A DNA stretch of 64,000 nucleotides. It comes from Pseudomonadota bacterium. Lineage in GTDB: Bacteria > Pseudomonadota > Alphaproteobacteria > Dongiales > Dongiaceae. Location: the NCBI GenBank assembly GCA_016183985.1, contig JACPDN010000006.1, positions 682,001 to 746,000 of the forward strand. Direction: 5' to 3'. Under the pieces are notes generated by a model. That model worked only from the letters and a program-made list of their open reading frames with translations, did not search any database and had not been told where the DNA came from. Position numbers and translations under genes: made by a program. Shown here piece after piece: positions 1 to 64,000 of this stretch. How positions within the stretch are numbered: the first letter of the stretch is position 1; every line of letters begins with the position of its first letter.

Positions 1-83
1 TCGGCAAGCATCCCTATCGCCTGCGCAATGTCGGTCGCACGGTGGCGATCGTCGTCTGCGCTTGCACGCCGACCATGATCTGA
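1..83 (+). CDS. C-terminal end of a cupin-type regulator (partial)
   Basis: The window opens inside a reading frame that ends with TGA at 81-83. The last 26 residues include HPYRLRNVGRT and a closing VVCACTPTMI. This pattern (His, aromatic, Arg-Asn-Val-Gly, hydrophobic strand, Cys-Thr-Pro) is typical of the last strands of the cupin domain in XRE-type regulators with a C-terminal cupin. No DNA-binding domain is visible because the 5' part lies outside the window, so a stand-alone cupin is equally possible. The next 178 bases hold no recognisable gene. Confidence 0.5.
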   Translation, partial: GKHPYRLRNVGRTVAIVVCACTPTMI

Positions 84-261
84 CCGCGTGGACAAACGCA
101 CGCATTGGTACTGAAAGCGACGCGTCTCAGCGTCGGTGCGACTGCGCCACGACTGCACGACCGTAAAGTAAGCACTGCCATCGACGGATAATTGACAGGG
201 GTCGCCCGCCACGTCAGCCTGCGCGCCCTGTTCCATTTCCACCGAAGGAAAGCCGCCCCCG

Positions 262-1434
262 ATGGATGCCGAGTTCCACCGCACCAAGCGCCTGCCGCCT
301 TATGTGTTCGCCGAGGTGAACAAGCTGAAGGCCGCCTTGCGTGCCGCCGGGCGCGATATCATCGATTTTGGGATGGGGAACCCGGACCAGCCACCGCCCA
401 AGCATGTGAGCGATAAGCTCGCCGAGACGTTGACTGACCCGCGTGCGCACCGCTATTCGAATTCACGCGGCATTCCGGGTTTGCGTAAAGCCCTCGCCGC
501 CTATTATGCGCGCCGCTTCAATGTCGAGATCGATCCGGAACGTGAGGCGATCGTCACCTTGGGCTCCAAGGAGGGCCTCGCCAACCTCGCCCAGGCAATC
601 ACCAGCCCAGGCGATGTGATTCTGGCACCCAACCCATCCTATCCCATTCATGCCTTCGGCTTCATCATCGCCGGTGCCGCGATCCGCTCGATCCCATTCC
701 ATCCAGGCGCTGATTTCCTGGTGGCAATGGACCGCGCCGTGCGGCATTCCGTGCCGAAACCGCTTGCGGTCATCGTCAACTTCCCCAGCAACCCAACAGC
801 CGAAGTCGCGGATCTCGATTTCTACCGCGAGGTCGTCGCCTTCTGCCGCAAGCACGAGATCTTCATCATCTCGGATATCGCTTATGCGGAAGTCTATTTC
901 GACGGCAACCCGCCACCCTCGATCCTGGAGGTGCCGGGCGCCAAGGACATTGCGGTCGAATTCAGCTCGCTTTCAAAGACCTATTCCATGCCCGGCTGGC
1001 GTATCGGCTTCTGCGTCGGCAACCAGCGCCTGATCGGCGCGCTGACACGGGTCAAATCCTATCTCGATTACGGTGCCTTCACGCCGATCCAGGTGGCGGC
1101 GACCGCAGCGCTCAACGGCCCGCAGGATTGTATCGACGAGATGCGGGCACGGTATAAAGGTCGCCGCGACGTGCTGATCGAAGGCCTGAACGCTGCCGGC
1201 TGGCCTGTGCCAGCGCCGCCCGCTTCGATGTTTGCCTGGGCGCCGATCCCCGAACGCTATCGCGAGATGGGATCGCTCGAATTCTCAAAGTTCCTGATCG
1301 AGAAAGCCGGTGTCGCCGTCGCCCCTGGCATCGGCTTTGGCGAATATGGCGACGACCATGTGCGGCTCGCCCTCGTCGAGAACGAGCATCGCACACGGCA
1401 GGCGATCCGCGCCATCAAGGCGGCGCTGAAATAG
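262..1434 (+). CDS. PLP-dependent aminotransferase, AlaC-like
   Basis: A 390-residue fold-type I aminotransferase of the class I/II family, closest in pattern to AlaC and LL-diaminopimelate aminotransferase-like enzymes. Visible landmarks are GMGNPD near residue 37, the Asn of NFPSNPT near 173, SDIAYAEVYF near 204, and the pyridoxal-phosphate lysine in SLSKTYSMPGWRIG (about Lys239). A C-terminal arginine for the substrate carboxylate is likely in DHVRLALVENE. Family knowledge points to transfer of an amino group between an amino acid (probably alanine or a related substrate) and 2-oxoglutarate in the cytoplasm; the substrate cannot be read from sequence. It converges with the downstream glutathione transferase gene with three bases between stops. 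Confidence 0.9.
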   Translation: MDAEFHRTKRLPPYVFAEVNKLKAALRAAGRDIIDFGMGNPDQPPPKHVSDKLAETLTDPRAHRYSNSRGIPGLRKALAAYYARRFNVEIDPEREAIVTLGSKEGLANLAQAITSPGDVILAPNPSYPIHAFGFIIAGAAIRSIPFHPGADFLVAMDRAVRHSVPKPLAVIVNFPSNPTAEVADLDFYREVVAFCRKHEIFIISDIAYAEVYFDGNPPPSILEVPGAKDIAVEFSSLSKTYSMPGWRIGFCVGNQRLIGALTRVKSYLDYGAFTPIQVAATAALNGPQDCIDEMRARYKGRRDVLIEGLNAAGWPVPAPPASMFAWAPIPERYREMGSLEFSKFLIEKAGVAVAPGIGFGEYGDDHVRLALVENEHRTRQAIRAIKAALK

Positions 1435-1437
1435 ACT

Positions 1438-2145
1438 TTAGGCGGGACGTGTCGGAATATTGAGCCCGCGCTGCACCGCCGGTCGCGCCAGGCACTTCTC
1501 CAGCCAGGCCGGCACATTCTTCAGCTTGCTGTATTCGACCAGGTCGCCGGCGCCATAGAAGCCGATAAGGTTCCGGACCCAGCCCAGATGCGCGATGTCG
1601 GCAATGGTATAGTCATCGCCCATGATCCATGCGTGAGTCGCCAGCCGGTCTTCAAGCACACCCAGCAAGCGCTTCGATTCGTTGACATAGCGTTCCAGCG
1701 GCCGCTTGTCCTCAAAGTCCTTGCCGGCGAATTTGTGAAAGAAGCCGACCTGGCCGAACATCGGGCCAATGAAGGACATTTGGAAGAAGACCCATTGGAT
1801 CGTCTCCCAGCGCTGCATCGGGTCGGCGGGCAGCAGCTTCCCCGTCTTTTCGGCAAGGTATTGCAGGATGGCGCCGGATTCAAAAAGACCCAGCGGTTTG
1901 CCGCCCGGTCCGTTGGGATCGATGATCGCCGGGATCTTGCCGTTGGGATTGAGCGACAAGAATTCCGGCAGCCAGCTCTCATTCTTGGTGATGTCAACGA
2001 GATGCGGCTCATAGGGGAGACCGATCTCCTCCAGCATGATCGAGACCTTGACGCCGTTGGGTGTCGGCAACGAATAGAGCTGCAGGCGGTCCGGGTGCTG
2101 CGCCGGCCAGCGCTTGGTGATCGGAAATTGTGAGAGATCGGTCAT
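1438..2145 (-). CDS. Glutathione S-transferase family protein (YghU/YfcG-like)
   Basis: A 235-residue protein with an N-terminal thioredoxin-like half (LYSLPTPNGVKVSIMLEEI, then NGKIPAI and FESGAILQYLAEK) and a C-terminal all-helical half (WIMGDDYTIADIAHLGWVR). This is the two-domain glutathione transferase layout, and the Thr-Pro-Asn-Gly active-site segment resembles the YfcG/YghU (Nu-class) disulfide-bond reductase group. The frame stays open upstream, but the start at 2145 gives the normal family length and begins where the similarity begins. The gene is divergent from the binding-protein gene at 2638. A role in thiol-disulfide chemistry or detoxification is inference from the family. Confidence 0.88.
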   Translation of the reverse strand: MTDLSQFPITKRWPAQHPDRLQLYSLPTPNGVKVSIMLEEIGLPYEPHLVDITKNESWLPEFLSLNPNGKIPAIIDPNGPGGKPLGLFESGAILQYLAEKTGKLLPADPMQRWETIQWVFFQMSFIGPMFGQVGFFHKFAGKDFEDKRPLERYVNESKRLLGVLEDRLATHAWIMGDDYTIADIAHLGWVRNLIGFYGAGDLVEYSKLKNVPAWLEKCLARPAVQRGLNIPTRPA

Positions 2146-2637
2146 ATGGCGGGACTCCATCCGGCATTGAGAATGCTGTGATGCCGCCATATCGCCGCCG
2201 ACGAGGCAAGCCACAAGATTGCAGAGGCTCCATGCACCCACCCCTGCATGATGACACACTCCCTGCAAGGCCAATATGGCGCCAACGCAAGGGTGCCTGA
2301 TATAAAAGTCGGATCGCAAATTGGCGCCTCAATGGCAGCATCGACCGGCGTGCCAAGTGCCCCGCTCTGCTGATGATGGGTATCGCATTTTTTGATCGGC
2401 GGCGTCCTTCGGGTGCCGCTCTGGCTGCTGGCGGCATAGGGCGCAATCCTTGTCGCCGTCGCGATCTTCCTACGATCGCATCCCGACGGGCCACCGCTGG
2501 TGCCCTAACAAATTAACAGTTACGACTATTTTTATAGTCTACTATATTTTTATTTGACACGGCGACCGGGGCTCCCCTAGCCTTTGCCGCATCGGACGCC
2601 GGAAAGGGGCGTTCTCTATTCGAAGGAGAGCCGATCG
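2146..2637. other. Intergenic region between divergent genes
   Basis: About 490 bases between the glutathione transferase start and the binding-protein start. Open frames cross it on both strands but none resembles a protein. The right end is strikingly AT-rich (about 2510-2560) and carries the TATAGT-CT-ACTATA inverted repeat, a TATATT -10-like box that overlaps it, and a TTGACA hexamer at 2554-2559. The left part shows nothing that I recognise. Confidence 0.6.
2533..2546. promoter_or_regulatory. Putative TetR-type operator, copy 1
   Basis: A perfect inverted repeat of TATAGT and ACTATA separated by CT. A second, overlapping dyad (ACTAT, four T, ATAGT) lies at 2525-2538. The same 6-2-6 palindrome, with similar T-rich flanks, recurs between the TetR gene and the esterase gene at 4480. 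A -10-like TATATT at 2543-2548 overlaps the right half, so binding would block the promoter of the downstream binding-protein gene. Binding by the regulator at 3756-4391 is inference. Confidence 0.6.
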
Positions 2638-3732
2638 ATGCGCGCCGCGAATTCGGGCCTTGCCGCCGCCTGCCTGCTGCTGGCAGCGGCGTTGCCGGCT
2701 GCTGCCGACGAGAAAACCGTCAATGTCTACAACTGGTCGGATCTGATCGGTGCCGAGACCCTCGCCGCCTTCACCGCGGCCACGGGCATCACGGTGCAAT
2801 ATGACACCTATGACAGCGACGAGGTTCTCGAGACCAAGCTTCTGACCGGGGGGTCGGGCTATGACGTGGTGGCGCCATCGGCCACTTTCCTGCCGCACCA
2901 GGTCCAGGCCGGCGTCCTCATGGAACTCGACCGGACCAAGATTCCCAATTGGGGCAATCTCGATCCCAGCCTGCTGACGATGGTCGAGGCAGCCGATCCC
3001 GGCAACAAGCATGCCATCATCTTCGACTGGGGCACCACCGGCCTAATCGTCAATAGCGACGCCGTGGCCGAGCGTCTGCCCGGTGTCCCGACCGATTCCT
3101 ATGCCCTGCTTTTCGATCCAGCCAATGCCGTCAGACTGAAGGATTGCGGCATCGCCGTGCTGGATTCCCCAGCGGATGTCGTGCCGATCGTCCTCAAATA
3201 TCTGGGCCTCTCCCCCGACAGTGAGAAGCCGGAGGATCTCGCAAGGGCCAAACAGGCACTGCTCGCCATTCGGCCCTATCTCCGGTCCATCCATTCCAGT
3301 TCCTATCTCAATGACCTGGCCGGTGGTTCGCTCTGCGCGGCGATCGGCTGGTCGGGCGATGCCACCATCGCCCAGGCCCGCGCGGACGAGGCAAAGAACG
3401 GCGTGCACCTTCGGTACATCGTGCCGAAGGAAGGGACGCTCTCCTGGTTCGGCATGATGGCGATCCCGGCCGACGCGCCACATCCCGACCAGGCCCATGC
3501 CTTCCTCAACTACATGCTGGAACCAAAGGTTGCGGCCGATTTCACGAGTTCAGTCGGCTACGCCAACGCTATCCCAAAGAGTGCCGCTTTCATGAAACCG
3601 GAGATCGCGGGCGACCCCACGACCTTTCCGCCGGCGGATGTGAAACTGCGCCTCTTCCCCTCGGTCACTGCCTCGCCGGCCTATGACCGGGAACGGACCC
3701 GCGCCTGGACCGATTTCAAGACCGGCCAATAA
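2638..3732 (+). CDS. Periplasmic polyamine-type solute-binding protein (PotD/PotF-like)
   Basis: A 364-residue exported protein. A cleavable signal peptide (about residues 1-23, ending ALPAAA-DE) is followed by VNVYNWSDLIG, the usual opening of PotD/PotF spermidine and putrescine binding proteins. YDTYDSDEVLETKLLTGGSGYDVV and DWGTTGLIVNSDAV are further family landmarks. Such proteins capture polyamines or related cations and deliver them to an ABC importer. The start at 2638 has an AAGGAGAG ribosome-binding site and yields the signal peptide at once. No permease or ATPase gene lies nearby, so it is an orphan here. A putative operator lies about 90 bases upstream; the same palindrome precedes the TetR/esterase pair. 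Confidence 0.9.
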   Translation: MRAANSGLAAACLLLAAALPAAADEKTVNVYNWSDLIGAETLAAFTAATGITVQYDTYDSDEVLETKLLTGGSGYDVVAPSATFLPHQVQAGVLMELDRTKIPNWGNLDPSLLTMVEAADPGNKHAIIFDWGTTGLIVNSDAVAERLPGVPTDSYALLFDPANAVRLKDCGIAVLDSPADVVPIVLKYLGLSPDSEKPEDLARAKQALLAIRPYLRSIHSSSYLNDLAGGSLCAAIGWSGDATIAQARADEAKNGVHLRYIVPKEGTLSWFGMMAIPADAPHPDQAHAFLNYMLEPKVAADFTSSVGYANAIPKSAAFMKPEIAGDPTTFPPADVKLRLFPSVTASPAYDRERTRAWTDFKTGQ

Positions 3733-3755
3733 CCGGTGCCGGGAGATGATCGGTT

Positions 3756-4391
3756 TTAAGCGGCGTGGCCGTCGAGCAGCGCCTTCAGGTCGCGACGGAT
3801 GGAACGCAGGCTTTGCTGCACACTGAGTGGCTCCAGGCAGACCAATTGGCGGAAATGATAAGCGAAGATCGCATAGGCAATATCGATGACGGCTTCGACG
3901 TCGATATCGCCATTGAGGTTGCCGCGCTGCATCAGCACCTTGGTCAGGCGGCGCAGATTGTTGCGAAAGAGGCTGCGCAATTCTTCGATCTCGGCACGGC
4001 TGTCCTGGTAGCGGATCATTGAGGCCAGCAATTCGCGCCACAGCTTCTTGTCCGGCTCGCCCCGGATATCGCCGGTCTCGATCTTCATGAGCGCCATGAA
4101 GGCATCAACCGCGTCGGCGGGCGGGTTCTTAAGGATCTCGGCGGATGGTTCCTGGCTGCTCAACGCATTAGTCCGCACCAGCTCCAGCAGGATCTGCTGC
4201 TTGGTCGGAAAATAGTTATAGACCGTGGCGACTGAGACATCGGCCGCCGCCGCGATATCCTCCATCCGGGTGCGTTCGAAACCCAAGTCGCAGAAGAGAC
4301 CGGTCGCCGCGGCGAGCAGATCGCTGCGCTGCTTCAGCTTCTTTCGCTCGCGCAAGGGCATCTGGACCGGTTTTTCCTTGGGTGTCGCCAT
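3756..4391 (-). CDS. TetR/AcrR family transcriptional regulator
   Basis: A 211-residue regulator with an N-terminal helix-turn-helix (LLAAATGLFCDLGFERTRMEDIA, then VSVATVYNYFPTKQQIL, about residues 25-70) of the TetR class and a helical ligand-binding C-terminus of about 140 residues. The chosen ATG at 4391 has a GGGAG site upstream; a longer frame to 4463 lacks one. The gene is divergent from the carboxylesterase gene, and the 6-2-6 palindrome at 4480-4493 lies between their starts, so autoregulation together with control of the esterase is likely. It converges with the binding-protein gene, whose promoter carries the same palindrome. The ligand is unknown. Confidence 0.88.
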   Translation of the reverse strand: MATPKEKPVQMPLRERKKLKQRSDLLAAATGLFCDLGFERTRMEDIAAAADVSVATVYNYFPTKQQILLELVRTNALSSQEPSAEILKNPPADAVDAFMALMKIETGDIRGEPDKKLWRELLASMIRYQDSRAEIEELRSLFRNNLRRLTKVLMQRGNLNGDIDVEAVIDIAYAIFAYHFRQLVCLEPLSVQQSLRSIRRDLKALLDGHAA

Positions 4392-4479
4392 GGGCGATAC
4401 TCCCGCCTTGAGTTCTTTCACTTCGCATATCCGATGGAATCGCGCTGGGGCAAGCCGACGCAAGTAGTCTCTATATTTT

Positions 4480-4493
4480 TATAGTTTACTATA
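4480..4493. promoter_or_regulatory. Putative TetR-type operator, copy 2
   Basis: A perfect inverted repeat, TATAGT-TT-ACTATA, in the AT-rich gap between the TetR gene (start 4391) and the esterase gene (start 4547). On the plus strand a TATAAT box at 4490-4495 overlaps its right half. On the minus strand a TATAAA at 4483-4478 overlaps its left half, with a weak TTATGA 17 bases further upstream. A repressor here could block both divergent promoters. It matches the copy at 2533-2546 except for the two spacer bases. Confidence 0.65.
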
Positions 4494-4546
4494 ATATTTA
4501 TCATAACTATACATATGCCATGATGGGTCACGACGAGGTTGAGACG

Positions 4547-6172
4547 ATGCCGACGACAACGACAGGCCGCCCGCTGGTCGAAACCAGCCTTGGCCCGGTT
4601 CTGGGGGTACACGACACCGTGTCGGGACAGCACTTTTTCCGCGGCATTCCCTATGCGGAGCCGCCGGTGGGTGCCTTGCGCTTCCGGCCACCGCGGCCAA
4701 AAGCTCCCTGGATGGCACCCTTGGATTGCGCGCGCTTCGGGGCCGCCGGCGCGCAGATTTTCGACCCCACCGAGGGCGATTACAGCGAATTCACCGATGC
4801 CGTTCCGGGTGCCACGCCGCAAAGCTGGGTGGGTGACGAAAATTGCCTGACGCTCAACATCTGGCGGCGCGCCGCAGGCGCTGCGAAACGGCCAGTGCTG
4901 GTCTGGATTCATGGCGGCGCCAATTGCCTGGAAAGCAGCCGCCTCGACATCTATCACGGCGACCGCTTCGTGGCGCGGCAAGACGTCATCTTCGTCTCGC
5001 TCAACTATCGCCTCGGACTCTTCGGCTGGCTGGATGTCAGCGGCATCGGCGGACCTGAGTTCCGCGGCAGCCATAGCAATGGCCTGCGCGACCAGTTGCT
5101 TGCCCTCACCTGGATTCGCGACAACATCGCGGCATTCGGCGGTGATCCTGCCAACATCACGGTGATGGGCGAATCGGCCGGCAGCATCGATATCAGCTGG
5201 CATCTCGCGGCCGGCAAGCTGCAGGGCATCGCCCGGCGCGTGGTGATGATGAGCGGCGTTGCCGGCGCACTCGGCCTCACCGCCCCGATCCCCGCAGAAT
5301 GGAGCGAAGCGCATGGCATCGCCCAGGCGAACCGCTTCTTCGCCCGGCTTGGCATCGCCTCGCTGGCGCAGCTCAATTCCCTGTCGACAGGCGAGATCAT
5401 GACCCGCGTGGTTGATGTGGCGGCGCAATCCGACACGCTCTTCGATCTCGATTCCCTCTTCTGGCCACGGGTCAGCGATACCTATGCCCCGATCGATCCA
5501 TTTGCCGCCGCGAGACAAGGGCTTGTCGCCGGCATCGATGTCATTATCGGCTGCACCGACTATGAAATGGGCCTGTGGCTCAACTGGGACGATACGCTGG
5601 ACCGTCATCCGGTGCGGCATATGGCTGACCGCCTGCCGATATTATCGCCGCAGCAGCGGGCGGAGGTTTCAGCACTCTATGATCGCCTGTTTGCCGATGA
5701 CAGCGAAGGCAGCCGCGGCATGCACCTCTTGGGCGACATCCTGTTCCGCCTGCCGACGGCCTGGTTTGCCGATGCGGCATCCAGTCATGGTACCCGTGTC
5801 TGGACCTACCTGTTCGATTGGTCGGTCGACGCGCGCAGGCGCGCCCCGCATGCGGCGGACCAAGCGTTTCTGTTCCATAAGTGGGAGACCTCGGCTGGCC
5901 GCCATCTCGTCGGCGATGTCTTCACCGCCGAAGATGTCGCCCGCCGCGACCATGCCGCAGACTGCATGTTGGATGCCGTGCTGGCCTTCGCCACGCAAGG
6001 CGATCCGAACGCGCATGGCAATAGTCTCGTGCCGAACTGGCCACGTTACGAAACCCAGCGGCGCTTGGTCATGCGCTTTGGCCGGGACGTGGTCACGGAA
6101 AGCGATCCGGCCGGCGCCAGGCGTGCCTGGTGGACGACAGCGATCTACGAGAAGGTCGCCGCCGGCAGGTGA
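4547..6172 (+). CDS. Type B carboxylesterase/lipase
   Basis: A 541-residue alpha/beta hydrolase of the cholinesterase/para-nitrobenzyl esterase family. It shows FRGIPYAEPP near residue 31, the DENCLTLN signature near 97, the oxyanion-hole HGG in VWIHGGAN near 119, and the nucleophile elbow GESAGS with Ser210. The catalytic histidine probably sits in the APHAADQAFLF stretch of the last quarter. No signal peptide is visible, so it should act in the cytoplasm on a carboxyl ester. The start at 4547 has GAGG upstream; an ATG pair at 4520 lacks a site. It is divergent from the TetR gene and likely controlled by it. Bacterial members often hydrolyse xenobiotic or hydrophobic esters; the substrate here is unknown. 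Confidence 0.9.
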   Translation: MPTTTTGRPLVETSLGPVLGVHDTVSGQHFFRGIPYAEPPVGALRFRPPRPKAPWMAPLDCARFGAAGAQIFDPTEGDYSEFTDAVPGATPQSWVGDENCLTLNIWRRAAGAAKRPVLVWIHGGANCLESSRLDIYHGDRFVARQDVIFVSLNYRLGLFGWLDVSGIGGPEFRGSHSNGLRDQLLALTWIRDNIAAFGGDPANITVMGESAGSIDISWHLAAGKLQGIARRVVMMSGVAGALGLTAPIPAEWSEAHGIAQANRFFARLGIASLAQLNSLSTGEIMTRVVDVAAQSDTLFDLDSLFWPRVSDTYAPIDPFAAARQGLVAGIDVIIGCTDYEMGLWLNWDDTLDRHPVRHMADRLPILSPQQRAEVSALYDRLFADDSEGSRGMHLLGDILFRLPTAWFADAASSHGTRVWTYLFDWSVDARRRAPHAADQAFLFHKWETSAGRHLVGDVFTAEDVARRDHAADCMLDAVLAFATQGDPNAHGNSLVPNWPRYETQRRLVMRFGRDVVTESDPAGARRAWWTTAIYEKVAAGR

Positions 6173-6178
6173 CGACGG

Positions 6179-6973
6179 TCAGATCTTGGGATATTTCCCG
6201 AAGAAAATGCCGAGGCGCTGCAGTCGGCGTTTTGCCGCGTGCCCCTTGTCGACGTAATAAGTCAGCATGATCGAGCATCGCTCGCCATCGGCCTCGGTCG
6301 TTTTTGGAGCACTGTGCCAGCTTTCCTTCTTGCGCACGGCAAAGGCATAGCCGCTGGCGGGCAGGAATTGCATTGCTGTCGGCTGGTCGGTACCGTCTTG
6401 CGCCCGCGTGGTGTGGAAGACGGTACCAAGGTGTGCCTGCGAATTGTCGCTGGGCATGTAGAACTGCACCGTGATCGCCTTGCTCAGCGCATCCGAATGA
6501 ACGCGGATGTGATAGCCGGGCAGGTCACGCACCAGGATCGGAATGGGATAGAGCGGAATGTCCTCCGCTGCCATCTGGAAGCGATCCTCCAGGGCCGAGC
6601 GAAACTTGCGTTTGAACGCGAGCTCCAATTCCTTCGACATCAGCGCCGCCGCGACCTTTCCCCAGATCTGGCGTTGCGCGCGCGGCAGGCGCCACAGCAA
6701 TTCGGGATAGAGATACATGCGCATGCGTGTGCTGCTGCCTTCGGCAGTCATCGCATCGCGGTGAAACAGCGGATGGTATTGGTTCGCAGCCGGTTGATTG
6801 GCGAGCAGTTCACGATAGAAGTCGGCCGGAAAAATATTATCGAGCCGAATGTGATCGAACGGCGCCTCACGCAAGGGGGCTGCGTCGATGACGGCGGCAA
6901 GATCCCATTCCTGTCGCGCCGCCATAGCCGCCGGTGCGCCGACCATGCTTTCAGCCATCTGCTGTGACATCAC
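6179..6973 (-). CDS. 2-oxoglutarate/Fe(II)-dependent oxygenase-like protein
   Basis: A 264-residue protein with the jelly-roll oxygenase pattern: a His-Ser-Asp metal motif at about 159-161 (IRVHSDALSKAITVQFYMP), a distal His near 220 in SWHSAP, and an Arg near 232 that would hold 2-oxoglutarate. The N-terminal FDHIRLDNIFPADFYREL is also typical of the family. This His-X-Asp...His layout binds ferrous iron for hydroxylation of a small molecule or protein. The substrate is unknown. The gene converges with the esterase gene with six bases between their stops, and is divergent from the HerA-like ATPase gene. Confidence 0.72.
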   Translation of the reverse strand: MMSQQMAESMVGAPAAMAARQEWDLAAVIDAAPLREAPFDHIRLDNIFPADFYRELLANQPAANQYHPLFHRDAMTAEGSSTRMRMYLYPELLWRLPRAQRQIWGKVAAALMSKELELAFKRKFRSALEDRFQMAAEDIPLYPIPILVRDLPGYHIRVHSDALSKAITVQFYMPSDNSQAHLGTVFHTTRAQDGTDQPTAMQFLPASGYAFAVRKKESWHSAPKTTEADGERCSIMLTYYVDKGHAAKRRLQRLGIFFGKYPKI

Positions 6974-7149
6974 CTAAACCTCTGATTTCGAGCTGTCCCA
7001 GCCCCTGTCCATAAACGCAAATCTAGCCAAAACACGCACGTTCGGCAAACTCCCAAGCAGCTACTAGGGCCATTTCCTTGATACCTCTAGCGGGAAAACG
7101 CTGGCAACTTCATAGTAAATGCCCGCTTCTCATCCAAGGAACATCAGCG

Positions 7150-8715
7150 ATGGTTACCCCCGACCGCGACGACGCGATTTTTGTCGGCAAAGGCGTGGAG
7201 GCCGAGTATTTGACACTTCGCCTCGCCAACCGTCACGGGCTGGTCGCTGGCGCCACTGGGACGGGCAAGACGGTCACGCTACAGATCCTGGCTGAGGGTC
7301 TATCAAGAGCCGGCGTTTCAGTCTTCGCGGCCGATATCAAAGGCGATCTTTCCGGCATCGCCGCTTCGGGGGAGGCCAAGGACGCATTGGTATCCCGCGC
7401 CAGGGACATGGGCTTCGATTACGAACCCGATCGATTTCCGGTCACCTTTTGGGATCTTTTCGGCCAGCAGGGGCACCCCATTCGCGCCACCGTTTCAGAA
7501 ATGGGGCCGGTCCTCTTGGCGCGCCTGATGGGCCTCAACGAAGTCCAGGAAGGCGTGCTCAATATCGCCTTTCGCGTCGCTGATGAGCAGGGTTTGCTGC
7601 TGCTCGATCTCAAGGATTTCCGCGCCATCCTCGGCTATGTCGCTGAGCACGCTGCGGAACTCACGACCCAATACGGAAACGTCTCCAAAGCCACAATCGG
7701 GACGATCCAACGCCAGTTGCTGGTGCTGGAGAATCAGGGCGGTGCCGCCTTCTTTGGCGAGCCGGCGCTGAACCTTCAGGACTTCATGCGGCCCGACCGC
7801 GATGGTCGCGGCATGATCAATATTCTTGCCGCCGACAAGTTGATGGAGAGCCCACAACTCTATGCGACCTTCCTGCTATGGCTGCTTTCGGAGTTGTTCG
7901 AGGAATTGCCCGAAGTGGGTGATACCGAAAAACCCAAGCTCTGCTTCTTTTTTGACGAGGCCCATCTCCTTTTTACCGACGCACCCAAGGCGCTGACCGA
8001 TAAGATCGAGCAGGTCGTACGCCTCATTCGTTCAAAAGGCGTCGGCGTCTATTTCGTGACGCAGAATCCGCTCGACATTCCAGACAAGACATTGGCGCAG
8101 CTCGGCAACCGCGTGCAACACGCGCTGCGTGCCTTCACACCGCGCGACCAGAAGGCGGTAACAGCGGCAGCGGGTACGTTCCGGCCAAACCCGGCACTCG
8201 ATACCGCGCGCGTCATCATGGAACTGGGCAAAGGCGAGGCATTGGTCTCGTTCCTTGAAGGGAACGGCACACCGCGGATGGTGGATCGCGCTATGATCCG
8301 TCCGCCCGCAGCACGGCTGGGCCCCGTCACCCCGGAAGAACGCAAAGCCATCATCGACGCCTCGCCCGTGAAGGGCAAATACGACAAAGCGATCGATTCC
8401 GAATCCGCTTACGAAATGCTGCAAAAGCGTGTGCGATCGGCAGACACGCAGCCACCTGCAGAGCCGTCGTCGTCGCAAGGCGGCATCTTCGGCAAACTGG
8501 GCGACGTCGTCGGCTCCATCTTCGGTACCAATGTCCCGCGGAACAAGCGCCTCACTTCCGGCCAGCGCGTCGCCCGCGAAGTCACCCGGACCGTTACCAA
8601 CCGCGTTGCCGGACAAGTCGCCGCCGATATCGGCAAATCACTCGGCGGATCGCTCGGCGGCTCCATCGGCCGAGCGATCGTGCGCGGCGCGCTGGGTGGC
8701 ATATTGCGGCGCTGA
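7150..8715 (+). CDS. HerA-like ATPase, DUF853/YjgR family
   Basis: A 521-residue P-loop ATPase of the HerA/FtsK superfamily (DUF853, E. coli YjgR). The Walker A motif GATGTGKT lies at residues 34-41 and the Walker B strand in LCFFFDEAH near 260. An arginine-finger region ([16 protein letters not shown]) and a glycine-rich, Gly-Ser repeated C-terminus ([16 protein letters not shown]) complete the typical layout and length. Family members are thought to be hexameric DNA-translocating motors, but the cellular role of this group is not established. The start at 7150 has an AAGGA site; the frame extends upstream to 7078 without similarity. Confidence 0.88.
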
Positions 8716-8758
8716 TGCGCCGTTCAGATCACCACCAGGTAAACCCCGCGCATTCAGA

Positions 8759-9139
8759 CTATGGCGCCGGCGCTGTGGCCGGCGCCGGCACCATGTCCTT
8801 GAAGACCCAATCCGGCATGTCGCCGGTGTTGGTCGGCTTGACCAACCACGGGCTGTCCTGCGCGCCGAGTGCCTCTCCGGCGGCGAAGGCGACCCGCATC
8901 GGCGTTTGATCGAAGGCCAGCAAGACATCACGGTAGAGCGCCAGTTCGTCGGTCTTGGCGATCATCGTCATATTCCAGACCCAAGTCTGCCCGTAATCGA
9001 TGTTCGTCGTGCCGACAAACAGCATGCGGTTATCGTCAAAGGCGGCAGCCACCCGCTTCAACATATCCTCTGTTATGTATTTGGCGATCATCGCGCGCAA
9101 AGGCGACGTACCGGGGCATAACGCTCTGGCCTGGGCCAT
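8759..9139 (-). pseudogene. Remnant of a patatin-like phospholipase gene
   Basis: The 126-codon frame contains TSPLRAMIAKYITEDML, then LFVGTTNIDYGQTWVWNM and LALYRDVLLA. These correspond to the middle of patatin-like phospholipases, where a GTTN(L/I)D segment is typical. The N-terminal half with the GXSXG nucleophile motif is absent, and the segment after VLLA does not continue into the usual SASIPG and DGG motifs. The frame therefore looks like an internal fragment left by deletion on both sides. It borders the accessory patch that begins at about 9.2 kb. It could be a short expressed protein, but it cannot be an active lipase. Confidence 0.5.
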
Positions 9140-9364
9140 CCTTTTCAGTTCTGACGACGTGGGCGATGTGCCACTATCGCTGACCTGTCCTGGAAGCGCG
9201 CCAGCTTGAAAAATTGTCGTATCTCAGATCCAGATCCTCCCTGAAAAGCTTTCGATTGGGTACTGTCGCTTGACGTTGGACTTCTGAATGCCTTATGCGC
9301 CTCACGGGCGTGGAAGAAATTGTATTCTTGGGTCCGCTCTTGAGGACCGATTTGCGAGCCATAA

Positions 9365-9997
9365 ATGGACAATATTTCTCGTTCGGAACGTACTCGGAAG
9401 CTGGTGCTAGAGGCTGCTTTGGCGGTTATCTCGCGAGACGGTCCGAACCGATTGACCCTGGAGGCGATCGCCAAGGAAGCTGGAGTCAGTAAGGGGGGGC
9501 TGTTACATCAGTTTCCCAATAAGATTGCCGTAATGCGGGCACTCCTGGAGCGGCAAGTGGCATTCTTTAACGACGTTCGGGATAAGTATATCGCTGAAGC
9601 GAAGGAAAACTCTGCCTATCCCGAACTTGCCGCTCACATCGCCACTTTGCGCGAAACGTCATTGCAGCCGCACTCGATCGCGGTTGCCTTTCTAGGGGCA
9701 CTGATCGAGGATCCTCAGCTACTCCGGGTCAGCAGAGATACCGACTCTGCCCGGAACGATGGGATCAGAGCGGAGGCCAACGATCCAGACCTTGCAATGC
9801 TGCGGAAGTTCGCAGCAAACGGCCTAGCTCTTAGCCATATCTTCGGGCTTTCAGAGACATCTAAGGAAGAGAGCATGCGTCTATTTGACAGACTGCTCGA
9901 CGACTCTCAGTGGGTCCGCTCCGAAAAGGCTCCTGCTATCCCCAAGGCTAAGCCATTGGCCAAAAATAATAAGCCAACAAAGCGCCGCGAGAGCTAA
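9365..9997 (+). CDS. TetR/AcrR family transcriptional regulator
   Basis: A 210-residue TetR-type repressor. The helix-turn-helix is clear: RKLVLEAALAVISRDG, then TLEAIAKEAGVSKGGLLHQFPNK (about residues 12-52), followed by a helical sensor domain and a basic, lysine-rich tail (about 190-210). The GGLLHQFPNK form of the recognition helix is common in a subgroup that controls membrane or efflux genes. The operator-like palindrome at 10037-10056 lies between this gene and the MipA gene, so it probably represses the MipA-lipoprotein operon. The 225 bases upstream show no gene. Codons here look less GC-biased than in the flanking core genes. Confidence 0.87.
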   Translation: MDNISRSERTRKLVLEAALAVISRDGPNRLTLEAIAKEAGVSKGGLLHQFPNKIAVMRALLERQVAFFNDVRDKYIAEAKENSAYPELAAHIATLRETSLQPHSIAVAFLGALIEDPQLLRVSRDTDSARNDGIRAEANDPDLAMLRKFAANGLALSHIFGLSETSKEESMRLFDRLLDDSQWVRSEKAPAIPKAKPLAKNNKPTKRRES

Positions 9998-10033
9998 TCG
10001 CCTCGCCGCATTCCGGACATTGCTGCTTTCTGC

Positions 10034-10062
10034 TTGCAAACCGTCCAGACGGTTTGTAAATT
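10034..10062 (+). promoter_or_regulatory. Promoter with an operator filling its spacer, before the MipA gene
   Basis: A -35 box TTGCAA at 10034-10039 and a -10 box TAAATT at 10057-10062 are separated by exactly 17 bases. A perfect inverted repeat (CAAACCGTC and GACGGTTTG around CA, 10037-10056) occupies the spacer and the end of the -35 box. This is the classic layout for a repressor that excludes RNA polymerase. The adjacent TetR gene at 9365-9997 is the obvious candidate regulator. Confidence 0.7.
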
Positions 10063-10120
10063 GCTTCCGTGCTGCGGCGTGCCGTCGTGGGGCGCTTGGC
10101 GCAATTTGGAGGAAATGAGA

Positions 10121-10957
10121 ATGCGAATGGGACGGTTGGTGCAGCTCGGCTGCGCCTTAACGGCTGGTCTTTGCCTAGTGAGTTCTGCGGCGCTTGCCGA
10201 CGATACCAGTGGTGGTCCACTTGAGCCCCCTAAAGGACTTCACGGCCGAGTGAACGTTGGTGGTGCTTTCGTGCCAGATTACGAGGGCTCAGAAGACTAC
10301 CAGCCCGTGCCGACAATCTCGGGCCAACTTGCATATGATGAGTTCTACATCGAGGCGCGAGGACCGACTCTGCGCGCCAACGTGATGCCAAAGATCCTAC
10401 CCTTTGGTTTGGAGTTTGGCCCATCACTGGGTTATCGCTTCGGCCGCGACGACGTGAAGAATGACCAGGTCGACGCGCTGCGCGATGTCGACGGATCAGT
10501 CGCAGCGGGCGCATTCGCCAAGATTTACACGAACGGCCTGCTCCAGGAAGGCGACGAGTTGGCCTTCGAAGTCGAGGGCCTGACTGGGGTCGGTACAGAA
10601 CGCAACGGCACGCTGATCCAGTTCGGCCCGTCCTATCGCTTCTCGCCATTTGAAAGGATGCAGATGGGATTCCGCGCATCCGCGACCTGGGCAGATGATC
10701 GCTACAACGAAACATTCTTCAGCGTTGACGATATCAACTCTGCGCGCAGCGGTCTTTCCATCTATGACGCGAAGGGTGGACTTAACAACGTCGGACTTTC
10801 GACGAATCTTTCATACATGCTGAACGAGAACTGGGGCGTCAGTGCCACGGTAGGCGTAACGAAACTTGTCGGCGACGCTGCCGACAGTCCGATTGTCGAT
10901 GACGCCGGAAGCGATATCCAGGGTCTCGCCACTTTGGGTGTGGTCTACAGCTTCTGA
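10121..10957 (+). CDS. MipA/OmpV family outer-membrane protein
   Basis: A 278-residue exported beta-barrel protein. A signal peptide (about residues 1-25, VSSAALA-DD) is followed by a stretch typical of MipA/OmpV proteins: VNVGGAFVPDYEGSEDYQPV, then FGLEFGPSLGYRFGRDD. Alternating hydrophobic strands run to a C-terminal GLATLGVVYSF ending in Phe, the usual barrel-assembly signal. MipA of E. coli interacts with the murein synthesis machinery, and other members respond to antibiotics or osmolarity; the role here is unknown. A GGAGGA site lies seven bases before the chosen ATG; in-frame ATGs just upstream are less well spaced. It forms a likely operon with the lipoprotein gene 19 bases downstream. 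Confidence 0.85.
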   Translation: MRMGRLVQLGCALTAGLCLVSSAALADDTSGGPLEPPKGLHGRVNVGGAFVPDYEGSEDYQPVPTISGQLAYDEFYIEARGPTLRANVMPKILPFGLEFGPSLGYRFGRDDVKNDQVDALRDVDGSVAAGAFAKIYTNGLLQEGDELAFEVEGLTGVGTERNGTLIQFGPSYRFSPFERMQMGFRASATWADDRYNETFFSVDDINSARSGLSIYDAKGGLNNVGLSTNLSYMLNENWGVSATVGVTKLVGDAADSPIVDDAGSDIQGLATLGVVYSF

Positions 10958-10976
10958 GTTAGAGAGAGTACCAAAT

Positions 10977-11657
10977 ATGTGCCGATTTAAGTCTGCCAGC
11001 CAATTTTCCGTCAACAAAATCAGTTTGGCCTCGATCGCAGTTCTTGCGCTAAGTGCCTGCAGTGGCACGGAACCGACCCGCTATACGGAGCTTGCGAACA
11101 CCACATATCTCGAACCAAACACAGGTGATGACTCTGCGAAGATGCCATATCGGTATGCTGCACCCGTAGATTGGCGCGGCTATACAAAGGCAATGCTCGA
11201 CCCGGTCGAGATTTATCGCGGGCCAGACCAACAATTTGGAGATCTCAAGGAGCAAGACAAGGAAGCACTCGCTCAGTACATGCAGGTGCAGTTCTCTTCG
11301 CGGCTGGCCACGCGCTTCACACCCGTAACAAATAGCGGCCTAGGCACAATCAGAATCCACCTCACTTTGACGGGTGCCGAAACCAATGTACCCGTCCTGT
11401 CAACATTCACTCGGTTCGACCTTGCTGGCAGCATTTATAACGGCGTACAGGCTGTGCGTGGCGGCGAGGGTATGATGACTGGATCCGTCTCTTATATGGT
11501 TGAAATATTTGATGCTCTTACCGGACAGCTACTCCATGCCTACGTCACGAAGCAGTATCCGGGTGCCTACAATCTCAGCGCCACGATGGGGTCGCTCGCC
11601 GCGGCAGAGGTAGGGATCGAAAAAGGTGCCGACACGCTTCTCGATCAACTGAACTAA
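10977..11657 (+). CDS. DUF3313-type lipoprotein
   Basis: A 226-residue lipoprotein. The N-terminus has a hydrophobic stretch ending in the lipobox LSAC (Cys about residue 28), predicting lipid attachment at the outer membrane. The remainder resembles the DUF3313 family: an early YTELANTTYLEPN, conserved VEIYRGPDQQFGDL, and a later LTLTGAETNVP stretch. The function of this family is not known. The gene follows the MipA-type gene with a 19-base gap and an AGAGAG site, so the two are probably co-transcribed from the promoter at 10034 and regulated by the TetR protein encoded upstream. Confidence 0.78.
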   Translation: MCRFKSASQFSVNKISLASIAVLALSACSGTEPTRYTELANTTYLEPNTGDDSAKMPYRYAAPVDWRGYTKAMLDPVEIYRGPDQQFGDLKEQDKEALAQYMQVQFSSRLATRFTPVTNSGLGTIRIHLTLTGAETNVPVLSTFTRFDLAGSIYNGVQAVRGGEGMMTGSVSYMVEIFDALTGQLLHAYVTKQYPGAYNLSATMGSLAAAEVGIEKGADTLLDQLN

Positions 11658-12067
11658 GGATGGATCCTGATTGCCGAACTGGTCGGCGCGGCAGAAAAGA
11701 TTGGGGTAATCAATAACCAGGAAGGCCGATTCCAATCAGCAACTCAACGCGTTAGGCAGCGATTGGTCGCCTTTGCTCCGGAATGGTGTTGTCTCTTGCA
11801 TACGCGGAACGCATGATGGTGATTCAACCTCAGGAGTGTCCGGCATCAGCGCCCCTGAGACAGATTGCAGGACTTGAGGAACACCATCTGGGAGACTTTG
11901 GCGACAATGGCACGACGCAAGAAAACTTCAAACTTGTTCGCAATGAATTTCCAGTCTTCGTGCTTTCCGAACGACTAACCTAGAAAAGGCAACCCTCGCC
12001 GCCGGCAGCATGTAGCATTGGTTGCATGGGGTGTAGCGAGTGGCCTCACGGAATTACGGAGAACGAG
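11658..12067. other. Gap without a recognised gene
   Basis: About 410 bases between the lipoprotein gene and a short exported-protein gene. Several short open frames are present. One on the minus strand at about 11853-11980, bounded by stops and without a start codon, reads like protein (KHEDWKFIANKF, then RRAIVAKVSQMVFL) and might be a fragment of a larger lost gene, but I cannot assign it. I see no repeat ends or transposase motif. Confidence 0.4.
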
Positions 12068-12505
12068 ATGACACGCAGCGCCTATCTTCGGTGCTCCTTA
12101 GCGACATTTTCTCTAGCCCTGACGGCCAGTACTTTCCAAGCACACGCTGATTGGTATCAGCCACTGGTGCGTATTACTTTCGTACCCGAAGCGAGCTACG
12201 TCGCAATTGAAACCTTCGGAGAGTACGATATCGAAGAAGATGCAATTCCTCGATTGAACGCGCATGGCATTTACTTGCTGAGCAACAGAACCGACACCTG
12301 CCGACTCCTTGACGGTGAGCTTACGATCGAGTTTTACGACTATCATCCCCCGCAAGCGAAGGGTGTATGCGGCGCGGTACAAGATGCGAGCCTGAGAATA
12401 TCGTTCCAAGGGAAACAGGTGATCGACGTGCGCGGCACCCATGGAGGCTGCAGCGGCTCGCAACGATACGACATCCCGGCAATGGGAGATGTCTGGCTTC
12501 GGTAG
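12068..12505 (+). CDS. Small exported protein of unknown function
   Basis: A 145-residue frame with a clear signal peptide (MTRSAYLRCSLATFSLALTA, cleavage probably after QAHA) followed by an aromatic-rich mature part with four cysteines (TDTCRLL, KGVCGAV and GGCSGS among them) that could form disulfides in the periplasm. A GGAG site lies eight bases before the ATG at 12068; the frame extends upstream without similarity. I do not recognise a family. It follows the accessory-looking TetR-MipA-lipoprotein genes. Its stop codon abuts a truncated GNAT gene, so this end may be a recombination junction. Confidence 0.55.
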   Translation: MTRSAYLRCSLATFSLALTASTFQAHADWYQPLVRITFVPEASYVAIETFGEYDIEEDAIPRLNAHGIYLLSNRTDTCRLLDGELTIEFYDYHPPQAKGVCGAVQDASLRISFQGKQVIDVRGTHGGCSGSQRYDIPAMGDVWLR

Positions 12506-12520
12506 GTTGAGCCGCACGGT

Positions 12521-12850
12521 ATGATCGTCGACCCGCTCGATGGCGCCCTTGACGGCAACCGGACCGTCGGCCTCGCCAGCGCGGCGATATACGACATCGA
12601 AGATCTCGCATCCTATCCGGACACCTGGGCCGTCGGCGACAAAGTGGGCGAGATCAAGTTCCTCGCCATCGCCGATAACATGCGAGGGCGTGGCGTCGGC
12701 ACCGCATTGACACAGGCAATCGACCGCGACCTCGCCAAGAGAGGTGTTCACGATCGATTCGTCGGCGCTGTGGAACCCAACAGAGGCGCCATCCGCCTAT
12801 ACGAAAGCCGCGGCTTCCGGCCCGCATGGCTGGAACTGACGATATTCTGA
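12521..12850 (+). pseudogene. N-terminally truncated GNAT acetyltransferase
   Basis: The 109-residue frame keeps the C-terminal two thirds of a GNAT N-acetyltransferase: EIKFLAIADNMRGRGVGTAL is the acetyl-CoA pyrophosphate-binding loop (R/Q-X-X-G-X-G/A), followed by VEPNRGAIRLYESRGF, the typical last helix and strand. The first strand and two helices that begin the fold are missing, and the frame opens directly after the stop codon of the preceding gene (TAG at 12503). This suggests a 5' deletion at the edge of the accessory patch. A short functional GNAT cannot be excluded. Confidence 0.5.
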
Positions 12851-12862
12851 GGGACATGCGTG

Positions 12863-12882
12863 AAAAATCGGGCGTCGACCCG
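12863..12882 (-). terminator. Possible terminator after the large RTX gene
   Basis: On the minus strand, just beyond the RTX stop codon, a short GC stem (CGGG and CCCG around six bases) is followed at once by a run of five T. The stem is short, so this is only a weak intrinsic terminator candidate. Confidence 0.4.
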
Positions 12883-12888
12883 CCACCC

Positions 12889-15800
12889 TCACAAAAAGAC
12901 CAGATCGGCGGCGGTCACAACGACATCACTGACGGTCGCCAATGTGACGAAGCTGTTGGCGCCGCCGCTGCTGTCGAACTTGATCAGCGTATCGGTGCCG
13001 ACTACTTGCAGTTGGAGGAAGCCATCGTCGAAAGGATTGGTCGACTCGACATCAAAATCGATGAACAGGTCAAAGAGGTCGATCTTATCCTTGCCGCTTT
13101 CAAAGTCATTGATCGTGTCGCCACCGAGTGTTGCGAGGTCAGTATTGTTCTCCAGGCGATAAATGAACAGGTCATTGCCGGCGCCGCCTGTGAGAGAATC
13201 GGCGCCCAGGCCACCGTCTAGAATGTCATTGCCCTCGCCGCCGGACAGGACATCGCCGCCAGCATTCCCCAGCAGTGTGTCGGCGCCCTTACCGCCAGAG
13301 AGAGTGCTGATACCGGCATTCCCGGTGAGTATGTTGTTGAGGTCGTTGCCCGTGCCGACCAGGCCGCCGGCGCCAAGAAGCTCCATGTTCTCGATATTGG
13401 CGCCGCTGCTGGAAAGATCGAAATCGACTGTGCTGACGACCTTGTCCGTGCCTTGATTTATCAATTCCGTGACAATATCCCCGGCATTGTTCACCGCATA
13501 GGAATCGTCGCCAAGACCGCCAATCATCGTATCGGCCCCGCCTCCGCCATCCAATCGGTCATTGCCGGCACCGCCGTTCAGATTGTCATTGTCGTTACCG
13601 CCATCCAGGCTGTCGTCACCGGCACCACCGATCAAGGTGTCGGTGCCGCCAAAGCCAAGGAGCGTATCGTTCCCGGCGGCACCGTCCAGCTTGTCGGCCC
13701 CGCTGGCGCCGTTGATCTCATTGTTCAGGGTATTGCCGGTCCCGGTCGCACCGACAACGCTGGCGTCGAAGGTCAGAATCTCCAGTTCAGCACCCAGCGT
13801 GAAGGTCGAGAGCGTAGTAACGACGGTATCCCTGATGCCTTCGCCGACCTTCTCGGTGATCTTGTCGGCGAGGCTGTCGATGAGATAGGTATCGTTGCCG
13901 AGGCCACCCACCAATGTGTCGTTGCCAAGGCCGCCATCCAGGGTGTCGTCACCGGCGCCACTGGTCAATGTGTCGTTGCCATTGCCGCCCGACAGATGGT
14001 TGATGCCAAGGTCACTGGTGATCACATTGCCCAGATCGTTCCCGGTGGCATCGAGATCGCTGCCGAGCAGGATGAGGTTCTCGACATTCGCACCGTTCGC
14101 CAGCAGGTTGAAGGTCACCGCGCTGCGGATGGTGTCGATGCCTTCGCCCACCAGTTCGGTGACAGTGTCCCCAACATCGTCCACTTCATAAGTGTCATTG
14201 CCGAGACCGCCGCTCATTTTGTCGCCCTCGGCGCCGCCGTTCAGCAGGTCATTGCCGTCGCCACCAGTCAGAACATCGTTGCCGCCATTGCCTAACAGCT
14301 GGTCATTGCCCTTGCCGCCCGACAGAGCGTTGTTGACGCCGTTGCCCTGGATCAGGTTGTTGAGGTCGTTGCCGATGCCGATAACGGCGCCGTTGCCGGC
14401 CAGAAGCAATTCCTCGACATTTGCGCCTTTGGCGGAGAGATCGAAGCTGATCTCAGTCGTGATGCGGTCGATGCCTTGATTGGCTAACTCGACGATCGTA
14501 TCGCCGACATTTTCGATAAAGTAAGAATCGTTGCCGAGGCCGCCGCTGAGCGAATCGCCACCGTCGCCGCCCTCCAACCCATCGTCGCCGTCCCCGCCGT
14601 TCAGGATATCGTTGTCGGCGCCACCAAGGAGGAAATCGTTGCCGGCGCCGCCATTCAGCGTGTCGACCCCGGCCTGACCCGACAGGGTATCGTTGCCGAC
14701 ACCACCATTCAGGATATCGCCATTGTCGCCGCCGGTGAGAAAGTCGTCACCAGCGTCGCCGTTGAGGGTGTCTGCGCCAGCAAACCCCTCCAGAAAATCA
14801 TTACCGGTGCCGCCGCTCAGAACATCATTCCCGCCGGCGCCTTTCATGTGATTTTCGAGTGCGTTGCCGATGCCGGTCGCATTGACGACCGCGGCGTCAA
14901 AGGTCAGATTCTCGACATTCGCACTCAATGTGATGCTTGAGAGCGTGGTGATAACGGTATCGGCGAGGCCCTCTCCAGCCAGCTCGGTCACCTTGTCGGT
15001 CAGGCTGTCCACGAAATAGGTGTCATTGCCCTTTCCGCCGACCAGGATGTCGTTGCCGATGCCACCATCCAGCAAATCGTCGCCGAGACCGCCATTCAGC
15101 GTGTCATTACCCTTGCCGCCCGCAAGCTCGTTGATGCCGTCAGTGCCCGTGATGATATTGTTCAGATCATTGCCGGTGCCATCCAGATCACCGCTACCGA
15201 GCAGGGTTAGGTTTTCGACGTTGGCACCCGTCGTCGATAGATTGAAATTCACCTTGCTGCGGACGATATCTATGCCTTCACCCACCTGTTCCGTCACCGT
15301 GTCGCCGGCATCGTCGACCTCATAAGTGTCATTGCCGAGACCGCCGATCAATGAATCGGCGCCCGCTTTACCATCCAGCTGGTCGTTGCCTTTGCCCCCC
15401 GACAGGATATTGTTGCCGCTGCCGCCAATGATCACGTTGTTAAGATCGTTGCCGGTGCCATTGATATTGGCGCTGGAGCCAAGATCCAGATCTTCGATAT
15501 TGGCACCCTGGGTGGCAAGGTCGAAGCTGACGTTGCTCACCACTTTGTCGATGCCTTGGTTGACCAACTCGAACACGGTGTCGTTGGCGTCGCGGACAAA
15601 GTACAAATCGTTGCCTGCGCCGCCACTGAGCGCGTCGGTGCCGCCTGCGCCATCCAGCAAATCGTTGCCGTCACCGCCGTTGAGGATATCGTCGTCGCTG
15701 TTGCCGAAAAGATTGTCGTCGCCGGCATCGCCATTAAGGGTATTGTCGCCCGCATCCCCGATCAAAAAATCGTTGCCGGCGCCGCCGTTCAGAACGTCAT

Positions 15801-18800
15801 TGTCTGCGCCACCGAGCAGATTATCGTTACCGGCGCCGCCGTTCAGGATATCGCTGCCGGCGCCGCCGAGCAGGGCGTCGTTGCCGGCGTCCCCATTCAG
15901 AGTGTCTGCACCGGCAAACCCTTCGATCTTGTCATCCCCGCTGCCGCCGCTCAGCACATCGTTTCCGTCCGCACCGCTCATGTCGTTGTTGAGCGTGTTA
16001 CCGATGCCGGTCGCGAAAGTGGTGCCGGTGTTGAAGACCAGATTCTCCACATTCGCCCCCAGCGTGAATGTGGCCAGCGTGGTGACGACCGTGTCGTTGA
16101 TACCCTGGTTCACCGCCTCGGTGACTTTGTCGGCGAGGCTGTCAACAAAATAGGTGTCATTGCCGTTGCCGCCGATCAAAGTGTCGTTGCCAAGACCTCC
16201 ATCCAGCGTGTCGTTTCCGAGACCGCCGTTCAGCGTGTCGTTGCCCTTGCCGCCCGCGAGCTCGTTGCTGCCGTCATTGCCGGTGATCACATTGTCCAGA
16301 TCGTTGCCGGTGCCGTTGAGATCGCCGGTGCCGTCGAGAATGGTGAGGTTTTCGACATTGGCGCCATTCGCCAGGAGACTGAAGGACAGCCTGGTTCGGA
16401 CGGTGTCGATGCCTTCGTTCAATTGCTCGATGATGAGATCGGAGGCATTGTCGACCTCATAGATATCGTTGCCGAGGCCACCGGTCATTTTGTCGGCGTC
16501 GAACTCGCCGTTCAGCAAGTCGTTGCCATCGCCGCCGAAAAGGGTATCGGCCCCGTCATTGCCGAACAGCTGGTCGTTTCCTTTGCCACCGGACAATGTG
16601 TTGTCGCCCTCGTTTGCCCTGATCACGTTGTTGAGATCGTTACCGGTGGCGTCGATGTTGGCGACACCGGTCTGAACCAGATCTTCGACGTTGAGAGCGC
16701 TCGCCAGGCTGAACGTCACGCTGGACTCGATGGCGTCCGTCCCCTGGCCGGCCAGCTCTGTGATGATGTCGGTCAAGCTGTCGACGTGATAGATGTCGTT
16801 CCCAAGCCCTCCGATCATCGTATCAATGCCGCCGCCATTATTGGAATTGAACTCGTCGTCGCCGGCGCCCCCCGTCATCTTGTCATTGCCGTCGCCGCCA
16901 TTGAGTGCGTCATCGCCACTGCCGCCGTCGATGACGTCATTCCCGTCACCACCTTCAAGCTGGTCATTGCCCTCGCCACCGAAGAGCAAATCGTTCCCCT
17001 TGCCGCCCTCAAGTCGGTCGTTGCCGCCGTCGCCATTCAACGTATCGTCGCCATCCTCCCCATCGAGCCGATCGGTGCGATCGCCGCCACTCAGCACATT
17101 CTTGCCGCTGTTACCGATGAGGATGTTCTCAAGAGCGTTGCCGATGCCGTTGATATCTGCCGTGCCAGTCAGTTCCAGGGCATCAACATTGGCACCGAGC
17201 GTCAAGGTGACCGTCGACTTCACTCTGTCGAAACCTTCATCGGCAGCCTCGGTGATCTTGTCGGTGGCACTGTCGACGATATAGGTATCATCGCCCTTGC
17301 CCCCTATCAGCGTGTCATTGCCGATGCCGCCATCCAGAACATCATTACCCAGGCCGCCCGACAATGTGTCGTTGCCTTTGCCACCGGCAAGCTGATTGAT
17401 GCCGTCATTACCGGCGATCACATTGTTGAGGTCGTTGCCGGTACCGTCGGTATCGTCGGTGCCAAGGAGTGTTAGAGTCTCGACGTTCACGCCATTGGCC
17501 AGGAGACTGAAGCTCAGCTTCGTCCGGATGGTGTCGATGCCTTCGTTGAACTGTTCTGTGACCACATCCCCGGCATTGTCGACTTCATAGACATCGTTGC
17601 CGAGGCCACCACTCATCTGATCGGCTTCGGTCCCGCCGTTGAGCAGATCGTTGCCGTCGCCACCCAGCAGCGTATCGGTTCCAGCATGGCCGAACAGCTG
17701 ATCGTTTCCTTTTCCGCCAGACACGATGTTCTTCGCGTCGTTGCCGTTGATCACGTTGTTGAGATCGTTGCCGGTGCCATCGATGTCGTCACCACCTCCC
17801 AGGTCCAGATTCTCGACATTGAGGATGCCAGCCAGGCTGAACGTCACGGTGGAGTCGATGGTGTCCGTACCCTGGCCCGCCAACTCGGTGATGATGTCGG
17901 TCGAGCTGGCAACGTGATAGAGATCGTTCCCTAGCCCCCCGATCATCGTGTCAATGCCGCCGCCGTTATTTGTATTGAATTCGTCATTGCCGGCGCCGCC
18001 GGTCATCTTGTCACTGCCAGCGCCGCCATTGAGGATGTCATCGCCGTTGCCACCATCGATGATGTCGTTGTCGGCACCACCTTCAAGCTGGTCATTTCCT
18101 TCACCACCGGCGATCAGGTCATTCCCGTTGCCGCCGTCGATCACGTCATCGCCGGCATCGCCGTTCAGCGTATCGTCACCATCCTCGCCGTTGAGCACAT
18201 CGATGGCGGCGCCACCGCTCAGGATATTCTTGCCGCTGTTGCCGGTCAGGAAATTTTCAAGAGTGTTGCCAACGCCGTTGATGTCAGCAGTTCCGGCGAG
18301 CTCCAGGGTTTCCAAGTTGGCAGCCAGCGTAAACGTGACGGTGGACTTCACCGTGTCGAAGCCTTCATTGGCGGCTTCGGTGATCTTGTCGGCGATGCTG
18401 TCGACGATATAGGTGTCGTCGTCCTTGCCACCGATCAGGGTGTCGTTGCCCTTCCCGCCGTCGAGCTCGTTCCTGCCACTGGTTCCGGTGATCGTATTGT
18501 TGAGGTCGTTGCCGATACCGTCCAAGTCGCCGGCGCCCAGCAAGGTCAGGTTCTCGACATTGGCGCCATTGGCGAGCAGGCTGAAGTCCAATTTGCTGCG
18601 GATGGTATCGATACCCTCGTTTGACAATTCCGTGACGGCGTCCCCGACGTTGTCGACCTCATAGGTATCGTTGCCAAGGCCACCGCTCATCTTGTCGGCC
18701 TCGGTCCCGCCGTCCAGCAGATCATTGCCCTCGCCACCGGACAGCGTGTCCGCGCCCGCTTGGCCGAACAGCTGGTCATTGCCCTTGCCGCCGGACAAGG

Positions 18801-19440
18801 TATTGAGCCCGGCATTGCCAAAAATCGAGTTGTTGAGATCGTTGCCGCTGCCGTTCAGATTGGCGCTGCCGTTCAGTTGCAGATTCTCGACATTGAGTCC
18901 ATTGGTGGCGAGGTCGAAGTTCAGGGTGGTGGCGATGGTGTCGGTACCCTGATTGGCAAGCTCCACCACGGTGTCCCCGACATCTTCCACGAGATATCCA
19001 TCGTTCCCGAGGCCACCTTTCATCTGATCGTTGCCGGCGCCGCCAACCAAACCATCATCACCGGCCCCGCCGATGAGAATATCATTGCCGCCGATCCCGA
19101 ATATCGTGTCGTTGCCGGCACCACCATCAAGGATGTTGTCGCCGAGATTGCCGGCCATGGAATTGTCGAGCGTATTGCCGGTGCCGTTGATGTTCCCGCC
19201 GCCATGCAGCGACAAGGTTTCGACATTCGCTGCCAAGGAGAGAACGGAGATCGACGCCAGAATTCGGTCATTCCCCTGATTGACCGCTTCGGTCACAACG
19301 TCGCCCGGATTGTCGACGAAGTAAAAGTCGTCGCCTTTGCCGCCAGTGAGCTTGTCGGCACCCGTGAGGCCGTTGAGAATGTCGGCGGAATCGGTGCCTG
19401 CCAGAATGTCATTTCCAGCGGATCCGGTGATTGCGGTCAT
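12889..19440 (-). CDS. Giant RTX (haemolysin-type calcium-binding repeat) protein
   Basis: A 2183-residue acidic Gly/Asp/Asn-rich protein with many nonapeptide repeats of the GGxGxDxLx type that bind calcium in parallel beta-rolls. Between the roll blocks lie 17 copies of a longer module (consensus YxVDxxxDxVTExxxxGxD, then a strand, NVExLxLxG and GNxLxN). No enzymatic domain is visible; the protein is repeat from residue 5 onward. The C-terminus (FESGKDKIDLFDL and about 60 further residues) resembles the uncleaved type I secretion signal region. There is no N-terminal signal peptide. A GGGAG site precedes the ATG. It is probably an adhesin or surface-layer-like protein; the exporter at 34.9-38.0 kb is a candidate partner. 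Confidence 0.92.
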   Translation of the reverse strand: MTAITGSAGNDILAGTDSADILNGLTGADKLTGGKGDDFYFVDNPGDVVTEAVNQGNDRILASISVLSLAANVETLSLHGGGNINGTGNTLDNSMAGNLGDNILDGGAGNDTIFGIGGNDILIGGAGDDGLVGGAGNDQMKGGLGNDGYLVEDVGDTVVELANQGTDTIATTLNFDLATNGLNVENLQLNGSANLNGSGNDLNNSIFGNAGLNTLSGGKGNDQLFGQAGADTLSGGEGNDLLDGGTEADKMSGGLGNDTYEVDNVGDAVTELSNEGIDTIRSKLDFSLLANGANVENLTLLGAGDLDGIGNDLNNTITGTSGRNELDGGKGNDTLIGGKDDDTYIVDSIADKITEAANEGFDTVKSTVTFTLAANLETLELAGTADINGVGNTLENFLTGNSGKNILSGGAAIDVLNGEDGDDTLNGDAGDDVIDGGNGNDLIAGGEGNDQLEGGADNDIIDGGNGDDILNGGAGSDKMTGGAGNDEFNTNNGGGIDTMIGGLGNDLYHVASSTDIITELAGQGTDTIDSTVTFSLAGILNVENLDLGGGDDIDGTGNDLNNVINGNDAKNIVSGGKGNDQLFGHAGTDTLLGGDGNDLLNGGTEADQMSGGLGNDVYEVDNAGDVVTEQFNEGIDTIRTKLSFSLLANGVNVETLTLLGTDDTDGTGNDLNNVIAGNDGINQLAGGKGNDTLSGGLGNDVLDGGIGNDTLIGGKGDDTYIVDSATDKITEAADEGFDRVKSTVTLTLGANVDALELTGTADINGIGNALENILIGNSGKNVLSGGDRTDRLDGEDGDDTLNGDGGNDRLEGGKGNDLLFGGEGNDQLEGGDGNDVIDGGSGDDALNGGDGNDKMTGGAGDDEFNSNNGGGIDTMIGGLGNDIYHVDSLTDIITELAGQGTDAIESSVTFSLASALNVEDLVQTGVANIDATGNDLNNVIRANEGDNTLSGGKGNDQLFGNDGADTLFGGDGNDLLNGEFDADKMTGGLGNDIYEVDNASDLIIEQLNEGIDTVRTRLSFSLLANGANVENLTILDGTGDLNGTGNDLDNVITGNDGSNELAGGKGNDTLNGGLGNDTLDGGLGNDTLIGGNGNDTYFVDSLADKVTEAVNQGINDTVVTTLATFTLGANVENLVFNTGTTFATGIGNTLNNDMSGADGNDVLSGGSGDDKIEGFAGADTLNGDAGNDALLGGAGSDILNGGAGNDNLLGGADNDVLNGGAGNDFLIGDAGDNTLNGDAGDDNLFGNSDDDILNGGDGNDLLDGAGGTDALSGGAGNDLYFVRDANDTVFELVNQGIDKVVSNVSFDLATQGANIEDLDLGSSANINGTGNDLNNVIIGGSGNNILSGGKGNDQLDGKAGADSLIGGLGNDTYEVDDAGDTVTEQVGEGIDIVRSKVNFNLSTTGANVENLTLLGSGDLDGTGNDLNNIITGTDGINELAGGKGNDTLNGGLGDDLLDGGIGNDILVGGKGNDTYFVDSLTDKVTELAGEGLADTVITTLSSITLSANVENLTFDAAVVNATGIGNALENHMKGAGGNDVLSGGTGNDFLEGFAGADTLNGDAGDDFLTGGDNGDILNGGVGNDTLSGQAGVDTLNGGAGNDFLLGGADNDILNGGDGDDGLEGGDGGDSLSGGLGNDSYFIENVGDTIVELANQGIDRITTEISFDLSAKGANVEELLLAGNGAVIGIGNDLNNLIQGNGVNNALSGGKGNDQLLGNGGNDVLTGGDGNDLLNGGAEGDKMSGGLGNDTYEVDDVGDTVTELVGEGIDTIRSAVTFNLLANGANVENLILLGSDLDATGNDLGNVITSDLGINHLSGGNGNDTLTSGAGDDTLDGGLGNDTLVGGLGNDTYLIDSLADKITEKVGEGIRDTVVTTLSTFTLGAELEILTFDASVVGATGTGNTLNNEINGASGADKLDGAAGNDTLLGFGGTDTLIGGAGDDSLDGGNDNDNLNGGAGNDRLDGGGGADTMIGGLGDDSYAVNNAGDIVTELINQGTDKVVSTVDFDLSSSGANIENMELLGAGGLVGTGNDLNNILTGNAGISTLSGGKGADTLLGNAGGDVLSGGEGNDILDGGLGADSLTGGAGNDLFIYRLENNTDLATLGGDTINDFESGKDKIDLFDLFIDFDVESTNPFDDGFLQLQVVGTDTLIKFDSSGGANSFVTLATVSDVVVTAADLVFL
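13850..18440 (-). repeat. Five-copy super-repeat of about 1.13 kb inside the RTX gene
   Basis: The 17 long modules fall into three classes that alternate in fixed order: A (YxVxxxxDxVxEL.NQG), B (YEVDxxGDxVTE..EGID) and C (T-Y-hydrophobic-VDSxADKxTE). The C modules begin near 18410, 17275, 16150, 15015 and 13885, a spacing of about 1.13 kb (about 377 residues). The gene therefore holds five ABC units, flanked by extra A-type modules at both ends. This indicates growth by duplication of a three-module unit. Confidence 0.7.
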
Positions 19441-19744
19441 CTCGGTCGTCTCCCGATTGGGGCGTCTATTTGCCCGTGATTTTGCTGGCCTGGCGCTCGT
19501 AGCACGCTATAGGTGCTCCATTGGGCGGGCCGTGCAGTGAAATGGATCACAGCGTCGGCGCGATCCAGCAGCTAGGTTCATCCTGGTGTGCGAGTTGAAT
19601 TCGTCCGGTAAAATCAAGGCGTGCGTCCTGTAATCGCGCCTGTCTTGGCGGCCGCCTCTGAAGTTCTGTAAAGTCGAGCGTCCTGTCGCCTCCCATATGG
19701 GAGGGCGTAAATGACGGTGGCGCCTGGATCGGGGAGACTCTTCG
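19441..19744. other. Divergent regulatory gap between the RTX and LuxR-type genes
   Basis: About 300 bases between the divergent starts of the giant RTX gene and the LuxR-type regulator gene. No gene is recognised. It contains the 16-base palindrome at 19689-19704, the GGGAG site of the RTX gene next to 19440, and a GGGGAG site of the regulator gene at about 19732. Confidence 0.6.
19689..19704. promoter_or_regulatory. Perfect 16-base palindrome, candidate operator
   Basis: CCTCCC and GGGAGG surround ATAT. The palindrome lies 40 bases before the start of the LuxR-type regulator gene and about 250 bases before the divergent RTX gene. It could be an operator of that regulator, but nothing else supports this. 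Confidence 0.35.
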
Positions 19745-20836
19745 ATGGATCGCGATGACGTGACGGCGCTGCTCTATGCCGGCGTTCTCGATGCGGATGC
19801 CTGGCAGGCTGGCCTGCATGGCCTGGCCGACATGTGCGGCGCGCATCATGTCATTGCGCTTGCCCGGGGAAATACCGAGGGAAGTCCCAACCTTGTCGAG
19901 GCGCCTGGCACGGTCCTGTCGTGGACCGCACGCCTGGCTGAGGAGTTCCTGCCGGTCGTCTCTGCGACAGGCATGGGCACCATGAATTTTGCCAGCAGCC
20001 TGACCACGGGACGGGCACTGCCGCAGCAGGCACTCCTGCCGGACGAAGTCTTTCACCGCACCGAACTCTATGCCGATATCGTGCGACCCATGGGTGGCCA
20101 TCACGCGATCATTGCGCGGCCCTGCGAGGGATCATTCGTCACATTCTGCCGGCCTGAACGGGCGGATGCTTTCAAATCGGGCGATCTCACCCACCTGCAG
20201 AGCGCCCTGCCGGCATTGACCACCGTGCTTCAGTTGAAGCGTCATCTTACTCTCTTGGAAACACGGGTTGTGTCGATCGAAGCCGCATTGGAAGGCGCGG
20301 ATCTCGGCGTGCTCCTCCTGGATCCGCAGCGGCAGCCCTTCCATGCCAATGCAGTTGGCGAGCGCATTCTTCGTGCCAAGGACGGGCTGGACTGGACGCT
20401 CGCCGGTCCTGTTGCGGCTCGGGACAGTGATACCAAAAGATTGCGTGCATGTGTGGGAACGGCAACGGGCGAGCCTTGCCTGTTGCCCCGGCCATCGGGC
20501 AAACGGCCCCTCGCTGTACGCGTCCTGCCGATTGATGGCGGCGCCCAAGGGCACAGATATGCGCATGCTGTCGCGGGATGTGTCGCCGTCTATATCCGCG
20601 ACCCTGACAATCAGGTGGATCGGCAGGTGGCTGCGGTCGCCGCAGCCTTCGGCCTCACGCCGCGCGAGGCCACGATCGTGAGCCGGCTGGCTGATGGCAT
20701 GAGCATCACCGCCGCGGCGCTCGACCTCAAGATATCCTCCGGAAATGCGCGCGTGCATCTGAAGAATATCTTCCACAAGACCGATACGCACAGTCAGCCG
20801 GAACTCATCCGCTTAATGCTTGGCGCCAGAATTTGA
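19745..20836 (+). CDS. LuxR-type transcriptional regulator
   Basis: A 363-residue protein whose last 65 residues form a LuxR/GerE helix-turn-helix: FGLTPREATIVSRLADGMS, then AAALDLKISSGNARVHLKNIF, with the usual Thr-X-X-Glu start and the conserved K-x-I-F-x-K-T ending. The first about 290 residues show no receiver domain and no clear autoinducer-binding domain; a PAS-like sensor segment (about 180-280: LEGADLGVLLLDPQRQPFHAN) is likely. A GGGGAG site precedes the ATG. The gene is divergent from the giant RTX gene, which makes it a candidate regulator of that gene. The signal is unknown. Confidence 0.85.
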   Translation: MDRDDVTALLYAGVLDADAWQAGLHGLADMCGAHHVIALARGNTEGSPNLVEAPGTVLSWTARLAEEFLPVVSATGMGTMNFASSLTTGRALPQQALLPDEVFHRTELYADIVRPMGGHHAIIARPCEGSFVTFCRPERADAFKSGDLTHLQSALPALTTVLQLKRHLTLLETRVVSIEAALEGADLGVLLLDPQRQPFHANAVGERILRAKDGLDWTLAGPVAARDSDTKRLRACVGTATGEPCLLPRPSGKRPLAVRVLPIDGGAQGHRYAHAVAGCVAVYIRDPDNQVDRQVAAVAAAFGLTPREATIVSRLADGMSITAAALDLKISSGNARVHLKNIFHKTDTHSQPELIRLMLGARI

Positions 20837-20893
20837 GGACGTCCACGTCCGCCCGTGCTTGATGGATGGCCGCATCGACGGCATCGGAAGGAA

Positions 20894-20969
20894 TGGTGGG
20901 CCCGGAGGGACTCGAACCCCCGACAACACCGTTATGAGCGGCGCGTTCTAACCGCTGAACTACGGGCCC
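20894..20969 (-). tRNA. tRNA-Ile(CAU), lysidine type
   Basis: A complete 76-base cloverleaf on the minus strand: 7-bp acceptor stem (GGGCCCG with CGGGCCC), D arm with AGCGGTTA loop, 5-bp anticodon stem around the loop CTCATAA, a TTGTC variable region, a T arm with TTCGAGT loop, and an encoded ACCA end. The anticodon is CAT. The C4-G69 and C5-G68 pairs match the features used by TilS to recognise tRNA-Ile2, so isoleucine (after lysidine modification) is more likely than elongator methionine. Confidence 0.85.
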
Positions 20970-21004
20970 CCAAAAGGCGCGCGGGATGGCGCCTTTCCCC
21001 TGCT

Positions 21005-21083
21005 CGTCATGCCCCGGGCTTGACCCGGGGATCCACTGGTGCAGTTGAGAGAGTGGATGCCCGGATCAAGTCCGGGCATGACG
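21005..21083. repeat. REP-like palindromic intergenic element
   Basis: Two imperfectly complementary arms (about 21005-21036 and 21052-21083), beginning CGTCATGCCC and ending GGGCATGACG, surround a short spacer. Each arm is itself partly palindromic (CCCCGGGCTTGACCCGGGG). It sits between the tRNA gene and the 3' end of rpoD, a typical site for alphaproteobacterial REP elements, and may end or stabilise the rpoD transcript. Confidence 0.65.
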
Positions 21084-21102
21084 GAAACTATATGACAGCG
21101 GC

Positions 21103-23085
<1,983 letters not shown>

Positions 23086-23142
23086 CTATATTCACCTGAG
23101 CTCTTTGAGCGTCTTCGTCTGTCGTTGCGGCTGAATAGCCGT

Positions 23143-25071
23143 TCAATTCTTGAATAGCGGATCAAATTCGGCGAGATCCAGATCCCGCCGCCGGCTCTCC
23201 GCTTCCAGCTTCTGCTGCTGCGCCGCCTGGAAGCGGTCGAGGTTCTCCTGAGACATATCTTCCTCCAGGGCCCGTGCCGCCGCTTCCAGCTCAACCGCGA
23301 TCTCGGTTTCGCGCAAAATGGCCATAACGTGCAAAAGCCCCGCCTCAGCCTGGGCTAACCCGGCCGAAGGAAGGGCAAATCTGATCGTTCCCGTGTGCCG
23401 AACCAAGGCTTCTATCGCGGCAGAGAAACCTAGTTCCATCAAATGGTTCCTCAGCTCACTGGCGTCAAGGTCCGGATGCCGGGAGGCGAGGTCTAACAAG
23501 GCCCCCTTCAGCTTGTCAAGCTGACGGTCCGGAATGGGCACCAATGCGGCCGCTTCCCCATGCCGATGCAGCAGATCGGGATGGTTAATAAGAACCGCCA
23601 GCATCACCTCGAAAGGTAGGCGCTTCACATTGGCGATACCCTTGCGGGCGGCCTCCCCGCCGCCATCAAAGTGCTGGAAGGGCTGGCCAGGCTGCCGGAC
23701 ATTGGCAAATCGGCCAGGGCGCTGGGGCCGGAAAGTGCCCGCCGCCGCCGGCGACCGGCCGCTGCCTTGGCTGGGCCCAGCAAACATCTGATCGAGCCGG
23801 CCCAGCACTTCGCGTCGATAATCCTCCTGGACGCTCTTATCGGCGATCCGGCTGACGGCCCCCAGCAAGTCGCGCCGAAAGCCTGAGCGGCGTTCAGGGG
23901 TATCGAGCGTGCGGCCGGCCAAAATCTCCGACCAGAGTACATCGACCAAAGGTTGGGCCTTTTCCAGCACCTGGCGCATGGCGCCTGCCCCACCACCGGC
24001 ACCACCGCCGTTCGCGGGTCCACGGATGAGATCGTCGGGATCCTGACCCTGCGGCAGCCAGGCAAAACGCAAGGAGAGACCTGGTTTCAGCAGCGGCAGG
24101 ACGCGCTCGACACCACGGGCAGCAGCCTTCTGCCCGGCAGCATCGCCATCGAAGCAGAGAATCGGCTCCTGGGCGAAGCGCCACAGAAGCTGGATATGGT
24201 CTTCGGTCAGCGCCGTGCCAAGGGGGGCCACCGCATGGGGGAAGCCGCCCTCGGCGAGGGCGATCACATCCATATAGCCTTCGACGACGATGATCTCGTT
24301 CTTGTCGCGCGCCGGCTTTTGCGCGTGGTTGAGGTTGTAGAGCGTGCGCCCCTTGTGAAAGAGCGGCGTTTCCGGGGAGTTAAGATATTTCGGCTTCTCA
24401 TCGCCCAAAGCGCGGCCACCGAAGGCGATGACACGGCCCTTGGCATCCAGGATGGGGAACATGACCCGACCACGGAAGCGGTCATAGACACGGCCTGTTT
24501 CCTCGTTCTTCACCAGCATGCCGGATTCGAGCGAAACGGCTTCCGGAATGTTCTCCTTGGCGAGCTTCGATTTCAGTGCTTCGAAGCCATCAGGTGCGAA
24601 ACCCAGGCGAAAGCGCTTGATTGTTTCCGGTGTCAGGCCGCGGCGGCGGAAATAATCGAGCCCAGCTCGGCCTGCGGCACCACCCAACTGCGATTCGAAG
24701 AATTTGGCCGACAGTTCCATGACGCCAGCCAGCGTGTCCTGGCGCTCGGCGCGCTCGCGCGCCTCCGGATTGTCACGCGGGATTTCGAGCCCTGCTTCGC
24801 CGGCGAGCTTTTCGACGGCATCGCGAAACTGCATCCCCTCCGTTTCCATGACGAAAGTGATGACATCGCCATGGGCGCCGCAGCCGAAGCAATGGTAATG
24901 CGGCTCATCCGGCCCTTCATAGACATGAAAGGATGGACTCTTTTCATTGTGGAAAGGGCAAAGCCCGGTTGCCTGCAGGCCACGCCGGTTGAGCCGCACG
25001 CGACGGCCCACGACATCGAAGATCGAGACGCGGCGGCGCAGCTCTTCCAAGAATTGCGGCAGCAGCGCCAT
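23143..25071 (-). CDS. dnaG: DNA primase
   Basis: A 642-residue primase that lays RNA primers for DNA replication. The N-terminal CHC2 zinc-binding domain (CPFHNEKSPSFHVYEG, then HCFGCGAHGDVI, about residues 38-70) is followed by the catalytic core with the TOPRIM domain (IIVVEGYMDVIAL near residue 260, then LCFDGDAAGQKAAAR near 305). The C-terminal helicase-interaction domain is more divergent and ends in a basic, Gln-rich helix. Length and order match the family. The ATG at 25071 follows the yqeY stop by 12 bases, so yqeY, dnaG and rpoD probably form one transcript, a variant of the classic macromolecular synthesis operon. Confidence 0.98.
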   Translation of the reverse strand: MALLPQFLEELRRRVSIFDVVGRRVRLNRRGLQATGLCPFHNEKSPSFHVYEGPDEPHYHCFGCGAHGDVITFVMETEGMQFRDAVEKLAGEAGLEIPRDNPEARERAERQDTLAGVMELSAKFFESQLGGAAGRAGLDYFRRRGLTPETIKRFRLGFAPDGFEALKSKLAKENIPEAVSLESGMLVKNEETGRVYDRFRGRVMFPILDAKGRVIAFGGRALGDEKPKYLNSPETPLFHKGRTLYNLNHAQKPARDKNEIIVVEGYMDVIALAEGGFPHAVAPLGTALTEDHIQLLWRFAQEPILCFDGDAAGQKAAARGVERVLPLLKPGLSLRFAWLPQGQDPDDLIRGPANGGGAGGGAGAMRQVLEKAQPLVDVLWSEILAGRTLDTPERRSGFRRDLLGAVSRIADKSVQEDYRREVLGRLDQMFAGPSQGSGRSPAAAGTFRPQRPGRFANVRQPGQPFQHFDGGGEAARKGIANVKRLPFEVMLAVLINHPDLLHRHGEAAALVPIPDRQLDKLKGALLDLASRHPDLDASELRNHLMELGFSAAIEALVRHTGTIRFALPSAGLAQAEAGLLHVMAILRETEIAVELEAAARALEEDMSQENLDRFQAAQQQKLEAESRRRDLDLAEFDPLFKN

Positions 25072-25083
25072 GTGAAGCGGGCC

Positions 25084-25542
25084 TTAGCCGAGCTTCGCCT
25101 TCACCAGGCCACCAACCTTGCCGAAATCGAGCTGTCCGGCGAAACGCTCCTTGAGGAGGCCCATCACCTTGCCCATGTCCTTGATCGAGCTGGCGCCGGT
25201 CTCGGCGACGATGGCAGCGATGGCGGCCTGGGTGTCGGCCTCGGATAGCTGTTTCGGGAGATAGCGGTTGATGACGTCGATCTCGCCCTGTTCCTTGGCG
25301 GCGAGTTCCGGGCGGTTGCCCTTGGTATACATCTCGATACTCTCCTGGCGCTGGCGCACCATTTTCTGCAGCATCTCAACGATTTCGGCATCGGAAATGC
25401 CGTTCATGTTGCCAGGGCGGGCAGCGATGTCCTTATCCTTGATGGCGGCCGTAATGAGCCGCAGGCCAGAAAGGGCCTCGTCCTTGGCCTTCATGGCCGT
25501 TTTGACATCATCATTGATCTGCTGCCGCAGCATGGGCGCCAT
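25084..25542 (-). CDS. GatB/YqeY domain protein
   Basis: A 152-residue protein of the YqeY family, related to the tail domain of the GatB amidotransferase subunit. The pattern LRQQINDDVKTAMKAKDE, then LRLITAAIKDKDI, a helical middle (AEIVEMLQKMVRQRQESIEMY), and the closing MGKVMGLLKERFAGQLDFGKV are characteristic. Such proteins may bind tRNA, but their role is not settled. It is the first gene of the likely yqeY-dnaG-rpoD transcript and is divergent from carA across a 239-base gap. Confidence 0.92.
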   Translation of the reverse strand: MAPMLRQQINDDVKTAMKAKDEALSGLRLITAAIKDKDIAARPGNMNGISDAEIVEMLQKMVRQRQESIEMYTKGNRPELAAKEQGEIDVINRYLPKQLSEADTQAAIAAIVAETGASSIKDMGKVMGLLKERFAGQLDFGKVGGLVKAKLG

Positions 25543-25659
25543 CCGTTCGGGTAAGGTATGGTGGAAAGGCCGGACACTACAGGATTCGCCCCGGCGAGTC
25601 TATGCGGCTGATTGCCAGCAACTCATTGAAAATACGCGATATTCTTTTCGACAGTCTGC

Positions 25660-25688
25660 TTGACGCGGGGGCTGTCACGGAATAGAAA
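25660..25688 (+). promoter_or_regulatory. Putative sigma-70 promoter of carA
   Basis: A -35 box TTGACG (25660-25665) and a -10 box TAGAAA (25683-25688) are separated by 17 bases. It lies about 95 bases before the carA start in the gap shared with the divergent yqeY gene. Confidence 0.5.
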
Positions 25689-25781
25689 CTCCCAACTTGC
25701 GGCTGGCGCTCTTTGAGCTGAAGGCGGCTGCCCCAGGTTGGCCCGCCTCCCATTTCTTGAACTCAAAGCAAAGGCCCGCGC

Positions 25782-26971
<1,190 letters not shown>

Positions 26972-26972
<1 letters not shown>

Positions 26973-27484
26973 TGATGGCCGGCAGCGGGAAATCGGGGGC
27001 ATACCCCCCTCCCCGGCCCTCCCCCTCAAGGGGGGAGGGAGAAGAGAATGACTCCCAGCAGCCTTCTGATTCGCTGCAATCCTCTCCCCCCTTGAGGGGG
27101 AGAGTTAGAGAGGGGGGTGTCTCTCCGCTGGCACAATCTGCGAGCAAGAAGCTCCGCAGCAATATGACCGATGCAGAGAAGAAGTTGTGGCGCATGCTGC
27201 GACGCAAGCAATTCGCCGGCCACCGTTTTCGCCGTCAGGCACCGATCGGCACATATATCGTCGATTTCTTCTGCCCGGCCGCCAAGCTCATCATCGAGTT
27301 GGACGGCGGGCAACACGCCGACCGTGCCGAGCATGATCGACGACGAACCGATTACCTGACGCGCGCCGGCTATCTTGTGCTGCGCTTCTGGAACAATGAA
27401 CTGAACGAGAATGAACAAGGCGTGCTGACGATCATCGGTCAGGCGCTCGGAATAGACGAGACCCAACATGCCCAAACGCACTGA
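26972..27484 (+). CDS. DUF559 (Vsr-like nuclease fold) protein
   Basis: The conserved part is [19 protein letters not shown], then [32 protein letters not shown] and [12 protein letters not shown], which defines DUF559, a family with a Vsr/restriction endonuclease-like fold (Asp, Glu-X-Asp core). The cellular role is unknown. The ATG at 26972 overlaps the carA stop (ATGA type) and gives 170 residues, but the first about 50 residues then translate a palindromic repeat (Pro/Arg/Gly-rich). The ATG at 27164 would give 106 residues, yet family similarity starts a few residues before it. The stop overlaps the start of carB by 17 bases, so all three are probably co-transcribed. Confidence 0.75.
27003..27120. 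repeat. Palindromic intergenic repeat, CCCTCCCC family, copy 1
   Basis: Two complementary hairpins made of C-rich and G-rich arms (beginning CCCCCCTCCCCGGCCCTCCC and ending in GAGAGGGGGGTG, with CCTCAAGGGG and CCTTGAGGGG cores) flank a 40-base spacer. The element lies between carA and the DUF559 core and is open in one frame. A related element lies at 32128-32282. Confidence 0.6.
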
Positions 27485-30400
27485 CATCAAATCGATCCTG
27501 ATCATCGGCGCGGGGCCGATTGTTATTGGGCAGGCTTGCGAGTTCGATTACTCGGGGGCGCAGGCGTGCAAGGCGCTGCGGCAGGAAGGGTACCGGGTCA
27601 TCCTGGTAAACTCGAACCCAGCCACCATCATGACCGATCCGGATCTGGCCGACGCGACCTATGTCGAGCCGATCACGCCTGAGGTGGTGGCGAAGATCAT
27701 CGAGAAGGAACGCCCGGATGCGGTGCTGCCGACCATGGGTGGGCAGACGGCGCTCAACACGGCGATGGCGTTGCACAAGTCCGGCAAGCTCGCCGAGCTC
27801 GGCGTTGAATTGATCGGCGCCAATGCCAAGGCCATCGACATGGCCGAGGACCGTTTCCTGTTCCGCGAGGCGATGGACCGCATCGGCCTTGAAAGCCCGC
27901 GCGGGCGCCAGGTCGAGACCATGGACGAAGCGCTCGAGGCGCTTGATTATGTCGGCCTCCCCGCCATCATCCGTCCCAGCTTCACCCTCGGTGGTACCGG
28001 CGGCGGCATTGCCCAGACCCGCGAGGATTTCATCCGCATCGTCGATGGCGGCCTCAAGGCCTCGCCGGTCGGCCAGGTGCTGGTCGAGGAATCCGTCCTG
28101 GGCTGGAAGGAATATGAGATGGAAGTCGTCCGCGACAAGGCGGACAACTGCATCATCATCTGCTCGATCGAGAACATCGATCCGATGGGCGTGCATACCG
28201 GCGATTCCGTCACCGTCGCGCCCGCGCTGACATTGACCGACAAAGAATACCAAATCATGCGCAACGCCTCGATCGCGACGCTGCGCGAGATCGGCGTCGA
28301 TACCGGCGGTTCGAACGTGCAGTTCGCCGTGAACCCGGATAACGGCCGCCTGGTCGTTATCGAAATGAACCCGCGCGTCTCGCGCTCTTCAGCGCTGGCA
28401 TCGAAGGCCACGGGCTTCCCCATTGCCAAGATCGCGGCGAAGCTCGCCATCGGCTATACGCTGGATGAGTTGAAGAACGACATTACCAAGGTGACGCCAG
28501 CCTCGTTCGAGCCGACCATCGATTACGTCGTCACCAAGATGCCGCGCTTCACCTTCGAGAAATTTGCAGGGGCGGAGCCGATCCTCTCGACCTCGATGAA
28601 GTCAGTGGGTGAAGCGATGGCGATCGGGCGTTCTTTTGCGGAGTCACTGCAGAAGGCACTGCGTTCGATGGAAACGGGCCTCAATGGGCTCAACGAGGTG
28701 GTGCTCGAGGGGGAAGACAAGCCTGCAATCCTGGCGCAGCTCGCCAAACAGACTCCGGACCGCCTGCTGGTGATCGCCCAGGCGCTTCGCCAGGGCCTGA
28801 CCGTTGAGGAAATCCAGGGCGCCTCGAAATTCGATCCCTGGTTCATCCGGGAAGTCGAAAAGCTGGTGAACGTGGAAGCGCAGGTGAAGGCAAACGGCCT
28901 GCCGAAGACCAAGCCCGGCCTGCTGCGTCTCAAGAAGATGGGCTTCTCCGACGCGCGCCTCGCACAGCTTGCCGGCCAGAAGACAGCGGACGTTACCGCC
29001 CTGCGCCTGAAGCTCGATCTCCATCCGGTCTATAAGCGCATCGATACCTGTGCCGCCGAATTCGCCTCCGACACGCCCTATATGTATTCCTGCTACGAAG
29101 GCAACGGCATCGAGCCGGCGCAATCGGAAGCAAAGCCGAGTGAGCGCAACAAGGTCATCATCCTTGGCGGCGGCCCGAACCGGATCGGGCAAGGGATCGA
29201 GTTCGACTATTGCTGCGTCCACGCCGCTTATGCGCTGAAGGAAGCCGGCGTCGAGACCATCATGGTCAATTGCAACCCGGAAACAGTCTCGACCGATTAC
29301 GACACCTCCGATCGCCTCTATTTCGAGCCACTGACGGCCGAAGACGTGATCGAGATTGCGCGCGTCGAGCAGAGCAAGGGCAAATTGCTTGGCTGCATCG
29401 TGCAGTTCGGTGGGCAGACGCCGCTGAAACTCGCTGCCGCCCTTGAAGCTGTGAACATTCCGATCCTCGGCACCTCACCGGATGCGATTGATCTGGCGGA
29501 AGACCGCGAGCGCTTCCAGCAATTGCTGCACAAGCTGAAGCTGCGCCAGCCCAAGAACGGCATCGCGCGCTCGACCGAAGAAGCCGAGAAGATCGCCGGC
29601 GAGATCGGCTATCCGGTCGTCATCCGCCCATCTTATGTGCTGGGCGGCCGCGCCATGGAGATCGTGCACGAGATCGGGCAGCTGCGCCGCTATATGCGCA
29701 CGGCGGTGCAGGTTTCCGGCGACAATCCGGTGCTAATCGATTCTTACCTCGAGGATGCGATCGAGGTCGATGTCGATGCGCTCGCCGATGGCAGCGACGT
29801 CTATGTCGCCGGCATCATGGAACATATCGAAGAGGCCGGCATCCATTCCGGCGATTCTGCCTGCTCGCTGCCGCCACACACCCTGCCACTGCAGGTGATC
29901 GCGGAACTCCGGAGTCAATCGGAAGCGCTGGCCAAGGGCCTCAACGTGGTCGGCCTGATGAATGTACAGTTCGCGATCAAGGGCGCTGACATCTATGTGC
30001 TGGAGGTCAATCCACGCGCCAGCCGCACGGTGCCCTTCGTCGCCAAGGCGACCGGCCTGCCCATCGCCAAGATCGCGGCACGCGTCATGGCGGGCGAGAA
30101 GCTCAAAGCTTTCGACCTCAACACCAGCCTGCGCCACCATGTCGCGGTGAAGGAAGCCGTCTTCCCCTTCGCCCGCTTCCCCGGCGTCGACATCATTCTG
30201 GGCCCGGAAATGCGCTCGACCGGCGAGGTCATGGGGCTCGATTCCAATTTTGCCCGCGCCTTCCTGAAGGCCCAGCTCGGCGCCGGCCTCAATCTCCCCA
30301 AGAGCGGCACGGTCTTCATTTCGGTGAAGGACAAGGACAAGCCCGCCATTGCCGCCGCCACCAAGCGCCTGCTGGATATGGGCTTTGATATCTGCGCCAC

Positions 30401-30701
30401 GCCCGGCACCGCCGCCTATCTCAGAAACCAGAATCTCAACGTGCGCGCGATCAACAAAGTGCATCAAGGATCGCCCCATATCGTCGAAGCCATGGAGCGC
30501 GGTGAGATCAAGCTGGTCTTCAATACGGTGGCCGGAAACAAGGCGATCGGCGACAGTTTCAGCTTGCGCCGGGCGGCCTTAATGGGACAGATTCCCTATT
30601 ACACGACCCTTTCAGGGGCCGTGGCGGCCGTTGACGCCGTGGGGGCACTGGCTGCAGGGGAGCTTGCAGTCGCGCCGCTGCAATCGTACTTTAGGAGCTG
30701 A
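27468..30701 (+). CDS. carB: Carbamoyl phosphate synthase large subunit
   Basis: A 1077-residue enzyme that joins bicarbonate, ammonia and two ATP to carbamoyl phosphate. Two homologous ATP-grasp halves are present: the first opens with [23 protein letters not shown] and contains [14 protein letters not shown]; the second opens with [21 protein letters not shown] (about residue 560) and contains [16 protein letters not shown]-terminal MGS-like allosteric domain (about 950-1077, [14 protein letters not shown]) ends the protein. Length matches the family. Its start overlaps the end of the DUF559 gene, which lies between it and carA. Confidence 0.98.
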
Positions 30702-30858
30702 ACCGGAGAGATGGCCGTCAATAGTTGATGGCCAACCGGGGTTTTTCGCCCTGGTTCCACTGGACAAGTCAGGCTCAACGGGTAGCGACGAGCTTTCCCC
30801 AAACGGGAACGGCGCCGCGCCCGAGGGGTTCTTTTGCTTTTTTGCTGTGGATTTGACC

Positions 30859-31332
30859 ATGTCGAAGATTCCGATGACCGGGGACGGGTTTACCCGCCTC
30901 GAAGAAGAGTTGAAGCAGTTGAAGACGGTCGAGCGGCCGGCAGTGATTCGTGCCATCGCTGAAGCGCGCGAGCACGGCGACCTTTCGGAAAACGCCGAAT
31001 ACACGGCAGCGCGTGAACGACAGTCCTTTATCGAAGGCCGCGTCATTGAGCTTGAGGACAAGATCTCGCGCGCAGAGATCATCGACGTCTCGAAACTGAC
31101 CGGGAAACAGGTCAAATTCGGCGCCACGGTCACCCTCATCGACGAAGATACCGAGGAAAAAGCCGTCTACCAGATCGTCGGCGAGGACGAGGCCGATATC
31201 AAATCCCGGCGCCTGTCCATCTCGGCGCCGCTGGCGCGCGCCCTCATCAACAAATCGGTGGGTGAGTCGGTTGAAGTGACCACGCCCGGCGGCTCGAAAT
31301 CGTACGAGATCGCCAAGGTCCAGTTCAAATAG
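30859..31332 (+). CDS. greA: Transcription elongation factor GreA
   Basis: A 157-residue factor that rescues backtracked RNA polymerase by stimulating transcript cleavage. The N-terminal coiled coil ([20 protein letters not shown], then [20 protein letters not shown] with the two acidic tip residues) spans about residues 10-75, and the C-terminal globular domain ends [24 protein letters not shown]. The ATG at 30859 matches the usual GreA N-terminus (MSKIPMT); the frame extends upstream without similarity. It follows carB, an arrangement seen in other alphaproteobacteria. The 157-base gap contains a T-rich stretch just before the gene. Confidence 0.97.
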
Positions 31333-31346
31333 CGGCACCTCGTCCC

Positions 31347-32120
31347 GTGATGATCGGCCGCAGCGGACGCCTCGTTCTCGCGGCCGTTTTCTTTTGTGTG
31401 CTGCTGATGCCGCCGGCCGCCTCAACGACGGACGCCTGGGCGGATGAATCCAGCTATGTGCTGGCGCTATCCTGGCAGCCCGGCTTTTGTGCCAGCGATG
31501 CCGGCGCCGACAAAGCCGAATGCGCCGGCGACCCCGCCTTGCAACTGACCTTGCATGGGCTGTGGCCCAACGCCGACCGCAATGACGACGGCCGTCTCGA
31601 TGCCGATGATGATTATTGCCTTGGCGCCGATCGGGCGCGGCTGATGGCGCTTGATCGACGCGACTGGGCGAAGCTGCCGCCAGTCAAACTGAGCGCGGAT
31701 ATTGGCCGACGATTGATCGATGTCATGCCGGGCGTGGTCTCGCAGCTGGAGCGGCATCAATGGGTGAAGCACGGCAGCTGCAGTGGATTGGGCGCCGAGC
31801 GCTATTTCGCCGCCGCTGTCACGTTGAGCGAGACGGTCCGCGACAGCCAATTTGCCGAGACGATCCAGGCACAAGCGGGCCAGGACGTGTCGCGCCGGGA
31901 TCTGCTGCAGGCCTTCGCGGCTGAATTCGGCAAGGGCAACGAGCGGGCGCTGCAGCTGCTTTGCCGTAGAGGCGACGGCTACTTCACGCTGACGGAAATC
32001 CGCCTGCGGCTGACGGCAACGGCCATCGAAGAATCGCTGTCGCGCGGATCCTTCGATACGTCGCGCGCAGCGAAAGCGAAGGGCAGCTGCCCGGCGCGGT
32101 TTTCGATTGAGCGAGACTGA
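31347..32120 (+). CDS. Secreted ribonuclease, T2 family
   Basis: A 257-residue exported endoribonuclease. A signal peptide (about 1-33, ending in DAWA-DE) precedes the mature chain, which contains both catalytic segments of the T2 family: LTLHGLWPN (CAS I, catalytic His) and RHQWVKHGSCSG (CAS II, Glu replaced by Gln-Trp in the usual H-E-W-x-K-H-G context, but the His, Lys and His are kept). The family cleaves single-stranded RNA through a 2',3'-cyclic phosphate, in the periplasm or outside the cell. The Gln in place of the catalytic Glu may alter activity. The start is 14 bases after the greA stop. Confidence 0.85.
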   Translation: MMIGRSGRLVLAAVFFCVLLMPPAASTTDAWADESSYVLALSWQPGFCASDAGADKAECAGDPALQLTLHGLWPNADRNDDGRLDADDDYCLGADRARLMALDRRDWAKLPPVKLSADIGRRLIDVMPGVVSQLERHQWVKHGSCSGLGAERYFAAAVTLSETVRDSQFAETIQAQAGQDVSRRDLLQAFAAEFGKGNERALQLLCRRGDGYFTLTEIRLRLTATAIEESLSRGSFDTSRAAKAKGSCPARFSIERD

Positions 32121-32127
32121 AGGGGAC

Positions 32128-32282
32128 CGCCCCCTCTCCCCGACCCTCCCCCACGTCGGGGGGAGGGAGCTCACCGAGGGCGCTGAACCATTTGAACCAA
32201 GGCTTGCTCTAGCTCCCTCCCCCCACAGTCGGCGAATGCCGACATGCGTCGGCAGTGGGGGAGGGTCGGGGAGAGGGGGCGC
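32128..32282. repeat. Palindromic intergenic repeat, CCCTCCCC family, copy 2
   Basis: A long inverted repeat. The outer arms (CCCCCTCTCCCCGACCCTCC and its complement, ending GGTCGGGGAGAGGGGGC) enclose inner arms (GGGAGGGAGCTC and AGCTCCCTCCC) and a small hairpin (GCCGACATGCGTCGGC). It resembles the element at 27003-27120, so the two belong to one repeat family. It sits between convergent genes. Confidence 0.65.
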
Positions 32283-32310
32283 TGACAGACACCGAAATCT
32301 AACGCAAACA

Positions 32311-32342
32311 AAAACCCCGCTGCCTTGCGGCAGCGGGGTTTT
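32311..32342. terminator. Bidirectional intrinsic terminator
   Basis: A perfect 14-bp stem (AAAACCCCGCTGCC and GGCAGCGGGGTTTT) around a TTGC loop. The A and T tails give a T-run in each direction, so it can end transcription of the minus-strand gene at 32369-32728 and of the plus-strand genes upstream. Confidence 0.88.
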
Positions 32343-32368
32343 GTCAGTCAGCCTTGCAGCTGAGAGAT

Positions 32369-32728
32369 TTAGGAAGCCGGGGTGGCGAGCTCGGCGTCAT
32401 AGAGCGAGAGCAGCGCCTTCACTTCGTCAGAATCGCAGCCCTTGTTCCAGACCAGCTCGCGCGTGTCGGTCTTGGCGGCTTCGATCAGCGTCAGACGCTC
32501 ACCGGCCGGGATCTCGTAGTTGATCTTCTTGTCGATATAGGTCGACACCTTGCTCCAGGCGGCCGGATCCAGCGTGAATTCACGGCAGACCTCAGCAGCG
32601 CGGATCGCCTGGTGGTACTGGCTGTAGATCGCGGTCTGGTCCTGAGCGGCGGCAAGGCCGGCCACACCCAGAACGCTGCCCGCCACCAGGGCTGCCGCCG
32701 ACAGGCGGATCGCGAAACGCTTTGACAT
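32369..32728 (-). CDS. Small exported protein of unknown function
   Basis: A 119-residue protein with a typical signal peptide (MSKRFAIRLSAAALVAGSVL, cleavage likely after GLAAA) and a short helical mature domain with two cysteines (AAEVCREF and NKGCDSDE) that may form a disulfide in the periplasm. No family is recognised. The ATG at 32728 fits the signal peptide; the frame runs further upstream without similarity. A strong intrinsic terminator follows at once, so it is probably expressed as a single, well-defined transcript, and it is divergent from the isocitrate lyase-family gene. Confidence 0.75.
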   Translation of the reverse strand: MSKRFAIRLSAAALVAGSVLGVAGLAAAQDQTAIYSQYHQAIRAAEVCREFTLDPAAWSKVSTYIDKKINYEIPAGERLTLIEAAKTDTRELVWNKGCDSDEVKALLSLYDAELATPAS

Positions 32729-32947
32729 GGTTGTTATCCCTCTTTTGAGCTCGTAGAACGCAAAACCGGCCCTAGTCTCGTGCGACCGGCACCAGAATTC
32801 AACAGGAATTTGCCGAAATACCCGACTGGTAACGCCTTGGACGTAGTGGAGTTCCCCAGAAAATAGGCGAAAAGCCAGCGGGCGATCCAGCGACTCGGGG
32901 TGGCCGGTTATCATGGCCGGGCCACCATCACATGGGATCCCAAAAGG

Positions 32948-33856
32948 ATGCGCCGGACCACGCGATTCCGCCAATTGATCGACCAGCCGGAAATACTGGT
33001 TCTGCCCGGTGCGCATGACGCCCTGTCGGTGCGCCTTATTGAGATGGCCGGTTTTGATGCCTTTACAGCGGGCGGCTATGCTGCGACCGCGAGCCTGCTA
33101 GGTGCGCCCGATATCGGACAATTGGGGTTGGCTGAAATGGCCGATCATTACGCGCGGCTCTGCGATGTCACCCCTCTTCCGATCCTCGCCGACGCCGATA
33201 CCGGATATGGCTCGCCTATCGGCGTCGCTCGCACAATCCGCGCCTATGAACGCGCCGGGGTCGCCGCGCTCTTCATCGAGGACCAGGTGGCGCCCAAGCG
33301 TTGCGGACATATGGATGGAAAGCGTGTCGTCCCGGTGACCGAGATGGTCGCCAAAGTGAAGGCAGCAGTCGATGCCCGGGTCGATGGCGATCTGGTGATC
33401 ATGGCCCGAACCGATGCCCGCGCCATCGAAGGGCTGGAAGCCGCGATCGAGCGCGCACAAATCTATCGCGAGGCGGGAGCCGATCTCATTTTTGTCGAGG
33501 CGCCGCTCACCGCCGATGAGATGGCGCGGATCTGCAGCGAGATTCCGGCGCCCTGCATGGCAAACAATGTCGAGGGCGGCAAGACGCCGCTCCTCAATAC
33601 TGCGCAACTCGAAGATATCGGCTATGCCTGCGTCGCCTTCCCCGTTGCCGCCACCTACACCGTCGCTCACGCCTTGCGCCGGCTTTACGGCACCTTGCGC
33701 GAAACGGGCGACACGACAAGCTTGCAGGGCGACATGTTGAACTTTGCCGCCTTCCACGACATCGTGCGGCTGCCGGCCTTGCGTGAGATGGAGCGCAGCG
33801 CCGATGCCTTTGCGCGCGATCTTCTGGAAAAGATGGCGGATACCGGCAACGATTAG
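32948..33856 (+). CDS. Isocitrate lyase/PEP mutase family enzyme
   Basis: A 302-residue TIM-barrel enzyme of the isocitrate lyase/phosphoenolpyruvate mutase superfamily. VLPGAHDALSVRLIEMAGFDA near the start, the metal-binding DADTGYG (about residue 76), the loop EDQVAPKRCGHMDGK with the catalytic Cys, and MARTDARAIEGLEAAIERAQ are characteristic. Members include methylisocitrate lyase, oxaloacetate decarboxylase and 2,3-dimethylmalate lyase; PrpB-like and carboxyphosphonoenolpyruvate mutase-like activities cannot be separated from the sequence. The ATG at 32948 matches the usual N-terminus; an in-frame GTG lies at 32900. Its stop overlaps the stop of the convergent PAS gene. Confidence 0.85.
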   Translation: MRRTTRFRQLIDQPEILVLPGAHDALSVRLIEMAGFDAFTAGGYAATASLLGAPDIGQLGLAEMADHYARLCDVTPLPILADADTGYGSPIGVARTIRAYERAGVAALFIEDQVAPKRCGHMDGKRVVPVTEMVAKVKAAVDARVDGDLVIMARTDARAIEGLEAAIERAQIYREAGADLIFVEAPLTADEMARICSEIPAPCMANNVEGGKTPLLNTAQLEDIGYACVAFPVAATYTVAHALRRLYGTLRETGDTTSLQGDMLNFAAFHDIVRLPALREMERSADAFARDLLEKMADTGND

Positions 33857-34332
33857 CGGCGTTGCACCGGCTCGAGATCGGGGATCACCAGGCGGTCAAA
33901 ATCGTCATAGGCTTCGATGGCAATGAAGGAGCCTGCCGGATCGTCGCCGCGCAGCAACGGGAAAATGGCAAATTCATAGCTGGTGAGGCGACCGTCGGCG
34001 AAATGCAGGTCGTTGATGCCGATGAGTCCAGCGTGCGTCTTGTGGACGAAGCGGTAACACGCACTCCAATCGACACTGTCGCGCTCGCTATAGACCAGCT
34101 CGTCGAGATACTGCCCGCTGAAATCCTGTCGACTGAAATCGGCAACCCCCGTCCCCACAAGCCGAAAGAGGATTCGGAACGGCTCCGGCTCGATATCCCC
34201 CAACAGCAATAGCGGCAGGATGTCGCGCAATGCTGACGGGTCGATCTCGGTGCGTTTCAACGGTACGCCATGGCGGCGGTTCTCATGCCAATAGGCGAAG
34301 AGCATCCGGGTCGAGGGCATGCGCGCCTGCAT
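33853..34332 (-). CDS. PAS-domain protein (PAS_5-like)
   Basis: A single-domain protein of about 159 residues. The region MLFAYWHENRRHGVPLKRTEIDPSAL, then FRILFRLVGTGVADFSRQDFSG and the closing SYEFAIFPLLRGDDP resembles the short PAS_5-type domain proteins of alphaproteobacteria, which usually carry a PAS fold without an output domain. Its function and ligand are unknown. The start is uncertain: an ATG at 34332 begins near the family start, whereas a GTG at 34413 would overlap the upstream DUF1499 gene by 43 bases. The two genes may be co-transcribed. Its stop overlaps that of the convergent lyase gene. Confidence 0.65.
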   Translation of the reverse strand: MQARMPSTRMLFAYWHENRRHGVPLKRTEIDPSALRDILPLLLLGDIEPEPFRILFRLVGTGVADFSRQDFSGQYLDELVYSERDSVDWSACYRFVHKTHAGLIGINDLHFADGRLTSYEFAIFPLLRGDDPAGSFIAIEAYDDFDRLVIPDLEPVQRR

Positions 34333-34370
34333 CACGTCGGTAAATGGCGCGACGCCTTGGGGAAGTACGC

Positions 34371-34868
34371 TCAAGATGCCACCCGATAGGGAATGCCGAG
34401 GCGCTTCAACCACGCCTCAACCCGGCTCCGATTGACGCCGAAATCGCCATAGCCGTAATTCGAACGGCTGTAGATCGCCAGTGTTGCCTCGCCGTCATTT
34501 GCCGGCTGCACAGAGATATTGACTGTATCGGGGAAGCGGAAGATCAGCGAACGTTGCACGAAGACGAAATGCAGACCGTCCTCGCTTCGCGCCACCAAAT
34601 CGGTGCGCGCTTCCTTTGGCAGCTCGGCGATCACCTTGGCGGCGAGATCGGCGGCTGGCATCGCCACTGCTTCCGTGACGAAATCAGCCTTGGCCGCACA
34701 CAGGTCGGTTGGGCAGGCCAGAGCATCATTTGGCGTCGTTGCGCGGGCGAAGGTGGCGAAGTCGATCAACCCCAGATCGGCGCTGCAGCCGGCCGCAATC
34801 AGGCATAAGCAGCAGATCAGCCCCAGGATGGGGCGTCTCCAACGTGACGAATGGAGAGGATAGGACAT
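34371..34868 (-). CDS. DUF1499 lipoprotein
   Basis: A 165-residue protein with a hydrophobic N-terminus ending in a lipobox-like IAAGC (Cys about residue 28), so it is probably a lipoprotein. The mature part shows the DUF1499 pattern: PNDALACPTDLC near the start, and IYSRSNYGYGDFGVNRSRVE near the end. The function of DUF1499 is unknown. The ATG at 34868 keeps a normal signal sequence. It lies downstream of the HlyD-type gene, with 87 bases between them, on the same strand. Confidence 0.8.
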   Translation of the reverse strand: MSYPLHSSRWRRPILGLICCLCLIAAGCSADLGLIDFATFARATTPNDALACPTDLCAAKADFVTEAVAMPAADLAAKVIAELPKEARTDLVARSEDGLHFVFVQRSLIFRFPDTVNISVQPANDGEATLAIYSRSNYGYGDFGVNRSRVEAWLKRLGIPYRVAS

Positions 34869-34955
34869 GAAGCGGCCCGACAATGACGATGACGATGACG
34901 GGCGCCTTCATACAGATCAGCGCGTTTCTTGGCCAGTATCCAGCTTAAACCCTTG

Positions 34956-36281
34956 CTATTCCTCGCGGAAAGCGCGGTGCCATGTGTCAGTGAGTGGCGA
35001 GGTGAAGTAATCGATGGCGCGGCGTGGCCCAGTGGCGATCAGCACCTCGGCCGGCATGCCGGGATAAGGCGTGACATTCATGCCCGGCGGCAATGACGCA
35101 AGATCGAGTTTCACACGGGCAATATAATAGGCAACGCCCGAGCGTTCCTCGACGACGCGGTCGGCGGATACAGTCATGACCTCGCCATCGATCGCCGGCA
35201 CCCGCCGCTGCTTGTAAGCCAGCAGCTTCACTTCCGCCTTCAGACCGGCATGGACGGAATCGATATCGTCCGTCTTCACCTTGGCCTCAACGACCAGAGC
35301 GTCATCCTGCGGCACGATGTCGAGGATCGGCTTGCCCGGCTCGATCACCGCACCGGGCCCGAAGACCTGCATGTTGACGATGCGACCGCCCTGCGGCGCA
35401 CGCACATCCATGCGCGCGAGGACGTCCTGAAGCGATGCGAGGCGGCCCTCATAGTCGGTACCTTCCATCAGAACCTGCTGCAACTCGCCATTCACCTCAG
35501 TGGCGCGGGTCGACCGCAGATTCTCGATTTCGATCTTCAAGCCGGCAACCGTTTCCCCACTCCGCGCAATATTGGCCCGCAACTCGCCAATCCGGCCGCC
35601 GAGCTCCGCTGAATCCCGCTCCAGACCGCGAAGACGCGGGATCTCGGTCAGTCCTTTCTTATAAAGTTCCCGGATGCTGACCAGTTGCTTTTCGGTAATA
35701 GCGCGCATCTCTTCAGTAGCGGATATCTGGCTCTTCAAACCGGAGACCTCGTTATCCGTTTCACCGATCTTCTTCTGGCGCATACCGACGCCTTCGTCAT
35801 AGGCCGACCAGCGCGCCATCAACAGCGCACGCTGCGAAGCCATCAGCGCCAGGACCGCGGGGTCATTTTGGGTCGCCAGCAACTCGGCCGGGAAGGCGAT
35901 GTCGCGTCTGCCACTTTGCTCAGCAGTCAAGCGCGCGATACGCGCCAGGCGCGAATAATGCTCCATATGAAGCTGACTGATTTGTGCCTGCACCTGGGTT
36001 GGATCAAGGTGCAGCAGGATGTCGCCGGCCTTCACCTGGTCGCCGTCGCGGACCAGCAGGTCCTTGACGATACCGCCTTCGAGATGTTGGACCGATTTTT
36101 TGTTGCTATCGACCACCACTGTGCCGTCGGCAATCGCCGCCCGATCAAGCGAGGAAAGCAGACCCCATAGCAGGAATCCGCCAAACCCGATGAAGACGAC
36201 CGCAAAGCCCAGCACGACATAGCGTCGCAGCGACGGTTCCGGATAGATCAGGCCCGAATGGTGAAGATCGATGACGCTCAT
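34956..36281 (-). CDS. Type I secretion membrane fusion protein, HlyD family
   Basis: A 441-residue adaptor linking an inner-membrane ABC exporter to the outer-membrane channel. One transmembrane segment (about 21-42, VVLGFAVVFIGFGGFLLWGLL) is followed by a lipoyl-like half-motif (VQHLEGGIVKDLLVRDGDQV), a long coiled coil (about 120-290) and the second half-motif with MDVRAPQGGRIVNMQVFGPG. GTVVVDSNKKSVQHLEGG and the closing PYPGMPAEVLIATGPR are typical of the PrtE/HlyD type. The ATG at 36281 overlaps the ABC gene's stop (ATGA), so both are translated from one message. No outer-membrane TolC-like gene is present in the window. Confidence 0.93.
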   Translation of the reverse strand: MSVIDLHHSGLIYPEPSLRRYVVLGFAVVFIGFGGFLLWGLLSSLDRAAIADGTVVVDSNKKSVQHLEGGIVKDLLVRDGDQVKAGDILLHLDPTQVQAQISQLHMEHYSRLARIARLTAEQSGRRDIAFPAELLATQNDPAVLALMASQRALLMARWSAYDEGVGMRQKKIGETDNEVSGLKSQISATEEMRAITEKQLVSIRELYKKGLTEIPRLRGLERDSAELGGRIGELRANIARSGETVAGLKIEIENLRSTRATEVNGELQQVLMEGTDYEGRLASLQDVLARMDVRAPQGGRIVNMQVFGPGAVIEPGKPILDIVPQDDALVVEAKVKTDDIDSVHAGLKAEVKLLAYKQRRVPAIDGEVMTVSADRVVEERSGVAYYIARVKLDLASLPPGMNVTPYPGMPAEVLIATGPRRAIDYFTSPLTDTWHRAFREE

Positions 36282-38029
36282 GATTTCACCAGTCTGGCGA
36301 CATTGCCGGTGGGCGCCAATGCGCCTTCGGCTTTGCCCGATGCCGTAACCGAGCGCAGCACGTCCGCACGCGGCCCGAATTGCGCCATACCGCCGTCGCG
36401 CAGCACGAGGAGTTTGTCGCAAACAGCAACGATCGACGGTCGATGCGTGATGAGCACAATAGTCGTCCCATCGGCCTTCGCCGCCATCAAGGCGTTCATC
36501 AGCGCCTGCTCACCGGTCTGGTCGAGATTGGCATTGGGCTCATCGAGAACGATGAAGGCCGGATTACCGAACAGCGCACGGGCAAGGCCTATGCGCTGGC
36601 GCTGGCCACCACTCAAGGCAAAGCCTTGTTCGCCGATTTCGGTGTCATATCCATGGGGCAGTGTGCCGATGGTCTCGTGCACATCCGCGCGGCGAGCGGC
36701 GGCAACGACCTTGGCCGGATCTGCCTCACCCATATGCGCAATGTTCTCGCGCACGGTTCCTTCCAGCAGTGAAACCGACTGCGGCAGATAGCCGACTGCC
36801 GTGCCGAAAGATGCGCGGTCCCAGTTCATCACATTTTGGCCGTCGAGATAGACGGCACCCTGGGTCGGCTTCCAAACACCAACCAGCAATCGAGCCAAGG
36901 TCGATTTGCCGGCAGCCGACGGGCCGATCACGCCCAACACTTCGCCTGGCTCTAGCGCGAAAGTGATGTTGCGAAGCACCGCGCGGTCGGATCCAGATGG
37001 TACAAACCCAAGGCGATCGACGGTGAGCCGCCCCTCGGCATTAAGCATCGCCATGCCGGCCGGCCGCTGCTCGACGCGACTGATCATGTCCTTCAATCGG
37101 CTATAGGCGCCGCGGGCAAAAACCCATTGGCGCCAACCCTCAATGAGATGGTCGAAAGGCAGCAGCATACGCCCCATGATGATGGAAGCAGCGACCATAG
37201 TGCCGGGTGATGCCATGCGTTCGATAACGAGAATGGCGCCGGAAGACATCATGGTGATCTGAAGCATGTAACGAAGGGTCTTCGAGAGCGCTGACATCGC
37301 CCGCGACCGACGATTGCCCTCATCAAGACCTTGCAGCACCTTGTATTGGGCCTGCTCCCACCGCCTGGCGATTGCCGGCAACATACCCATGGCCTGGATC
37401 ACTTCAGCATTGCGCAAGGCGGCCGCAGTCTGGCCGGTGCTCTTCACCGACGCCTCATTGGCCTCCGCCAGCGGCCGGCGTGCGATCATCTCCATGCCCA
37501 ACGACAAGCTGACAAGCATGGTTGCGGCACAGATGGCAATGACGCCATAGACCCAATGCAGCATGAACAACACGGCGAGGAACAGAGGCACAAACATGGC
37601 CTCGAATGGCACGCTGATAGATGAGCTGGTCAGGAATTGCCGCAGATCATTGAGGTCACGCAGCGATTGACCTGGATGATTGTTGTGCCCATCCAAATTG
37701 TCGGCAACAGCCGCTTCGAGGGTTGCTGAATTGAGCCGGCGTGCAAGCCGGTCGCCCAGGACATGGTAGACTCGGCTGCGAATATATTCGAGGGCACCTA
37801 GCAGGATGAGGCCGCCAACGGCCACCACGATGAGAGCCGCCAGCGTGTCCAGGCTTCGGCTACCGAGCACGCGGTCATAGACCTGCACCATGAAGAGCGG
37901 CACAATCAGTTGGCAGATGCAAATAAACAGCGTCAGAAAGCCGACATAAGCCAAGCCGCCACGCAAGGAGCGGACCGCGATCTCGAACGGATTATTGCGC
38001 AAGCTGGCTTTCGTCTTGGCGGCTGCCAT
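36278..38029 (-). CDS. Type I secretion ABC transporter (PrtD-type)
   Basis: A 583-residue half-transporter with six predicted membrane segments in the first about 290 residues and an ATPase domain with Walker A GPSAAGKST (about 369-377), Q-loop GYLPQSVSL, signature LSGGQRQR (about 472) and Walker B FIVLDEPNANLD (about 492 on). This is the PrtD/LapB-less type without a C39 peptidase domain, which exports uncleaved RTX proteins. It is transcribed with the RTX gene at 43205, glycosyltransferases, a methyltransferase and a membrane-anchored helical protein upstream, and the HlyD-type gene downstream. Likely substrates are the 300-residue and perhaps the 2183-residue RTX proteins. Confidence 0.93.
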   Translation of the reverse strand: MAAAKTKASLRNNPFEIAVRSLRGGLAYVGFLTLFICICQLIVPLFMVQVYDRVLGSRSLDTLAALIVVAVGGLILLGALEYIRSRVYHVLGDRLARRLNSATLEAAVADNLDGHNNHPGQSLRDLNDLRQFLTSSSISVPFEAMFVPLFLAVLFMLHWVYGVIAICAATMLVSLSLGMEMIARRPLAEANEASVKSTGQTAAALRNAEVIQAMGMLPAIARRWEQAQYKVLQGLDEGNRRSRAMSALSKTLRYMLQITMMSSGAILVIERMASPGTMVAASIIMGRMLLPFDHLIEGWRQWVFARGAYSRLKDMISRVEQRPAGMAMLNAEGRLTVDRLGFVPSGSDRAVLRNITFALEPGEVLGVIGPSAAGKSTLARLLVGVWKPTQGAVYLDGQNVMNWDRASFGTAVGYLPQSVSLLEGTVRENIAHMGEADPAKVVAAARRADVHETIGTLPHGYDTEIGEQGFALSGGQRQRIGLARALFGNPAFIVLDEPNANLDQTGEQALMNALMAAKADGTTIVLITHRPSIVAVCDKLLVLRDGGMAQFGPRADVLRSVTASGKAEGALAPTGNVARLVKS

Positions 38030-38031
38030 AG

Positions 38032-38772
38032 TCAAAGGCTCCGCAGAATATGTTCGCCGATCAGCGCCAGCGAGACAGCCGTGGTGATGCCCGCCCAGAC
38101 CCATAGCAACAACGGCTTGCGTTGCTGTGATCTTTGCTCGACAACTGCCAAGCGTTTATCGATCCCTTGCAGAAGCGTATCGAAGCGTAGCTGGAATACT
38201 TCCATCGCCTCAAGCCGATGGTCGAGTGCGGGCAGAGACGTATCGAGCTTGTCCAGAGACTGAGCAATACGCTCGTTAAGGCTTTGGTCGAGCCCGCCGC
38301 GCTCCTTGGCGACGGACACCAATTGCTTCAGCTGCCCTTGCAAACGCTGATCGCGGGCGCGAATCTCACCCAGCACAACTGCACTCACAGCGGTCGGCGT
38401 CGCCGCTCCTGCCTGTCGCTTCAATTCGACTGACGTTGTGCCATCGCCGGTCATCGCCAATACCGTCAAGGGCGAAGCGCGATCGATTTCGGCGATGGCC
38501 GGTATATTGGCCACGAAGGCATAACGCCCGTCGCCGATGCCGTTCGATACAAGATCCGGACGCGGTTGATTGGCCTCCAGCCGGACGATCAATTGCTCAT
38601 TCTGCCGGATTTCGATGCTCAGTCGCTCCGAAGGATCGGCGATATTCCAAGCCCAGCCATAGATTCGGTCAGGCTCGACTGCATCAACATAGCCCTGGAT
38701 CTGCACAGCGCCATTTGTCGGCGGCGCGGCGCCAAGATCGAGCTTCGACACCGCGTCCGCGTTAGCTGACAT
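38032..38772 (-). CDS. Membrane-anchored coiled-coil protein with a GW domain
   Basis: A 246-residue protein of unusual build. Residues about 24-117 form a beta-rich domain opening with the sequence VQIQGYVDAVEPDRIYGWAWN, a type also seen attached to glycosyltransferases. About 130-215 is a charged helical stretch (coiled coil likely), and 219-240 is a single C-terminal membrane helix (LLLWVWAGITTAVSLALIGEH). The bulk should face the cytoplasm if the tail is an inner-membrane anchor. The gene lies two bases upstream of the ABC exporter and overlaps the glycosyltransferase gene by 11 bases. It could tether glycosylation enzymes to the exporter; that is inference. I recognise no characterised homologue. 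Confidence 0.75.
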   Translation of the reverse strand: MSANADAVSKLDLGAAPPTNGAVQIQGYVDAVEPDRIYGWAWNIADPSERLSIEIRQNEQLIVRLEANQPRPDLVSNGIGDGRYAFVANIPAIAEIDRASPLTVLAMTGDGTTSVELKRQAGAATPTAVSAVVLGEIRARDQRLQGQLKQLVSVAKERGGLDQSLNERIAQSLDKLDTSLPALDHRLEAMEVFQLRFDTLLQGIDKRLAVVEQRSQQRKPLLLWVWAGITTAVSLALIGEHILRSL

Positions 38773-40105
38773 GAGTGGTCATTCCTTCAGCCATATCCTT
38801 GCCACCAAGCAGACGGTTCCGCGTCACCTGACCCGCCTTCGGCTGTTCCGCGTCCATTAATCCGCGATAGACCGCCAGATGTTCAGCCGCACAATCTTCC
38901 AGCCTGCGCCGCGGTTTGATCGCAGAAACGAGATTGTCCCACAGGGCCGGCTCGTGCAGCGCCCGCTCCATCGTGTCGACCAAGGCTGTTGCATCGCCGG
39001 GGCGGAACGTGAGGCCATCCACCTCGTGGCACACTGATTCCGCCATTCCGCCCATGTCGCTGGCAATCACCGGCCGCTTCTGCGTAAAGGCTTCGTCGAT
39101 CACGAGCGGGGCGTTCTCCCACCAGATAGATGGGGTTACCACCCAATCGACATTGCTTATCAATCCAGGAATCTCCGCTGCCTGATAGGCGCCATGCCAG
39201 CGCACAATTCCTTCGACTTTGGCCAGAGCGGTATTGAGCTCCGCCTTAAATGCTTCGCTTTGGAACGGCGCGCCGCCATGAATGTCGACCCGGAAGCTTC
39301 CCGGCCGGCGTTGATTGAGAAGGCGCGCCGCCTCGAGCAGGATCATTACGCCCTTGTTGGGGTTAAGATTTCCAAAATAGGCGAACCGATTTCGCCTTTC
39401 GCCGGGCTTAAGCGGCCGATGCGGAGTTATTTCCGGTTCCGGGCGTGCGTTTCGCAACACTTCAATACGATCCGGCGCCAAGCCCCAGGCGATGAATCTT
39501 CGCCGCAGGAAGTTGCTGGGCGACAAAAAGCGATCGATGACGGAGAAATGTGTCTTGATGTGTTTCTCGCGCAACAGAAAGTGCTCCGGCTCGAGACCTT
39601 TGAAGCAGCGATGGCAGGCATCGGGCGACGACTGATGGCATGGGCGGCGATCCCCAGTCGTCACCATCTGTCCGTCATGAGCACAGATCGCATAATAATC
39701 GTGCAACGAGAGCAGGATCTTCGCCCGCGGCAGCACCCGCCGCACGAGAAACAGCATCTCAACACCCATCATCAGAATATGATGAAAATGCACGATATCC
39801 GGCTTGAATATCGTCAGGAGGTCGGTCAGCTCCGGCACGACCCCGTGCAGATCGATCTGCGATAGATAGAAATTGTCGAAATGGCCGGTCCACATCAGCA
39901 TCTCGTCGCTATGTGCGCCAATGCCCTGGAAGACCGTCCCCGGCCGCTGTTTTCGGTGATTTTCATCTACGCACCCGATGAAGAGACCGTCGACCGATCC
40001 GTCGGCTTTCAGCTGTCGATGCAGGTCGAGCGCAAATATCTCCGTTCCACCAGGGTGTAGATCCGGATGGTTATGACAGAGGTGCAGGACTTTTAGTTTC
40101 TTCAT
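38762..40105 (-). CDS. Glycosyltransferase, GT4-like
   Basis: A 447-residue GT-B enzyme. The N-terminal donor fold begins MKKLKVLHLCHNHPDLHPGG (GGTE binding loop) and the C-terminal fold contains FAYFGNLNPNKGVMILLEAA and TPSIWWENAPLVIDEAFTQKRPVIASDMGGM with the E-x7-E-type motif (Glu before APLVI... and Glu-Ala-Phe). It should transfer a sugar from a nucleotide-linked donor with retention. A cysteine-containing segment HAHDG...CHRCF in the middle (residues about 150-170) is also seen in relatives and may bind metal. The gene follows the methyltransferase gene with one base between stop and start. Confidence 0.88.
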   Translation of the reverse strand: MKKLKVLHLCHNHPDLHPGGTEIFALDLHRQLKADGSVDGLFIGCVDENHRKQRPGTVFQGIGAHSDEMLMWTGHFDNFYLSQIDLHGVVPELTDLLTIFKPDIVHFHHILMMGVEMLFLVRRVLPRAKILLSLHDYYAICAHDGQMVTTGDRRPCHQSSPDACHRCFKGLEPEHFLLREKHIKTHFSVIDRFLSPSNFLRRRFIAWGLAPDRIEVLRNARPEPEITPHRPLKPGERRNRFAYFGNLNPNKGVMILLEAARLLNQRRPGSFRVDIHGGAPFQSEAFKAELNTALAKVEGIVRWHGAYQAAEIPGLISNVDWVVTPSIWWENAPLVIDEAFTQKRPVIASDMGGMAESVCHEVDGLTFRPGDATALVDTMERALHEPALWDNLVSAIKPRRRLEDCAAEHLAVYRGLMDAEQPKAGQVTRNRLLGGKDMAEGMTTHVS

Positions 40106-40106
40106 A

Positions 40107-40937
40107 CTAGTTGGCCTTGGCTCGCTGGAAGACGCAGACGTCCTGGAAGTTTTCGGCAATGCGGCCACTCCAATGGCCATAGGCGATCGGCCGCTGCAGG
40201 GTGAGGCCGGCCCCGCGCGCCGTCGTGAGCAGCCAGTCCTGGTCAAAGGCCACCGCCGCCATCGGATGCGCGCGATCGGCGATGTAATGCGGGCCTGCCC
40301 CATCCAGATAGAAGGCCGGTCTCGATTTACCCGCCGCCACAAGGCTCCGGTTGGCGCCATCGAGCACGAAGGCCGTGGCGAACAGCCGGCCCCGTGGCGC
40401 GAGAAGGCGAGCCGCTTCACGGAGGTAGAAAGCCGTATAGCCCGGGTCAAGATGCGTCACGACCGAGGTCATGAAAACAAAATCGACACTCTCATCCTCA
40501 AAGGGCAGTCGTCCTTGATCGGTCAGGCGACCGTCCGGGTTGTAGAGTTCGTTGTTGAAGTCGAGATGCAGGAACTCAAAATTCGGATAGGCTTGCGTGA
40601 TGTTGTCTCGGCACCATTCGATACCGGCACTCACGACGTCGAATCCGGTATAGCGCCCGCCAGGCGCCTCAAGATACTGCGTCAACGGCAAGGCCATGCG
40701 GCCGATGCCGCAACCGATCTCGAGCACCCGATCCCGGGTGGCAAGAGCTCCAAGTTCGACAAAGTGGCGCAGAAATTCACAACCGATTGCCAGGAAGTCG
40801 CCATCGCCGACGAAGTTACGCTCATCCGGCGGCACCGGTAGAAAGCGATTACGTCGGATCGCTTTGAGCAACCCGGCAAAGGCTGCTTCATCCAGTTCTG
40901 CTTGATCGGTTGCCGGTCGGCGCGTCGCCATATTCAC
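40107..40937 (-). CDS. SAM-dependent methyltransferase (class I)
   Basis: A 276-residue class I methyltransferase. The SAM-binding motif VLEIGCGIGR lies at about 71-80; then GFDVVSAGIEWCRDN (post I), and the motif with FVFMTSVVTHLDP. This is the fold used on small molecules or sugars, so O-methylation of a glycan is plausible given the neighbours. The GTG at 40937 overlaps the upstream gene's stop (GTGA); an ATG six bases further in is an alternative. It lies between two glycosyltransferase genes in the same operon. Confidence 0.88.
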   Translation of the reverse strand: MNMATRRPATDQAELDEAAFAGLLKAIRRNRFLPVPPDERNFVGDGDFLAIGCEFLRHFVELGALATRDRVLEIGCGIGRMALPLTQYLEAPGGRYTGFDVVSAGIEWCRDNITQAYPNFEFLHLDFNNELYNPDGRLTDQGRLPFEDESVDFVFMTSVVTHLDPGYTAFYLREAARLLAPRGRLFATAFVLDGANRSLVAAGKSRPAFYLDGAGPHYIADRAHPMAAVAFDQDWLLTTARGAGLTLQRPIAYGHWSGRIAENFQDVCVFQRAKAN

Positions 40938-43132
40938 AAGTTGGGCCCGCTGGCCATGTCGTCGAAACGAGCCATCAGGCTCTGCATGTCGTCATTCCAA
41001 CGCCGTCCGGCCAGCCATCGGTTGTAAAGCCCCGCCACGGAGCGCTGATATCCGGCATGCCGGTTGATCGACTTACGTTCAAAATGAAACAGCACCGCTT
41101 CGGGACAATAATAGATCTCTCCACCAGCCCGGCGGAGCTTTAGGCATAGATCGGAATCTTCGTAGTCACCGATGATATAGTCCTCGGTAAACCCGCCAAC
41201 ATTCAGGAAGGCGTCACGCCGGACCAATAATGCTGCACCAGTCACTGCCGGCACGGCGCGCGTGCGAAGTGCTGGCACAAACTCCCGGGGGGCGCCTTTG
41301 TAATAGTGCAGGTTCAGCCAATGCCCACCTGCGTCGCGCGCAAAGCGCATGCCGGCGTGCTGCAGCGAATGATCGTCGAAAAGGAGCCGCGCTCCACTGG
41401 CAACTACCTTCTTCCGCCGCAACAGGGGCATTGCCATCTTCTGTAACCAGCCTGGTCCCTCCGGCACGACATCCGAATTGAGCAGCAGCAGGAACTGCCC
41501 ACGCGCAACGGATGCAGCCGCATTGTTGGCTGCCGCATAGCCGAAATTGGCAGACATGATGAGCACCGTCAGCGGCAGGCCATAAAGCTGGTGCAGCCCA
41601 TTCAAAAAATGTACGAGCTCTGCGCGTTGCTCGGGCGAGTCGAGAACAAAGATGATTTCGGTCTGGGCCATCGCCGGATCGACTGCAAATACGCCTATTT
41701 GAAAGCGCAGATAGTCAAGATTTCGATAGAGTGGGATGATGATCGAATAGCGCGGCGATTGGACCGGCGCACCTAATTGCAGAACGTCGGGCGCCTGGCG
41801 GGCAGCGAGGTGCTGCCCATGGAGCGGTTCGGCAGCCGGCGCTATCACCTTGGCGATGACATCAGTCGTCAGATATTCCGGCGGTACTGATCCCAAGACA
41901 GCGTCGCGGAGCTGGACTGGCGATCCGATGGCGACGCGCGCCAGAATCTCCAGCACAGCTCCCGATCCAAGCTGCAGCGTAAGCTTGACCTGTCCTCGCG
42001 GCATGCCGGCGTTCGGCAAGAAGACCACAAAACCCCGCGCCATCGGTCGACCATCATACCGCCTGTCAATATCCGAGCGTGGAAAGCTCGACCAGATCTC
42101 ATCGATCCGCTTGGCTTCAAGCCCCGATGCTGTCAGAGAAACCGTTTGCGTCAACTTGTGCGGGTCTCGCACCCAGCCCCTGATGAAGACGCCGCCCTTG
42201 CCGTCGCTGATCAACAGGTCAATGCCTGCACCAAGCGGGGCACCTTTATCGGTGAGATTGCGGCGAGCGGCCGGCTGAAACAGCTCCAACTCGCGCAGCA
42301 GAGCTGCCGCCGCCATATCATCTGCTGCCGTATCGCCGACACAACGCTTCACAAAGCCGCACACCATTGCGGCCATCTGCTTGTTGTTCTGTAGCCAAGT
42401 GAGGAATGGCATATTGGGCAGAGCCGGCACCTTGGCGGTCGTCACACCGTCCACGCCAAGCACTATCAGCAAGCTGCCAGACTTAAGTTGAGTACGATCC
42501 AACAGTAGCAGGCCGCGACCACGTGCCATCTTCAACGGTTTGTAGCTTGATGTCGTAATACCTCTGTCACCAACAACAAAGACATCGGTTACGTCGCCAA
42601 CGCTCATCGGCATACTTACCAGCGCAAAATGCTGCGACACCGCCGCTTCTGCAGTGGCGACCGAGGGTTTTCCATTCAGATCGGCAAGAAGTGTCCGACA
42701 AAATCGACCGAAACTGACGTCGTGGCGTAATTGGAAGAGGTCACGGCAAACATCCAGCATCTGGCGCGCCAGTCGCAACTTGCCTGCCGCGTCCAAATCA
42801 TGGGTCAATGCCGTCGCATCGAGCGCCGCAAAGTCCTTTGCATCGACGATGCCGATCAGCCGGCCATCGCGGGCCACCAAATCGATCGGTCGCGCGGCCG
42901 CTTCAGCGCGGAGAATTATGAGTTGCCGCGACTCCCCTTCAAGCATCGGCAGCGCCACACGGACCACCGGCGGCGGCAACATCCTACCCTCGCGCTGTGG
43001 CGCCGGACTACTATTGCCTTCCGTCACAATCAAACGCAGGCCGCCGGGAATATCGAAGCAGGCTGGGGATTTGCCCGCGATGCCCAGCCCCTTGCGCAGA
43101 TCGGCAATCATCTCGATTGGCTGACCGAGCAT
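40934..43132 (-). CDS. Large GT2-type glycosyltransferase with an N-terminal extension
   Basis: About 732 residues. The C-terminal about 270 residues are a GT2 domain: YSIIIPLYRNLDYLRFQIG (about 462 on), then LLLLNSDVVPEGPGWL (metal-binding DxD-like NSD), and GGFTEDYIIGDYEDSDLCL with the ED motif. The first about 450 residues are unlike known transferases: an alpha/beta segment, a helical bundle and then FIRGWVRDPHKLTQTVSLTASG (about 316), which resembles the GW domain of the neighbouring helical protein. The ATG at 43132 has GGAAAAG upstream; a GTG at 43177 would lie inside the hairpin that follows the RTX gene. The product should extend a glycan from a nucleotide sugar. Confidence 0.85.
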   Translation of the reverse strand: MLGQPIEMIADLRKGLGIAGKSPACFDIPGGLRLIVTEGNSSPAPQREGRMLPPPVVRVALPMLEGESRQLIILRAEAAARPIDLVARDGRLIGIVDAKDFAALDATALTHDLDAAGKLRLARQMLDVCRDLFQLRHDVSFGRFCRTLLADLNGKPSVATAEAAVSQHFALVSMPMSVGDVTDVFVVGDRGITTSSYKPLKMARGRGLLLLDRTQLKSGSLLIVLGVDGVTTAKVPALPNMPFLTWLQNNKQMAAMVCGFVKRCVGDTAADDMAAAALLRELELFQPAARRNLTDKGAPLGAGIDLLISDGKGGVFIRGWVRDPHKLTQTVSLTASGLEAKRIDEIWSSFPRSDIDRRYDGRPMARGFVVFLPNAGMPRGQVKLTLQLGSGAVLEILARVAIGSPVQLRDAVLGSVPPEYLTTDVIAKVIAPAAEPLHGQHLAARQAPDVLQLGAPVQSPRYSIIIPLYRNLDYLRFQIGVFAVDPAMAQTEIIFVLDSPEQRAELVHFLNGLHQLYGLPLTVLIMSANFGYAAANNAAASVARGQFLLLLNSDVVPEGPGWLQKMAMPLLRRKKVVASGARLLFDDHSLQHAGMRFARDAGGHWLNLHYYKGAPREFVPALRTRAVPAVTGAALLVRRDAFLNVGGFTEDYIIGDYEDSDLCLKLRRAGGEIYYCPEAVLFHFERKSINRHAGYQRSVAGLYNRWLAGRRWNDDMQSLMARFDDMASGPNL

Positions 43133-43159
43133 ACTTTTCCAGTCGTTGAAAAGAGAGAT

Positions 43160-43197
43160 GGCGCCGGATCCAGCCACACGCGGCTGGATCCGGCGCC
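43160..43197 (-). terminator. Long hairpin between the RTX and GT2 genes
   Basis: A perfect 16-bp stem (GGCGCCGGATCCAGCC and its complement) around six bases, eight bases past the RTX stop codon. On the minus strand it is followed by TCTCTCTTTTC, a moderately U-rich tail. It is likely a leaky terminator or an RNA-stability element that lets the RTX gene be expressed at a higher level than the downstream glycosyltransferase genes. Confidence 0.65.
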
Positions 43198-43204
43198 AAC
43201 GTCC

Positions 43205-44107
43205 TTAACTGATGACGAAGAAGGCGCTTGGGTTGGCCTGAACGTCAGCCACCTTGACGCCGACCAGGGTTATCTGGTCGCCGCTGCCGAAATCGATCAC
43301 CGTATTGCCGCCGACCTCATGTGCAAGCGACGCGACGTCGTCCGCGCCATGCAGGTCAAGCCCATTGATGTTCTTCGAGATCTTGACGATGTCCTCGCCC
43401 TCCTCGAAATCCATGATGACATCCTGACCACCGCCGCCGTGGAAGACGAAGGTGTCGTCACCACCACCGCCCCGCAGGTAGTCGTTACCGGCGCCACCAT
43501 CGAGAATGTCGTCACCAGCACCACCGGCCAGACGGTCTGAGCCATCGCCACCCAGCAGGTGGTCGTCGCCCTTCCCGCCATCAAGGCTGTCGTCGCCAGC
43601 GCCGCCCTTCAGAGCGTCGTCGCCATTGCCACCGCTCAGGTTGTCGTTGCCCGCACCGCCTTCGAGACGATCATCGCCGTTGCCACCGCGCAAGGCGTCG
43701 TCGCCGTTGCCGCCGTCGATATAGTCGTCGCCATTCCCGCCGGTAAGGTCGTCTTTGCCGTCCCCGCCGAACAGATTGTCGTCACCGCTGCCACCATTGA
43801 TCCAGTCGTCGCCGCCCTGGCCAAAGATGCTGTCTTCACCGGAGCCGCCGTTGATGTAGTCGGCATCGCCCCCACCGAACACCACATCGCTGCCGGAACC
43901 GCCCAAGACATGATCGGACCCGGTGCCGCCGCTGATCAAATCGTCACCGGCACCGCCGTTGATCCAGTCATGGCCGGAACCACCATCGATAAAGTCTCTG
44001 CCGCCACCGCCGGCAATTGCGTCGTCACCGCCGCCGCCCAGGATCACATCCCCGTGGCTGGTGCCGACAAGACGGTCGGCGAAATCACCGCCCGGAATTG
44101 TCGCCAT
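43205..44107 (-). CDS. RTX protein, 300 residues, likely type I secretion substrate
   Basis: A small acidic protein made of about 20 tandem GG-x-G-x-D-x-hydrophobic nonapeptides (for example GGSGDDNLF, GGNGDDYID) that would form a calcium-stabilised beta-roll over about residues 20-225. The C-terminal about 75 residues (GGGGQDVIMDFEEGEDIVKI and on, ending in FFVIS) form a secretion-signal-like cap. There is no N-terminal signal peptide and no enzymatic domain. It is the first gene of the run that encodes glycosyltransferases, a methyltransferase and the type I exporter, which makes it the prime substrate. A hairpin follows the stop. It may be a surface or matrix protein. Confidence 0.92.
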   Translation of the reverse strand: MATIPGGDFADRLVGTSHGDVILGGGGDDAIAGGGGRDFIDGGSGHDWINGGAGDDLISGGTGSDHVLGGSGSDVVFGGGDADYINGGSGEDSIFGQGGDDWINGGSGDDNLFGGDGKDDLTGGNGDDYIDGGNGDDALRGGNGDDRLEGGAGNDNLSGGNGDDALKGGAGDDSLDGGKGDDHLLGGDGSDRLAGGAGDDILDGGAGNDYLRGGGGDDTFVFHGGGGQDVIMDFEEGEDIVKISKNINGLDLHGADDVASLAHEVGGNTVIDFGSGDQITLVGVKVADVQANPSAFFVIS

Positions 44108-44261
44108 CGTGTCTCTCCTCGTCGCTTGGATTGATGGTCGTGGTGCCGAAACCGCGGGTAATTGAACAGCTCACGACGAGGTCTGCAACATTTCTATTCT
44201 TATAAAACTAATATAAATATTTGCGACGATGTAATTCTCACAGCTTATATTTTGGTGGCAG

Positions 44262-45479
44262 TCACGGCACCTCTTTTCTGCCCGCGACGATTGCAATCTC
44301 CTCCCATTGCAACAGAAGAGATTTTTGAGAAAAAGCTTCTTCAGCGCGCTTTCTGGCATGCGCCCGCAACCTCTGGGCGGCATCGGTATCGTGCAGCGCC
44401 GCACGCAACACTTTTTCCAATGCAAGAATATCGCGGTGATCGACATATCTTGCGGTTTCGTGACCGCCGAGGATCTCGAGCGCAGGTTTCGTGTTCGACG
44501 CCACGATATGGCAACCACAGGCCATCGCCTCCACAAGCGACCAGGAAGGCACGAATGGTATCGTCAAATAGGCATGCACATCAGATATCTGCAGGAGGCG
44601 CCGATAGTCGTCACGCGCCAATGTGCCGAGAAAATGCACCCGCGATAGATCGAGATTCGGCAACGCGCGTAGCGCCCGCGCCTTATATGTGTCTCCCCCG
44701 GATAGTTGCTTTGAGTAATAGGCCGCATCGTTTCCGGCGATCGCGACATGCACGTCCGGCTCTACTTGCAGCAAGCCATCGATCGCCTGCATGAATTGAG
44801 GAAAGCCACGATATGGCTCCATGCCCCGCGTCGCGTAGGTTAGCAAACGATTAACCTTAGCGAAGTCCTTGCCGCCGAAAGCGCGATCTACAACACGCCC
44901 AGGCATGAAGTAGTCAGTATCTATGCCGTCGTGCAAGACACGCAGTTTATGCTGATAGCTGGCCGGAAAGGTGCTGCGCTGAAATGCCGTCGGCACAAGG
45001 CCGCAATCGACATCTTCCAGTAACATCAGCAAGGGTGCATTGAGAGTTCGAATGCGGCAGGCGTTGTCCGGCGATACCGCATTGGGGTCCAGATAGTCCG
45101 CGTCACTGTTGTGTGGATGATAGTACCATTCGAAATGGCCAATGAGCGCCGCATCAGGGAAGACCTCGCGCAGATATAGGCCGACGCCCCAGCCACAATG
45201 TACAAAAATCACATCCGGCGCGAACCCCTCACCCCGTAGACGGTGGCATGCCTCATAGACAGCCTGTCCATTGAGTACGCCTGCCTCAAATCCAGCCAGG
45301 TAGTGGTGTGTCCCGCCACCAGCAGACCGCTTGGCCTGAATGCGTCGGATGGCGATACTGTCTGATGCGCCGTCCGCAAAAGTTATGAAAGCAACACGAT
45401 GATGCGTCGAATGGGAAAGATGATCGGCAAGCGCGCCGAACTGACCGGGATAGTCGCGATGCACGAAGAGAAAGTTCAC
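44262..45479 (-). CDS. Glycosyltransferase, GT4-like
   Basis: A 405-residue GT-B enzyme. It begins with VNFLFVHRDYPGQFGALADHL and continues with GFAPDVIFVHCGWGVGLYLREVFPDA, a pattern of exopolysaccharide GT4 enzymes; the C-terminal half contains LLTYATRGMEPYRGFPQFMQAI and SDVHAYLTIPFVPSWSLVEAMACGCHIVAS (donor-binding region with E-A-M). The likely start is the GTG at 45479, with a GGAG site ten bases upstream; an ATG at 45539 adds 20 basic residues without similarity. The gene is divergent from galE across a short AT-rich gap. A 154-base AT-rich gap with a possible promoter separates it from the RTX gene downstream. Confidence 0.85.
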   Translation of the reverse strand: MNFLFVHRDYPGQFGALADHLSHSTHHRVAFITFADGASDSIAIRRIQAKRSAGGGTHHYLAGFEAGVLNGQAVYEACHRLRGEGFAPDVIFVHCGWGVGLYLREVFPDAALIGHFEWYYHPHNSDADYLDPNAVSPDNACRIRTLNAPLLMLLEDVDCGLVPTAFQRSTFPASYQHKLRVLHDGIDTDYFMPGRVVDRAFGGKDFAKVNRLLTYATRGMEPYRGFPQFMQAIDGLLQVEPDVHVAIAGNDAAYYSKQLSGGDTYKARALRALPNLDLSRVHFLGTLARDDYRRLLQISDVHAYLTIPFVPSWSLVEAMACGCHIVASNTKPALEILGGHETARYVDHRDILALEKVLRAALHDTDAAQRLRAHARKRAEEAFSQKSLLLQWEEIAIVAGRKEVP

Positions 45480-45657
45480 AAGCCGTCTCCGCTTCCACCG
45501 TTCTTTTTGACGGCGCTCATTAGATCGCGCAACGCACATCTTCTTGCAAGTCTCTGGATAAGTATATTGGGTTGCTGTTTATGAATATTGTAAATAGTGC
45601 CTAAGTACTTTTCGTTTGATACGTTCCCTTCGCAGCAATGGCGATAAGGGGATATTG

Positions 45658-46665
45658 ATGCGTCCTGTGCTCGTAACTGGTGGTGCCGGCTATGTCGGAT
45701 CTCACGCATGCCGCATGCTCGCTGCCAGTGGTTATCTACCGGTGACGCTCGACAATCTCTCTACCGGGCATCGTTGGGCCGTCAAATGGGGTCCGCTTGA
45801 GATTGGCGATATGGCCGATCAGGCCCGCGTCTCGGACATTATCTCGCGGTACAAGCCAGTCGCCGTGATGCATTTCGCCGCTCTTTCACTGGTCGGAGAG
45901 TCGGCCACGCAACCCGCACGCTATTACGGCAATAATGTCGCCGGTACGCTCTCGCTGCTGGAGGCAATGCGCGACGGCGGGGTTGACCGACTGATCTTCT
46001 CCAGCACCTGTGCAACATATGGCGAGCCGGTGAGTTGCCCCATTGCCGAAGACGCGCCGCAGCGGCCCATCAATACCTATGGCCGTTCTAAGCAGATGGT
46101 CGAGATGATCCTGCAGGATTTCGTAGCGGCCTATGGCCTGCGCGCGACCGCGCTGCGCTACTTCAATGCGGCCGGTGCCGCGGATGCTGATGGGATCGGC
46201 GAAGCCCACCAGCCGGAAACCCATCTAATCCCTCTCGTCATCGCCGCCGCGCGCGGCAAGCGCGGACCGGTACAGATCTTTGGCACCGACTATCCAACCG
46301 CCGATGGAACCTGCGAGCGCGACTACATTCATGTGAATGACCTCGGCGCCGCCCATGTGCGCGCCGTGGAGTTCCTGAACGAGTCGCCGGGCTTTCATGC
46401 GTTTAACCTTGGTACGGGGCGACCCTACTCCGTACGGCAGGTTATCGAAGCAGTTTCCATGACGGCTGGGAGGCCGGTGCCGCATCAGATCGGCCCGCGG
46501 CGCCCTGGCGACCCACCGTCTCTCTTTGCCGACCCACATCACGCCCAGGCGGTCCTCGGGTGGCAGGGGGTGCAGTCGGATCTGGGTGAAATCGTCGCAA
46601 GTGCCTGGCGCTGGCATGCCGCCCAGGCCGCGTCGTCCCTGGCGGAGATACAGATTGCCGTTTGA
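45658..46665 (+). CDS. galE: UDP-glucose 4-epimerase (GalE-like)
   Basis: A 335-residue short-chain dehydrogenase of the extended type. The N-terminal NAD-binding motif is VLVTGGAGYVGSHACRML (G-x-x-G-x-x-G), the catalytic Ser-Thr lie in SSTCATYG and the Tyr-Lys pair in NTYGRSK. LRYFNAAGA and DGTCERDYIHVNDL are GalE signatures. It interconverts UDP-glucose and UDP-galactose for glycan synthesis. The start at 45658 has an AGGGGAT site. It leads a plus-strand run with the rml genes only four bases downstream. A dTDP-glucose dehydratase is unlikely because these GalE signatures are intact. Confidence 0.92.
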   Translation: MRPVLVTGGAGYVGSHACRMLAASGYLPVTLDNLSTGHRWAVKWGPLEIGDMADQARVSDIISRYKPVAVMHFAALSLVGESATQPARYYGNNVAGTLSLLEAMRDGGVDRLIFSSTCATYGEPVSCPIAEDAPQRPINTYGRSKQMVEMILQDFVAAYGLRATALRYFNAAGAADADGIGEAHQPETHLIPLVIAAARGKRGPVQIFGTDYPTADGTCERDYIHVNDLGAAHVRAVEFLNESPGFHAFNLGTGRPYSVRQVIEAVSMTAGRPVPHQIGPRRPGDPPSLFADPHHAQAVLGWQGVQSDLGEIVASAWRWHAAQAASSLAEIQIAV

Positions 46666-46669
46666 TCCC

Positions 46670-47269
46670 ATGACAAAGGTCTTGCCAGAAGGCGTCAGGC
46701 TCATTGAGGGGCGACGCTTTGCCGATAATCGTGGCTGGTTCATGGAACTGCACCGCAGCTCCGCGATTGCCGAGAACGATGATCTGCCTGACTTCTGCCA
46801 AGATAATGTTTCGCTCACGAGCCAGCCGGCCGTCGTACGCGGGCTGCACTTTCAGCGTCCGCCCTATGCCCAGGCGAAGCTGGTGACCGTTCTGGCCGGC
46901 GCCATCCTGGACGTCGTCGTCGATTTGCGCCTCGAGTCACCAAGTTTCGGGCGACCGACGGCCATTCACCTTGCCGCGTCGAGCGGTCGGCATCTTTTTG
47001 TGCCAGTAGGTTTCGCTCATGGCTTCTGCGTGCTCCAGCCCGAGACATTGGTGCACTATAAAGTCTCGGCTCCTTATGCACCGACTTCTGAAGATGGTGT
47101 TGCCTGGGATGATGTCGACCTCGGAATAGATTGGCCATTTACCAGCGCCGAAATCCTCGTGTCCGAGAAAGATGCTCTCCTGCCGAGACTGCGTGACCTT
47201 TCCCCTGTCGACTGGCAGCTGGCACCCCTTCCATTGCGTCCCCGGGCATCTGCCCGCCGCAGCACTTAG
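46670..47269 (+). CDS. rmlC: dTDP-4-dehydrorhamnose 3,5-epimerase
   Basis: A 199-residue RmlC-type cupin enzyme that inverts C3 and C5 of dTDP-4-dehydro-6-deoxyglucose in dTDP-L-rhamnose synthesis. It shows RGWFMELHRSSA, the catalytic His in VVRGLHFQRPPYAQAKLV (about His60), and VPVGFAHGFCVL followed by the conserved Tyr in VHYKVSAPY. The start is four bases after the galE stop, and the next gene (rmlD) starts 16 bases after its stop. The C-terminal tail is slightly longer than usual and Arg-rich. Confidence 0.93.
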   Translation: MTKVLPEGVRLIEGRRFADNRGWFMELHRSSAIAENDDLPDFCQDNVSLTSQPAVVRGLHFQRPPYAQAKLVTVLAGAILDVVVDLRLESPSFGRPTAIHLAASSGRHLFVPVGFAHGFCVLQPETLVHYKVSAPYAPTSEDGVAWDDVDLGIDWPFTSAEILVSEKDALLPRLRDLSPVDWQLAPLPLRPRASARRST

Positions 47270-47284
47270 TCCGGAGCGGAGGAG

Positions 47285-48175
47285 ATGCAGACCGTCGTTG
47301 TCATCGGGCGTCAAGGCCAGTTAGCTCGCGAACTTGCGGCTCTCGATTGGCCAGTGGCACTTCGACCGATCTTCCTCGGCAGGAACGAGGTCAATCTGCT
47401 CGACACATCAACTCTCGATGCGACGCTGTCATACTGGCGCCCTGCTGCCATTATCAATGCTGCCGCCTATACCGCAGTCGACCGCGCGGAAAGTGAGCCA
47501 CTACTCGCGATGACCCTCAATGCCGACCTTCCGGCATGCCTCGCGCGCCTCTCCGCCCAGTACCGTGTTCCTCTGCTGCATGTGTCGACAGATTATGTTT
47601 TTTCCGGCGACTCTGCGCGACTATATTGCGAAGAAGATTCTGTTCTTCCTCTTTCAGTTTATGGTCAAAGCAAGCTTGCTGGCGAGACAGCCGTTTTGGG
47701 CAGCGATGCGACCGCTGTGGTCATTCGTACCGCCAGTCTCTTTGGTCGATATGGCCAGAATTTTCTGAAGACGATGGTGACACGCAGCACCAACCCTCAA
47801 CCGATCCAGATGGTCGCCGATCAGGTGAGTTCGCCGACGCCGACAGCGCTCTTCGCACGTGCCCTGCAACAAATGGCGCGAGACCTCGTTTTGGGTCACC
47901 GCCTGCCGCGATTGCTGCATCTTGCGGGGCAACCGGAATCAACCTGGTTTGCATTCACCAACGCCATTTTCGCGGCACTCCGCCATAAGCACAGAGGATG
48001 TTTGCCGGAATTGCGTCCCGTGCGACTGTCAACATTGACTCGGCCTGCTGTGCGCCCACTTTACAGCGCATTGGACAGCCGCCTCGCCGCCAGTCTCGGT
48101 TACGACCTTCCCCAGTGGCGCATCGCTCTACCTCCATTGATCGATCAATTGACCAACGAAAAGGTCGCAGCATGA
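47285..48175 (+). CDS. rmlD: dTDP-4-dehydrorhamnose reductase
   Basis: A 296-residue short-chain reductase that performs the last step of dTDP-L-rhamnose synthesis with NAD(P)H. Landmarks are the opening VVVIGRQGQLARELAAL (cofactor loop), INAAAYTAVDRAES (about residue 60), HVSTDYVFSGDS, and the Tyr-x-x-x-Lys pair in VYGQSKLAGE. GGAGGAG lies directly before the ATG. Its stop overlaps the rmlA start by four bases, so translation is coupled. rmlB, the second enzyme of the pathway, is not in the window. Confidence 0.94.
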   Translation: MQTVVVIGRQGQLARELAALDWPVALRPIFLGRNEVNLLDTSTLDATLSYWRPAAIINAAAYTAVDRAESEPLLAMTLNADLPACLARLSAQYRVPLLHVSTDYVFSGDSARLYCEEDSVLPLSVYGQSKLAGETAVLGSDATAVVIRTASLFGRYGQNFLKTMVTRSTNPQPIQMVADQVSSPTPTALFARALQQMARDLVLGHRLPRLLHLAGQPESTWFAFTNAIFAALRHKHRGCLPELRPVRLSTLTRPAVRPLYSALDSRLAASLGYDLPQWRIALPPLIDQLTNEKVAA

Positions 48176-49083
48176 AGGGAATCGTCCTCGCCGGCGGTAG
48201 TGGATCGCGCCTCTATCCGATGACGGCATCGGTGACCAAGCAGTTACTGCCTATCTTTGACAAACCGATGATCTACTATCCAGTTGCGACTTTGATGCTG
48301 GCCGGGATCCGCGACATCCTCCTTATATCGACACCGCGTGACATTGAACGCTATGTCGAACTGTTTGGGGACGGATCGCGATGGGGCCTCAACATTGCCT
48401 ATGCGCAGCAGCCCAGGCCGAATGGCATTGCTGAGGCTTTTCGCATCGGTCGCACCTTCCTTGATGGCAAACCCTCATCTCTCATTCTTGGGGACAATCT
48501 GTTTTTCGGTAGCGGGTTACCGCAGCGCCTTACCGCTGCCGCCGCCCTGCAGAATGGCGCTCATATTTTTGCCTGCCGCGTCGACGATCCGGAGCGCTAC
48601 GGTGTAGTAGCGTTTGATGCTGATCAGCGGCCGATATCAATTGTCGAAAAGCCACGCCTGGCTCTATCTAACTGGGCCGTGACCGGGCTCTATTTCTATG
48701 ATGGTCAAGCTTCCGATATCGCCGCAGATATCGCGCCCTCGGCCCGGGGCGAATTGGAAATCACGGATTTGAACGCGCATTACCTGAACAAAGATTGCTT
48801 GGTCGTCGAGCGGTTGGGGCGTGGCTTTGCCTGGCTGGATACAGGCACGCCCGAAACGCTGATGGCTGCAACACAGTTCGTTTGCGCTCTTGAGACCCGG
48901 CAGGGCATCAAAATCGCTTGCCTGGAAGAGATCGCGCTTGCGCAGGGCTTCATTGGCGCGGATGACTTCGCAAGGCAGGCCGCATCGGCCCCCGGCAGTG
49001 CTTATGGCCGCTATCTCAAGAACCTGCTGGGCGACCTAGAAATAGATGCACGGCCGATATCTCTGCGGGTCGTTAGCGCATGA
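48172..49083 (+). CDS. rmlA: Glucose-1-phosphate thymidylyltransferase
   Basis: A 303-residue nucleotidyltransferase that makes dTDP-glucose, the first step of the dTDP-rhamnose pathway. It has the nucleotide-binding GIVLAGGSGSRLYPMTASVTKQ, the dimer-interface DKPMIYYPVATLMLAGI, LILGDNLFFGSGL, and VEKPRLALSNWAVTGLYFYD. The start overlaps the rmlD stop as ATGA. A 178-base AT-rich gap follows, with an ATTAC-T-GTAAT palindrome, which may separate two transcription units. Confidence 0.95.
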   Translation: MKGIVLAGGSGSRLYPMTASVTKQLLPIFDKPMIYYPVATLMLAGIRDILLISTPRDIERYVELFGDGSRWGLNIAYAQQPRPNGIAEAFRIGRTFLDGKPSSLILGDNLFFGSGLPQRLTAAAALQNGAHIFACRVDDPERYGVVAFDADQRPISIVEKPRLALSNWAVTGLYFYDGQASDIAADIAPSARGELEITDLNAHYLNKDCLVVERLGRGFAWLDTGTPETLMAATQFVCALETRQGIKIACLEEIALAQGFIGADDFARQAASAPGSAYGRYLKNLLGDLEIDARPISLRVVSA

Positions 49084-49261
49084 TCTTCATTATATATTAC
49101 CGTGTGTCATTACTGTAATAATCGCATTTCTATTTGATTTTATAGGATAATCATCCACGCGTGGGAGTATTTTTATTTATGTATTTCTTGAAGCTATTTC
49201 GCGCGCTTGCTAATATTGCAGCGCAAGACAGAGCCAGAGGCCAGATGGAAAGGGTGCTTGC

Positions 49262-50794
49262 GTGATCAGTACTACTGCCAAGCGCAACCAGGACGTCCAT
49301 ATTCTCGATCAAATGCGGCGCGGCTATGTGAAGAAGCCGGCAATTCTCTATAGCGGCCAGCCTAGCAATACAATTTGCGCCCTGGCCGGAGACGCTTATG
49401 CCTTGCTCAAGATCAAGCGTGTCACAGATGACCATCTCCTGACACGCGACATGGCCGGTCTGGATCAGCGCCTGACGGAGGCGCCTATTCAGATTGCGGC
49501 AATCATTGCCTTTGATCAAGGAGAGCGAGAACTTGTCGACCGGGCCGGCGACTGGCTGCACAAGCGCAGTAGCGGAGCGACACCGGCGCCACAACTCATC
49601 GCATCCGACGACGTCGTTGGATTTTCAGCCAGCATTCTTGACACAACCCGGCAATTGGCCCAGCGCAACGCCGAACTCACCACATCCCTCTTTCGTCAAT
49701 TGGCTGATGCCCGGCAGGCCAATGAAGATTTGCAGAACCGTTTTGCCGCACTAGAGGCGTTCATCGACCGGGCGGGACTGCAGCCGTTCGATGTCGCCTT
49801 CATCAATCCGCCCGTCGAGGACGAATTGGAACCCAATGTGCTGGCGACCGCCGGCAACGGCGGAATCAGTCAAATTCTTCCGGTCGCCAGCACCGGCGTC
49901 AGCGCTATCGCGCTCCATATCGGCAAGGCGACGCCGCGCAGCGATGCGATTCTTCGCGCCACGCTGCAAACCGTGGAAGATGGGCGCCTGATTGAAACCT
50001 GGTCTATGCCGGCTGCGGACCTTCACGCCGGCTGGATGACGTTGGCGTTACGCAAGACGATTGCTGGCCTGCGCCGCACGTTGCGCCTCATCATATCGGT
50101 CGAAGGCCACGGGGCTGACCTACCGACACTTTCGCTCGGCAATGCTCAGCCGCTCCCACTGTTTCGTCTGCAGGACACCGATCTGCGGCAATCGATCTCA
50201 AGCAGCAGCCTGGCTTTGCAGGTCTATGTGGGCCTTCCAGGCGTTGTCCCGCCAACGCCTGGGACCTTTGCCGCCCATTCCAAGCGGGATCGAGCCGAGC
50301 AGGGCCTGCGCGAAATGACCGTGCCACAGGATGTGTTGTCGCAGGCTTACCAGGTATCACTGGATGCCGAGCCATCGGTCTTTGATGGCGTTCGTTATCT
50401 CGATAGTGAACGCGTCGTTTCCTGCCATCCACCTGCCTTCGGCAATACCGTTGCCAAGATTGCCGGCGGCTGTCCCGTCGGAGCCTTGCGTATCTCTGCC
50501 AACCTATTGGTCGCGCACGAAAAGGCGCGCGACGTCGAATTCGCCCTGTTGGCATGCGGCAGTGACGACCGAGTGCTCGGGCTCCTGGCCGGTACCGCTG
50601 ATCCGCAGCCGGGCGAAGGCTTTTCCGGATGGGTTCGCGTGCCCGCCCAACAGCCACGCTTTGCCAGCCTCTACCTCGATGCGCCGGCACGGGAGGAAAG
50701 CGATCTCTATCTGGTGACGCGCATGGTGGAGCCCGGCAATCATGATTTTGCCTGGGCCCGCTTTTCCAACATCCATGCGCTCGCGCAGGGATAA
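49262..50794 (+). CDS. Glycan-locus protein of unknown function
   Basis: A 510-residue protein that I do not recognise. The first about 120 residues are alpha/beta, a helical, probably coiled-coil stretch follows at about 127-172 (LDTTRQLAQRNAELTTSLFR), and the remaining 330 residues are beta-rich with repeated aromatic and Asp/Gly turns (for example LLACGSDDRVLGLLAGTADP), perhaps two beta-sandwich domains. There is no signal peptide or membrane segment. It starts the second half of the plus-strand run, and the next gene, a GT2-GT4 fusion, follows after four bases. It may be a scaffold or carbohydrate-binding partner of the transferase; this is inference. Confidence 0.65.
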   Translation: MISTTAKRNQDVHILDQMRRGYVKKPAILYSGQPSNTICALAGDAYALLKIKRVTDDHLLTRDMAGLDQRLTEAPIQIAAIIAFDQGERELVDRAGDWLHKRSSGATPAPQLIASDDVVGFSASILDTTRQLAQRNAELTTSLFRQLADARQANEDLQNRFAALEAFIDRAGLQPFDVAFINPPVEDELEPNVLATAGNGGISQILPVASTGVSAIALHIGKATPRSDAILRATLQTVEDGRLIETWSMPAADLHAGWMTLALRKTIAGLRRTLRLIISVEGHGADLPTLSLGNAQPLPLFRLQDTDLRQSISSSSLALQVYVGLPGVVPPTPGTFAAHSKRDRAEQGLREMTVPQDVLSQAYQVSLDAEPSVFDGVRYLDSERVVSCHPPAFGNTVAKIAGGCPVGALRISANLLVAHEKARDVEFALLACGSDDRVLGLLAGTADPQPGEGFSGWVRVPAQQPRFASLYLDAPAREESDLYLVTRMVEPGNHDFAWARFSNIHALAQG

Positions 50795-50798
50795 GACG

Positions 50799-53516
50799 AT
50801 GGGGACGCGGAAAGTTGGCCGAGTTGTCAATGCAGACAACGCACTTGCGACGAAAATCGACGATGGCTTCAGGCCACGTCTCGCCATCGTTATCCCCGTC
50901 TATAAGCACTCAGTATTGATGTCGGAGGCGGTTGAATCCGCTCTCGCTCAACAGGCTGATTTTGGCATTGCGATTATAGTCGTTGATGACGGCTGCCCTT
51001 TTCCCGAGACAGAGACGATCGGATCGGCTTACGCCACTGCCCATGACAGTGTTTTCTATGTCCGCAAACCCAATGGCGGTCTGAGTTCTGCCCGCAATTA
51101 CGGCGTTGACTTTGCCCTCGACCTTTTCCCGGCACTTGAGGCCGTCTACTTCCTGGATGCCGACAATCGCATCACGCCAACCGCGATGCGTGACGTATTG
51201 GCCTATCTCAACAGCCGACCGGAGATCGCCTGGGTCTACCCAAACATCGATAAGTTCGGAATCGGTTGGAATGGTAGCTATCAGGCGCCCTATTCACGCC
51301 TGTTGCATCTTACCTTCGACAATATCTGCGAAGCTGGAAGCATGGTCGCACGGCGCGTCTTCGATGCCGGAATTCGCTTTGACGAGACGATGAAGGCAGG
51401 GTTTGAAGATTGGGATTTCTGGCTGCAATGCGTCTCGAGCGGGTTCGAGGGCGCCAATTATCCCTTCTTTGGTTTCGACTATCGTCAGCGGGCCGAAAGC
51501 ATGCTGCGGGACTCTCACCGCACCAAGGCCGCTATCATGTCCTATATCCGGGAAAAGCACAAAAAGCTCTTTCAGCCAGACACTTTGGCGCAATGGGAGC
51601 ATGAGGAGAGTCCGCGCTATGCTGCGATCGCAACTGGAACTTATGCCGTTTCGCTCTTCACCGACCCTAACGCGCAGCATGCCAAGATCGACCTCGAAAC
51701 CTATATAGATCGCTATTGGGCAGCGCTCGCTGAACCGGATGCTCATGGCACCCCCCCATTTATGCTGTGGATTGCGCCGGCGCATCTCCAGGCCCTGCGC
51801 AAGATCGGCGTGATCCATAACGTTCTCTGGCATGCTGAGCGGCTGGCGGAAAAACATCATCTCGTCGCAATCCGCCTGGAGCATGACTCTGGAAGAATTG
51901 AGATACGCAGGATCGAAGCCGGCGCACCTGACTATATGGCGAAGAAACCGCTCGCCTGGATGTGCTCTGTCGATCTTTTCAAAGCCTGCGTCGATGATAT
52001 TTCCGACGAATGGATCGGTTCGATCCGCAGCCGGCGCCCCTCGCCGGACACCGTCGAACTGGTGATCCGCGGTCCCTTCAAGGCTTTCGATCTCGACCGC
52101 ACGGTCCTCTCGGCCACAAATGGCCTTCTTTCGACCCTGGGCGTCTTCCGTGACTCTGCCTATCGTCGCGGCGCCAATCAACGCTGGACCTGGCGGGGCG
52201 GCTACTTCCCGGCCATTCGATCCCACCACAAGCTTTTGCGCGAGGCGCTCGGCGCGTCACCTGTAACGCCACGGATCGTGAGTAAAGATCAAGCCCCACG
52301 TATCGGCTTTCTTCTGCCGATCGCCTCCTTTGGCGGGGTGGAGAAGGTTGCCTATGCGATGGCGCGGGAATTGTCACGGCTTGGCTATGAAACCCATCTC
52401 TATGTGCTCGCCAAGTCATCCTGCGAGATGGTCTTCGATCCCGCGGATTTTGCCAGCCTGAACTTCCTGATGGATGACTATCCGCTTTGGGGCGGCGCTC
52501 ATCACTTCGCCGGTCATGACATCATGATGGCTCAAGACGAAGGTGCTCGCGTTGAACGCCTGACCGGCTTGCTGGCTGGGCTTGATGTGGTGATCAACTG
52601 TCAGGTGGCGCCGGTCAATGCCATTCTGGGTGAGCTTCGTCGTCGCGGCGTCAAGATCTTGGACCACGTTCATGTCCTGGATCGGACTCGATCCGGTCGT
52701 ACTGCGGGTCATCCCTATGTCGCGCTAGCTTATGAGCACATTTACGACGTAATCCTCACCTGCTCAAAACAAATGGTGGATTGGTTCCACGGCATGGGTG
52801 TTCCCAACGCCAAGCTGATGCATATTCCCAATGCACCAAGCTTTGACCTGCGCGAAGCAGAGGTCCGCACCATTTTACGGCAGCGACAGCGACGTGGCAT
52901 TCAGGACCGTCTGCAGGCCATTTTCCTGGGCCGCCTCGATTCCCAGAAAGGCATTGAGCGCCTATACGCCGCGGCAAGCCTCATCAAGCGGCGACAATTG
53001 CCGATCGATATACGCCTGGTCGGTGCCGAAGTCCTGAATGAACAAGGTCGAGGCTCTTGGACGGAGCGCTTTGCCGGACTCGGAATCAAGCTGGAGCCCG
53101 CTATCTATTCCGCAAAAGGCCTGACGGATGCTTTCGCAGAGGCAGATGCTCTGCTGCTGACGTCGCGCTGGGAGGGCGCGCCACTCACAATCCTTGAGGC
53201 CCAGCGCGTGGGCTGCGTACCGATCGTGACCGATGTCGGCGCGGTGAGTGAGCTGGTGGAGCATGACGTCAATGGTCTGTTGCTCCGCGCCGAGGACGAT
53301 AACGACGTCGCACTTGAATTGGTGGCGGCGCTTGAGCGTCTGCTCAGTGAGCCCCACCACCTAAATCGGCTCTCGACAAAGGCCGCCGAAGATCTGGCGA
53401 GCCGAACCTGGGCTGAAAACCTGTCGCCGCTCATCGATCGGCTTGAGGCTTGGTTTCCATTCAGGTCGGAGGAAATCGAGCTACGCCGAACCGTAACCTC
53501 GAGTCCCGGTCGGTGA
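50799..53516 (+). CDS. Bifunctional glycosyltransferase (GT2-GT4 fusion)
   Basis: A 905-residue protein with two transferase domains. The N-terminal GT2 domain opens with RLAIVIPVYKHSVLMSEAVES (about residue 27 on) and has VYFLDADNRITP (DxD) and GFEDWDFWL (ED). The C-terminal GT4 domain contains IGFLLPIASFGGVEKVAYAM (about 505), HVHVLDRTRSGRTAG, LQAIFLGRLDSQKGIERLYAA and LLTSRWEGAPLTILEAQRVG with the E-x7-E pair. It should add two sugars in sequence or one bond each to a growing chain in the cytoplasm. It lies four bases downstream of the unknown 510-residue gene and 14 bases upstream of a secreted hydrolase-like gene. Confidence 0.9.
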   Translation: MGTRKVGRVVNADNALATKIDDGFRPRLAIVIPVYKHSVLMSEAVESALAQQADFGIAIIVVDDGCPFPETETIGSAYATAHDSVFYVRKPNGGLSSARNYGVDFALDLFPALEAVYFLDADNRITPTAMRDVLAYLNSRPEIAWVYPNIDKFGIGWNGSYQAPYSRLLHLTFDNICEAGSMVARRVFDAGIRFDETMKAGFEDWDFWLQCVSSGFEGANYPFFGFDYRQRAESMLRDSHRTKAAIMSYIREKHKKLFQPDTLAQWEHEESPRYAAIATGTYAVSLFTDPNAQHAKIDLETYIDRYWAALAEPDAHGTPPFMLWIAPAHLQALRKIGVIHNVLWHAERLAEKHHLVAIRLEHDSGRIEIRRIEAGAPDYMAKKPLAWMCSVDLFKACVDDISDEWIGSIRSRRPSPDTVELVIRGPFKAFDLDRTVLSATNGLLSTLGVFRDSAYRRGANQRWTWRGGYFPAIRSHHKLLREALGASPVTPRIVSKDQAPRIGFLLPIASFGGVEKVAYAMARELSRLGYETHLYVLAKSSCEMVFDPADFASLNFLMDDYPLWGGAHHFAGHDIMMAQDEGARVERLTGLLAGLDVVINCQVAPVNAILGELRRRGVKILDHVHVLDRTRSGRTAGHPYVALAYEHIYDVILTCSKQMVDWFHGMGVPNAKLMHIPNAPSFDLREAEVRTILRQRQRRGIQDRLQAIFLGRLDSQKGIERLYAAASLIKRRQLPIDIRLVGAEVLNEQGRGSWTERFAGLGIKLEPAIYSAKGLTDAFAEADALLLTSRWEGAPLTILEAQRVGCVPIVTDVGAVSELVEHDVNGLLLRAEDDNDVALELVAALERLLSEPHHLNRLSTKAAEDLASRTWAENLSPLIDRLEAWFPFRSEEIELRRTVTSSPGR

Positions 53517-53530
53517 GCGACGGCAACCAC

Positions 53531-54661
53531 ATGCAGCGTGGCATTCTGCCGTTGCTGGCAATTGCCTTCTGCTTCGCAGGCAGCGGCGGTTTGGCGCTAG
53601 CCAACGGGGCAGAGGATAGCGCCGGCACGATCGGCATTGTTACGGCGAACGTTGCCTGGGAGAGCCCCACGGATGCCCGGGCGACATTTGCGGAGATTGC
53701 CGGCGCCGGCTTCTCCAGCGTCCGTATCGGTCTCAAGAATCCCGTTACCAGTACTTACGCCGCCCTCGCCGCCGCCAATGAGGCCGGCCTGAGGATTCTC
53801 ATAACCTTTCCACTTGTTGATGGCAGCGTCTCCATAGCAGGCACACCGCCCCGCGCCGCAACCAAACGCTTTTTCAACGCTTTCGGCCTCTCCCAGATCG
53901 ACCTCCTGCGTTTTGAAAGGCGCGTCGACGACCTTCTTGATTTCGTTGAAAGCAATCGGATTCCATTGCTTGGCTTGGAGCTTGGCAACGAAATCAACTG
54001 GTCGGGCTATAATGGCGATCTACCGCTGAGGCAGACGGGTGAGGTCATCTTTGATCGAGCCGCATTTGCGCCGGACGTCGCTGCACGCTTTGACGCCGGC
54101 ATGGTCCGATATCGGCAAGTTCTTGAAATCGCCCGAGCAAGCCTTGCCGCCCGGCCGACGCTTGCCAATGTAAAACTGCTCAGCGCGGGGCTGGCCGACA
54201 TCAATTCTGCTTTCATCCGCCAGAGCGGTGCAACTTATATCGCTCCGACTCTTGTCTATGACGACTATGTCCGGCAACACGTATTCGCTTTGACTGACGC
54301 CGTCGGTATCCATCTCTATGAACCGTTGCGCAGGGCCAGTCAGAAGATCGCACGACCTGGTATGATCGAGACCCAGCTTGCCGACTGCGGGCAACAGGCT
54401 TTTGCCAATCGCCCTTGCTGGATCACGGAATTCGGCAGTGCCCTGCCTGAGACAGACTGCGCCATTGAAGATGACGGACGCATTGCGCTGGTTCGGCCGC
54501 TGCTCGATTACCTTGCAGCGCCAGATCGAGCGCAGCGCGTGCCTTACGCGTTCTATTACGATTGGGATGCCGATAAGAGCTTCGCCCTGAATCGCTGCGG
54601 CAGTCCGACAGCCCTTGTCGACGCACTATCCGGCGCTAATGGCGATAACAGGCAACACTAG
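53531..54661 (+). CDS. Secreted glycoside-hydrolase-like TIM-barrel protein
   Basis: A 376-residue exported protein. The signal peptide (about 1-25, ending GLALA-NG) is followed by GIVTANVAWESPTDARATFAE, a barrel strand-helix pattern with SVRIGL, LRILITFPLVDG and then LGLELGNEINWSGYNGD, where the Glu after Gly-Asn is the acid/base position of clan A glycoside hydrolases. A second Glu in CWITEFGSALPE is a good nucleophile candidate. The family is not assigned. It could trim or depolymerise the polysaccharide made by the surrounding genes. The ATG at 53531 follows the preceding stop by 14 bases and gives the signal peptide. Confidence 0.75.
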   Translation: MQRGILPLLAIAFCFAGSGGLALANGAEDSAGTIGIVTANVAWESPTDARATFAEIAGAGFSSVRIGLKNPVTSTYAALAAANEAGLRILITFPLVDGSVSIAGTPPRAATKRFFNAFGLSQIDLLRFERRVDDLLDFVESNRIPLLGLELGNEINWSGYNGDLPLRQTGEVIFDRAAFAPDVAARFDAGMVRYRQVLEIARASLAARPTLANVKLLSAGLADINSAFIRQSGATYIAPTLVYDDYVRQHVFALTDAVGIHLYEPLRRASQKIARPGMIETQLADCGQQAFANRPCWITEFGSALPETDCAIEDDGRIALVRPLLDYLAAPDRAQRVPYAFYYDWDADKSFALNRCGSPTALVDALSGANGDNRQH

Positions 54662-54711
54662 AACTTACTTGGCAGTAACCTATACCCGTTCGGGGGGAAG
54701 AGGAGATCGTG

Positions 54712-55917
54712 ATGAAGAGACTTTGTTTTGGCCGACAACCGGCCGATACCCGTTACCGCTATCATCCAGGCATGCCGTTTTCAGAAGGCTTGCCGCGCTC
54801 GAATAGCGCCGCCTTCAGCACGATGTCGCGCAACTTCTACCTGACGTCGAACAAGGGCAACATGCTGATCGGCGAAGGGGCCGCGCGCATCTTCGACTAT
54901 GACCGCAACTACAGCTGCATGTTGAGCGTGCATGTTCTTTATGACGCCTATAAAGGATCTAAAGAAGCCATGGACATGCTCAATAATAATTTCGATGCCC
55001 TGGTCCTACCCATGGCGAACGAGATTCGGCCCAATCTCAACCATGTCTCGCTGCTGCGGGTACTGGAGCAGATCAAGATTCCGGTCGTGGTACTCGGCAT
55101 GGGCATGCAGAATGAGATGGAGGATCTTACAGCGCTCGAACCCGCGACGGTCGACCTCTTGCGCTGGATCGACGAACGAGCGCTCGTCTTTGGCGTCCGC
55201 GGCACGCAGACCGAGACGTGGCTGAAGAAGATGGGGTTCAAGAACCCCACGGCACTCGGCTGCCCCAGCATGATGCTCTACCCAGAAAATATCCTCTCCA
55301 TCAAGGCACCGATCAAAACACCGGCAGAATACCGGTTTGCCACTGCTGGCTATCTGCAAAAAAAATCAGTACGCGGCAAGCAACTGGCAAAGTTCTTTGC
55401 CGGTCAGAAGTGCTCCTACATCTTTCAAGATGAAATCTTTCAGTTCAAAGAAGAGCTGCAGGGTCGTCATTTTTATGACGACGCTCGCAATCAGCTACTG
55501 CACAGCGTCTTTGAACCTCTGGTCAATGAAGCGATCGGGTGCGATGCGCCGTTCGACAAATATTTCTACTTCGATACCGTGGACGCCTGGCGGCAATGCT
55601 ATGGCTGGCATGACGTCTTTATCGGCGATCGCTTCCATGGCGGGGTTGCAGCACTCCAAGTGGGCTTGCCGACGGCAATTCTATTTAAGGATTTGCGCGT
55701 CAAGGAACTCAGCGAATTCTTCGGCGTACCCCATACTACGGTCGACAAGGCGTGCACCATGGGCATTGAGGCTTTCATGGCGGAGTTCATGTCCGAAGCA
55801 CGGATTGAAGCCTTCCTTGACACCTATCGCCTGCGCCTCAAGAACTTTCATCGCCATCTGACGGAGGCGGGTCTTTCCATGACAGAGAATTATCAAGCCA
55901 TGCTCATGGCGGCTTGA
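54712..55917 (+). CDS. Polysaccharide pyruvyl transferase family protein
   Basis: A 401-residue protein of the CsaB/ExoV/WcaK family that transfers pyruvate from phosphoenolpyruvate to a sugar, giving an acidic ketal. Landmarks are VLGMGMQNEMEDL, ALVFGVRGTQTETWLKKMGF (about residue 160), and the late DVFIGDRFHGGVAALQVGLPTAIL, the characteristic conserved end motif. An AGGAG site precedes the ATG; a GTG directly before it is an alternative. It follows the hydrolase-like gene after 50 bases and is followed at once by an SGNH hydrolase gene (three-base gap). Confidence 0.85.
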   Translation: MKRLCFGRQPADTRYRYHPGMPFSEGLPRSNSAAFSTMSRNFYLTSNKGNMLIGEGAARIFDYDRNYSCMLSVHVLYDAYKGSKEAMDMLNNNFDALVLPMANEIRPNLNHVSLLRVLEQIKIPVVVLGMGMQNEMEDLTALEPATVDLLRWIDERALVFGVRGTQTETWLKKMGFKNPTALGCPSMMLYPENILSIKAPIKTPAEYRFATAGYLQKKSVRGKQLAKFFAGQKCSYIFQDEIFQFKEELQGRHFYDDARNQLLHSVFEPLVNEAIGCDAPFDKYFYFDTVDAWRQCYGWHDVFIGDRFHGGVAALQVGLPTAILFKDLRVKELSEFFGVPHTTVDKACTMGIEAFMAEFMSEARIEAFLDTYRLRLKNFHRHLTEAGLSMTENYQAMLMAA

Positions 55918-55920
55918 CCC

Positions 55921-57081
55921 GTGGCGGTAACTTTGCGCACCACCATCATCGGTGGCTCCAATACGGTGATGGAACCTGGCTATCTCGGCCAGATGTTGGC
56001 GGCGGCAACGCGTCAGGGGCTTAACCTCGAGATTGTCGACAACCTCGCCGTAGGTGGCACCACCAGCGCCTACGGCCTCTTCCGGCTCAAGACCAGCGAT
56101 GCCCTGGACCGGTCGGATCTGCTCATCATCGAGTATGCGCTTAACGATGCCTTCATCTATGGCGATGAGCGACGACAATTTCGTCATTGGGCACGCATCT
56201 ACGAAGGCATTCTACGCTACGCCTTGGCGCGCAACCCACGATTGCGGGTCTGCACGCTCATCTTTGGCGCCCGGAACGGCTCCTGGCTCAGCAGCGTTCC
56301 ATCGATCGACGCCGGTATTCGTTATCTTTCCGATTGGTATGGCGCAATCGTGGTCGATATTTCGCGCAACCTGATACGCCGCTTCGGCCGCGATGTGGTG
56401 CAGGACCCGACCTTCTACGCCGATCAGGGCCACTATGCCCGACCGGTCGCGACCGCCATGGTGGCGGATCTGGCAATTGATGGGCTTGTAGCGGGCCTAG
56501 CTGTGCCCATGTCTCCGGGAAGCTTGCCATCACCAGTCGACCCTGAGCATTTTGCCGAAGCAGGCGTCCTAGATGTCCAGGCGCTATTTGCCGCTGCATC
56601 GGATGCCCCGCTGATTGAATACCACAATCGTCGTTTTGCCTTCACGGCCATCGATCTCGCACGGCATCGCCTTGACCTTGAGCTCTCTGCCGGCAGGCTA
56701 TTGGGCGTCTTCCATATGAGTGCGCCTAATGTGGCGCCACTCATGCTGGCGCGCGGTGACAGCCGCTATCACTGTTCGCTCCTAAAGGCAGGAGTAAGGG
56801 ACGCGAAATTCAAGTTCCTTGCAGCAATGCTGCCCTGCGAGTTTCTTTACGGTGCGGATCTGCTGCAAACGGCGCCGATTGAGCGCGTCACTTTGGCCCA
56901 GGCAACAGTCGACGCGACCCTGAAGATACATCTCGCAAAGGACAATATCGCCTCCGTTCCCGGCACCGATCCGGTGGCCTTGCCTCTCCTTGGATTGCTT
57001 TACAGTGGCACTCTTCGCCACTTCAGTGTCGTCACCGCATTGCCACATGCGAATAGCCTTCGCGCCGCAAATTCGGCCTGA
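55921..57081 (+). CDS. SGNH/GDSL hydrolase-like protein
   Basis: A 386-residue protein with the four blocks of the SGNH fold: IIGGSNTV (GGSN replaces the GDS box, Ser as nucleophile), NLAVGGTTS (block II Gly), IEYALNDAF (block III Asn) and TFYADQGHYARP (block V Asp-x-x-His). Such enzymes act as esterases, often removing or transferring acetyl groups on glycans. No signal peptide is visible. The residual about 180 residues form a beta-rich extension without known motif. The GTG start at 55921 follows the pyruvyl transferase gene by three bases, so the two form one unit. Acetyl exchange on the glycan is inference. Confidence 0.8.
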   Translation: MAVTLRTTIIGGSNTVMEPGYLGQMLAAATRQGLNLEIVDNLAVGGTTSAYGLFRLKTSDALDRSDLLIIEYALNDAFIYGDERRQFRHWARIYEGILRYALARNPRLRVCTLIFGARNGSWLSSVPSIDAGIRYLSDWYGAIVVDISRNLIRRFGRDVVQDPTFYADQGHYARPVATAMVADLAIDGLVAGLAVPMSPGSLPSPVDPEHFAEAGVLDVQALFAAASDAPLIEYHNRRFAFTAIDLARHRLDLELSAGRLLGVFHMSAPNVAPLMLARGDSRYHCSLLKAGVRDAKFKFLAAMLPCEFLYGADLLQTAPIERVTLAQATVDATLKIHLAKDNIASVPGTDPVALPLLGLLYSGTLRHFSVVTALPHANSLRAANSA

Positions 57082-57135
57082 AATTCCCTCTCTCGCCCCG
57101 GCAACCGAAGCCTCGCGACGGTGTTTTCCTTTTGC

Positions 57136-57291
57136 ATGCTCCAAGCGAAAGGATATGCCGTGACTTTTAACTCGACCGCGCCGAGGCCTGTCTCATTCGG
57201 GCCCATCTCATTCGGACCTGTCTCATTCGGGACACCAAAAACGTTAACGCTTTCGGTCGGCCCCGCCCAAAACAGACGATTGGTGGCCTGA
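57136..57291 (+). CDS. Possible 51-residue ORF with (P-V/I-S-F-G) repeats
   Basis: A small open frame just before the next small gene. It contains three five-residue repeats (PVSFG, PISFG, PVSFG), encoded by the 15-base tandem repeat at 57191-57235. No ribosome-binding site is clear, and it may not be translated. I recognise no relative. Its stop precedes the next start by one base. Confidence 0.25.
   Translation: MLQAKGYAVTFNSTAPRPVSFGPISFGPVSFGTPKTLTLSVGPAQNRRLVA
57191..57235. repeat. Three tandem 15-base repeats
   Basis: The unit TCTCATTCGG plus five variable bases occurs at 57191, 57206 and 57221. The 15-base period keeps the reading frame of the small ORF that spans it. Confidence 0.7.
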
Positions 57292-57292
57292 T

Positions 57293-57433
57293 ATGCCGCA
57301 CGAACAGCAACACATAACTTCGCAGAAGGTCCGTGCAGGGATCATCAGCGGTCGCGTACGAAATATTCTCTTCATTTCTTTTGGCCTGTCCATCTTGGCG
57401 CTTGCGATTGTGACCGGCTATTTCATCGCCTAA
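57293..57433 (+). CDS. Small single-pass membrane protein (46 residues)
   Basis: A 46-residue protein: a polar N-terminus (MPHEQQHITSQKVRAGIISG) and one membrane helix (RNILFISFGLSILALAIVTG) close to the C-terminus. Its arrangement (SQKVRAGxISGRV, then a hydrophobic helix) is like the short single-helix proteins found in many alphaproteobacteria. The function is unknown. The start is an ATG one base after the stop of the preceding small ORF; its convergent neighbour is the DUF3309 gene 70 bases on. No ribosome-binding site of good quality is visible. Confidence 0.6.
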   Translation: MPHEQQHITSQKVRAGIISGRVRNILFISFGLSILALAIVTGYFIA

Positions 57434-57465
57434 TATCCATCACCGTATCGCGAAAAATGAAAGGC

Positions 57466-57490
57466 CCCGCCGGACAAATTGCACGGCGGG
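57466..57490. terminator. Weak hairpin between convergent small genes
   Basis: A 7-bp stem (CCCGCCG and CGGCGGG) around 11 bases in the 70-base gap between convergent small genes. No T-run follows on either strand, so a terminator role is only plausible. Confidence 0.35.
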
Positions 57491-57503
57491 ACTGTCCTAT
57501 TCG

Positions 57504-57659
57504 TTAGATATGACCGGTCGATAACGCCAGGACGAGAACGATCAGCAATACGACAACGATGCCACTTGGCGCGTAGCCCCAGCCGCGGCTGTAAGGCCAG
57601 GCAGGGGCCGCGCCGAGTAGCATGAGGATCAGTAACACGAGCAGAATGGTGCCGAGCAT
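57504..57659 (-). CDS. DUF3309 small membrane protein
   Basis: A 51-residue protein with two hydrophobic segments around a conserved loop: MLGTILLVLLILMLLGAAPA, WPYSRGWGYAPSG, then a second helix IVVVLLIVLVLALSTGHI. The W-P-x-S-R-x-W-G-Y-x-P-S-G loop is the mark of DUF3309, a family of small proteins common in alphaproteobacteria. Its molecular role is unknown. It is preceded by an EcfG-type promoter motif (57723-57747) on the same strand, so stress induction through PhyR-NepR-EcfG is plausible. It converges with the single-helix gene. Confidence 0.85.
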   Translation of the reverse strand: MLGTILLVLLILMLLGAAPAWPYSRGWGYAPSGIVVVLLIVLVLALSTGHI

Positions 57660-57722
57660 GCGACTTCTCCACGTCTTGGCGTCAAGTTTGCAGCTGACGC
57701 CTTAGAACTTTCACCTCTTACC

Positions 57723-57747
57723 AACCCGATGCGATCTGAGCGGTTCC
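57723..57747 (-). promoter_or_regulatory. EcfG-type promoter motif before the DUF3309 gene
   Basis: On the minus strand GGAAC (57747-57743) and GTT (57725-57723) are 17 bases apart, the spacing of promoters used by EcfG sigma factors. The motif lies about 64 bases upstream of the DUF3309 start. About two such matches per spacing are expected by chance in a window this size, so location is the main support. Confidence 0.5.
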
Positions 57748-57919
57748 GCGCCTGATCCATCCAGCGCTGGTCCGAAAGATCCATCTGTTGTCGGGGATTT
57801 TGTCGGGGCCACGGCTTGACGTCGATTCCGACACTGGCCAGGATGTGCGTCTGCGCTACCCAGCACCATCCGATAAATCTCTGCTCGCCCGCATCCGTCC
57901 CAGATCAAGGAGATCAGGT

Positions 57920-59482
57920 TTGGCCCGCCTTGCGCCATCCGGGGAAGGTCGATCACTGGAGTCACTGCGCACAGAGCTCGATTCCGTTAGCGCAGTCGAC
58001 CGCAAGCCCTTCAGCCAACTTATCATCCTGATGGGCGCAGCGGCTCTTGTCGCGATCATCGCCATCGCCTCGGTCCTGCTGACCTTTGATAACCGCGCAG
58101 CCGGCACAGGAATACTGCGCGGACAACGCGTCACTACCGATATCGCGCGTCTGCTGATCCTGGTGCACCGTGCAGAAAGCAGCCAACGTGGCTTCCTCCT
58201 CACGACCAACCGCGCCTATCTCGACCTCTATCACGACAGCATTGAAAAAGTCGGGCCGGCACTCGAAACGCTGACTGAAAGTACACGCAATGACGGTTCT
58301 CTAGCGACCGAGGCACTTAACTTGCGCACTCTAGTGAATGCCAAGATCGGCGAAATGGAGGAAGTCCTCTCGCTATTTCAGGGCGGACGTAAAAACGAGG
58401 CGCTAGGCGTCGTGAAGACGAATGCCGGCAAAAACCTGATGGACCAGATCCGCGAGAGCACTACCACCATGTGGCAAGTGTCTACAGGTCAGACGGAATT
58501 GCGGATCGACACATGGCGCCACAAGAATAACTGGCTTCTGGCGGTTCAGCTCGGTGCTGCCGTGCTTGTCCTGGTGGTCTCCGGCCTTGCTATCTGGAGT
58601 GGCATCCGCCACACCCGCGGCCTGCAACGCACCCAGGCTACATTGTTGCGAGCCAACGAGCTTCTTGAGGAGCGAGTCGTCGCCCGTACCGTCGACTTGC
58701 AGGAGGCCAATGAAGAAATCCAGAAGTTTGCTTACGTCATCAGTCATGACCTGCGCTCGCCGCTCGTAAACATCATGGGCTTTACGGCCGAACTCGGCAC
58801 CATCCGACGGGAAACAGCGCAGCTGCTGGGTCTGCGAGCAGAATCTGGTCTGGCAAGACGTCCCGCCGAAAAAGTGGATCACGAATTCGGCGAGGCACTC
58901 GACTTCATCCAGCAATCTACCAGAAAGATGGACCGCCTGATCAGTGCCGTGCTGAAACTTGCTCGGTCCGGACAACGTCGTTTCCACTATGAGCTCATCA
59001 ACATGAACGTTGTCATGGACGAAATTGCGGCGACCTTGAAGCACCGCACAGGCGAAACCGGCGCGGAAATCGCTATCGAGCCTCTTCCACCACTCGTCAG
59101 CGACCGATTGGCGGTTGAACAGATATTTGGAAACATTCTAGATAACGCTGTGAAATATCTCGACGAAGGACGCTTAGGCCGCATCCTGGTGCGTGGCCGG
59201 ACCATTGGTCGGGTCGTTATTGTCGAAGTCGAAGACAACGGCCGCGGCATCACGCACGAGGATCTGGCAAGGGTCTTCGATCTATTTCGCCGCGGCGGCA
59301 AGCGAGACAGGCCCGGTGACGGCATCGGCCTTGCTCATCTCAAAGTCCTTGTTCGCCGGCTTGGCGGCAGGATCAGTTGCCGTTCGACGCCGGGCGTCGG
59401 CAGTGTGTTTTCCGTTCTCCTGCCGCAGGCTGCTCCAAGCCCCGCTACAGATGCGCCCGACGCAGAGAGCACCAGGCGATGA
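57920..59482 (+). CDS. Membrane sensor histidine kinase with a CHASE3 domain
   Basis: A 520-residue kinase. Membrane helices lie at about 32-55 and 205-227, and the periplasmic loop between them is a CHASE3 domain (RGQRVTTDIARLLILVHRAE, then ESSQRGFLLTTNRAYL). A coiled segment leads to HisKA with the phosphoacceptor His276 in AYVISHDLRSPLVNI, and an ATPase domain (DNAVKYLDEGR, VEDNGRGI, GDGIGLAHLKVLVRRLGG). The start is a TTG at 57920 with an AAGGAG site seven bases upstream; the frame is open further back to 57788 without a site. The next gene, a response regulator, overlaps its stop by four bases. Confidence 0.88.
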   Translation: MARLAPSGEGRSLESLRTELDSVSAVDRKPFSQLIILMGAAALVAIIAIASVLLTFDNRAAGTGILRGQRVTTDIARLLILVHRAESSQRGFLLTTNRAYLDLYHDSIEKVGPALETLTESTRNDGSLATEALNLRTLVNAKIGEMEEVLSLFQGGRKNEALGVVKTNAGKNLMDQIRESTTTMWQVSTGQTELRIDTWRHKNNWLLAVQLGAAVLVLVVSGLAIWSGIRHTRGLQRTQATLLRANELLEERVVARTVDLQEANEEIQKFAYVISHDLRSPLVNIMGFTAELGTIRRETAQLLGLRAESGLARRPAEKVDHEFGEALDFIQQSTRKMDRLISAVLKLARSGQRRFHYELINMNVVMDEIAATLKHRTGETGAEIAIEPLPPLVSDRLAVEQIFGNILDNAVKYLDEGRLGRILVRGRTIGRVVIVEVEDNGRGITHEDLARVFDLFRRGGKRDRPGDGIGLAHLKVLVRRLGGRISCRSTPGVGSVFSVLLPQAAPSPATDAPDAESTRR

Positions 59483-59916
59483 TAGCCACGCCTATCAGCA
59501 TCGTGATGATCGAGGACGACGAAGGTCACGCCAGATTGATTGAGAAAAACATCCGTCGTGCCGGCGTTGCCAACGAGATCATGCCATTTGCCAACGGTGG
59601 CGACGCCTTGGATTTTATCGTCGCTCAACATCAAGACAGTCAATCCAATAATGATCGCAGGATGTTGATTCTACTCGATCTCAACCTGCCAGATGTGAGC
59701 GGCCTCGACGTTCTTGCCAAAATCAAAGCTACTGACAGCACGAGGCAGATCCCGATTATTGTGCTGACGACGACAGACGATAAGCTTGAGATACAGAGAT
59801 GCTACGAACTGGGCTGCAATGCCTATATCAAGAAGCCTCTTGAATACGAATCCTTCGCAAACTCAGTGCGTCAATTGGGTTTGTTCTTTAGTATCATCGA
59901 ATTGCCGCCGGCATAA
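59479..59916 (+). CDS. Single-domain response regulator (CheY-like)
   Basis: A 145-residue stand-alone receiver. The acidic pair lies in IVMIEDDEGHARLIEKNI, the phosphoacceptor Asp in LILLDLNLPDVSG (about Asp67), the conserved Thr in VLTTTDD and the Lys in AYIKKPLEYE. There is no output domain. It overlaps the stop of the CHASE3 kinase gene (ATGA), so it is almost certainly the phosphorylation partner; the pattern resembles Rcp1-type regulators that answer a hybrid kinase. Confidence 0.88.
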   Translation: MIATPISIVMIEDDEGHARLIEKNIRRAGVANEIMPFANGGDALDFIVAQHQDSQSNNDRRMLILLDLNLPDVSGLDVLAKIKATDSTRQIPIIVLTTTDDKLEIQRCYELGCNAYIKKPLEYESFANSVRQLGLFFSIIELPPA

Positions 59917-59930
59917 GGACGGCTAACGGC

Positions 59931-61004
59931 ATGTCGCTCCGCCCCCATATCCTTTATATCGATGACGATCATGGCATCTGTCGCCTGGTTGCCAGCGAGC
60001 TAGCCCGCCATGATATCGACACCACGGTCGCTTACAGTGGCGTCGATGGCCTTCGTCTCGCATCCGAAGGCGCTTTCGAAGTCGTCGGCCTCGACCACTT
60101 CATGCCGGGCGAGGACGGCCTCGAAATCCTCGCCGCCCTGACCTCCCTGCCGCATGCGCCTTCCGTCATTTATGTAACGGGCAGCGAAGACATCAATATT
60201 GCCGTGGCCGCACTGAAATCGGGTGCTAGCGATTTTGTCGTCAAGGACATTGAAGGATCGTTTCTTGCCTTGTTGCGCAAGGCAATCGCAACGGCCGTTG
60301 GCCAAGCCCAATTGCGCCGCGCCAAGGAGCAGGCCGAGGTGGAAATGCGTGCCGCCAATGAAAGATTGGAACGATTGACGGAAAAGCAATCCATTCTTCT
60401 GCACGAAATGAACCACCGCATCGGCAATTCACTTCAACTCATTACCTCGATGATCCGGCTGCAGGCATCTTCGACTGAGAACCCTCACGCCAAGGACGTT
60501 CTCCGTCAGGCCGCCGAACGTGTCGTCGCGGTCGCCCAGGTCCATCAGCGGCTCTATACGTCCGAAGACATTCAGCATGTCCAGATGCGGCCCTATTTGA
60601 CCAAGCTCCTGGAGGACCAGAAGCTCACTGCACGCGATCGAGGATGCACCTTGTCGATCGAGATTGACGACACAAAGCTGGCCACTGATCGCGCCGTGTC
60701 CGTAGGCATCGTTGTGACCGAACTGGTGACGAATGCGCTGAAATACGCCTACCCCAAGGAAGGAGGCCCCATTCGTGTTAGACTGGGGCATCTCGCCGAG
60801 GCAAAGCTGGTCTTGACTGTGGAGGATGAAGGAATCGGCGATTCCGGATCTGCGCAAACTGCCAAGGGAACGGGTGTCGGTTCGCGCATCGTAGATGCGA
60901 TGTCGCGGAGCCTGGGGGGAGATCTGCAGCTTAGCAGCGAAGGCGGTGGCTTTCGCTCTGCGCTGATCTTCCCACTATCGACTGAGCAATCGCCGCCTCC
61001 GTGA
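59931..61004 (+). CDS. Receiver-HisKA_2 hybrid kinase
   Basis: A 357-residue soluble protein with an N-terminal receiver (ILYIDDDHGICRLVASELAR, phospho-Asp55 in VVGLDHFMPGEDG, Lys in FVVKD) and a C-terminal kinase of the HisKA_2 type (LLHEMNHRIGNSLQLITSMI, phospho-His about 162; ATPase domain NALKYAYPKEGG, VEDEGIGD, GTGVGSRIVDAMSRSLGG). Such kinases often feed PhyR in the general stress response of alphaproteobacteria. It follows the response regulator gene after 14 bases and converges with ecfG. This may be an input to the PhyR cascade; that is inference from family and location. Confidence 0.87.
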   Translation: MSLRPHILYIDDDHGICRLVASELARHDIDTTVAYSGVDGLRLASEGAFEVVGLDHFMPGEDGLEILAALTSLPHAPSVIYVTGSEDINIAVAALKSGASDFVVKDIEGSFLALLRKAIATAVGQAQLRRAKEQAEVEMRAANERLERLTEKQSILLHEMNHRIGNSLQLITSMIRLQASSTENPHAKDVLRQAAERVVAVAQVHQRLYTSEDIQHVQMRPYLTKLLEDQKLTARDRGCTLSIEIDDTKLATDRAVSVGIVVTELVTNALKYAYPKEGGPIRVRLGHLAEAKLVLTVEDEGIGDSGSAQTAKGTGVGSRIVDAMSRSLGGDLQLSSEGGGFRSALIFPLSTEQSPPP

Positions 61005-61039
61005 ACACCGGCGATGGCTTCGTTGGTTTGCATGCAGGA

Positions 61040-61642
61040 TTATTTGGCCTTTGGCCGCATGGTTGTTGCTTCTTGCAATAAGAAGTCCTCGAGACTGCTT
61101 GGCTGCGACGGCTCGGTATCGGTACGAGGTGCCGCCAGATTGCCTTGCTCGAGAATCTGCTTCAACTCTGCGCGGGCGCGCGAGACGCGGCTCTTCACAG
61201 TTCCAACCCGGCAGTTGCAGACTGCTGCCGCCTCCTCATATGAGAACCCGCTGGCGCCCACCAGAATCAGCACTTCGCGCTGGTCCGGGTTCAACTGCCA
61301 GAAGGCACGCCGAAAATCATTGAACTCCAAATTGGCTTCCTGCGACGGACCGATCGATGGCTCGTCTCCCGCCATCTCGTCGATCGGGGTCGACTTGATC
61401 CAGCGCTTTCGGCATTCGTTGTAGTAGAGATTGCGCAGGATAGTGAACATCCAGGCCTTGAAGTTCGTGCCTGGCGTAAATTGATCGATCGCCGCCAAGG
61501 CCCGCACGACGGCGTCATGGGTCAAATCATCGGCTTGATCGCGGTTGCGCGTGAGTGACCGTGCGAATGCGCGCAGATGCGGAATCACGTCCAGCAACAT
61601 CGCTTCGACGTCCATCCGATCTTCTTTCACCTGCATGTCCAT
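61040..61642 (-). CDS. ecfG: EcfG-type extracytoplasmic sigma factor
   Basis: A 200-residue sigma factor with region 2 (FARSLTRNRDQADDLTHDAVVRALAAI, then TNFKAWMFTILRNLYYNECRKRW) and region 4 (LNPDQREVLILVGASGFSYEEAAAVCNCRVGTVKSRVSRARAELK). This is the ECF15/EcfG type that drives the general stress response of alphaproteobacteria. The chosen ATG at 61642 has an AGAGAAG site; the frame is open to 61711, but that extension lies across a promoter motif (61667-61691) and has no ribosome-binding site. It follows nepR on the same strand (175-base gap). Its C-terminal tail is longer than usual and Ser/Gln-rich. Confidence 0.9.
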   Translation of the reverse strand: MDMQVKEDRMDVEAMLLDVIPHLRAFARSLTRNRDQADDLTHDAVVRALAAIDQFTPGTNFKAWMFTILRNLYYNECRKRWIKSTPIDEMAGDEPSIGPSQEANLEFNDFRRAFWQLNPDQREVLILVGASGFSYEEAAAVCNCRVGTVKSRVSRARAELKQILEQGNLAAPRTDTEPSQPSSLEDFLLQEATTMRPKAK

Positions 61643-61666
61643 CCGCTTCTCTTTGGTTTCATGCCG

Positions 61667-61691
61667 AACGCTGCGCTGCGGTAGCAGTTCC
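61667..61691 (-). promoter_or_regulatory. EcfG-type promoter motif before ecfG
   Basis: On the minus strand GGAAC (61691-61687) and CGTT (61670-61667, counting the C) lie 17 bases apart up to GTT. The motif is about 25 bases before the ATG at 61642, so a start about 7 bases downstream would give a short leader with the AGAGAAG site. It suggests that EcfG activates its own gene. Confidence 0.6.
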
Positions 61692-61817
61692 TGAGATGCT
61701 CCTTGGTACATGGCTGATAGACCGTCGCATTTGGCAGTGGCACCAGATCATCCCGACTTCAGCGAGACTCAACTGTCAGGTTCATTTTCCATGTAGAAAT
61801 CGCCGCTGCTTTGGCCG

Positions 61818-62111
61818 TCACTTGTCGTCGGACCTATTTCCCTGCGAACGAAGCTTCCCTACCAATTTGGCAAGGTCTGGCGGCAGCGGCTCGCTGCTGA
61901 CGTCATTAAACAGCCTATTGAGCTGCTCATCAAACCAGCGATCCAGAACGTGCGGTGGGCCGCCATTAATTCCTTCGTCGATACCAGCCAGCACAGTCGG
62001 ATGTTCCGATCGAGATCGGTAGATACCGCTCGGCATCTCCGGCGCGACAGCCACTGATCCTGGCGACTTGCCCGAACTCTTATCCCGAGCACCTTTGTCA
62101 GCGGCATTCAT
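61818..62111 (-). CDS. nepR: NepR-type anti-sigma factor
   Basis: A 97-residue protein. The N-terminal half is polar and likely unfolded; the C-terminal part (about 57-88, LDRWFDEQLNRLFNDVSSEP, then LPPDLAKLVGKL) is the two-helix core of NepR, which binds EcfG and, after stress, PhyR-P. A longer frame reaches 62174, but the ATG at 62111 is preceded by AGAAG. It lies upstream of ecfG on the same strand, as in most alphaproteobacteria. A palindromic EcfG-type promoter lies about 190 bases upstream and is shared with phyR. Confidence 0.85.
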   Translation of the reverse strand: MNAADKGARDKSSGKSPGSVAVAPEMPSGIYRSRSEHPTVLAGIDEGINGGPPHVLDRWFDEQLNRLFNDVSSEPLPPDLAKLVGKLRSQGNRSDDK

Positions 62112-62296
62112 ATCTTCTGCTTCGATTTTGCGTGAGGTCACGATCGACAACTGCCTTGTTTCACTCCGATCCATAGGGCGCGTACGCCCCCATCCCCGAT
62201 ACCGCTGCCTGACCTCTTGACGCTCGCTGGCGAACCAAAAGGTATTTTAGGATTAATGGCATGGCCCGAGCACAGCGGATTTTTCTCTCTGTGACG

Positions 62297-62323
62297 GGAA
62301 CCCAAATCGGGTGAATCGGTTCC
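62297..62323. promoter_or_regulatory. Palindromic, possibly bidirectional EcfG-type promoter
   Basis: The motif reads GGAAC-N17-GTTCC. On the plus strand GGAAC (62297-62301) and GTT (62319-62321) are 17 apart; on the minus strand GGAAC (62323-62319) and GTT (62301-62299) are 17 apart. It therefore fits an EcfG promoter in both directions, one for phyR (start about 65 bases on) and one for nepR (about 190 bases on). Confidence 0.65.
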
Positions 62324-62387
62324 TTAATTATCCAAAAAATGCCGGTGGCTGCGTCGGCGCTTAAACAAGAGCAAAAGGGTGGCATCT

Positions 62388-63185
62388 GTGCGCGCGAATT
62401 CAGAAGAAATTGTACATAATCTCAAATACTTGCGGCGCTACGCGCGTGCATTGATGGGGTCACAGGAATCCGGCGATCTTTACGTCCGCGTTTGCCTGGA
62501 GGCGCTCTTGGCCGAGCCCGACCTGCTTTCAGCTGGTACAAATGTGAAGCGGGATCTTTTTCGTCTTTTCCACGCAGTCTCCAACCGGAATGTCGAAGGC
62601 GGCAATGGTAGCGATCTTGTTGACCTATCCGTTGAGGCGCGGCTACGCGCCCTTCCCGCGTCGGAGCGCCAGATTCTCCTGCTCACATCTCTTGAAGGCT
62701 TTTCTACCGCTGACGCGGCGGCAATCCTCGATATTCCGCTTGCCGAAGCCGAGGCCCTGCTGGTCGACGCTTGGTCGACGGTCAACCAGCAGATTGCAAC
62801 CTCGATCTTGGTGATTGAGGATGAACCTGTCATTGCCTTGGATATCGCCAGCCTCGTCACCGAACTCGGCCACCAGGTCGTCGGCGTGGCGGCGAGCCAG
62901 ACTGAGGCGGTTGCGATCTTTAAGAAGATGCTGCCCGGCCTGATCCTTGCAGATATCGACTTGGGTGCCGGTGGCTCGGGCATCACGGCGGTGAGAGACA
63001 TTCTGCGAATGTCGTCGGTCCCGGTGATCTTCGTGACCGCTTATCCTGAACGCCTGCTGACCGGCGAGCGGCCAGAGCCCACCTATCTCGTTACCAAGCC
63101 GTTCGAGCCGGATACGCTCAAGGTCACCATTTCGCAGGCACTGTCATTTACAAGTGCCGGCCACGCCAAACGACTTGCAGTCTAG
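62388..63185 (+). CDS. phyR: PhyR-type response regulator with a sigma-like N-terminus
   Basis: A 265-residue anti-anti-sigma factor. The first about 130 residues mimic an ECF sigma (LKYLRRYARALMGSQESGD as region 2, ERQILLLTSLEGFSTADAAA as region 4), and the last 120 are a receiver (ILVIEDEPVIALDIASLV, phospho-Asp about 189 in LILADIDLG, Lys in YLVTKPFEP). When phosphorylated it takes NepR away from EcfG. The chosen start is the GTG at 62388, eight bases after an AAGGG site; an in-frame GTG at 62379 overlaps the site. It is divergent from nepR across the palindromic promoter, and a Cache sensor gene follows. Confidence 0.93.
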   Translation: MRANSEEIVHNLKYLRRYARALMGSQESGDLYVRVCLEALLAEPDLLSAGTNVKRDLFRLFHAVSNRNVEGGNGSDLVDLSVEARLRALPASERQILLLTSLEGFSTADAAAILDIPLAEAEALLVDAWSTVNQQIATSILVIEDEPVIALDIASLVTELGHQVVGVAASQTEAVAIFKKMLPGLILADIDLGAGGSGITAVRDILRMSSVPVIFVTAYPERLLTGERPEPTYLVTKPFEPDTLKVTISQALSFTSAGHAKRLAV

Positions 63186-63318
63186 CCAGAAAATCTCACC
63201 TTTCTAAAGCGGTAGCCCGATCCGCCGTGCACTCCGGGGCAGCCGCTTAAATGCCATACGTCGTAGAGAGAATGTTGACGATGAGCTGGCTGGAGTCGCT
63301 TCGGGAAGCGGCACAATC

Positions 63319-64000
63319 ATGAGCGGGTCATTTTTGCAACCGCTGCGGCATCGCCTCATCCTCCTCTTTGCCATTGTCCTTGTCGTGCCCAGCGCCTTTG
63401 GCATCTGGGCGGCGATTAACAATTTCAATGCGCAGGTAGCGACCGCCCGTGACGCCGCCTTGCGCTTTGCTGAACTTGCCTCGAATTATGAAAGCAATCT
63501 CTTGTGGCAATCTCGGCAAATCGTCCAGAATCTCTCGCGTGACGAGAATGTGTTGGCCGTTCTCCGCGGCGTCGATGAGCCTCGGATACGCGATGCCTGC
63601 GACCGAGCATTTGCCAGCGCTGTCCAGCCCTATCCGTCCTATGGCACCGCCGTCCTGTTTGATCCCAAAGGCGATGCGCGATGTCAATGGGATCAAACCA
63701 AGCGATTGATCAATGTCTCGGATCGACTCTGGTTTCAGAATGTAATCGCCAATAAATCCGACACGATCAGCGGCTATCTGCTTTCACCGGCACTCAAGGA
63801 ACCGATCGTTTCTTACGGGGCGCCGATCTTTGATGTCGACGGCGTCTTCAAAGGCGTTGTCTCTCTTGCCATTCGCCTCAACTGGCTCTCTGCGATCGGC
63901 CAGGAACCCGGCCTGCCCAGCATCGCCGAAGTGACGCTGCTGGACCATGATGGCAGAGTGCTGGTGAGTTCCACCGGCACAGAGAAGGAAACAACGCGCC
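63319..64000 (+). CDS. Cache-domain membrane sensor, probable histidine kinase (partial)
   Basis: An open frame that runs off the right end (227 residues visible). A membrane helix (about 10-35, RLILLFAIVLVVPSAFGIW) is followed by a periplasmic dCache-type sensor: VQNLSRDENVLAVLRGV, then FQNVIANKSDTISGYLLSPA, and APIFDVDGVFKGVVSLAIRL. Such modules bind small ligands and precede a kinase or cyclase. Its place next to phyR suggests an HWE/HisKA_2 kinase that feeds PhyR, but the output domain lies outside the window. A GGAAG site is ten bases before the ATG; the frame is also open further upstream without a start codon of merit. Confidence 0.75.
   Translation, partial: MSGSFLQPLRHRLILLFAIVLVVPSAFGIWAAINNFNAQVATARDAALRFAELASNYESNLLWQSRQIVQNLSRDENVLAVLRGVDEPRIRDACDRAFASAVQPYPSYGTAVLFDPKGDARCQWDQTKRLINVSDRLWFQNVIANKSDTISGYLLSPALKEPIVSYGAPIFDVDGVFKGVVSLAIRLNWLSAIGQEPGLPSIAEVTLLDHDGRVLVSSTGTEKETTR

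What the first reader, a model, noticed from the sequence alone, without database searches (positions are those of the whole stretch)
33853..45479. RTX protein encoded in one operon-like run with glycosyltransferases, a methyltransferase and its exporter
Seen: on one strand, an RTX gene (43205), a GT2-type gene, a methyltransferase, a GT4-type gene, a membrane-anchored helical protein and a type I ABC exporter with its HlyD partner follow each other with small gaps or overlaps. Known: RTX proteins are exported by such exporters, and Caulobacter places S-layer exporter genes near polysaccharide genes. Inference: this may be a system that builds a glycosylated RTX surface protein, or exports a protein that anchors a glycan. 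No outer-membrane channel gene is in view.
Basis: partly seen in the sequence, partly recalled or inferred. Interest (0 to 1): 0.75.

Follow-up and report, generated by a model that had tools for sequence, protein, structure and literature searches.

The report
Exopolysaccharide locus with secreted RTX helper
This is a bacterial gene set of the same kind that makes the slime polysaccharide galactoglucan in alfalfa root-nodule bacteria, in which a small secreted calcium-binding protein travels with the sugar-building enzymes; it matters because why the protein is needed is not settled, and the protein carries a short conserved tag that can now be tested.

Summary
On the minus strand GT4, a 300-aa RTX protein, a 747-aa GT2, a methyltransferase, GT4, a tail-anchored coiled-coil protein, a PrtD-type ABC exporter and HlyD follow each other; sugar genes run divergently beside them. 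The genome is a Dongia relative. The interpretation needs changing: the locus is homologous, gene by gene, to the galactoglucan (EPS II; wga/wgc/wgd/wge, old exp) cluster of Sinorhizobium meliloti pSymB. There the RTX protein WgeA (ExpE1) is exported by WgdA/WgdB (ExpD1/D2) and needed for the exopolysaccharide (passages). Of 33 distinct alphaproteobacterial loci with the tail-anchored protein (WgeE homologue), 32 carry the GT2, and the RTX gene lies directly upstream of it in 28 of 31 that can be judged. New here: these 28 RTX proteins share an N-terminal motif [AP][ST][ILVF]xG[GS]; in the own genome 1 of 11 RTX frames with a complete start has it, the cassette one. Nothing shows that the RTX protein is glycosylated. 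Verdict: new member of a known kind; the tag makes the RTX protein's role testable.

The parts
44262..45539 (-). GT4 glycosyltransferase (Glyco_trans_4_3 + Glycos_transf_1), homologue of S. meliloti WgcA; likely start 45479
   Evidence: reciprocal best hit 31%
43205..44107 (-). 300-aa RTX protein, WgeA (ExpE1) homologue; N-terminal MATIPGG tag, repeats, C-terminal domain
   Evidence: 53% to WgeA; motif
40934..43177 (-). 747-aa protein: N-terminal region, beta-sandwich domain 316-414, C-terminal GT2; WgeB homologue
40107..40937 (-). class I SAM methyltransferase, homologue of the S. meliloti gene in the wgeC place
   Evidence: 48%
38762..40105 (-). GT4 glycosyltransferase, WgeD homologue (start read from the translation, about 40105)
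   Evidence: 47%
38032..38772 (-). 246-aa tail-anchored protein P0008, WgeE (ExpE5) homologue: beta-sandwich, long coiled coil, C-terminal TM helix
   Evidence: 30% to WgeE
36278..38104 (-). PrtD-type ABC exporter, WgdA (ExpD1) homologue; likely start 38029
   Evidence: TIGR01842; 50%; tree
34956..36281 (-). HlyD-type adaptor, WgdB (ExpD2) homologue
   Evidence: TIGR01843; 35%; start
33853..34413 (-). PAS_5 domain protein downstream; found beside the block in G002, G003, G004 and G007 (the contig of G006 ends before it); role unknown
45616..46665 (+). GalE, UDP-glucose 4-epimerase (looks like RmlB by Pfam, but TIGR01179 409 bits, cut-off 262)
46526..47269 (+). RmlC (TIGR01221); real start probably near 46688
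47285..48175 (+). RmlD (TIGR01214)
47998..49083 (+). RmlA, glucose-1-phosphate thymidylyltransferase (TIGR01207); real start near 48150
49262..50794 (+). DUF6212 protein, homologue of S. meliloti WgaA
   Evidence: 30%
50742..53516 (+). GT2-GT4 fusion, WgaB homologue
   Evidence: 39%
53450..54661 (+). probably secreted protein of unknown family, homologue of the S. meliloti gene before rmlA
   Evidence: no family; 32%
54709..55917 (+). polysaccharide pyruvyl transferase (PF04230), homologue of the two pyruvyl transferases after wgaB
55921..57081 (+). GDSL/SGNH hydrolase-like protein; no counterpart found in the S. meliloti stretch

Best explanation
The locus is a galactoglucan (EPS II)-type exopolysaccharide cluster. 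Cytosolic glycosyltransferases (WgaB-, WgcA-, WgeB-, WgeD-like) use sugar nucleotides made partly on site (GalE, RmlA, RmlC, RmlD) to build a pyruvylated, probably methylated heteropolysaccharide, likely rich in glucose and galactose (inferred from gene content). The small RTX protein is exported from its C-terminus by the PrtD/HlyD pair through a TolC-type channel encoded elsewhere, folds with calcium outside, and is needed there for the polymer to appear (secretion and need reported for WgeA in S. meliloti, inferred here). The tail-anchored WgeE-like protein has its beta-sandwich and coiled coil on the cytosolic side and probably holds the glycosyltransferases or the RTX protein at the exporter (inferred).
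For: 15 window genes have reciprocal best partners inside the S. meliloti 1021 pSymB wg cluster at 30-59% identity; GalE is a 16th pair only at superfamily level, 28% (tested between 27 window proteins and that stretch of pSymB, not genome against genome). Sites published before wgaA and wgeA of 1021 (PMC12542648 passages) agree with the genes found in L157; WgeE is named there 'putative membrane protein (formerly ExpE5)'. [quoted passage not shown] WgeA secretion is TolC dependent and the tolC mutant lacks galactoglucan (PMC2912261). dTDP-glucose is the glucose donor for EPS II, which fits RmlA; GalE gives UDP-galactose. The cassette recurs: 32 of 33 loci with an anchored WgeE carry the GT2 and the second GT4, 28 of 31 that can be judged have the RTX gene directly upstream of the GT2 with gaps of 4-185 bp, 27 of 32 have the PrtD.
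Against: wggR and wgeH have no hit in the window and wgeF and wgeG only hit the GT2 and GT4 already paired; GalE stands where RmlB stands in S. meliloti, so the polymer may differ. RTX is not adjacent in L080, L083 and L133, and PrtD is not in the fetched DNA of 5 of 32 loci (in L089 and L123 of these the contig ends within 3 kb). No chemistry is known for Dongia. No PHO-box excess was found: 2 matches against 4.15 expected. R. favelukesii keeps exporter and RTX gene without the full set.
Confidence: 0.82

Rival explanations
1. The RTX protein is itself the carrier or primer: the glycosyltransferases start the chain on the conserved N-terminal Ser/Thr, and the glycoprotein leaves through the type I exporter.
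For: Invariant Ser/Thr in the N-terminal motif of 28 of 28 cassette RTX proteins, rare in other RTX frames. Among 24 polytopic neighbours of these loci scanned, of 27 seen, none belongs to a flippase (Wzx), polymerase (Wzy) or oligosaccharyl transferase family. GT genes and RTX gene are linked even where the PrtD is not in the fetched DNA.
Against: No glycan on any WgeA is mentioned in the passages read; the motif could be a start cap of the beta-roll or a docking signal. One ABC-2 transporter (PF01061) lies by the related locus L135, which has no anchored WgeE. Flippase or polymerase genes may lie elsewhere; that was not tested genome-wide. The crude gene caller may also have missed membrane proteins.
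Confidence: 0.13
2. The RTX protein is an S-layer-like or adhesive surface glycoprotein and the sugars are for its anchoring, as first suggested by analogy with Caulobacter.
For: RTX beta-roll proteins can form surface layers (recalled); the gene set is directed to the cell surface.
Against: The protein is small (300 aa here) and has no Pfam domain other than RTX repeats; the homologous set in S. meliloti makes a secreted exopolysaccharide.
Confidence: 0.04
3. Exporter and RTX gene merely sit next to polysaccharide genes and serve other substrates, as PrsDE does in rhizobia.
For: PrsDE lies in an EPS region and exports many proteins (PMC8227245 passage); at least 18 RTX reading frames in the own genome (my count from the capped list).
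Against: The same set recurs in rearranged orders in several families; most cassette PrtDs form one branch away from six PrtDs without such GT neighbours.
Confidence: 0.06

Closest known systems
Galactoglucan (EPS II) cluster wga/wgc/wgd/wge (exp) of Sinorhizobium meliloti pSymB
   Same: Homologues of WgaA, WgaB, pyruvyl transferase, the protein before rmlA, RmlA/C/D, WgcA, WgdA, WgdB, WgeA, WgeB, methyltransferase, WgeD and WgeE, in two divergent blocks
   Different: No counterpart of its own for wggR, wgeF, wgeG, wgeH; one pyruvyl transferase instead of two; GalE instead of RmlB; extra GDSL protein; exporter genes after the RTX-GT genes instead of before them
Azospirillum brasilense plasmid p2 locus (NZ_CP032347.1 343525-373657)
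   Same: PrtD, HlyD, RTX 'calcium-binding protein', GT2, methyltransferase, GT4, pyruvyl transferase, WgeE-like protein, galE with a MarR-type gene beside it
   Different: Extra GT2/GT4 pair between GT4 and WgeE; annotated only by product, no function given in the record
PrsDE/PlyA/NodO of Rhizobium leguminosarum
   Same: Type I exporter inside an EPS region, exporting RTX and other proteins (passage, PMC8227245; ExpE1 resembles NodO, PMC1403797 passage)
   Different: Broad substrate range; that EPS uses a Wzx/Wzy system; not compared by sequence here
Caulobacter RsaA exporter and sphingan AtrBD clusters
   Same: Type I exporter near polysaccharide genes (both recalled)
   Different: Not tested here by sequence; no S-layer evidence in this locus

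Membership tests
Galactoglucan (EPS II) type cluster | Type I exporter pair WgdA/WgdB | tested here: met
   50% and 35%, reciprocal best within the cluster; TIGR01842 and TIGR01843 over cut-off
Galactoglucan (EPS II) type cluster | Small RTX calcium-binding protein WgeA in one run with WgeB-WgeE | tested here: met
   53% to WgeA, same order RTX-GT2-MT-GT4-WgeE; calcium binding itself not tested
Galactoglucan (EPS II) type cluster | Glycosyltransferases WgaB, WgcA, WgeB, WgeD | tested here: met
   39, 31, 34, 47%, reciprocal best
Galactoglucan (EPS II) type cluster | WgeF, WgeG, WgeH | tested here: not met
   no counterpart of their own in the 64-kb window; a second GT2/GT4 pair is present in L126 and the A. 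brasilense locus
Galactoglucan (EPS II) type cluster | dTDP-sugar genes RmlA-D in the cluster | tested here: inconclusive
   RmlA, RmlC, RmlD met; RmlB replaced by GalE; one RmlB over cut-off at C13:319105 elsewhere in the genome
Galactoglucan (EPS II) type cluster | MarR-type regulator WggR | tested here: not met
   no tblastn hit at E 0.001 in the window; rest of the genome not searched for it
Galactoglucan (EPS II) type cluster | Product is a pyruvylated galactose-glucose polymer and needs WgeA | not testable with these tools
   only gene content argues for it
PrtD-type exporter (TIGR01842) | Score over curated cut-off, no N-terminal peptidase domain | tested here: met
   642 bits against 510; Pfam shows ABC membrane and ATPase domains and no peptidase C39
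Glycosylated surface RTX protein | Glycan covalently bound to the RTX protein | not testable with these tools
   candidate acceptor residue only

The most novel reading that the evidence does not exclude
The WgeA-type RTX protein is a protein primer or carrier for an exopolysaccharide: glycosyltransferases, held at the exporter by the WgeE scaffold, start the chain on the invariant Ser/Thr of its N-terminal [AP][ST][ILVF]xG[GS] tag, and the type I exporter takes protein and young chain out together. This would be a further route of polysaccharide export beside the Wzx/Wzy, ABC and synthase routes.
Probability: 0.13. Interest if true: 0.88.

Novelty: new member of a known kind. Interest (0 to 1): 0.5.

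Why it matters
It turns a rhizobial oddity (an exopolysaccharide that needs a secreted RTX protein) into a cassette found in many alphaproteobacteria, shows by conservation which parts belong together (RTX, GT2, GT4, WgeE), and points to a short tag on the RTX protein whose change in S. meliloti would tell directly whether the protein is a helper, a docking partner or the carrier of the glycan.

Tried and rejected
Rejected: S-layer glycoprotein reading (no support; see rivals). Rejected: 'rmlB' for the first divergent gene, which is GalE. PHO-box search with a recalled consensus gave fewer matches than expected. Search of solved structures with the WgeE profile gave only weak matches, best E 0.014, mostly helical or coiled-coil proteins; fold searches of the WgeE model gave only common beta-sandwich matches: Foldseek none at E 0.001 or better, VIA best Z 7.7, rmsd 2.4, 78 aligned. 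These say little. A profile comparison of the WgeE domain with the middle domain of the GT2 was suggestive, not conclusive: HHalign probability 41%, E 2.9e-4, against under 1% for the other two parts of the GT2; the order of strands and helix agrees in the two models. N-glycosylation sequons: 1 in the window RTX protein, 0-11 in others, no pattern. Search of solved structures with the protein at 53450-54658 gave nothing of use. Literature: 10 searches; none was made for the N-terminal motif, so I cannot say that it is unpublished. The two founding papers (Becker 1997, Moreira 2000) are not held and are known here only by title and through passages of later papers. Passages of PMC5748678, PMC4443731 and PMC6801904 said nothing on how galactoglucan leaves the cell.

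Rows dropped before the counts: L121 and L122 (same contigs as L078 and L086), L071-L074 (same contigs as G007, G006, G003, G002), G003 (two contig pieces, L040 and L145), L134, L137 and L138 (WgeE-like domain only in larger proteins), and four class genomes with a match that were not fetched (G042, G071, G229, G293). L135 and L136 are in the table but have no anchored WgeE. L078 cannot be judged for RTX because its contig begins inside the GT2. L088 has its WgeE in a broken frame. The S. meliloti and A. brasilense loci came in through the GT2, all others through the WgeE-like protein. Component calls rest on BLAST thresholds set in the script; the methyltransferase matches of L075 and L076 lie on the other strand in a larger protein.
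Full report
What is there. On the minus strand of the window, from 45539 down to 34956, lie eight genes with short gaps or overlaps: a GT4 glycosyltransferase, a 300-aa RTX protein, a 747-aa protein ending in a GT2 domain, a SAM methyltransferase, a second GT4, a 246-aa protein with a C-terminal membrane helix (P0008), a PrtD-type ABC exporter and its HlyD partner. A PAS_5 protein follows at 33853-34413. Divergently, from 45616 to 57081, lie GalE, RmlC, RmlD, RmlA, a DUF6212 protein, a GT2-GT4 fusion, a protein without a family, a pyruvyl transferase and a GDSL protein. Pfam alone makes the first of these look like RmlB; NCBIfam names it GalE (TIGR01179, 409 bits, cut-off 262). The one RmlB over cut-off in the genome is elsewhere, at C13:319105.

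Where it comes from. The window is C13:682001-746000 of a 4.65-Mb genome. Genomes marked as the same genus have contigs whose records are titled Dongia (for instance G002:C2 and NZ_SNYW01000007.1, both 643901 bases). Within the 17 genomes held of the family, P0008 occurs in 6, all of this genus. Of the six other genus members, four have the eight-gene block in the same order beside the same divergent genes (G002, G004, G006, G007; GalE not found in G007), one has it on contig fragments (G003), and in one P0008 was not found (G005, whose PrtD sits by an 1150-aa RTX protein with no cassette glycosyltransferase in 20 kb).

The cassette is widespread. A scan of genome contigs with P0008 gave 19 loci, 15 of them outside the genus: Neoroseomonas, Siccirubricoccus, Dankookia, Roseicella, Paeniroseomonas, Belnapia, Oceanibaculum and unnamed alphaproteobacteria. 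A profile search of 385 alphaproteobacterial genomes, drawn evenly, matched 26. In the loci fetched, components were sought with the window's own proteins and the P0008 profile (rows left out are listed under Tried and rejected). Of 35 distinct loci, 33 encode a membrane-anchored P0008. Of these 33, 32 have the GT2 and the same 32 a match to the second GT4; the exception is a 5.6-kb contig. The RTX gene is directly upstream of the GT2 gene on the same strand, gap 4-185 bp, in 28 of 31 that can be judged. It is not there in L080, L083 and L133; the genome of L083 has many RTX genes elsewhere, that of L080 could not be searched. PrtD is present in 27 of 32 (of the five without, the contigs of L089 and L123 end within 3 kb), HlyD in 25 of 32 (two contigs end before it), a methyltransferase match in 19 of 32, the first GT4 in 10 of 32. 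Gene order varies (exporter first, last or in the middle), so the set is kept by function and not only by descent of one piece of DNA.

The exporter looks dedicated. In a tree of 52 exporters, 33 of 37 rows from these loci form a group (support 99/99) that shuts out six PrtDs of relatives without such glycosyltransferase neighbours; row L078 is unresolved outside it, and the exporters near L086, L135 and L136 fall with the larger, non-PrtD exporters, L086 on a long branch. In 12 of 12 loci of the Acetobacteraceae type (L075-L077, L079-L085, L087, L088) PrtD is doubled; the first copies (12 rows) and the second copies (9 rows in the tree) make two separate branches.

What it is. A tblastn with the GT2 hit Sinorhizobium megaplasmids. 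The S. meliloti pSymB region (L156, L157) holds the whole set. Inside it, reciprocal best hits are: PrtD-WgdA 50%, HlyD-WgdB 35%, RTX-WgeA 53%, GT2-WgeB 34%, methyltransferase 48%, GT4-WgeD 47%, P0008-WgeE 30%, GT4-WgcA 31%, DUF6212-WgaA 30%, GT2/GT4-WgaB 39%, pyruvyl transferase 31%, the protein before rmlA 32%, RmlA 59%, RmlC 43%, RmlD 34%; GalE pairs with RmlB only at superfamily level, 28%. wggR and wgeH have no hit in the window, and wgeF and wgeG only hit the GT2 and GT4 already paired. Gene names follow order in the cluster and the names given in PMC12542648 (passages): wgeA SMb21314, wgeB SMb21313, wgeD SMb21311, wgeE SMb21310 'putative membrane protein (formerly ExpE5)'; the published places of sites before wgaA and wgeA agree with L157. 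This is the galactoglucan or EPS II cluster.

What is known of that cluster, from passages only. ExpE1 (WgeA) is secreted, binds calcium and resembles NodO; [quoted passage not shown] A review calls wgdA and wgdB 'potentially engaged in the polymerization' (PMC3233446).

The tail-anchored protein. P0008/WgeE has a beta-sandwich (residues 25-116), a long coiled coil and a C-terminal membrane helix (model of mean pLDDT 78, pTM 0.47); 20 columns are invariant in 18 sequences down to 24% identity, 19 of them between residues 27 and 111. Basic residues before the helix suggest that the rest stays in the cytosol (inference). The 747-aa GT2 (model of mean pLDDT 84, pTM 0.60) has a domain at 316-414 with the same order of strands and helix and a weak profile match to it. 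A shared docking domain in glycosyltransferase and anchor is therefore plausible but not shown.

A tag on the RTX protein. The 28 cassette RTX proteins, which otherwise differ in length and repeats, have at or near the presumed N-terminus a motif [AP][ST][ILVF]xG[GS] (MATIPGG, MADFASLIGG, MATLEGG and so on): 25 by a strict pattern, three by eye, with a GTG start (L089, L132) or Pro for Ala (L131). Several frames have earlier start codons, so the start is read from the motif's own ATG or GTG. The Ser/Thr column is 28 of 28, the Gly three places on 28 of 28. Controls: of 34 other RTX reading frames in the fetched DNA, many cut at their start and some pieces of one gene, 2 match, one of which is a piece of the L125+146 cassette RTX itself; of 969 reading frames of 120 aa or more in 19 loci, 8 match, all cassette RTX genes, while the same test, tied to the first start codon, missed the cassette RTX frames of L030, L032, L131 and L157; of 11 RTX reading frames with a complete start in the own genome (of at least 18 RTX frames there), 1 matches, the cassette one. 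The RTX frame of the related locus L135 also begins MATLAGG. Export signals of RTX proteins are C-terminal (established), so the tag should serve something else: docking to WgeE or WgeB, a cap of the beta-roll, or attachment of the glycan. Among alignment columns filled in at least 70% of the rows no other Ser/Thr column reaches 80%, so, if a protein glycan exists, this is the only residue conserved enough to be its general site.

Flippase and polymerase. Of 27 frames with five or more predicted membrane helices, other than PrtD, in these loci, 24 were scanned: MFS, EamA, SBF, RND, EptA-type, AI-2E, SSF, binding-protein transport, nitrate reductase gamma, NnrS, ABC-3 and DctM proteins, and one ABC-2 transporter beside L135, which has no anchored WgeE. 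None is in a Wzx, Wzy or oligosaccharyl transferase family. Three were not scanned (two in L157, one in L158 that its record calls TctB). Whether unlinked flippases serve this polymer was not tested.

Verdict. It is an EPS II-type exopolysaccharide cluster with a secreted RTX helper, so the kind is known; its spread and the RTX tag are what this work adds. The glycosylated-RTX idea survives only as the bold reading, at about 0.13.

Noticed in passing
12889-19440: A 2183-aa protein of RTX repeats (41 Pfam stretches) beyond rpoD; in several Acetobacteraceae-type loci a 700-1200-aa RTX gene lies divergently beside the cassette RTX gene. It starts MTAITGSAGND, without the cassette tag.
   Followed up: partly
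L075-L077, L079-L085, L087, L088: The exporter ATPase gene of the cassette is doubled in tandem, suggesting a two-gene (heterodimeric) type I exporter. My crude pattern for the LSGGQ motif missed most copies and some ordinary PrtDs too, so it says nothing on activity.
   Followed up: partly
53450-54661: Protein with a likely signal segment and no Pfam or NCBIfam match; the residues GNEIN and ITEFG recall the two catalytic Glu of clan A glycoside hydrolases (my reading of the translation). It may trim the polymer.
   Followed up: no
L086 (same contig as L122); window 21103-45539: In an unnamed alphaproteobacterium the cassette begins right after dnaG-rpoD; in Dongia it also lies near rpoD and dnaG, about 10-20 kb away.
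   Followed up: no
L123 10300-11715, L137, L138: The WgeE-type beta-sandwich also occurs in larger proteins, up to 1832 aa; no Pfam family covers it in P0008.
   Followed up: no
L080 and L083 (Dankookia, Roseicella): Cassettes without an RTX gene in the fetched 20 kb; an epimerase-like gene stands where the RTX gene is expected, and no reading frame of 80 aa or more with the tag was found there.
   Followed up: partly

Follow-up and report, generated by a model that had tools for sequence, protein, structure and literature searches.

In Alphaproteobacteria, the general stress response hinges on how PhyR, NepR and EcfG are balanced, and released EcfG transcribes both arms of the cassette that encodes these proteins. 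The locus described here raises the question of whether the two arms may share a single promoter. In the 64,000-nucleotide stretch of Dongiaceae DNA that we analysed (the window), a palindrome lies at 62297-62323, between phyR on the plus strand and nepR-ecfG on the minus strand; named relatives put the organism close to Dongia (Rhodospirillales). Read directly, its sequence is GGAAC CCAAATCGGGTGAATCG GTTCC, with a 17-base spacer (N17). The exact pattern GGAAC-N17-GTTCC occurs once in the window, where matches with one mismatch or fewer numbered six against 2.0 expected, and only five exact sites with a spacer of 17 or 18 were present in the whole 4.65-Mb genome.

The genes on both sides form a PhyR-NepR-EcfG cassette. 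The plus-strand gene phyR (62388..63185) encodes an anti-anti-sigma response regulator that matched NF006623 at 317 bits (cut-off 240), carries PhyR sigma2, PhyR sigma-like and receiver domains (PF22029, PF22233 and PF00072) and had PDB 3n0r as its best solved match (E = 5e-72). Its start is probably the GTG at 62388, and the mechanical ORF start, GTG 62379, is probably wrong, because relatives among nine aligned Dongiaceae loci have ATG or GTG at 62388, most of them without an upstream in-frame start. The anti-sigma factor gene nepR (61818..62174, minus strand) was assigned with PF18557 and a profile match to NepR structures in the PDB. The window's NepR alone scored 19 bits with PF18557, under the cut-off of 25.7. 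The same model matched all nine aligned Dongiaceae NepR sequences from this position (best 5e-9), and a profile of these aligned sequences matched solved NepR chains, such as 3t0y_B (E = 3e-4). The third gene, ecfG (61040..61711, minus strand), encodes an ECF15-type sigma factor with PF04542 and PF08281; its best match was 5uxx_A (E = 2.5e-44), and NepR is chain 5uxx_B of the same entry. The layout is that of the known cassette, in which nepR lies upstream of and co-directional with ecfG and divergent from phyR.

The cassette is flanked at 57788-61004 by genes for a CHASE3 histidine kinase, a single-domain response regulator and a receiver-HisKA_2 kinase, and at 63319-64000, after phyR, by a gene for a dCache-domain protein that is cut by the window end. 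These kinases, the response regulator and the dCache protein are likely inputs to PhyR. An EcfG-like site, GGAACCGCTCAGATCGCATCGGGTT, was also seen on the minus strand at 57723-57747, about 40 bp before the CHASE3 histidine kinase gene and directed away from it.

The sequence-only reading had proposed that the palindrome fits the -35/-10 pattern of EcfG promoters on both strands with equal spacing, and that nepR and phyR are often transcribed from such promoters. The sequence at 62297-62323 confirms the former, and the latter is borne out by the literature: the available text of PMC4814048 gives the EcfG consensus as GAAC-N16,17-C/GGTT and both cassette units as usually EcfG-controlled, and that of PMC8103513 likewise speaks, in general terms, for both arms being under EcfG control. 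By pattern matching, GGAAC-N17-GTT was found at 62297-62321 on the plus strand and at 62323-62299 on the minus strand. From sequence and the EcfG consensus, the -35 element of the phyR-directed promoter is GGAAC at 62297..62301 (plus strand), of which bases 62299-62301 double as the nepR-directed -10 GTT. Conversely, the -35 GGAAC of the nepR-directed promoter occupies 62319..62323 (minus strand), and bases 62319-62321 double as the phyR-directed -10 GTT. Together these elements make up the 27-bp core of the proposed bidirectional EcfG promoter (62297..62323). Both strands carry a GGAAC -35 and a C/GGTT -10, and GAAC is separated from C/GGTT by the published 16 or 17 bases. Both -10 boxes are GGTT, an accepted variant; CGTT is commoner, which counts against reading the palindrome as a bidirectional EcfG promoter.

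Beyond the left arm, at a distance of 13-17 bp, lies a T-tract (62280..62284) that may resemble an UP element for the phyR-directed promoter, and 11-16 bp beyond the right arm an A-tract (62334..62339) may do the same for the nepR-directed promoter. At positions 13-17 beyond the arms in ten Dongiaceae loci, 46 of 50 cells on the left and 50 of 50 on the right were A or T. We infer that these tracts, which flank both arms symmetrically, are UP elements.

Whether such sites are EcfG promoters at all was addressed with a survey of about 100 phyR loci across the class, in which GGAAC...GTT pairs were tallied for each spacer length at the 61 divergently arranged loci. The relevant spacers to GTT, 17 and 18, follow from the consensus in the literature and from the histogram of spacers. 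In the phyR direction there were 26 pairs at spacer 17 and 6 at spacer 18 (32 in total), and in the nepR direction 28 and 11 (39 in total). No pair was found at spacer 16 or 19 in either direction in these 61 loci. The sites can therefore be recognised as EcfG sites by spacer alone. Minor peaks appeared at spacers 22 and 23 and are due at least partly to the interleaved register (see below). On both strands, the window's site shows the most frequent spacing, 17.

Of the 12 phyR upstream regions from Dongiaceae, 10 contained the palindrome, with a 17-base spacer in seven and an 18-base spacer in three, the same two values as for EcfG sites in the class-wide survey; it was absent from the other two loci (L233 and L239). 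Dinucleotide-shuffled upstream regions yielded 0.0013 palindromes per locus, and the palindrome at Dongiaceae phyR loci is not due to chance. Among the seven N17 loci, GGAACCC and GTTCC were invariant, and the base before GTT was G in six. Spacer identity fell as low as 0 of 14 bases, between the window and L202. CC follows GTT in all 10 palindromic Dongiaceae loci compared with only 4 of 76 EcfG sites outside the family; symmetry is therefore not inherent to EcfG promoters. As Dongiaceae loci have a common ancestry, the ten palindromic loci are not independent.

We consider it very probable that the palindrome constitutes a single bidirectional EcfG promoter, to which EcfG polymerase binds in either orientation. 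The proposal that this single site would drive both phyR and nepR-ecfG, already made in the sequence-only reading, is well supported by comparison, namely by the 10 of 12 Dongiaceae loci, the spacing and the symmetry. An improbable alternative is that a single EcfG orientation works here, with the other half matching through constraint or coincidence and an unrecognised promoter serving the second gene. The GGTT form of both -10 boxes would fit this account, as would two loci of another family (L200 and L227) that have the palindrome plus a separate nepR-directed promoter, so that the reverse half may be idle there. It is opposed by the symmetric conservation of both halves, including bases that matter to the reverse reading only, such as the CC that follows GTT. 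Furthermore, the nepR-phyR gap of the window contained neither a sigma-70-like promoter nor a further EcfG-like site with the right spacing.

A second alternative, which we regard as very unlikely, is that a dimeric transcription factor uses the palindrome as its operator, the likeness to the EcfG -35 being secondary. The symmetric arms, GGAACCC...GGGTTCC, do extend to as much as 8 bp each, and similar elements are found at a second divergent Dongia locus. However, the spacing shifts by one base (17 or 18) as that of EcfG sites does, which a dimer operator would not predict, and in other families the same half-sites recur, at the corresponding position, within asymmetric EcfG promoters. The operator reading is also disfavoured by the lack of a genome-wide excess of palindromes. 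The last alternative is negligible: CC after an EcfG promoter, expected about once in 16, is enough to make it palindromic, and the motif is half-symmetric by nature (hence the CC at 4 of 76 sites elsewhere), but a coincidental palindrome was already disfavoured by its retention in 10 of 12 Dongiaceae loci despite spacer turnover.

The second Dongia locus, whose palindromes also speak for the bidirectional-promoter reading, lies upstream of a creA-like gene. N17 palindromes face a divergent neighbour there in two genomes (L245/L291 and L250/L290; those of L250 and L245 near 1501-1527), an N18 palindrome occurs in a third (L293), and the host genome has an N18 version with one mismatch (L292; contig C10, about 175362-175389). 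The neighbour is DUF2177-like in two genomes and a different gene in two others; both names, creA-like and DUF2177-like, come from reading the sequences alone, without a profile search. Genus-wide, 48 palindromic sites were counted at spacers 17 and 18 and 51 at the control spacers 14 and 15, and the symmetric element was rejected as a general Dongia regulon motif. A reversed-pattern control (52 vs 4) was disregarded, as base context differs in the reversed motif. In the host genome, three further palindromes (L001, L003 and L004) were set aside because they overlap long open frames. Given that there is no genus-wide excess, the case for the phyR palindrome rests on position and conservation, and the lack of a genome-wide excess indicates an arrangement of particular divergent pairs, without a regulon-wide motif.

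With the palindrome taken as a bidirectional EcfG promoter, the polymerase would read phyR in the plus orientation, with a predicted start near 62329-62332, and nepR-ecfG in the minus orientation, with a predicted start near 62288-62291. Firing would thus occur in both directions from one site. When phosphorylated PhyR frees EcfG, the palindrome would boost the activator arm (phyR) as well as the brake-plus-sigma arm (nepR-ecfG). By its size, probably only one polymerase at a time could occupy the palindrome, so that the orientations would be mutually exclusive, and the ratio of PhyR to NepR-EcfG may be set by their relative strength. Each -10 is embedded in the opposite -35, and two initiation complexes would therefore be unable to form together. 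That the two directions would compete follows from this geometry, together with the E. coli precedent; at E. coli bidirectional promoters, competition appears only once one direction is strongly active (PMC12825309). Under stress, the palindromic promoter could reach this strong-transcription regime.

To compare arrangements across the class, we defined d as the number of bases from the phyR-directed GGAAC to the nepR-directed GTTCC; negative values denote the reversed order, so that d = -18 is GTTCC-N8-GGAAC. Loci with two perfect promoters fell into three main registers: exact overlap, interleaved and back-to-back. Exact overlap (d = 17 or 18) comprised the ten Dongiaceae loci and two from a different family in which a back-to-back promoter is present as well. 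The interleaved register (d = 22 or 23) comprised four loci, plus three Zavarzinia-family loci with one mismatch in a -10. Back-to-back promoters (d = -16 to -19), with -35 boxes 6-9 bp apart, were found at ten divergent loci and were the commonest non-overlapping arrangement; a few loci had two perfect promoters at d = -38 to -57. The interleaved GGAAC-N22/23-GTTCC sites (L048, L050, L173, L179, L183, L222 and L225) come from Zavarzinia, Albidovulum, Albibacillus and another family. The back-to-back pairs (L203, L208, L214, L223, L224, L226-L229 and L232), from several families, have a strikingly constant gap, mostly d = -18.

Overlap of this exact kind had been called unusual. This stands for the exact register, which is nearly confined to Dongiaceae, but not for overlap in the wider sense, as the d = 22/23 form recurs in other families. 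Judged from these sequence comparisons, exact overlap is how Dongiaceae show a broader tendency to keep the two promoters near each other in a small number of fixed arrangements. An ECF holoenzyme is described as covering DNA up to -60 (PMC5263251), and back-to-back pairs are therefore also likely to exclude each other; at the palindrome, exclusion would be difficult to escape. It is possible, though doubtful, that selection holds the phyR and nepR-ecfG promoters in few registers so that their polymerases exclude each other, coupling activator and brake at the DNA level, with the Dongiaceae palindrome as the extreme.

Several known systems resemble this arrangement in part. In the available text on the EcfG (ECF15) promoters of the nepR-ecfG and phyR units of Alphaproteobacteria (PMC4814048, PMC8103513, PMC3616915), the genes, divergent layout, motif and spacing are the same and both units are EcfG-controlled. 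That text describes one promoter per unit and does not mention a shared palindromic site, whereas in the window one 27-bp site would serve both units, each -10 lying inside the opposite -35. The prokaryotic bidirectional promoters of Warman, Grainger and colleagues (PMC12825309) likewise consist of pseudo-symmetric DNA with two exclusive polymerase orientations that yield divergent mRNAs, and the window shares with them a symmetric sequence and overlapping promoter elements on both strands. Their symmetry, however, is that of the sigma-70 -10 element, whereas in the window the -35 of one direction is coupled to the opposite -10 and the sigma factor is an ECF one. Start sites would be about 40 bp apart in the window, compared with the common distances of 10, 18 or 23 in those promoters. 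The window does not have a shared -10 of their kind: two distinct -10 boxes lie at opposite ends of the palindrome, and a -10/-35 pair is shared at each end. The palindrome would thus work like a bidirectional promoter, but not one of the shared -10 kind. In the hrpL-hrpJ intergenic region of Pseudomonas syringae (PMC5263251), an ECF holoenzyme at one divergent promoter similarly impairs transcription of the regulator next to it; there, the promoter facing it depends on sigma-54, and the two sites lie side by side rather than forming one palindrome.

The literature searched, mostly without subscription journals, yielded no account of an EcfG promoter that is palindromic or shared, which is weak evidence that none has been published. 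The cassette, the control of both its arms by EcfG, and bidirectional promoters were known before; what is new is the exact palindromic register. This register would carry the bidirectional-promoter concept from the sigma-70 -10 element over to ECF sigma factors, with a symmetry of another type. If the activator and the brake of the general stress response share one exclusive promoter, the ratio of PhyR to NepR-EcfG would be set in cis.
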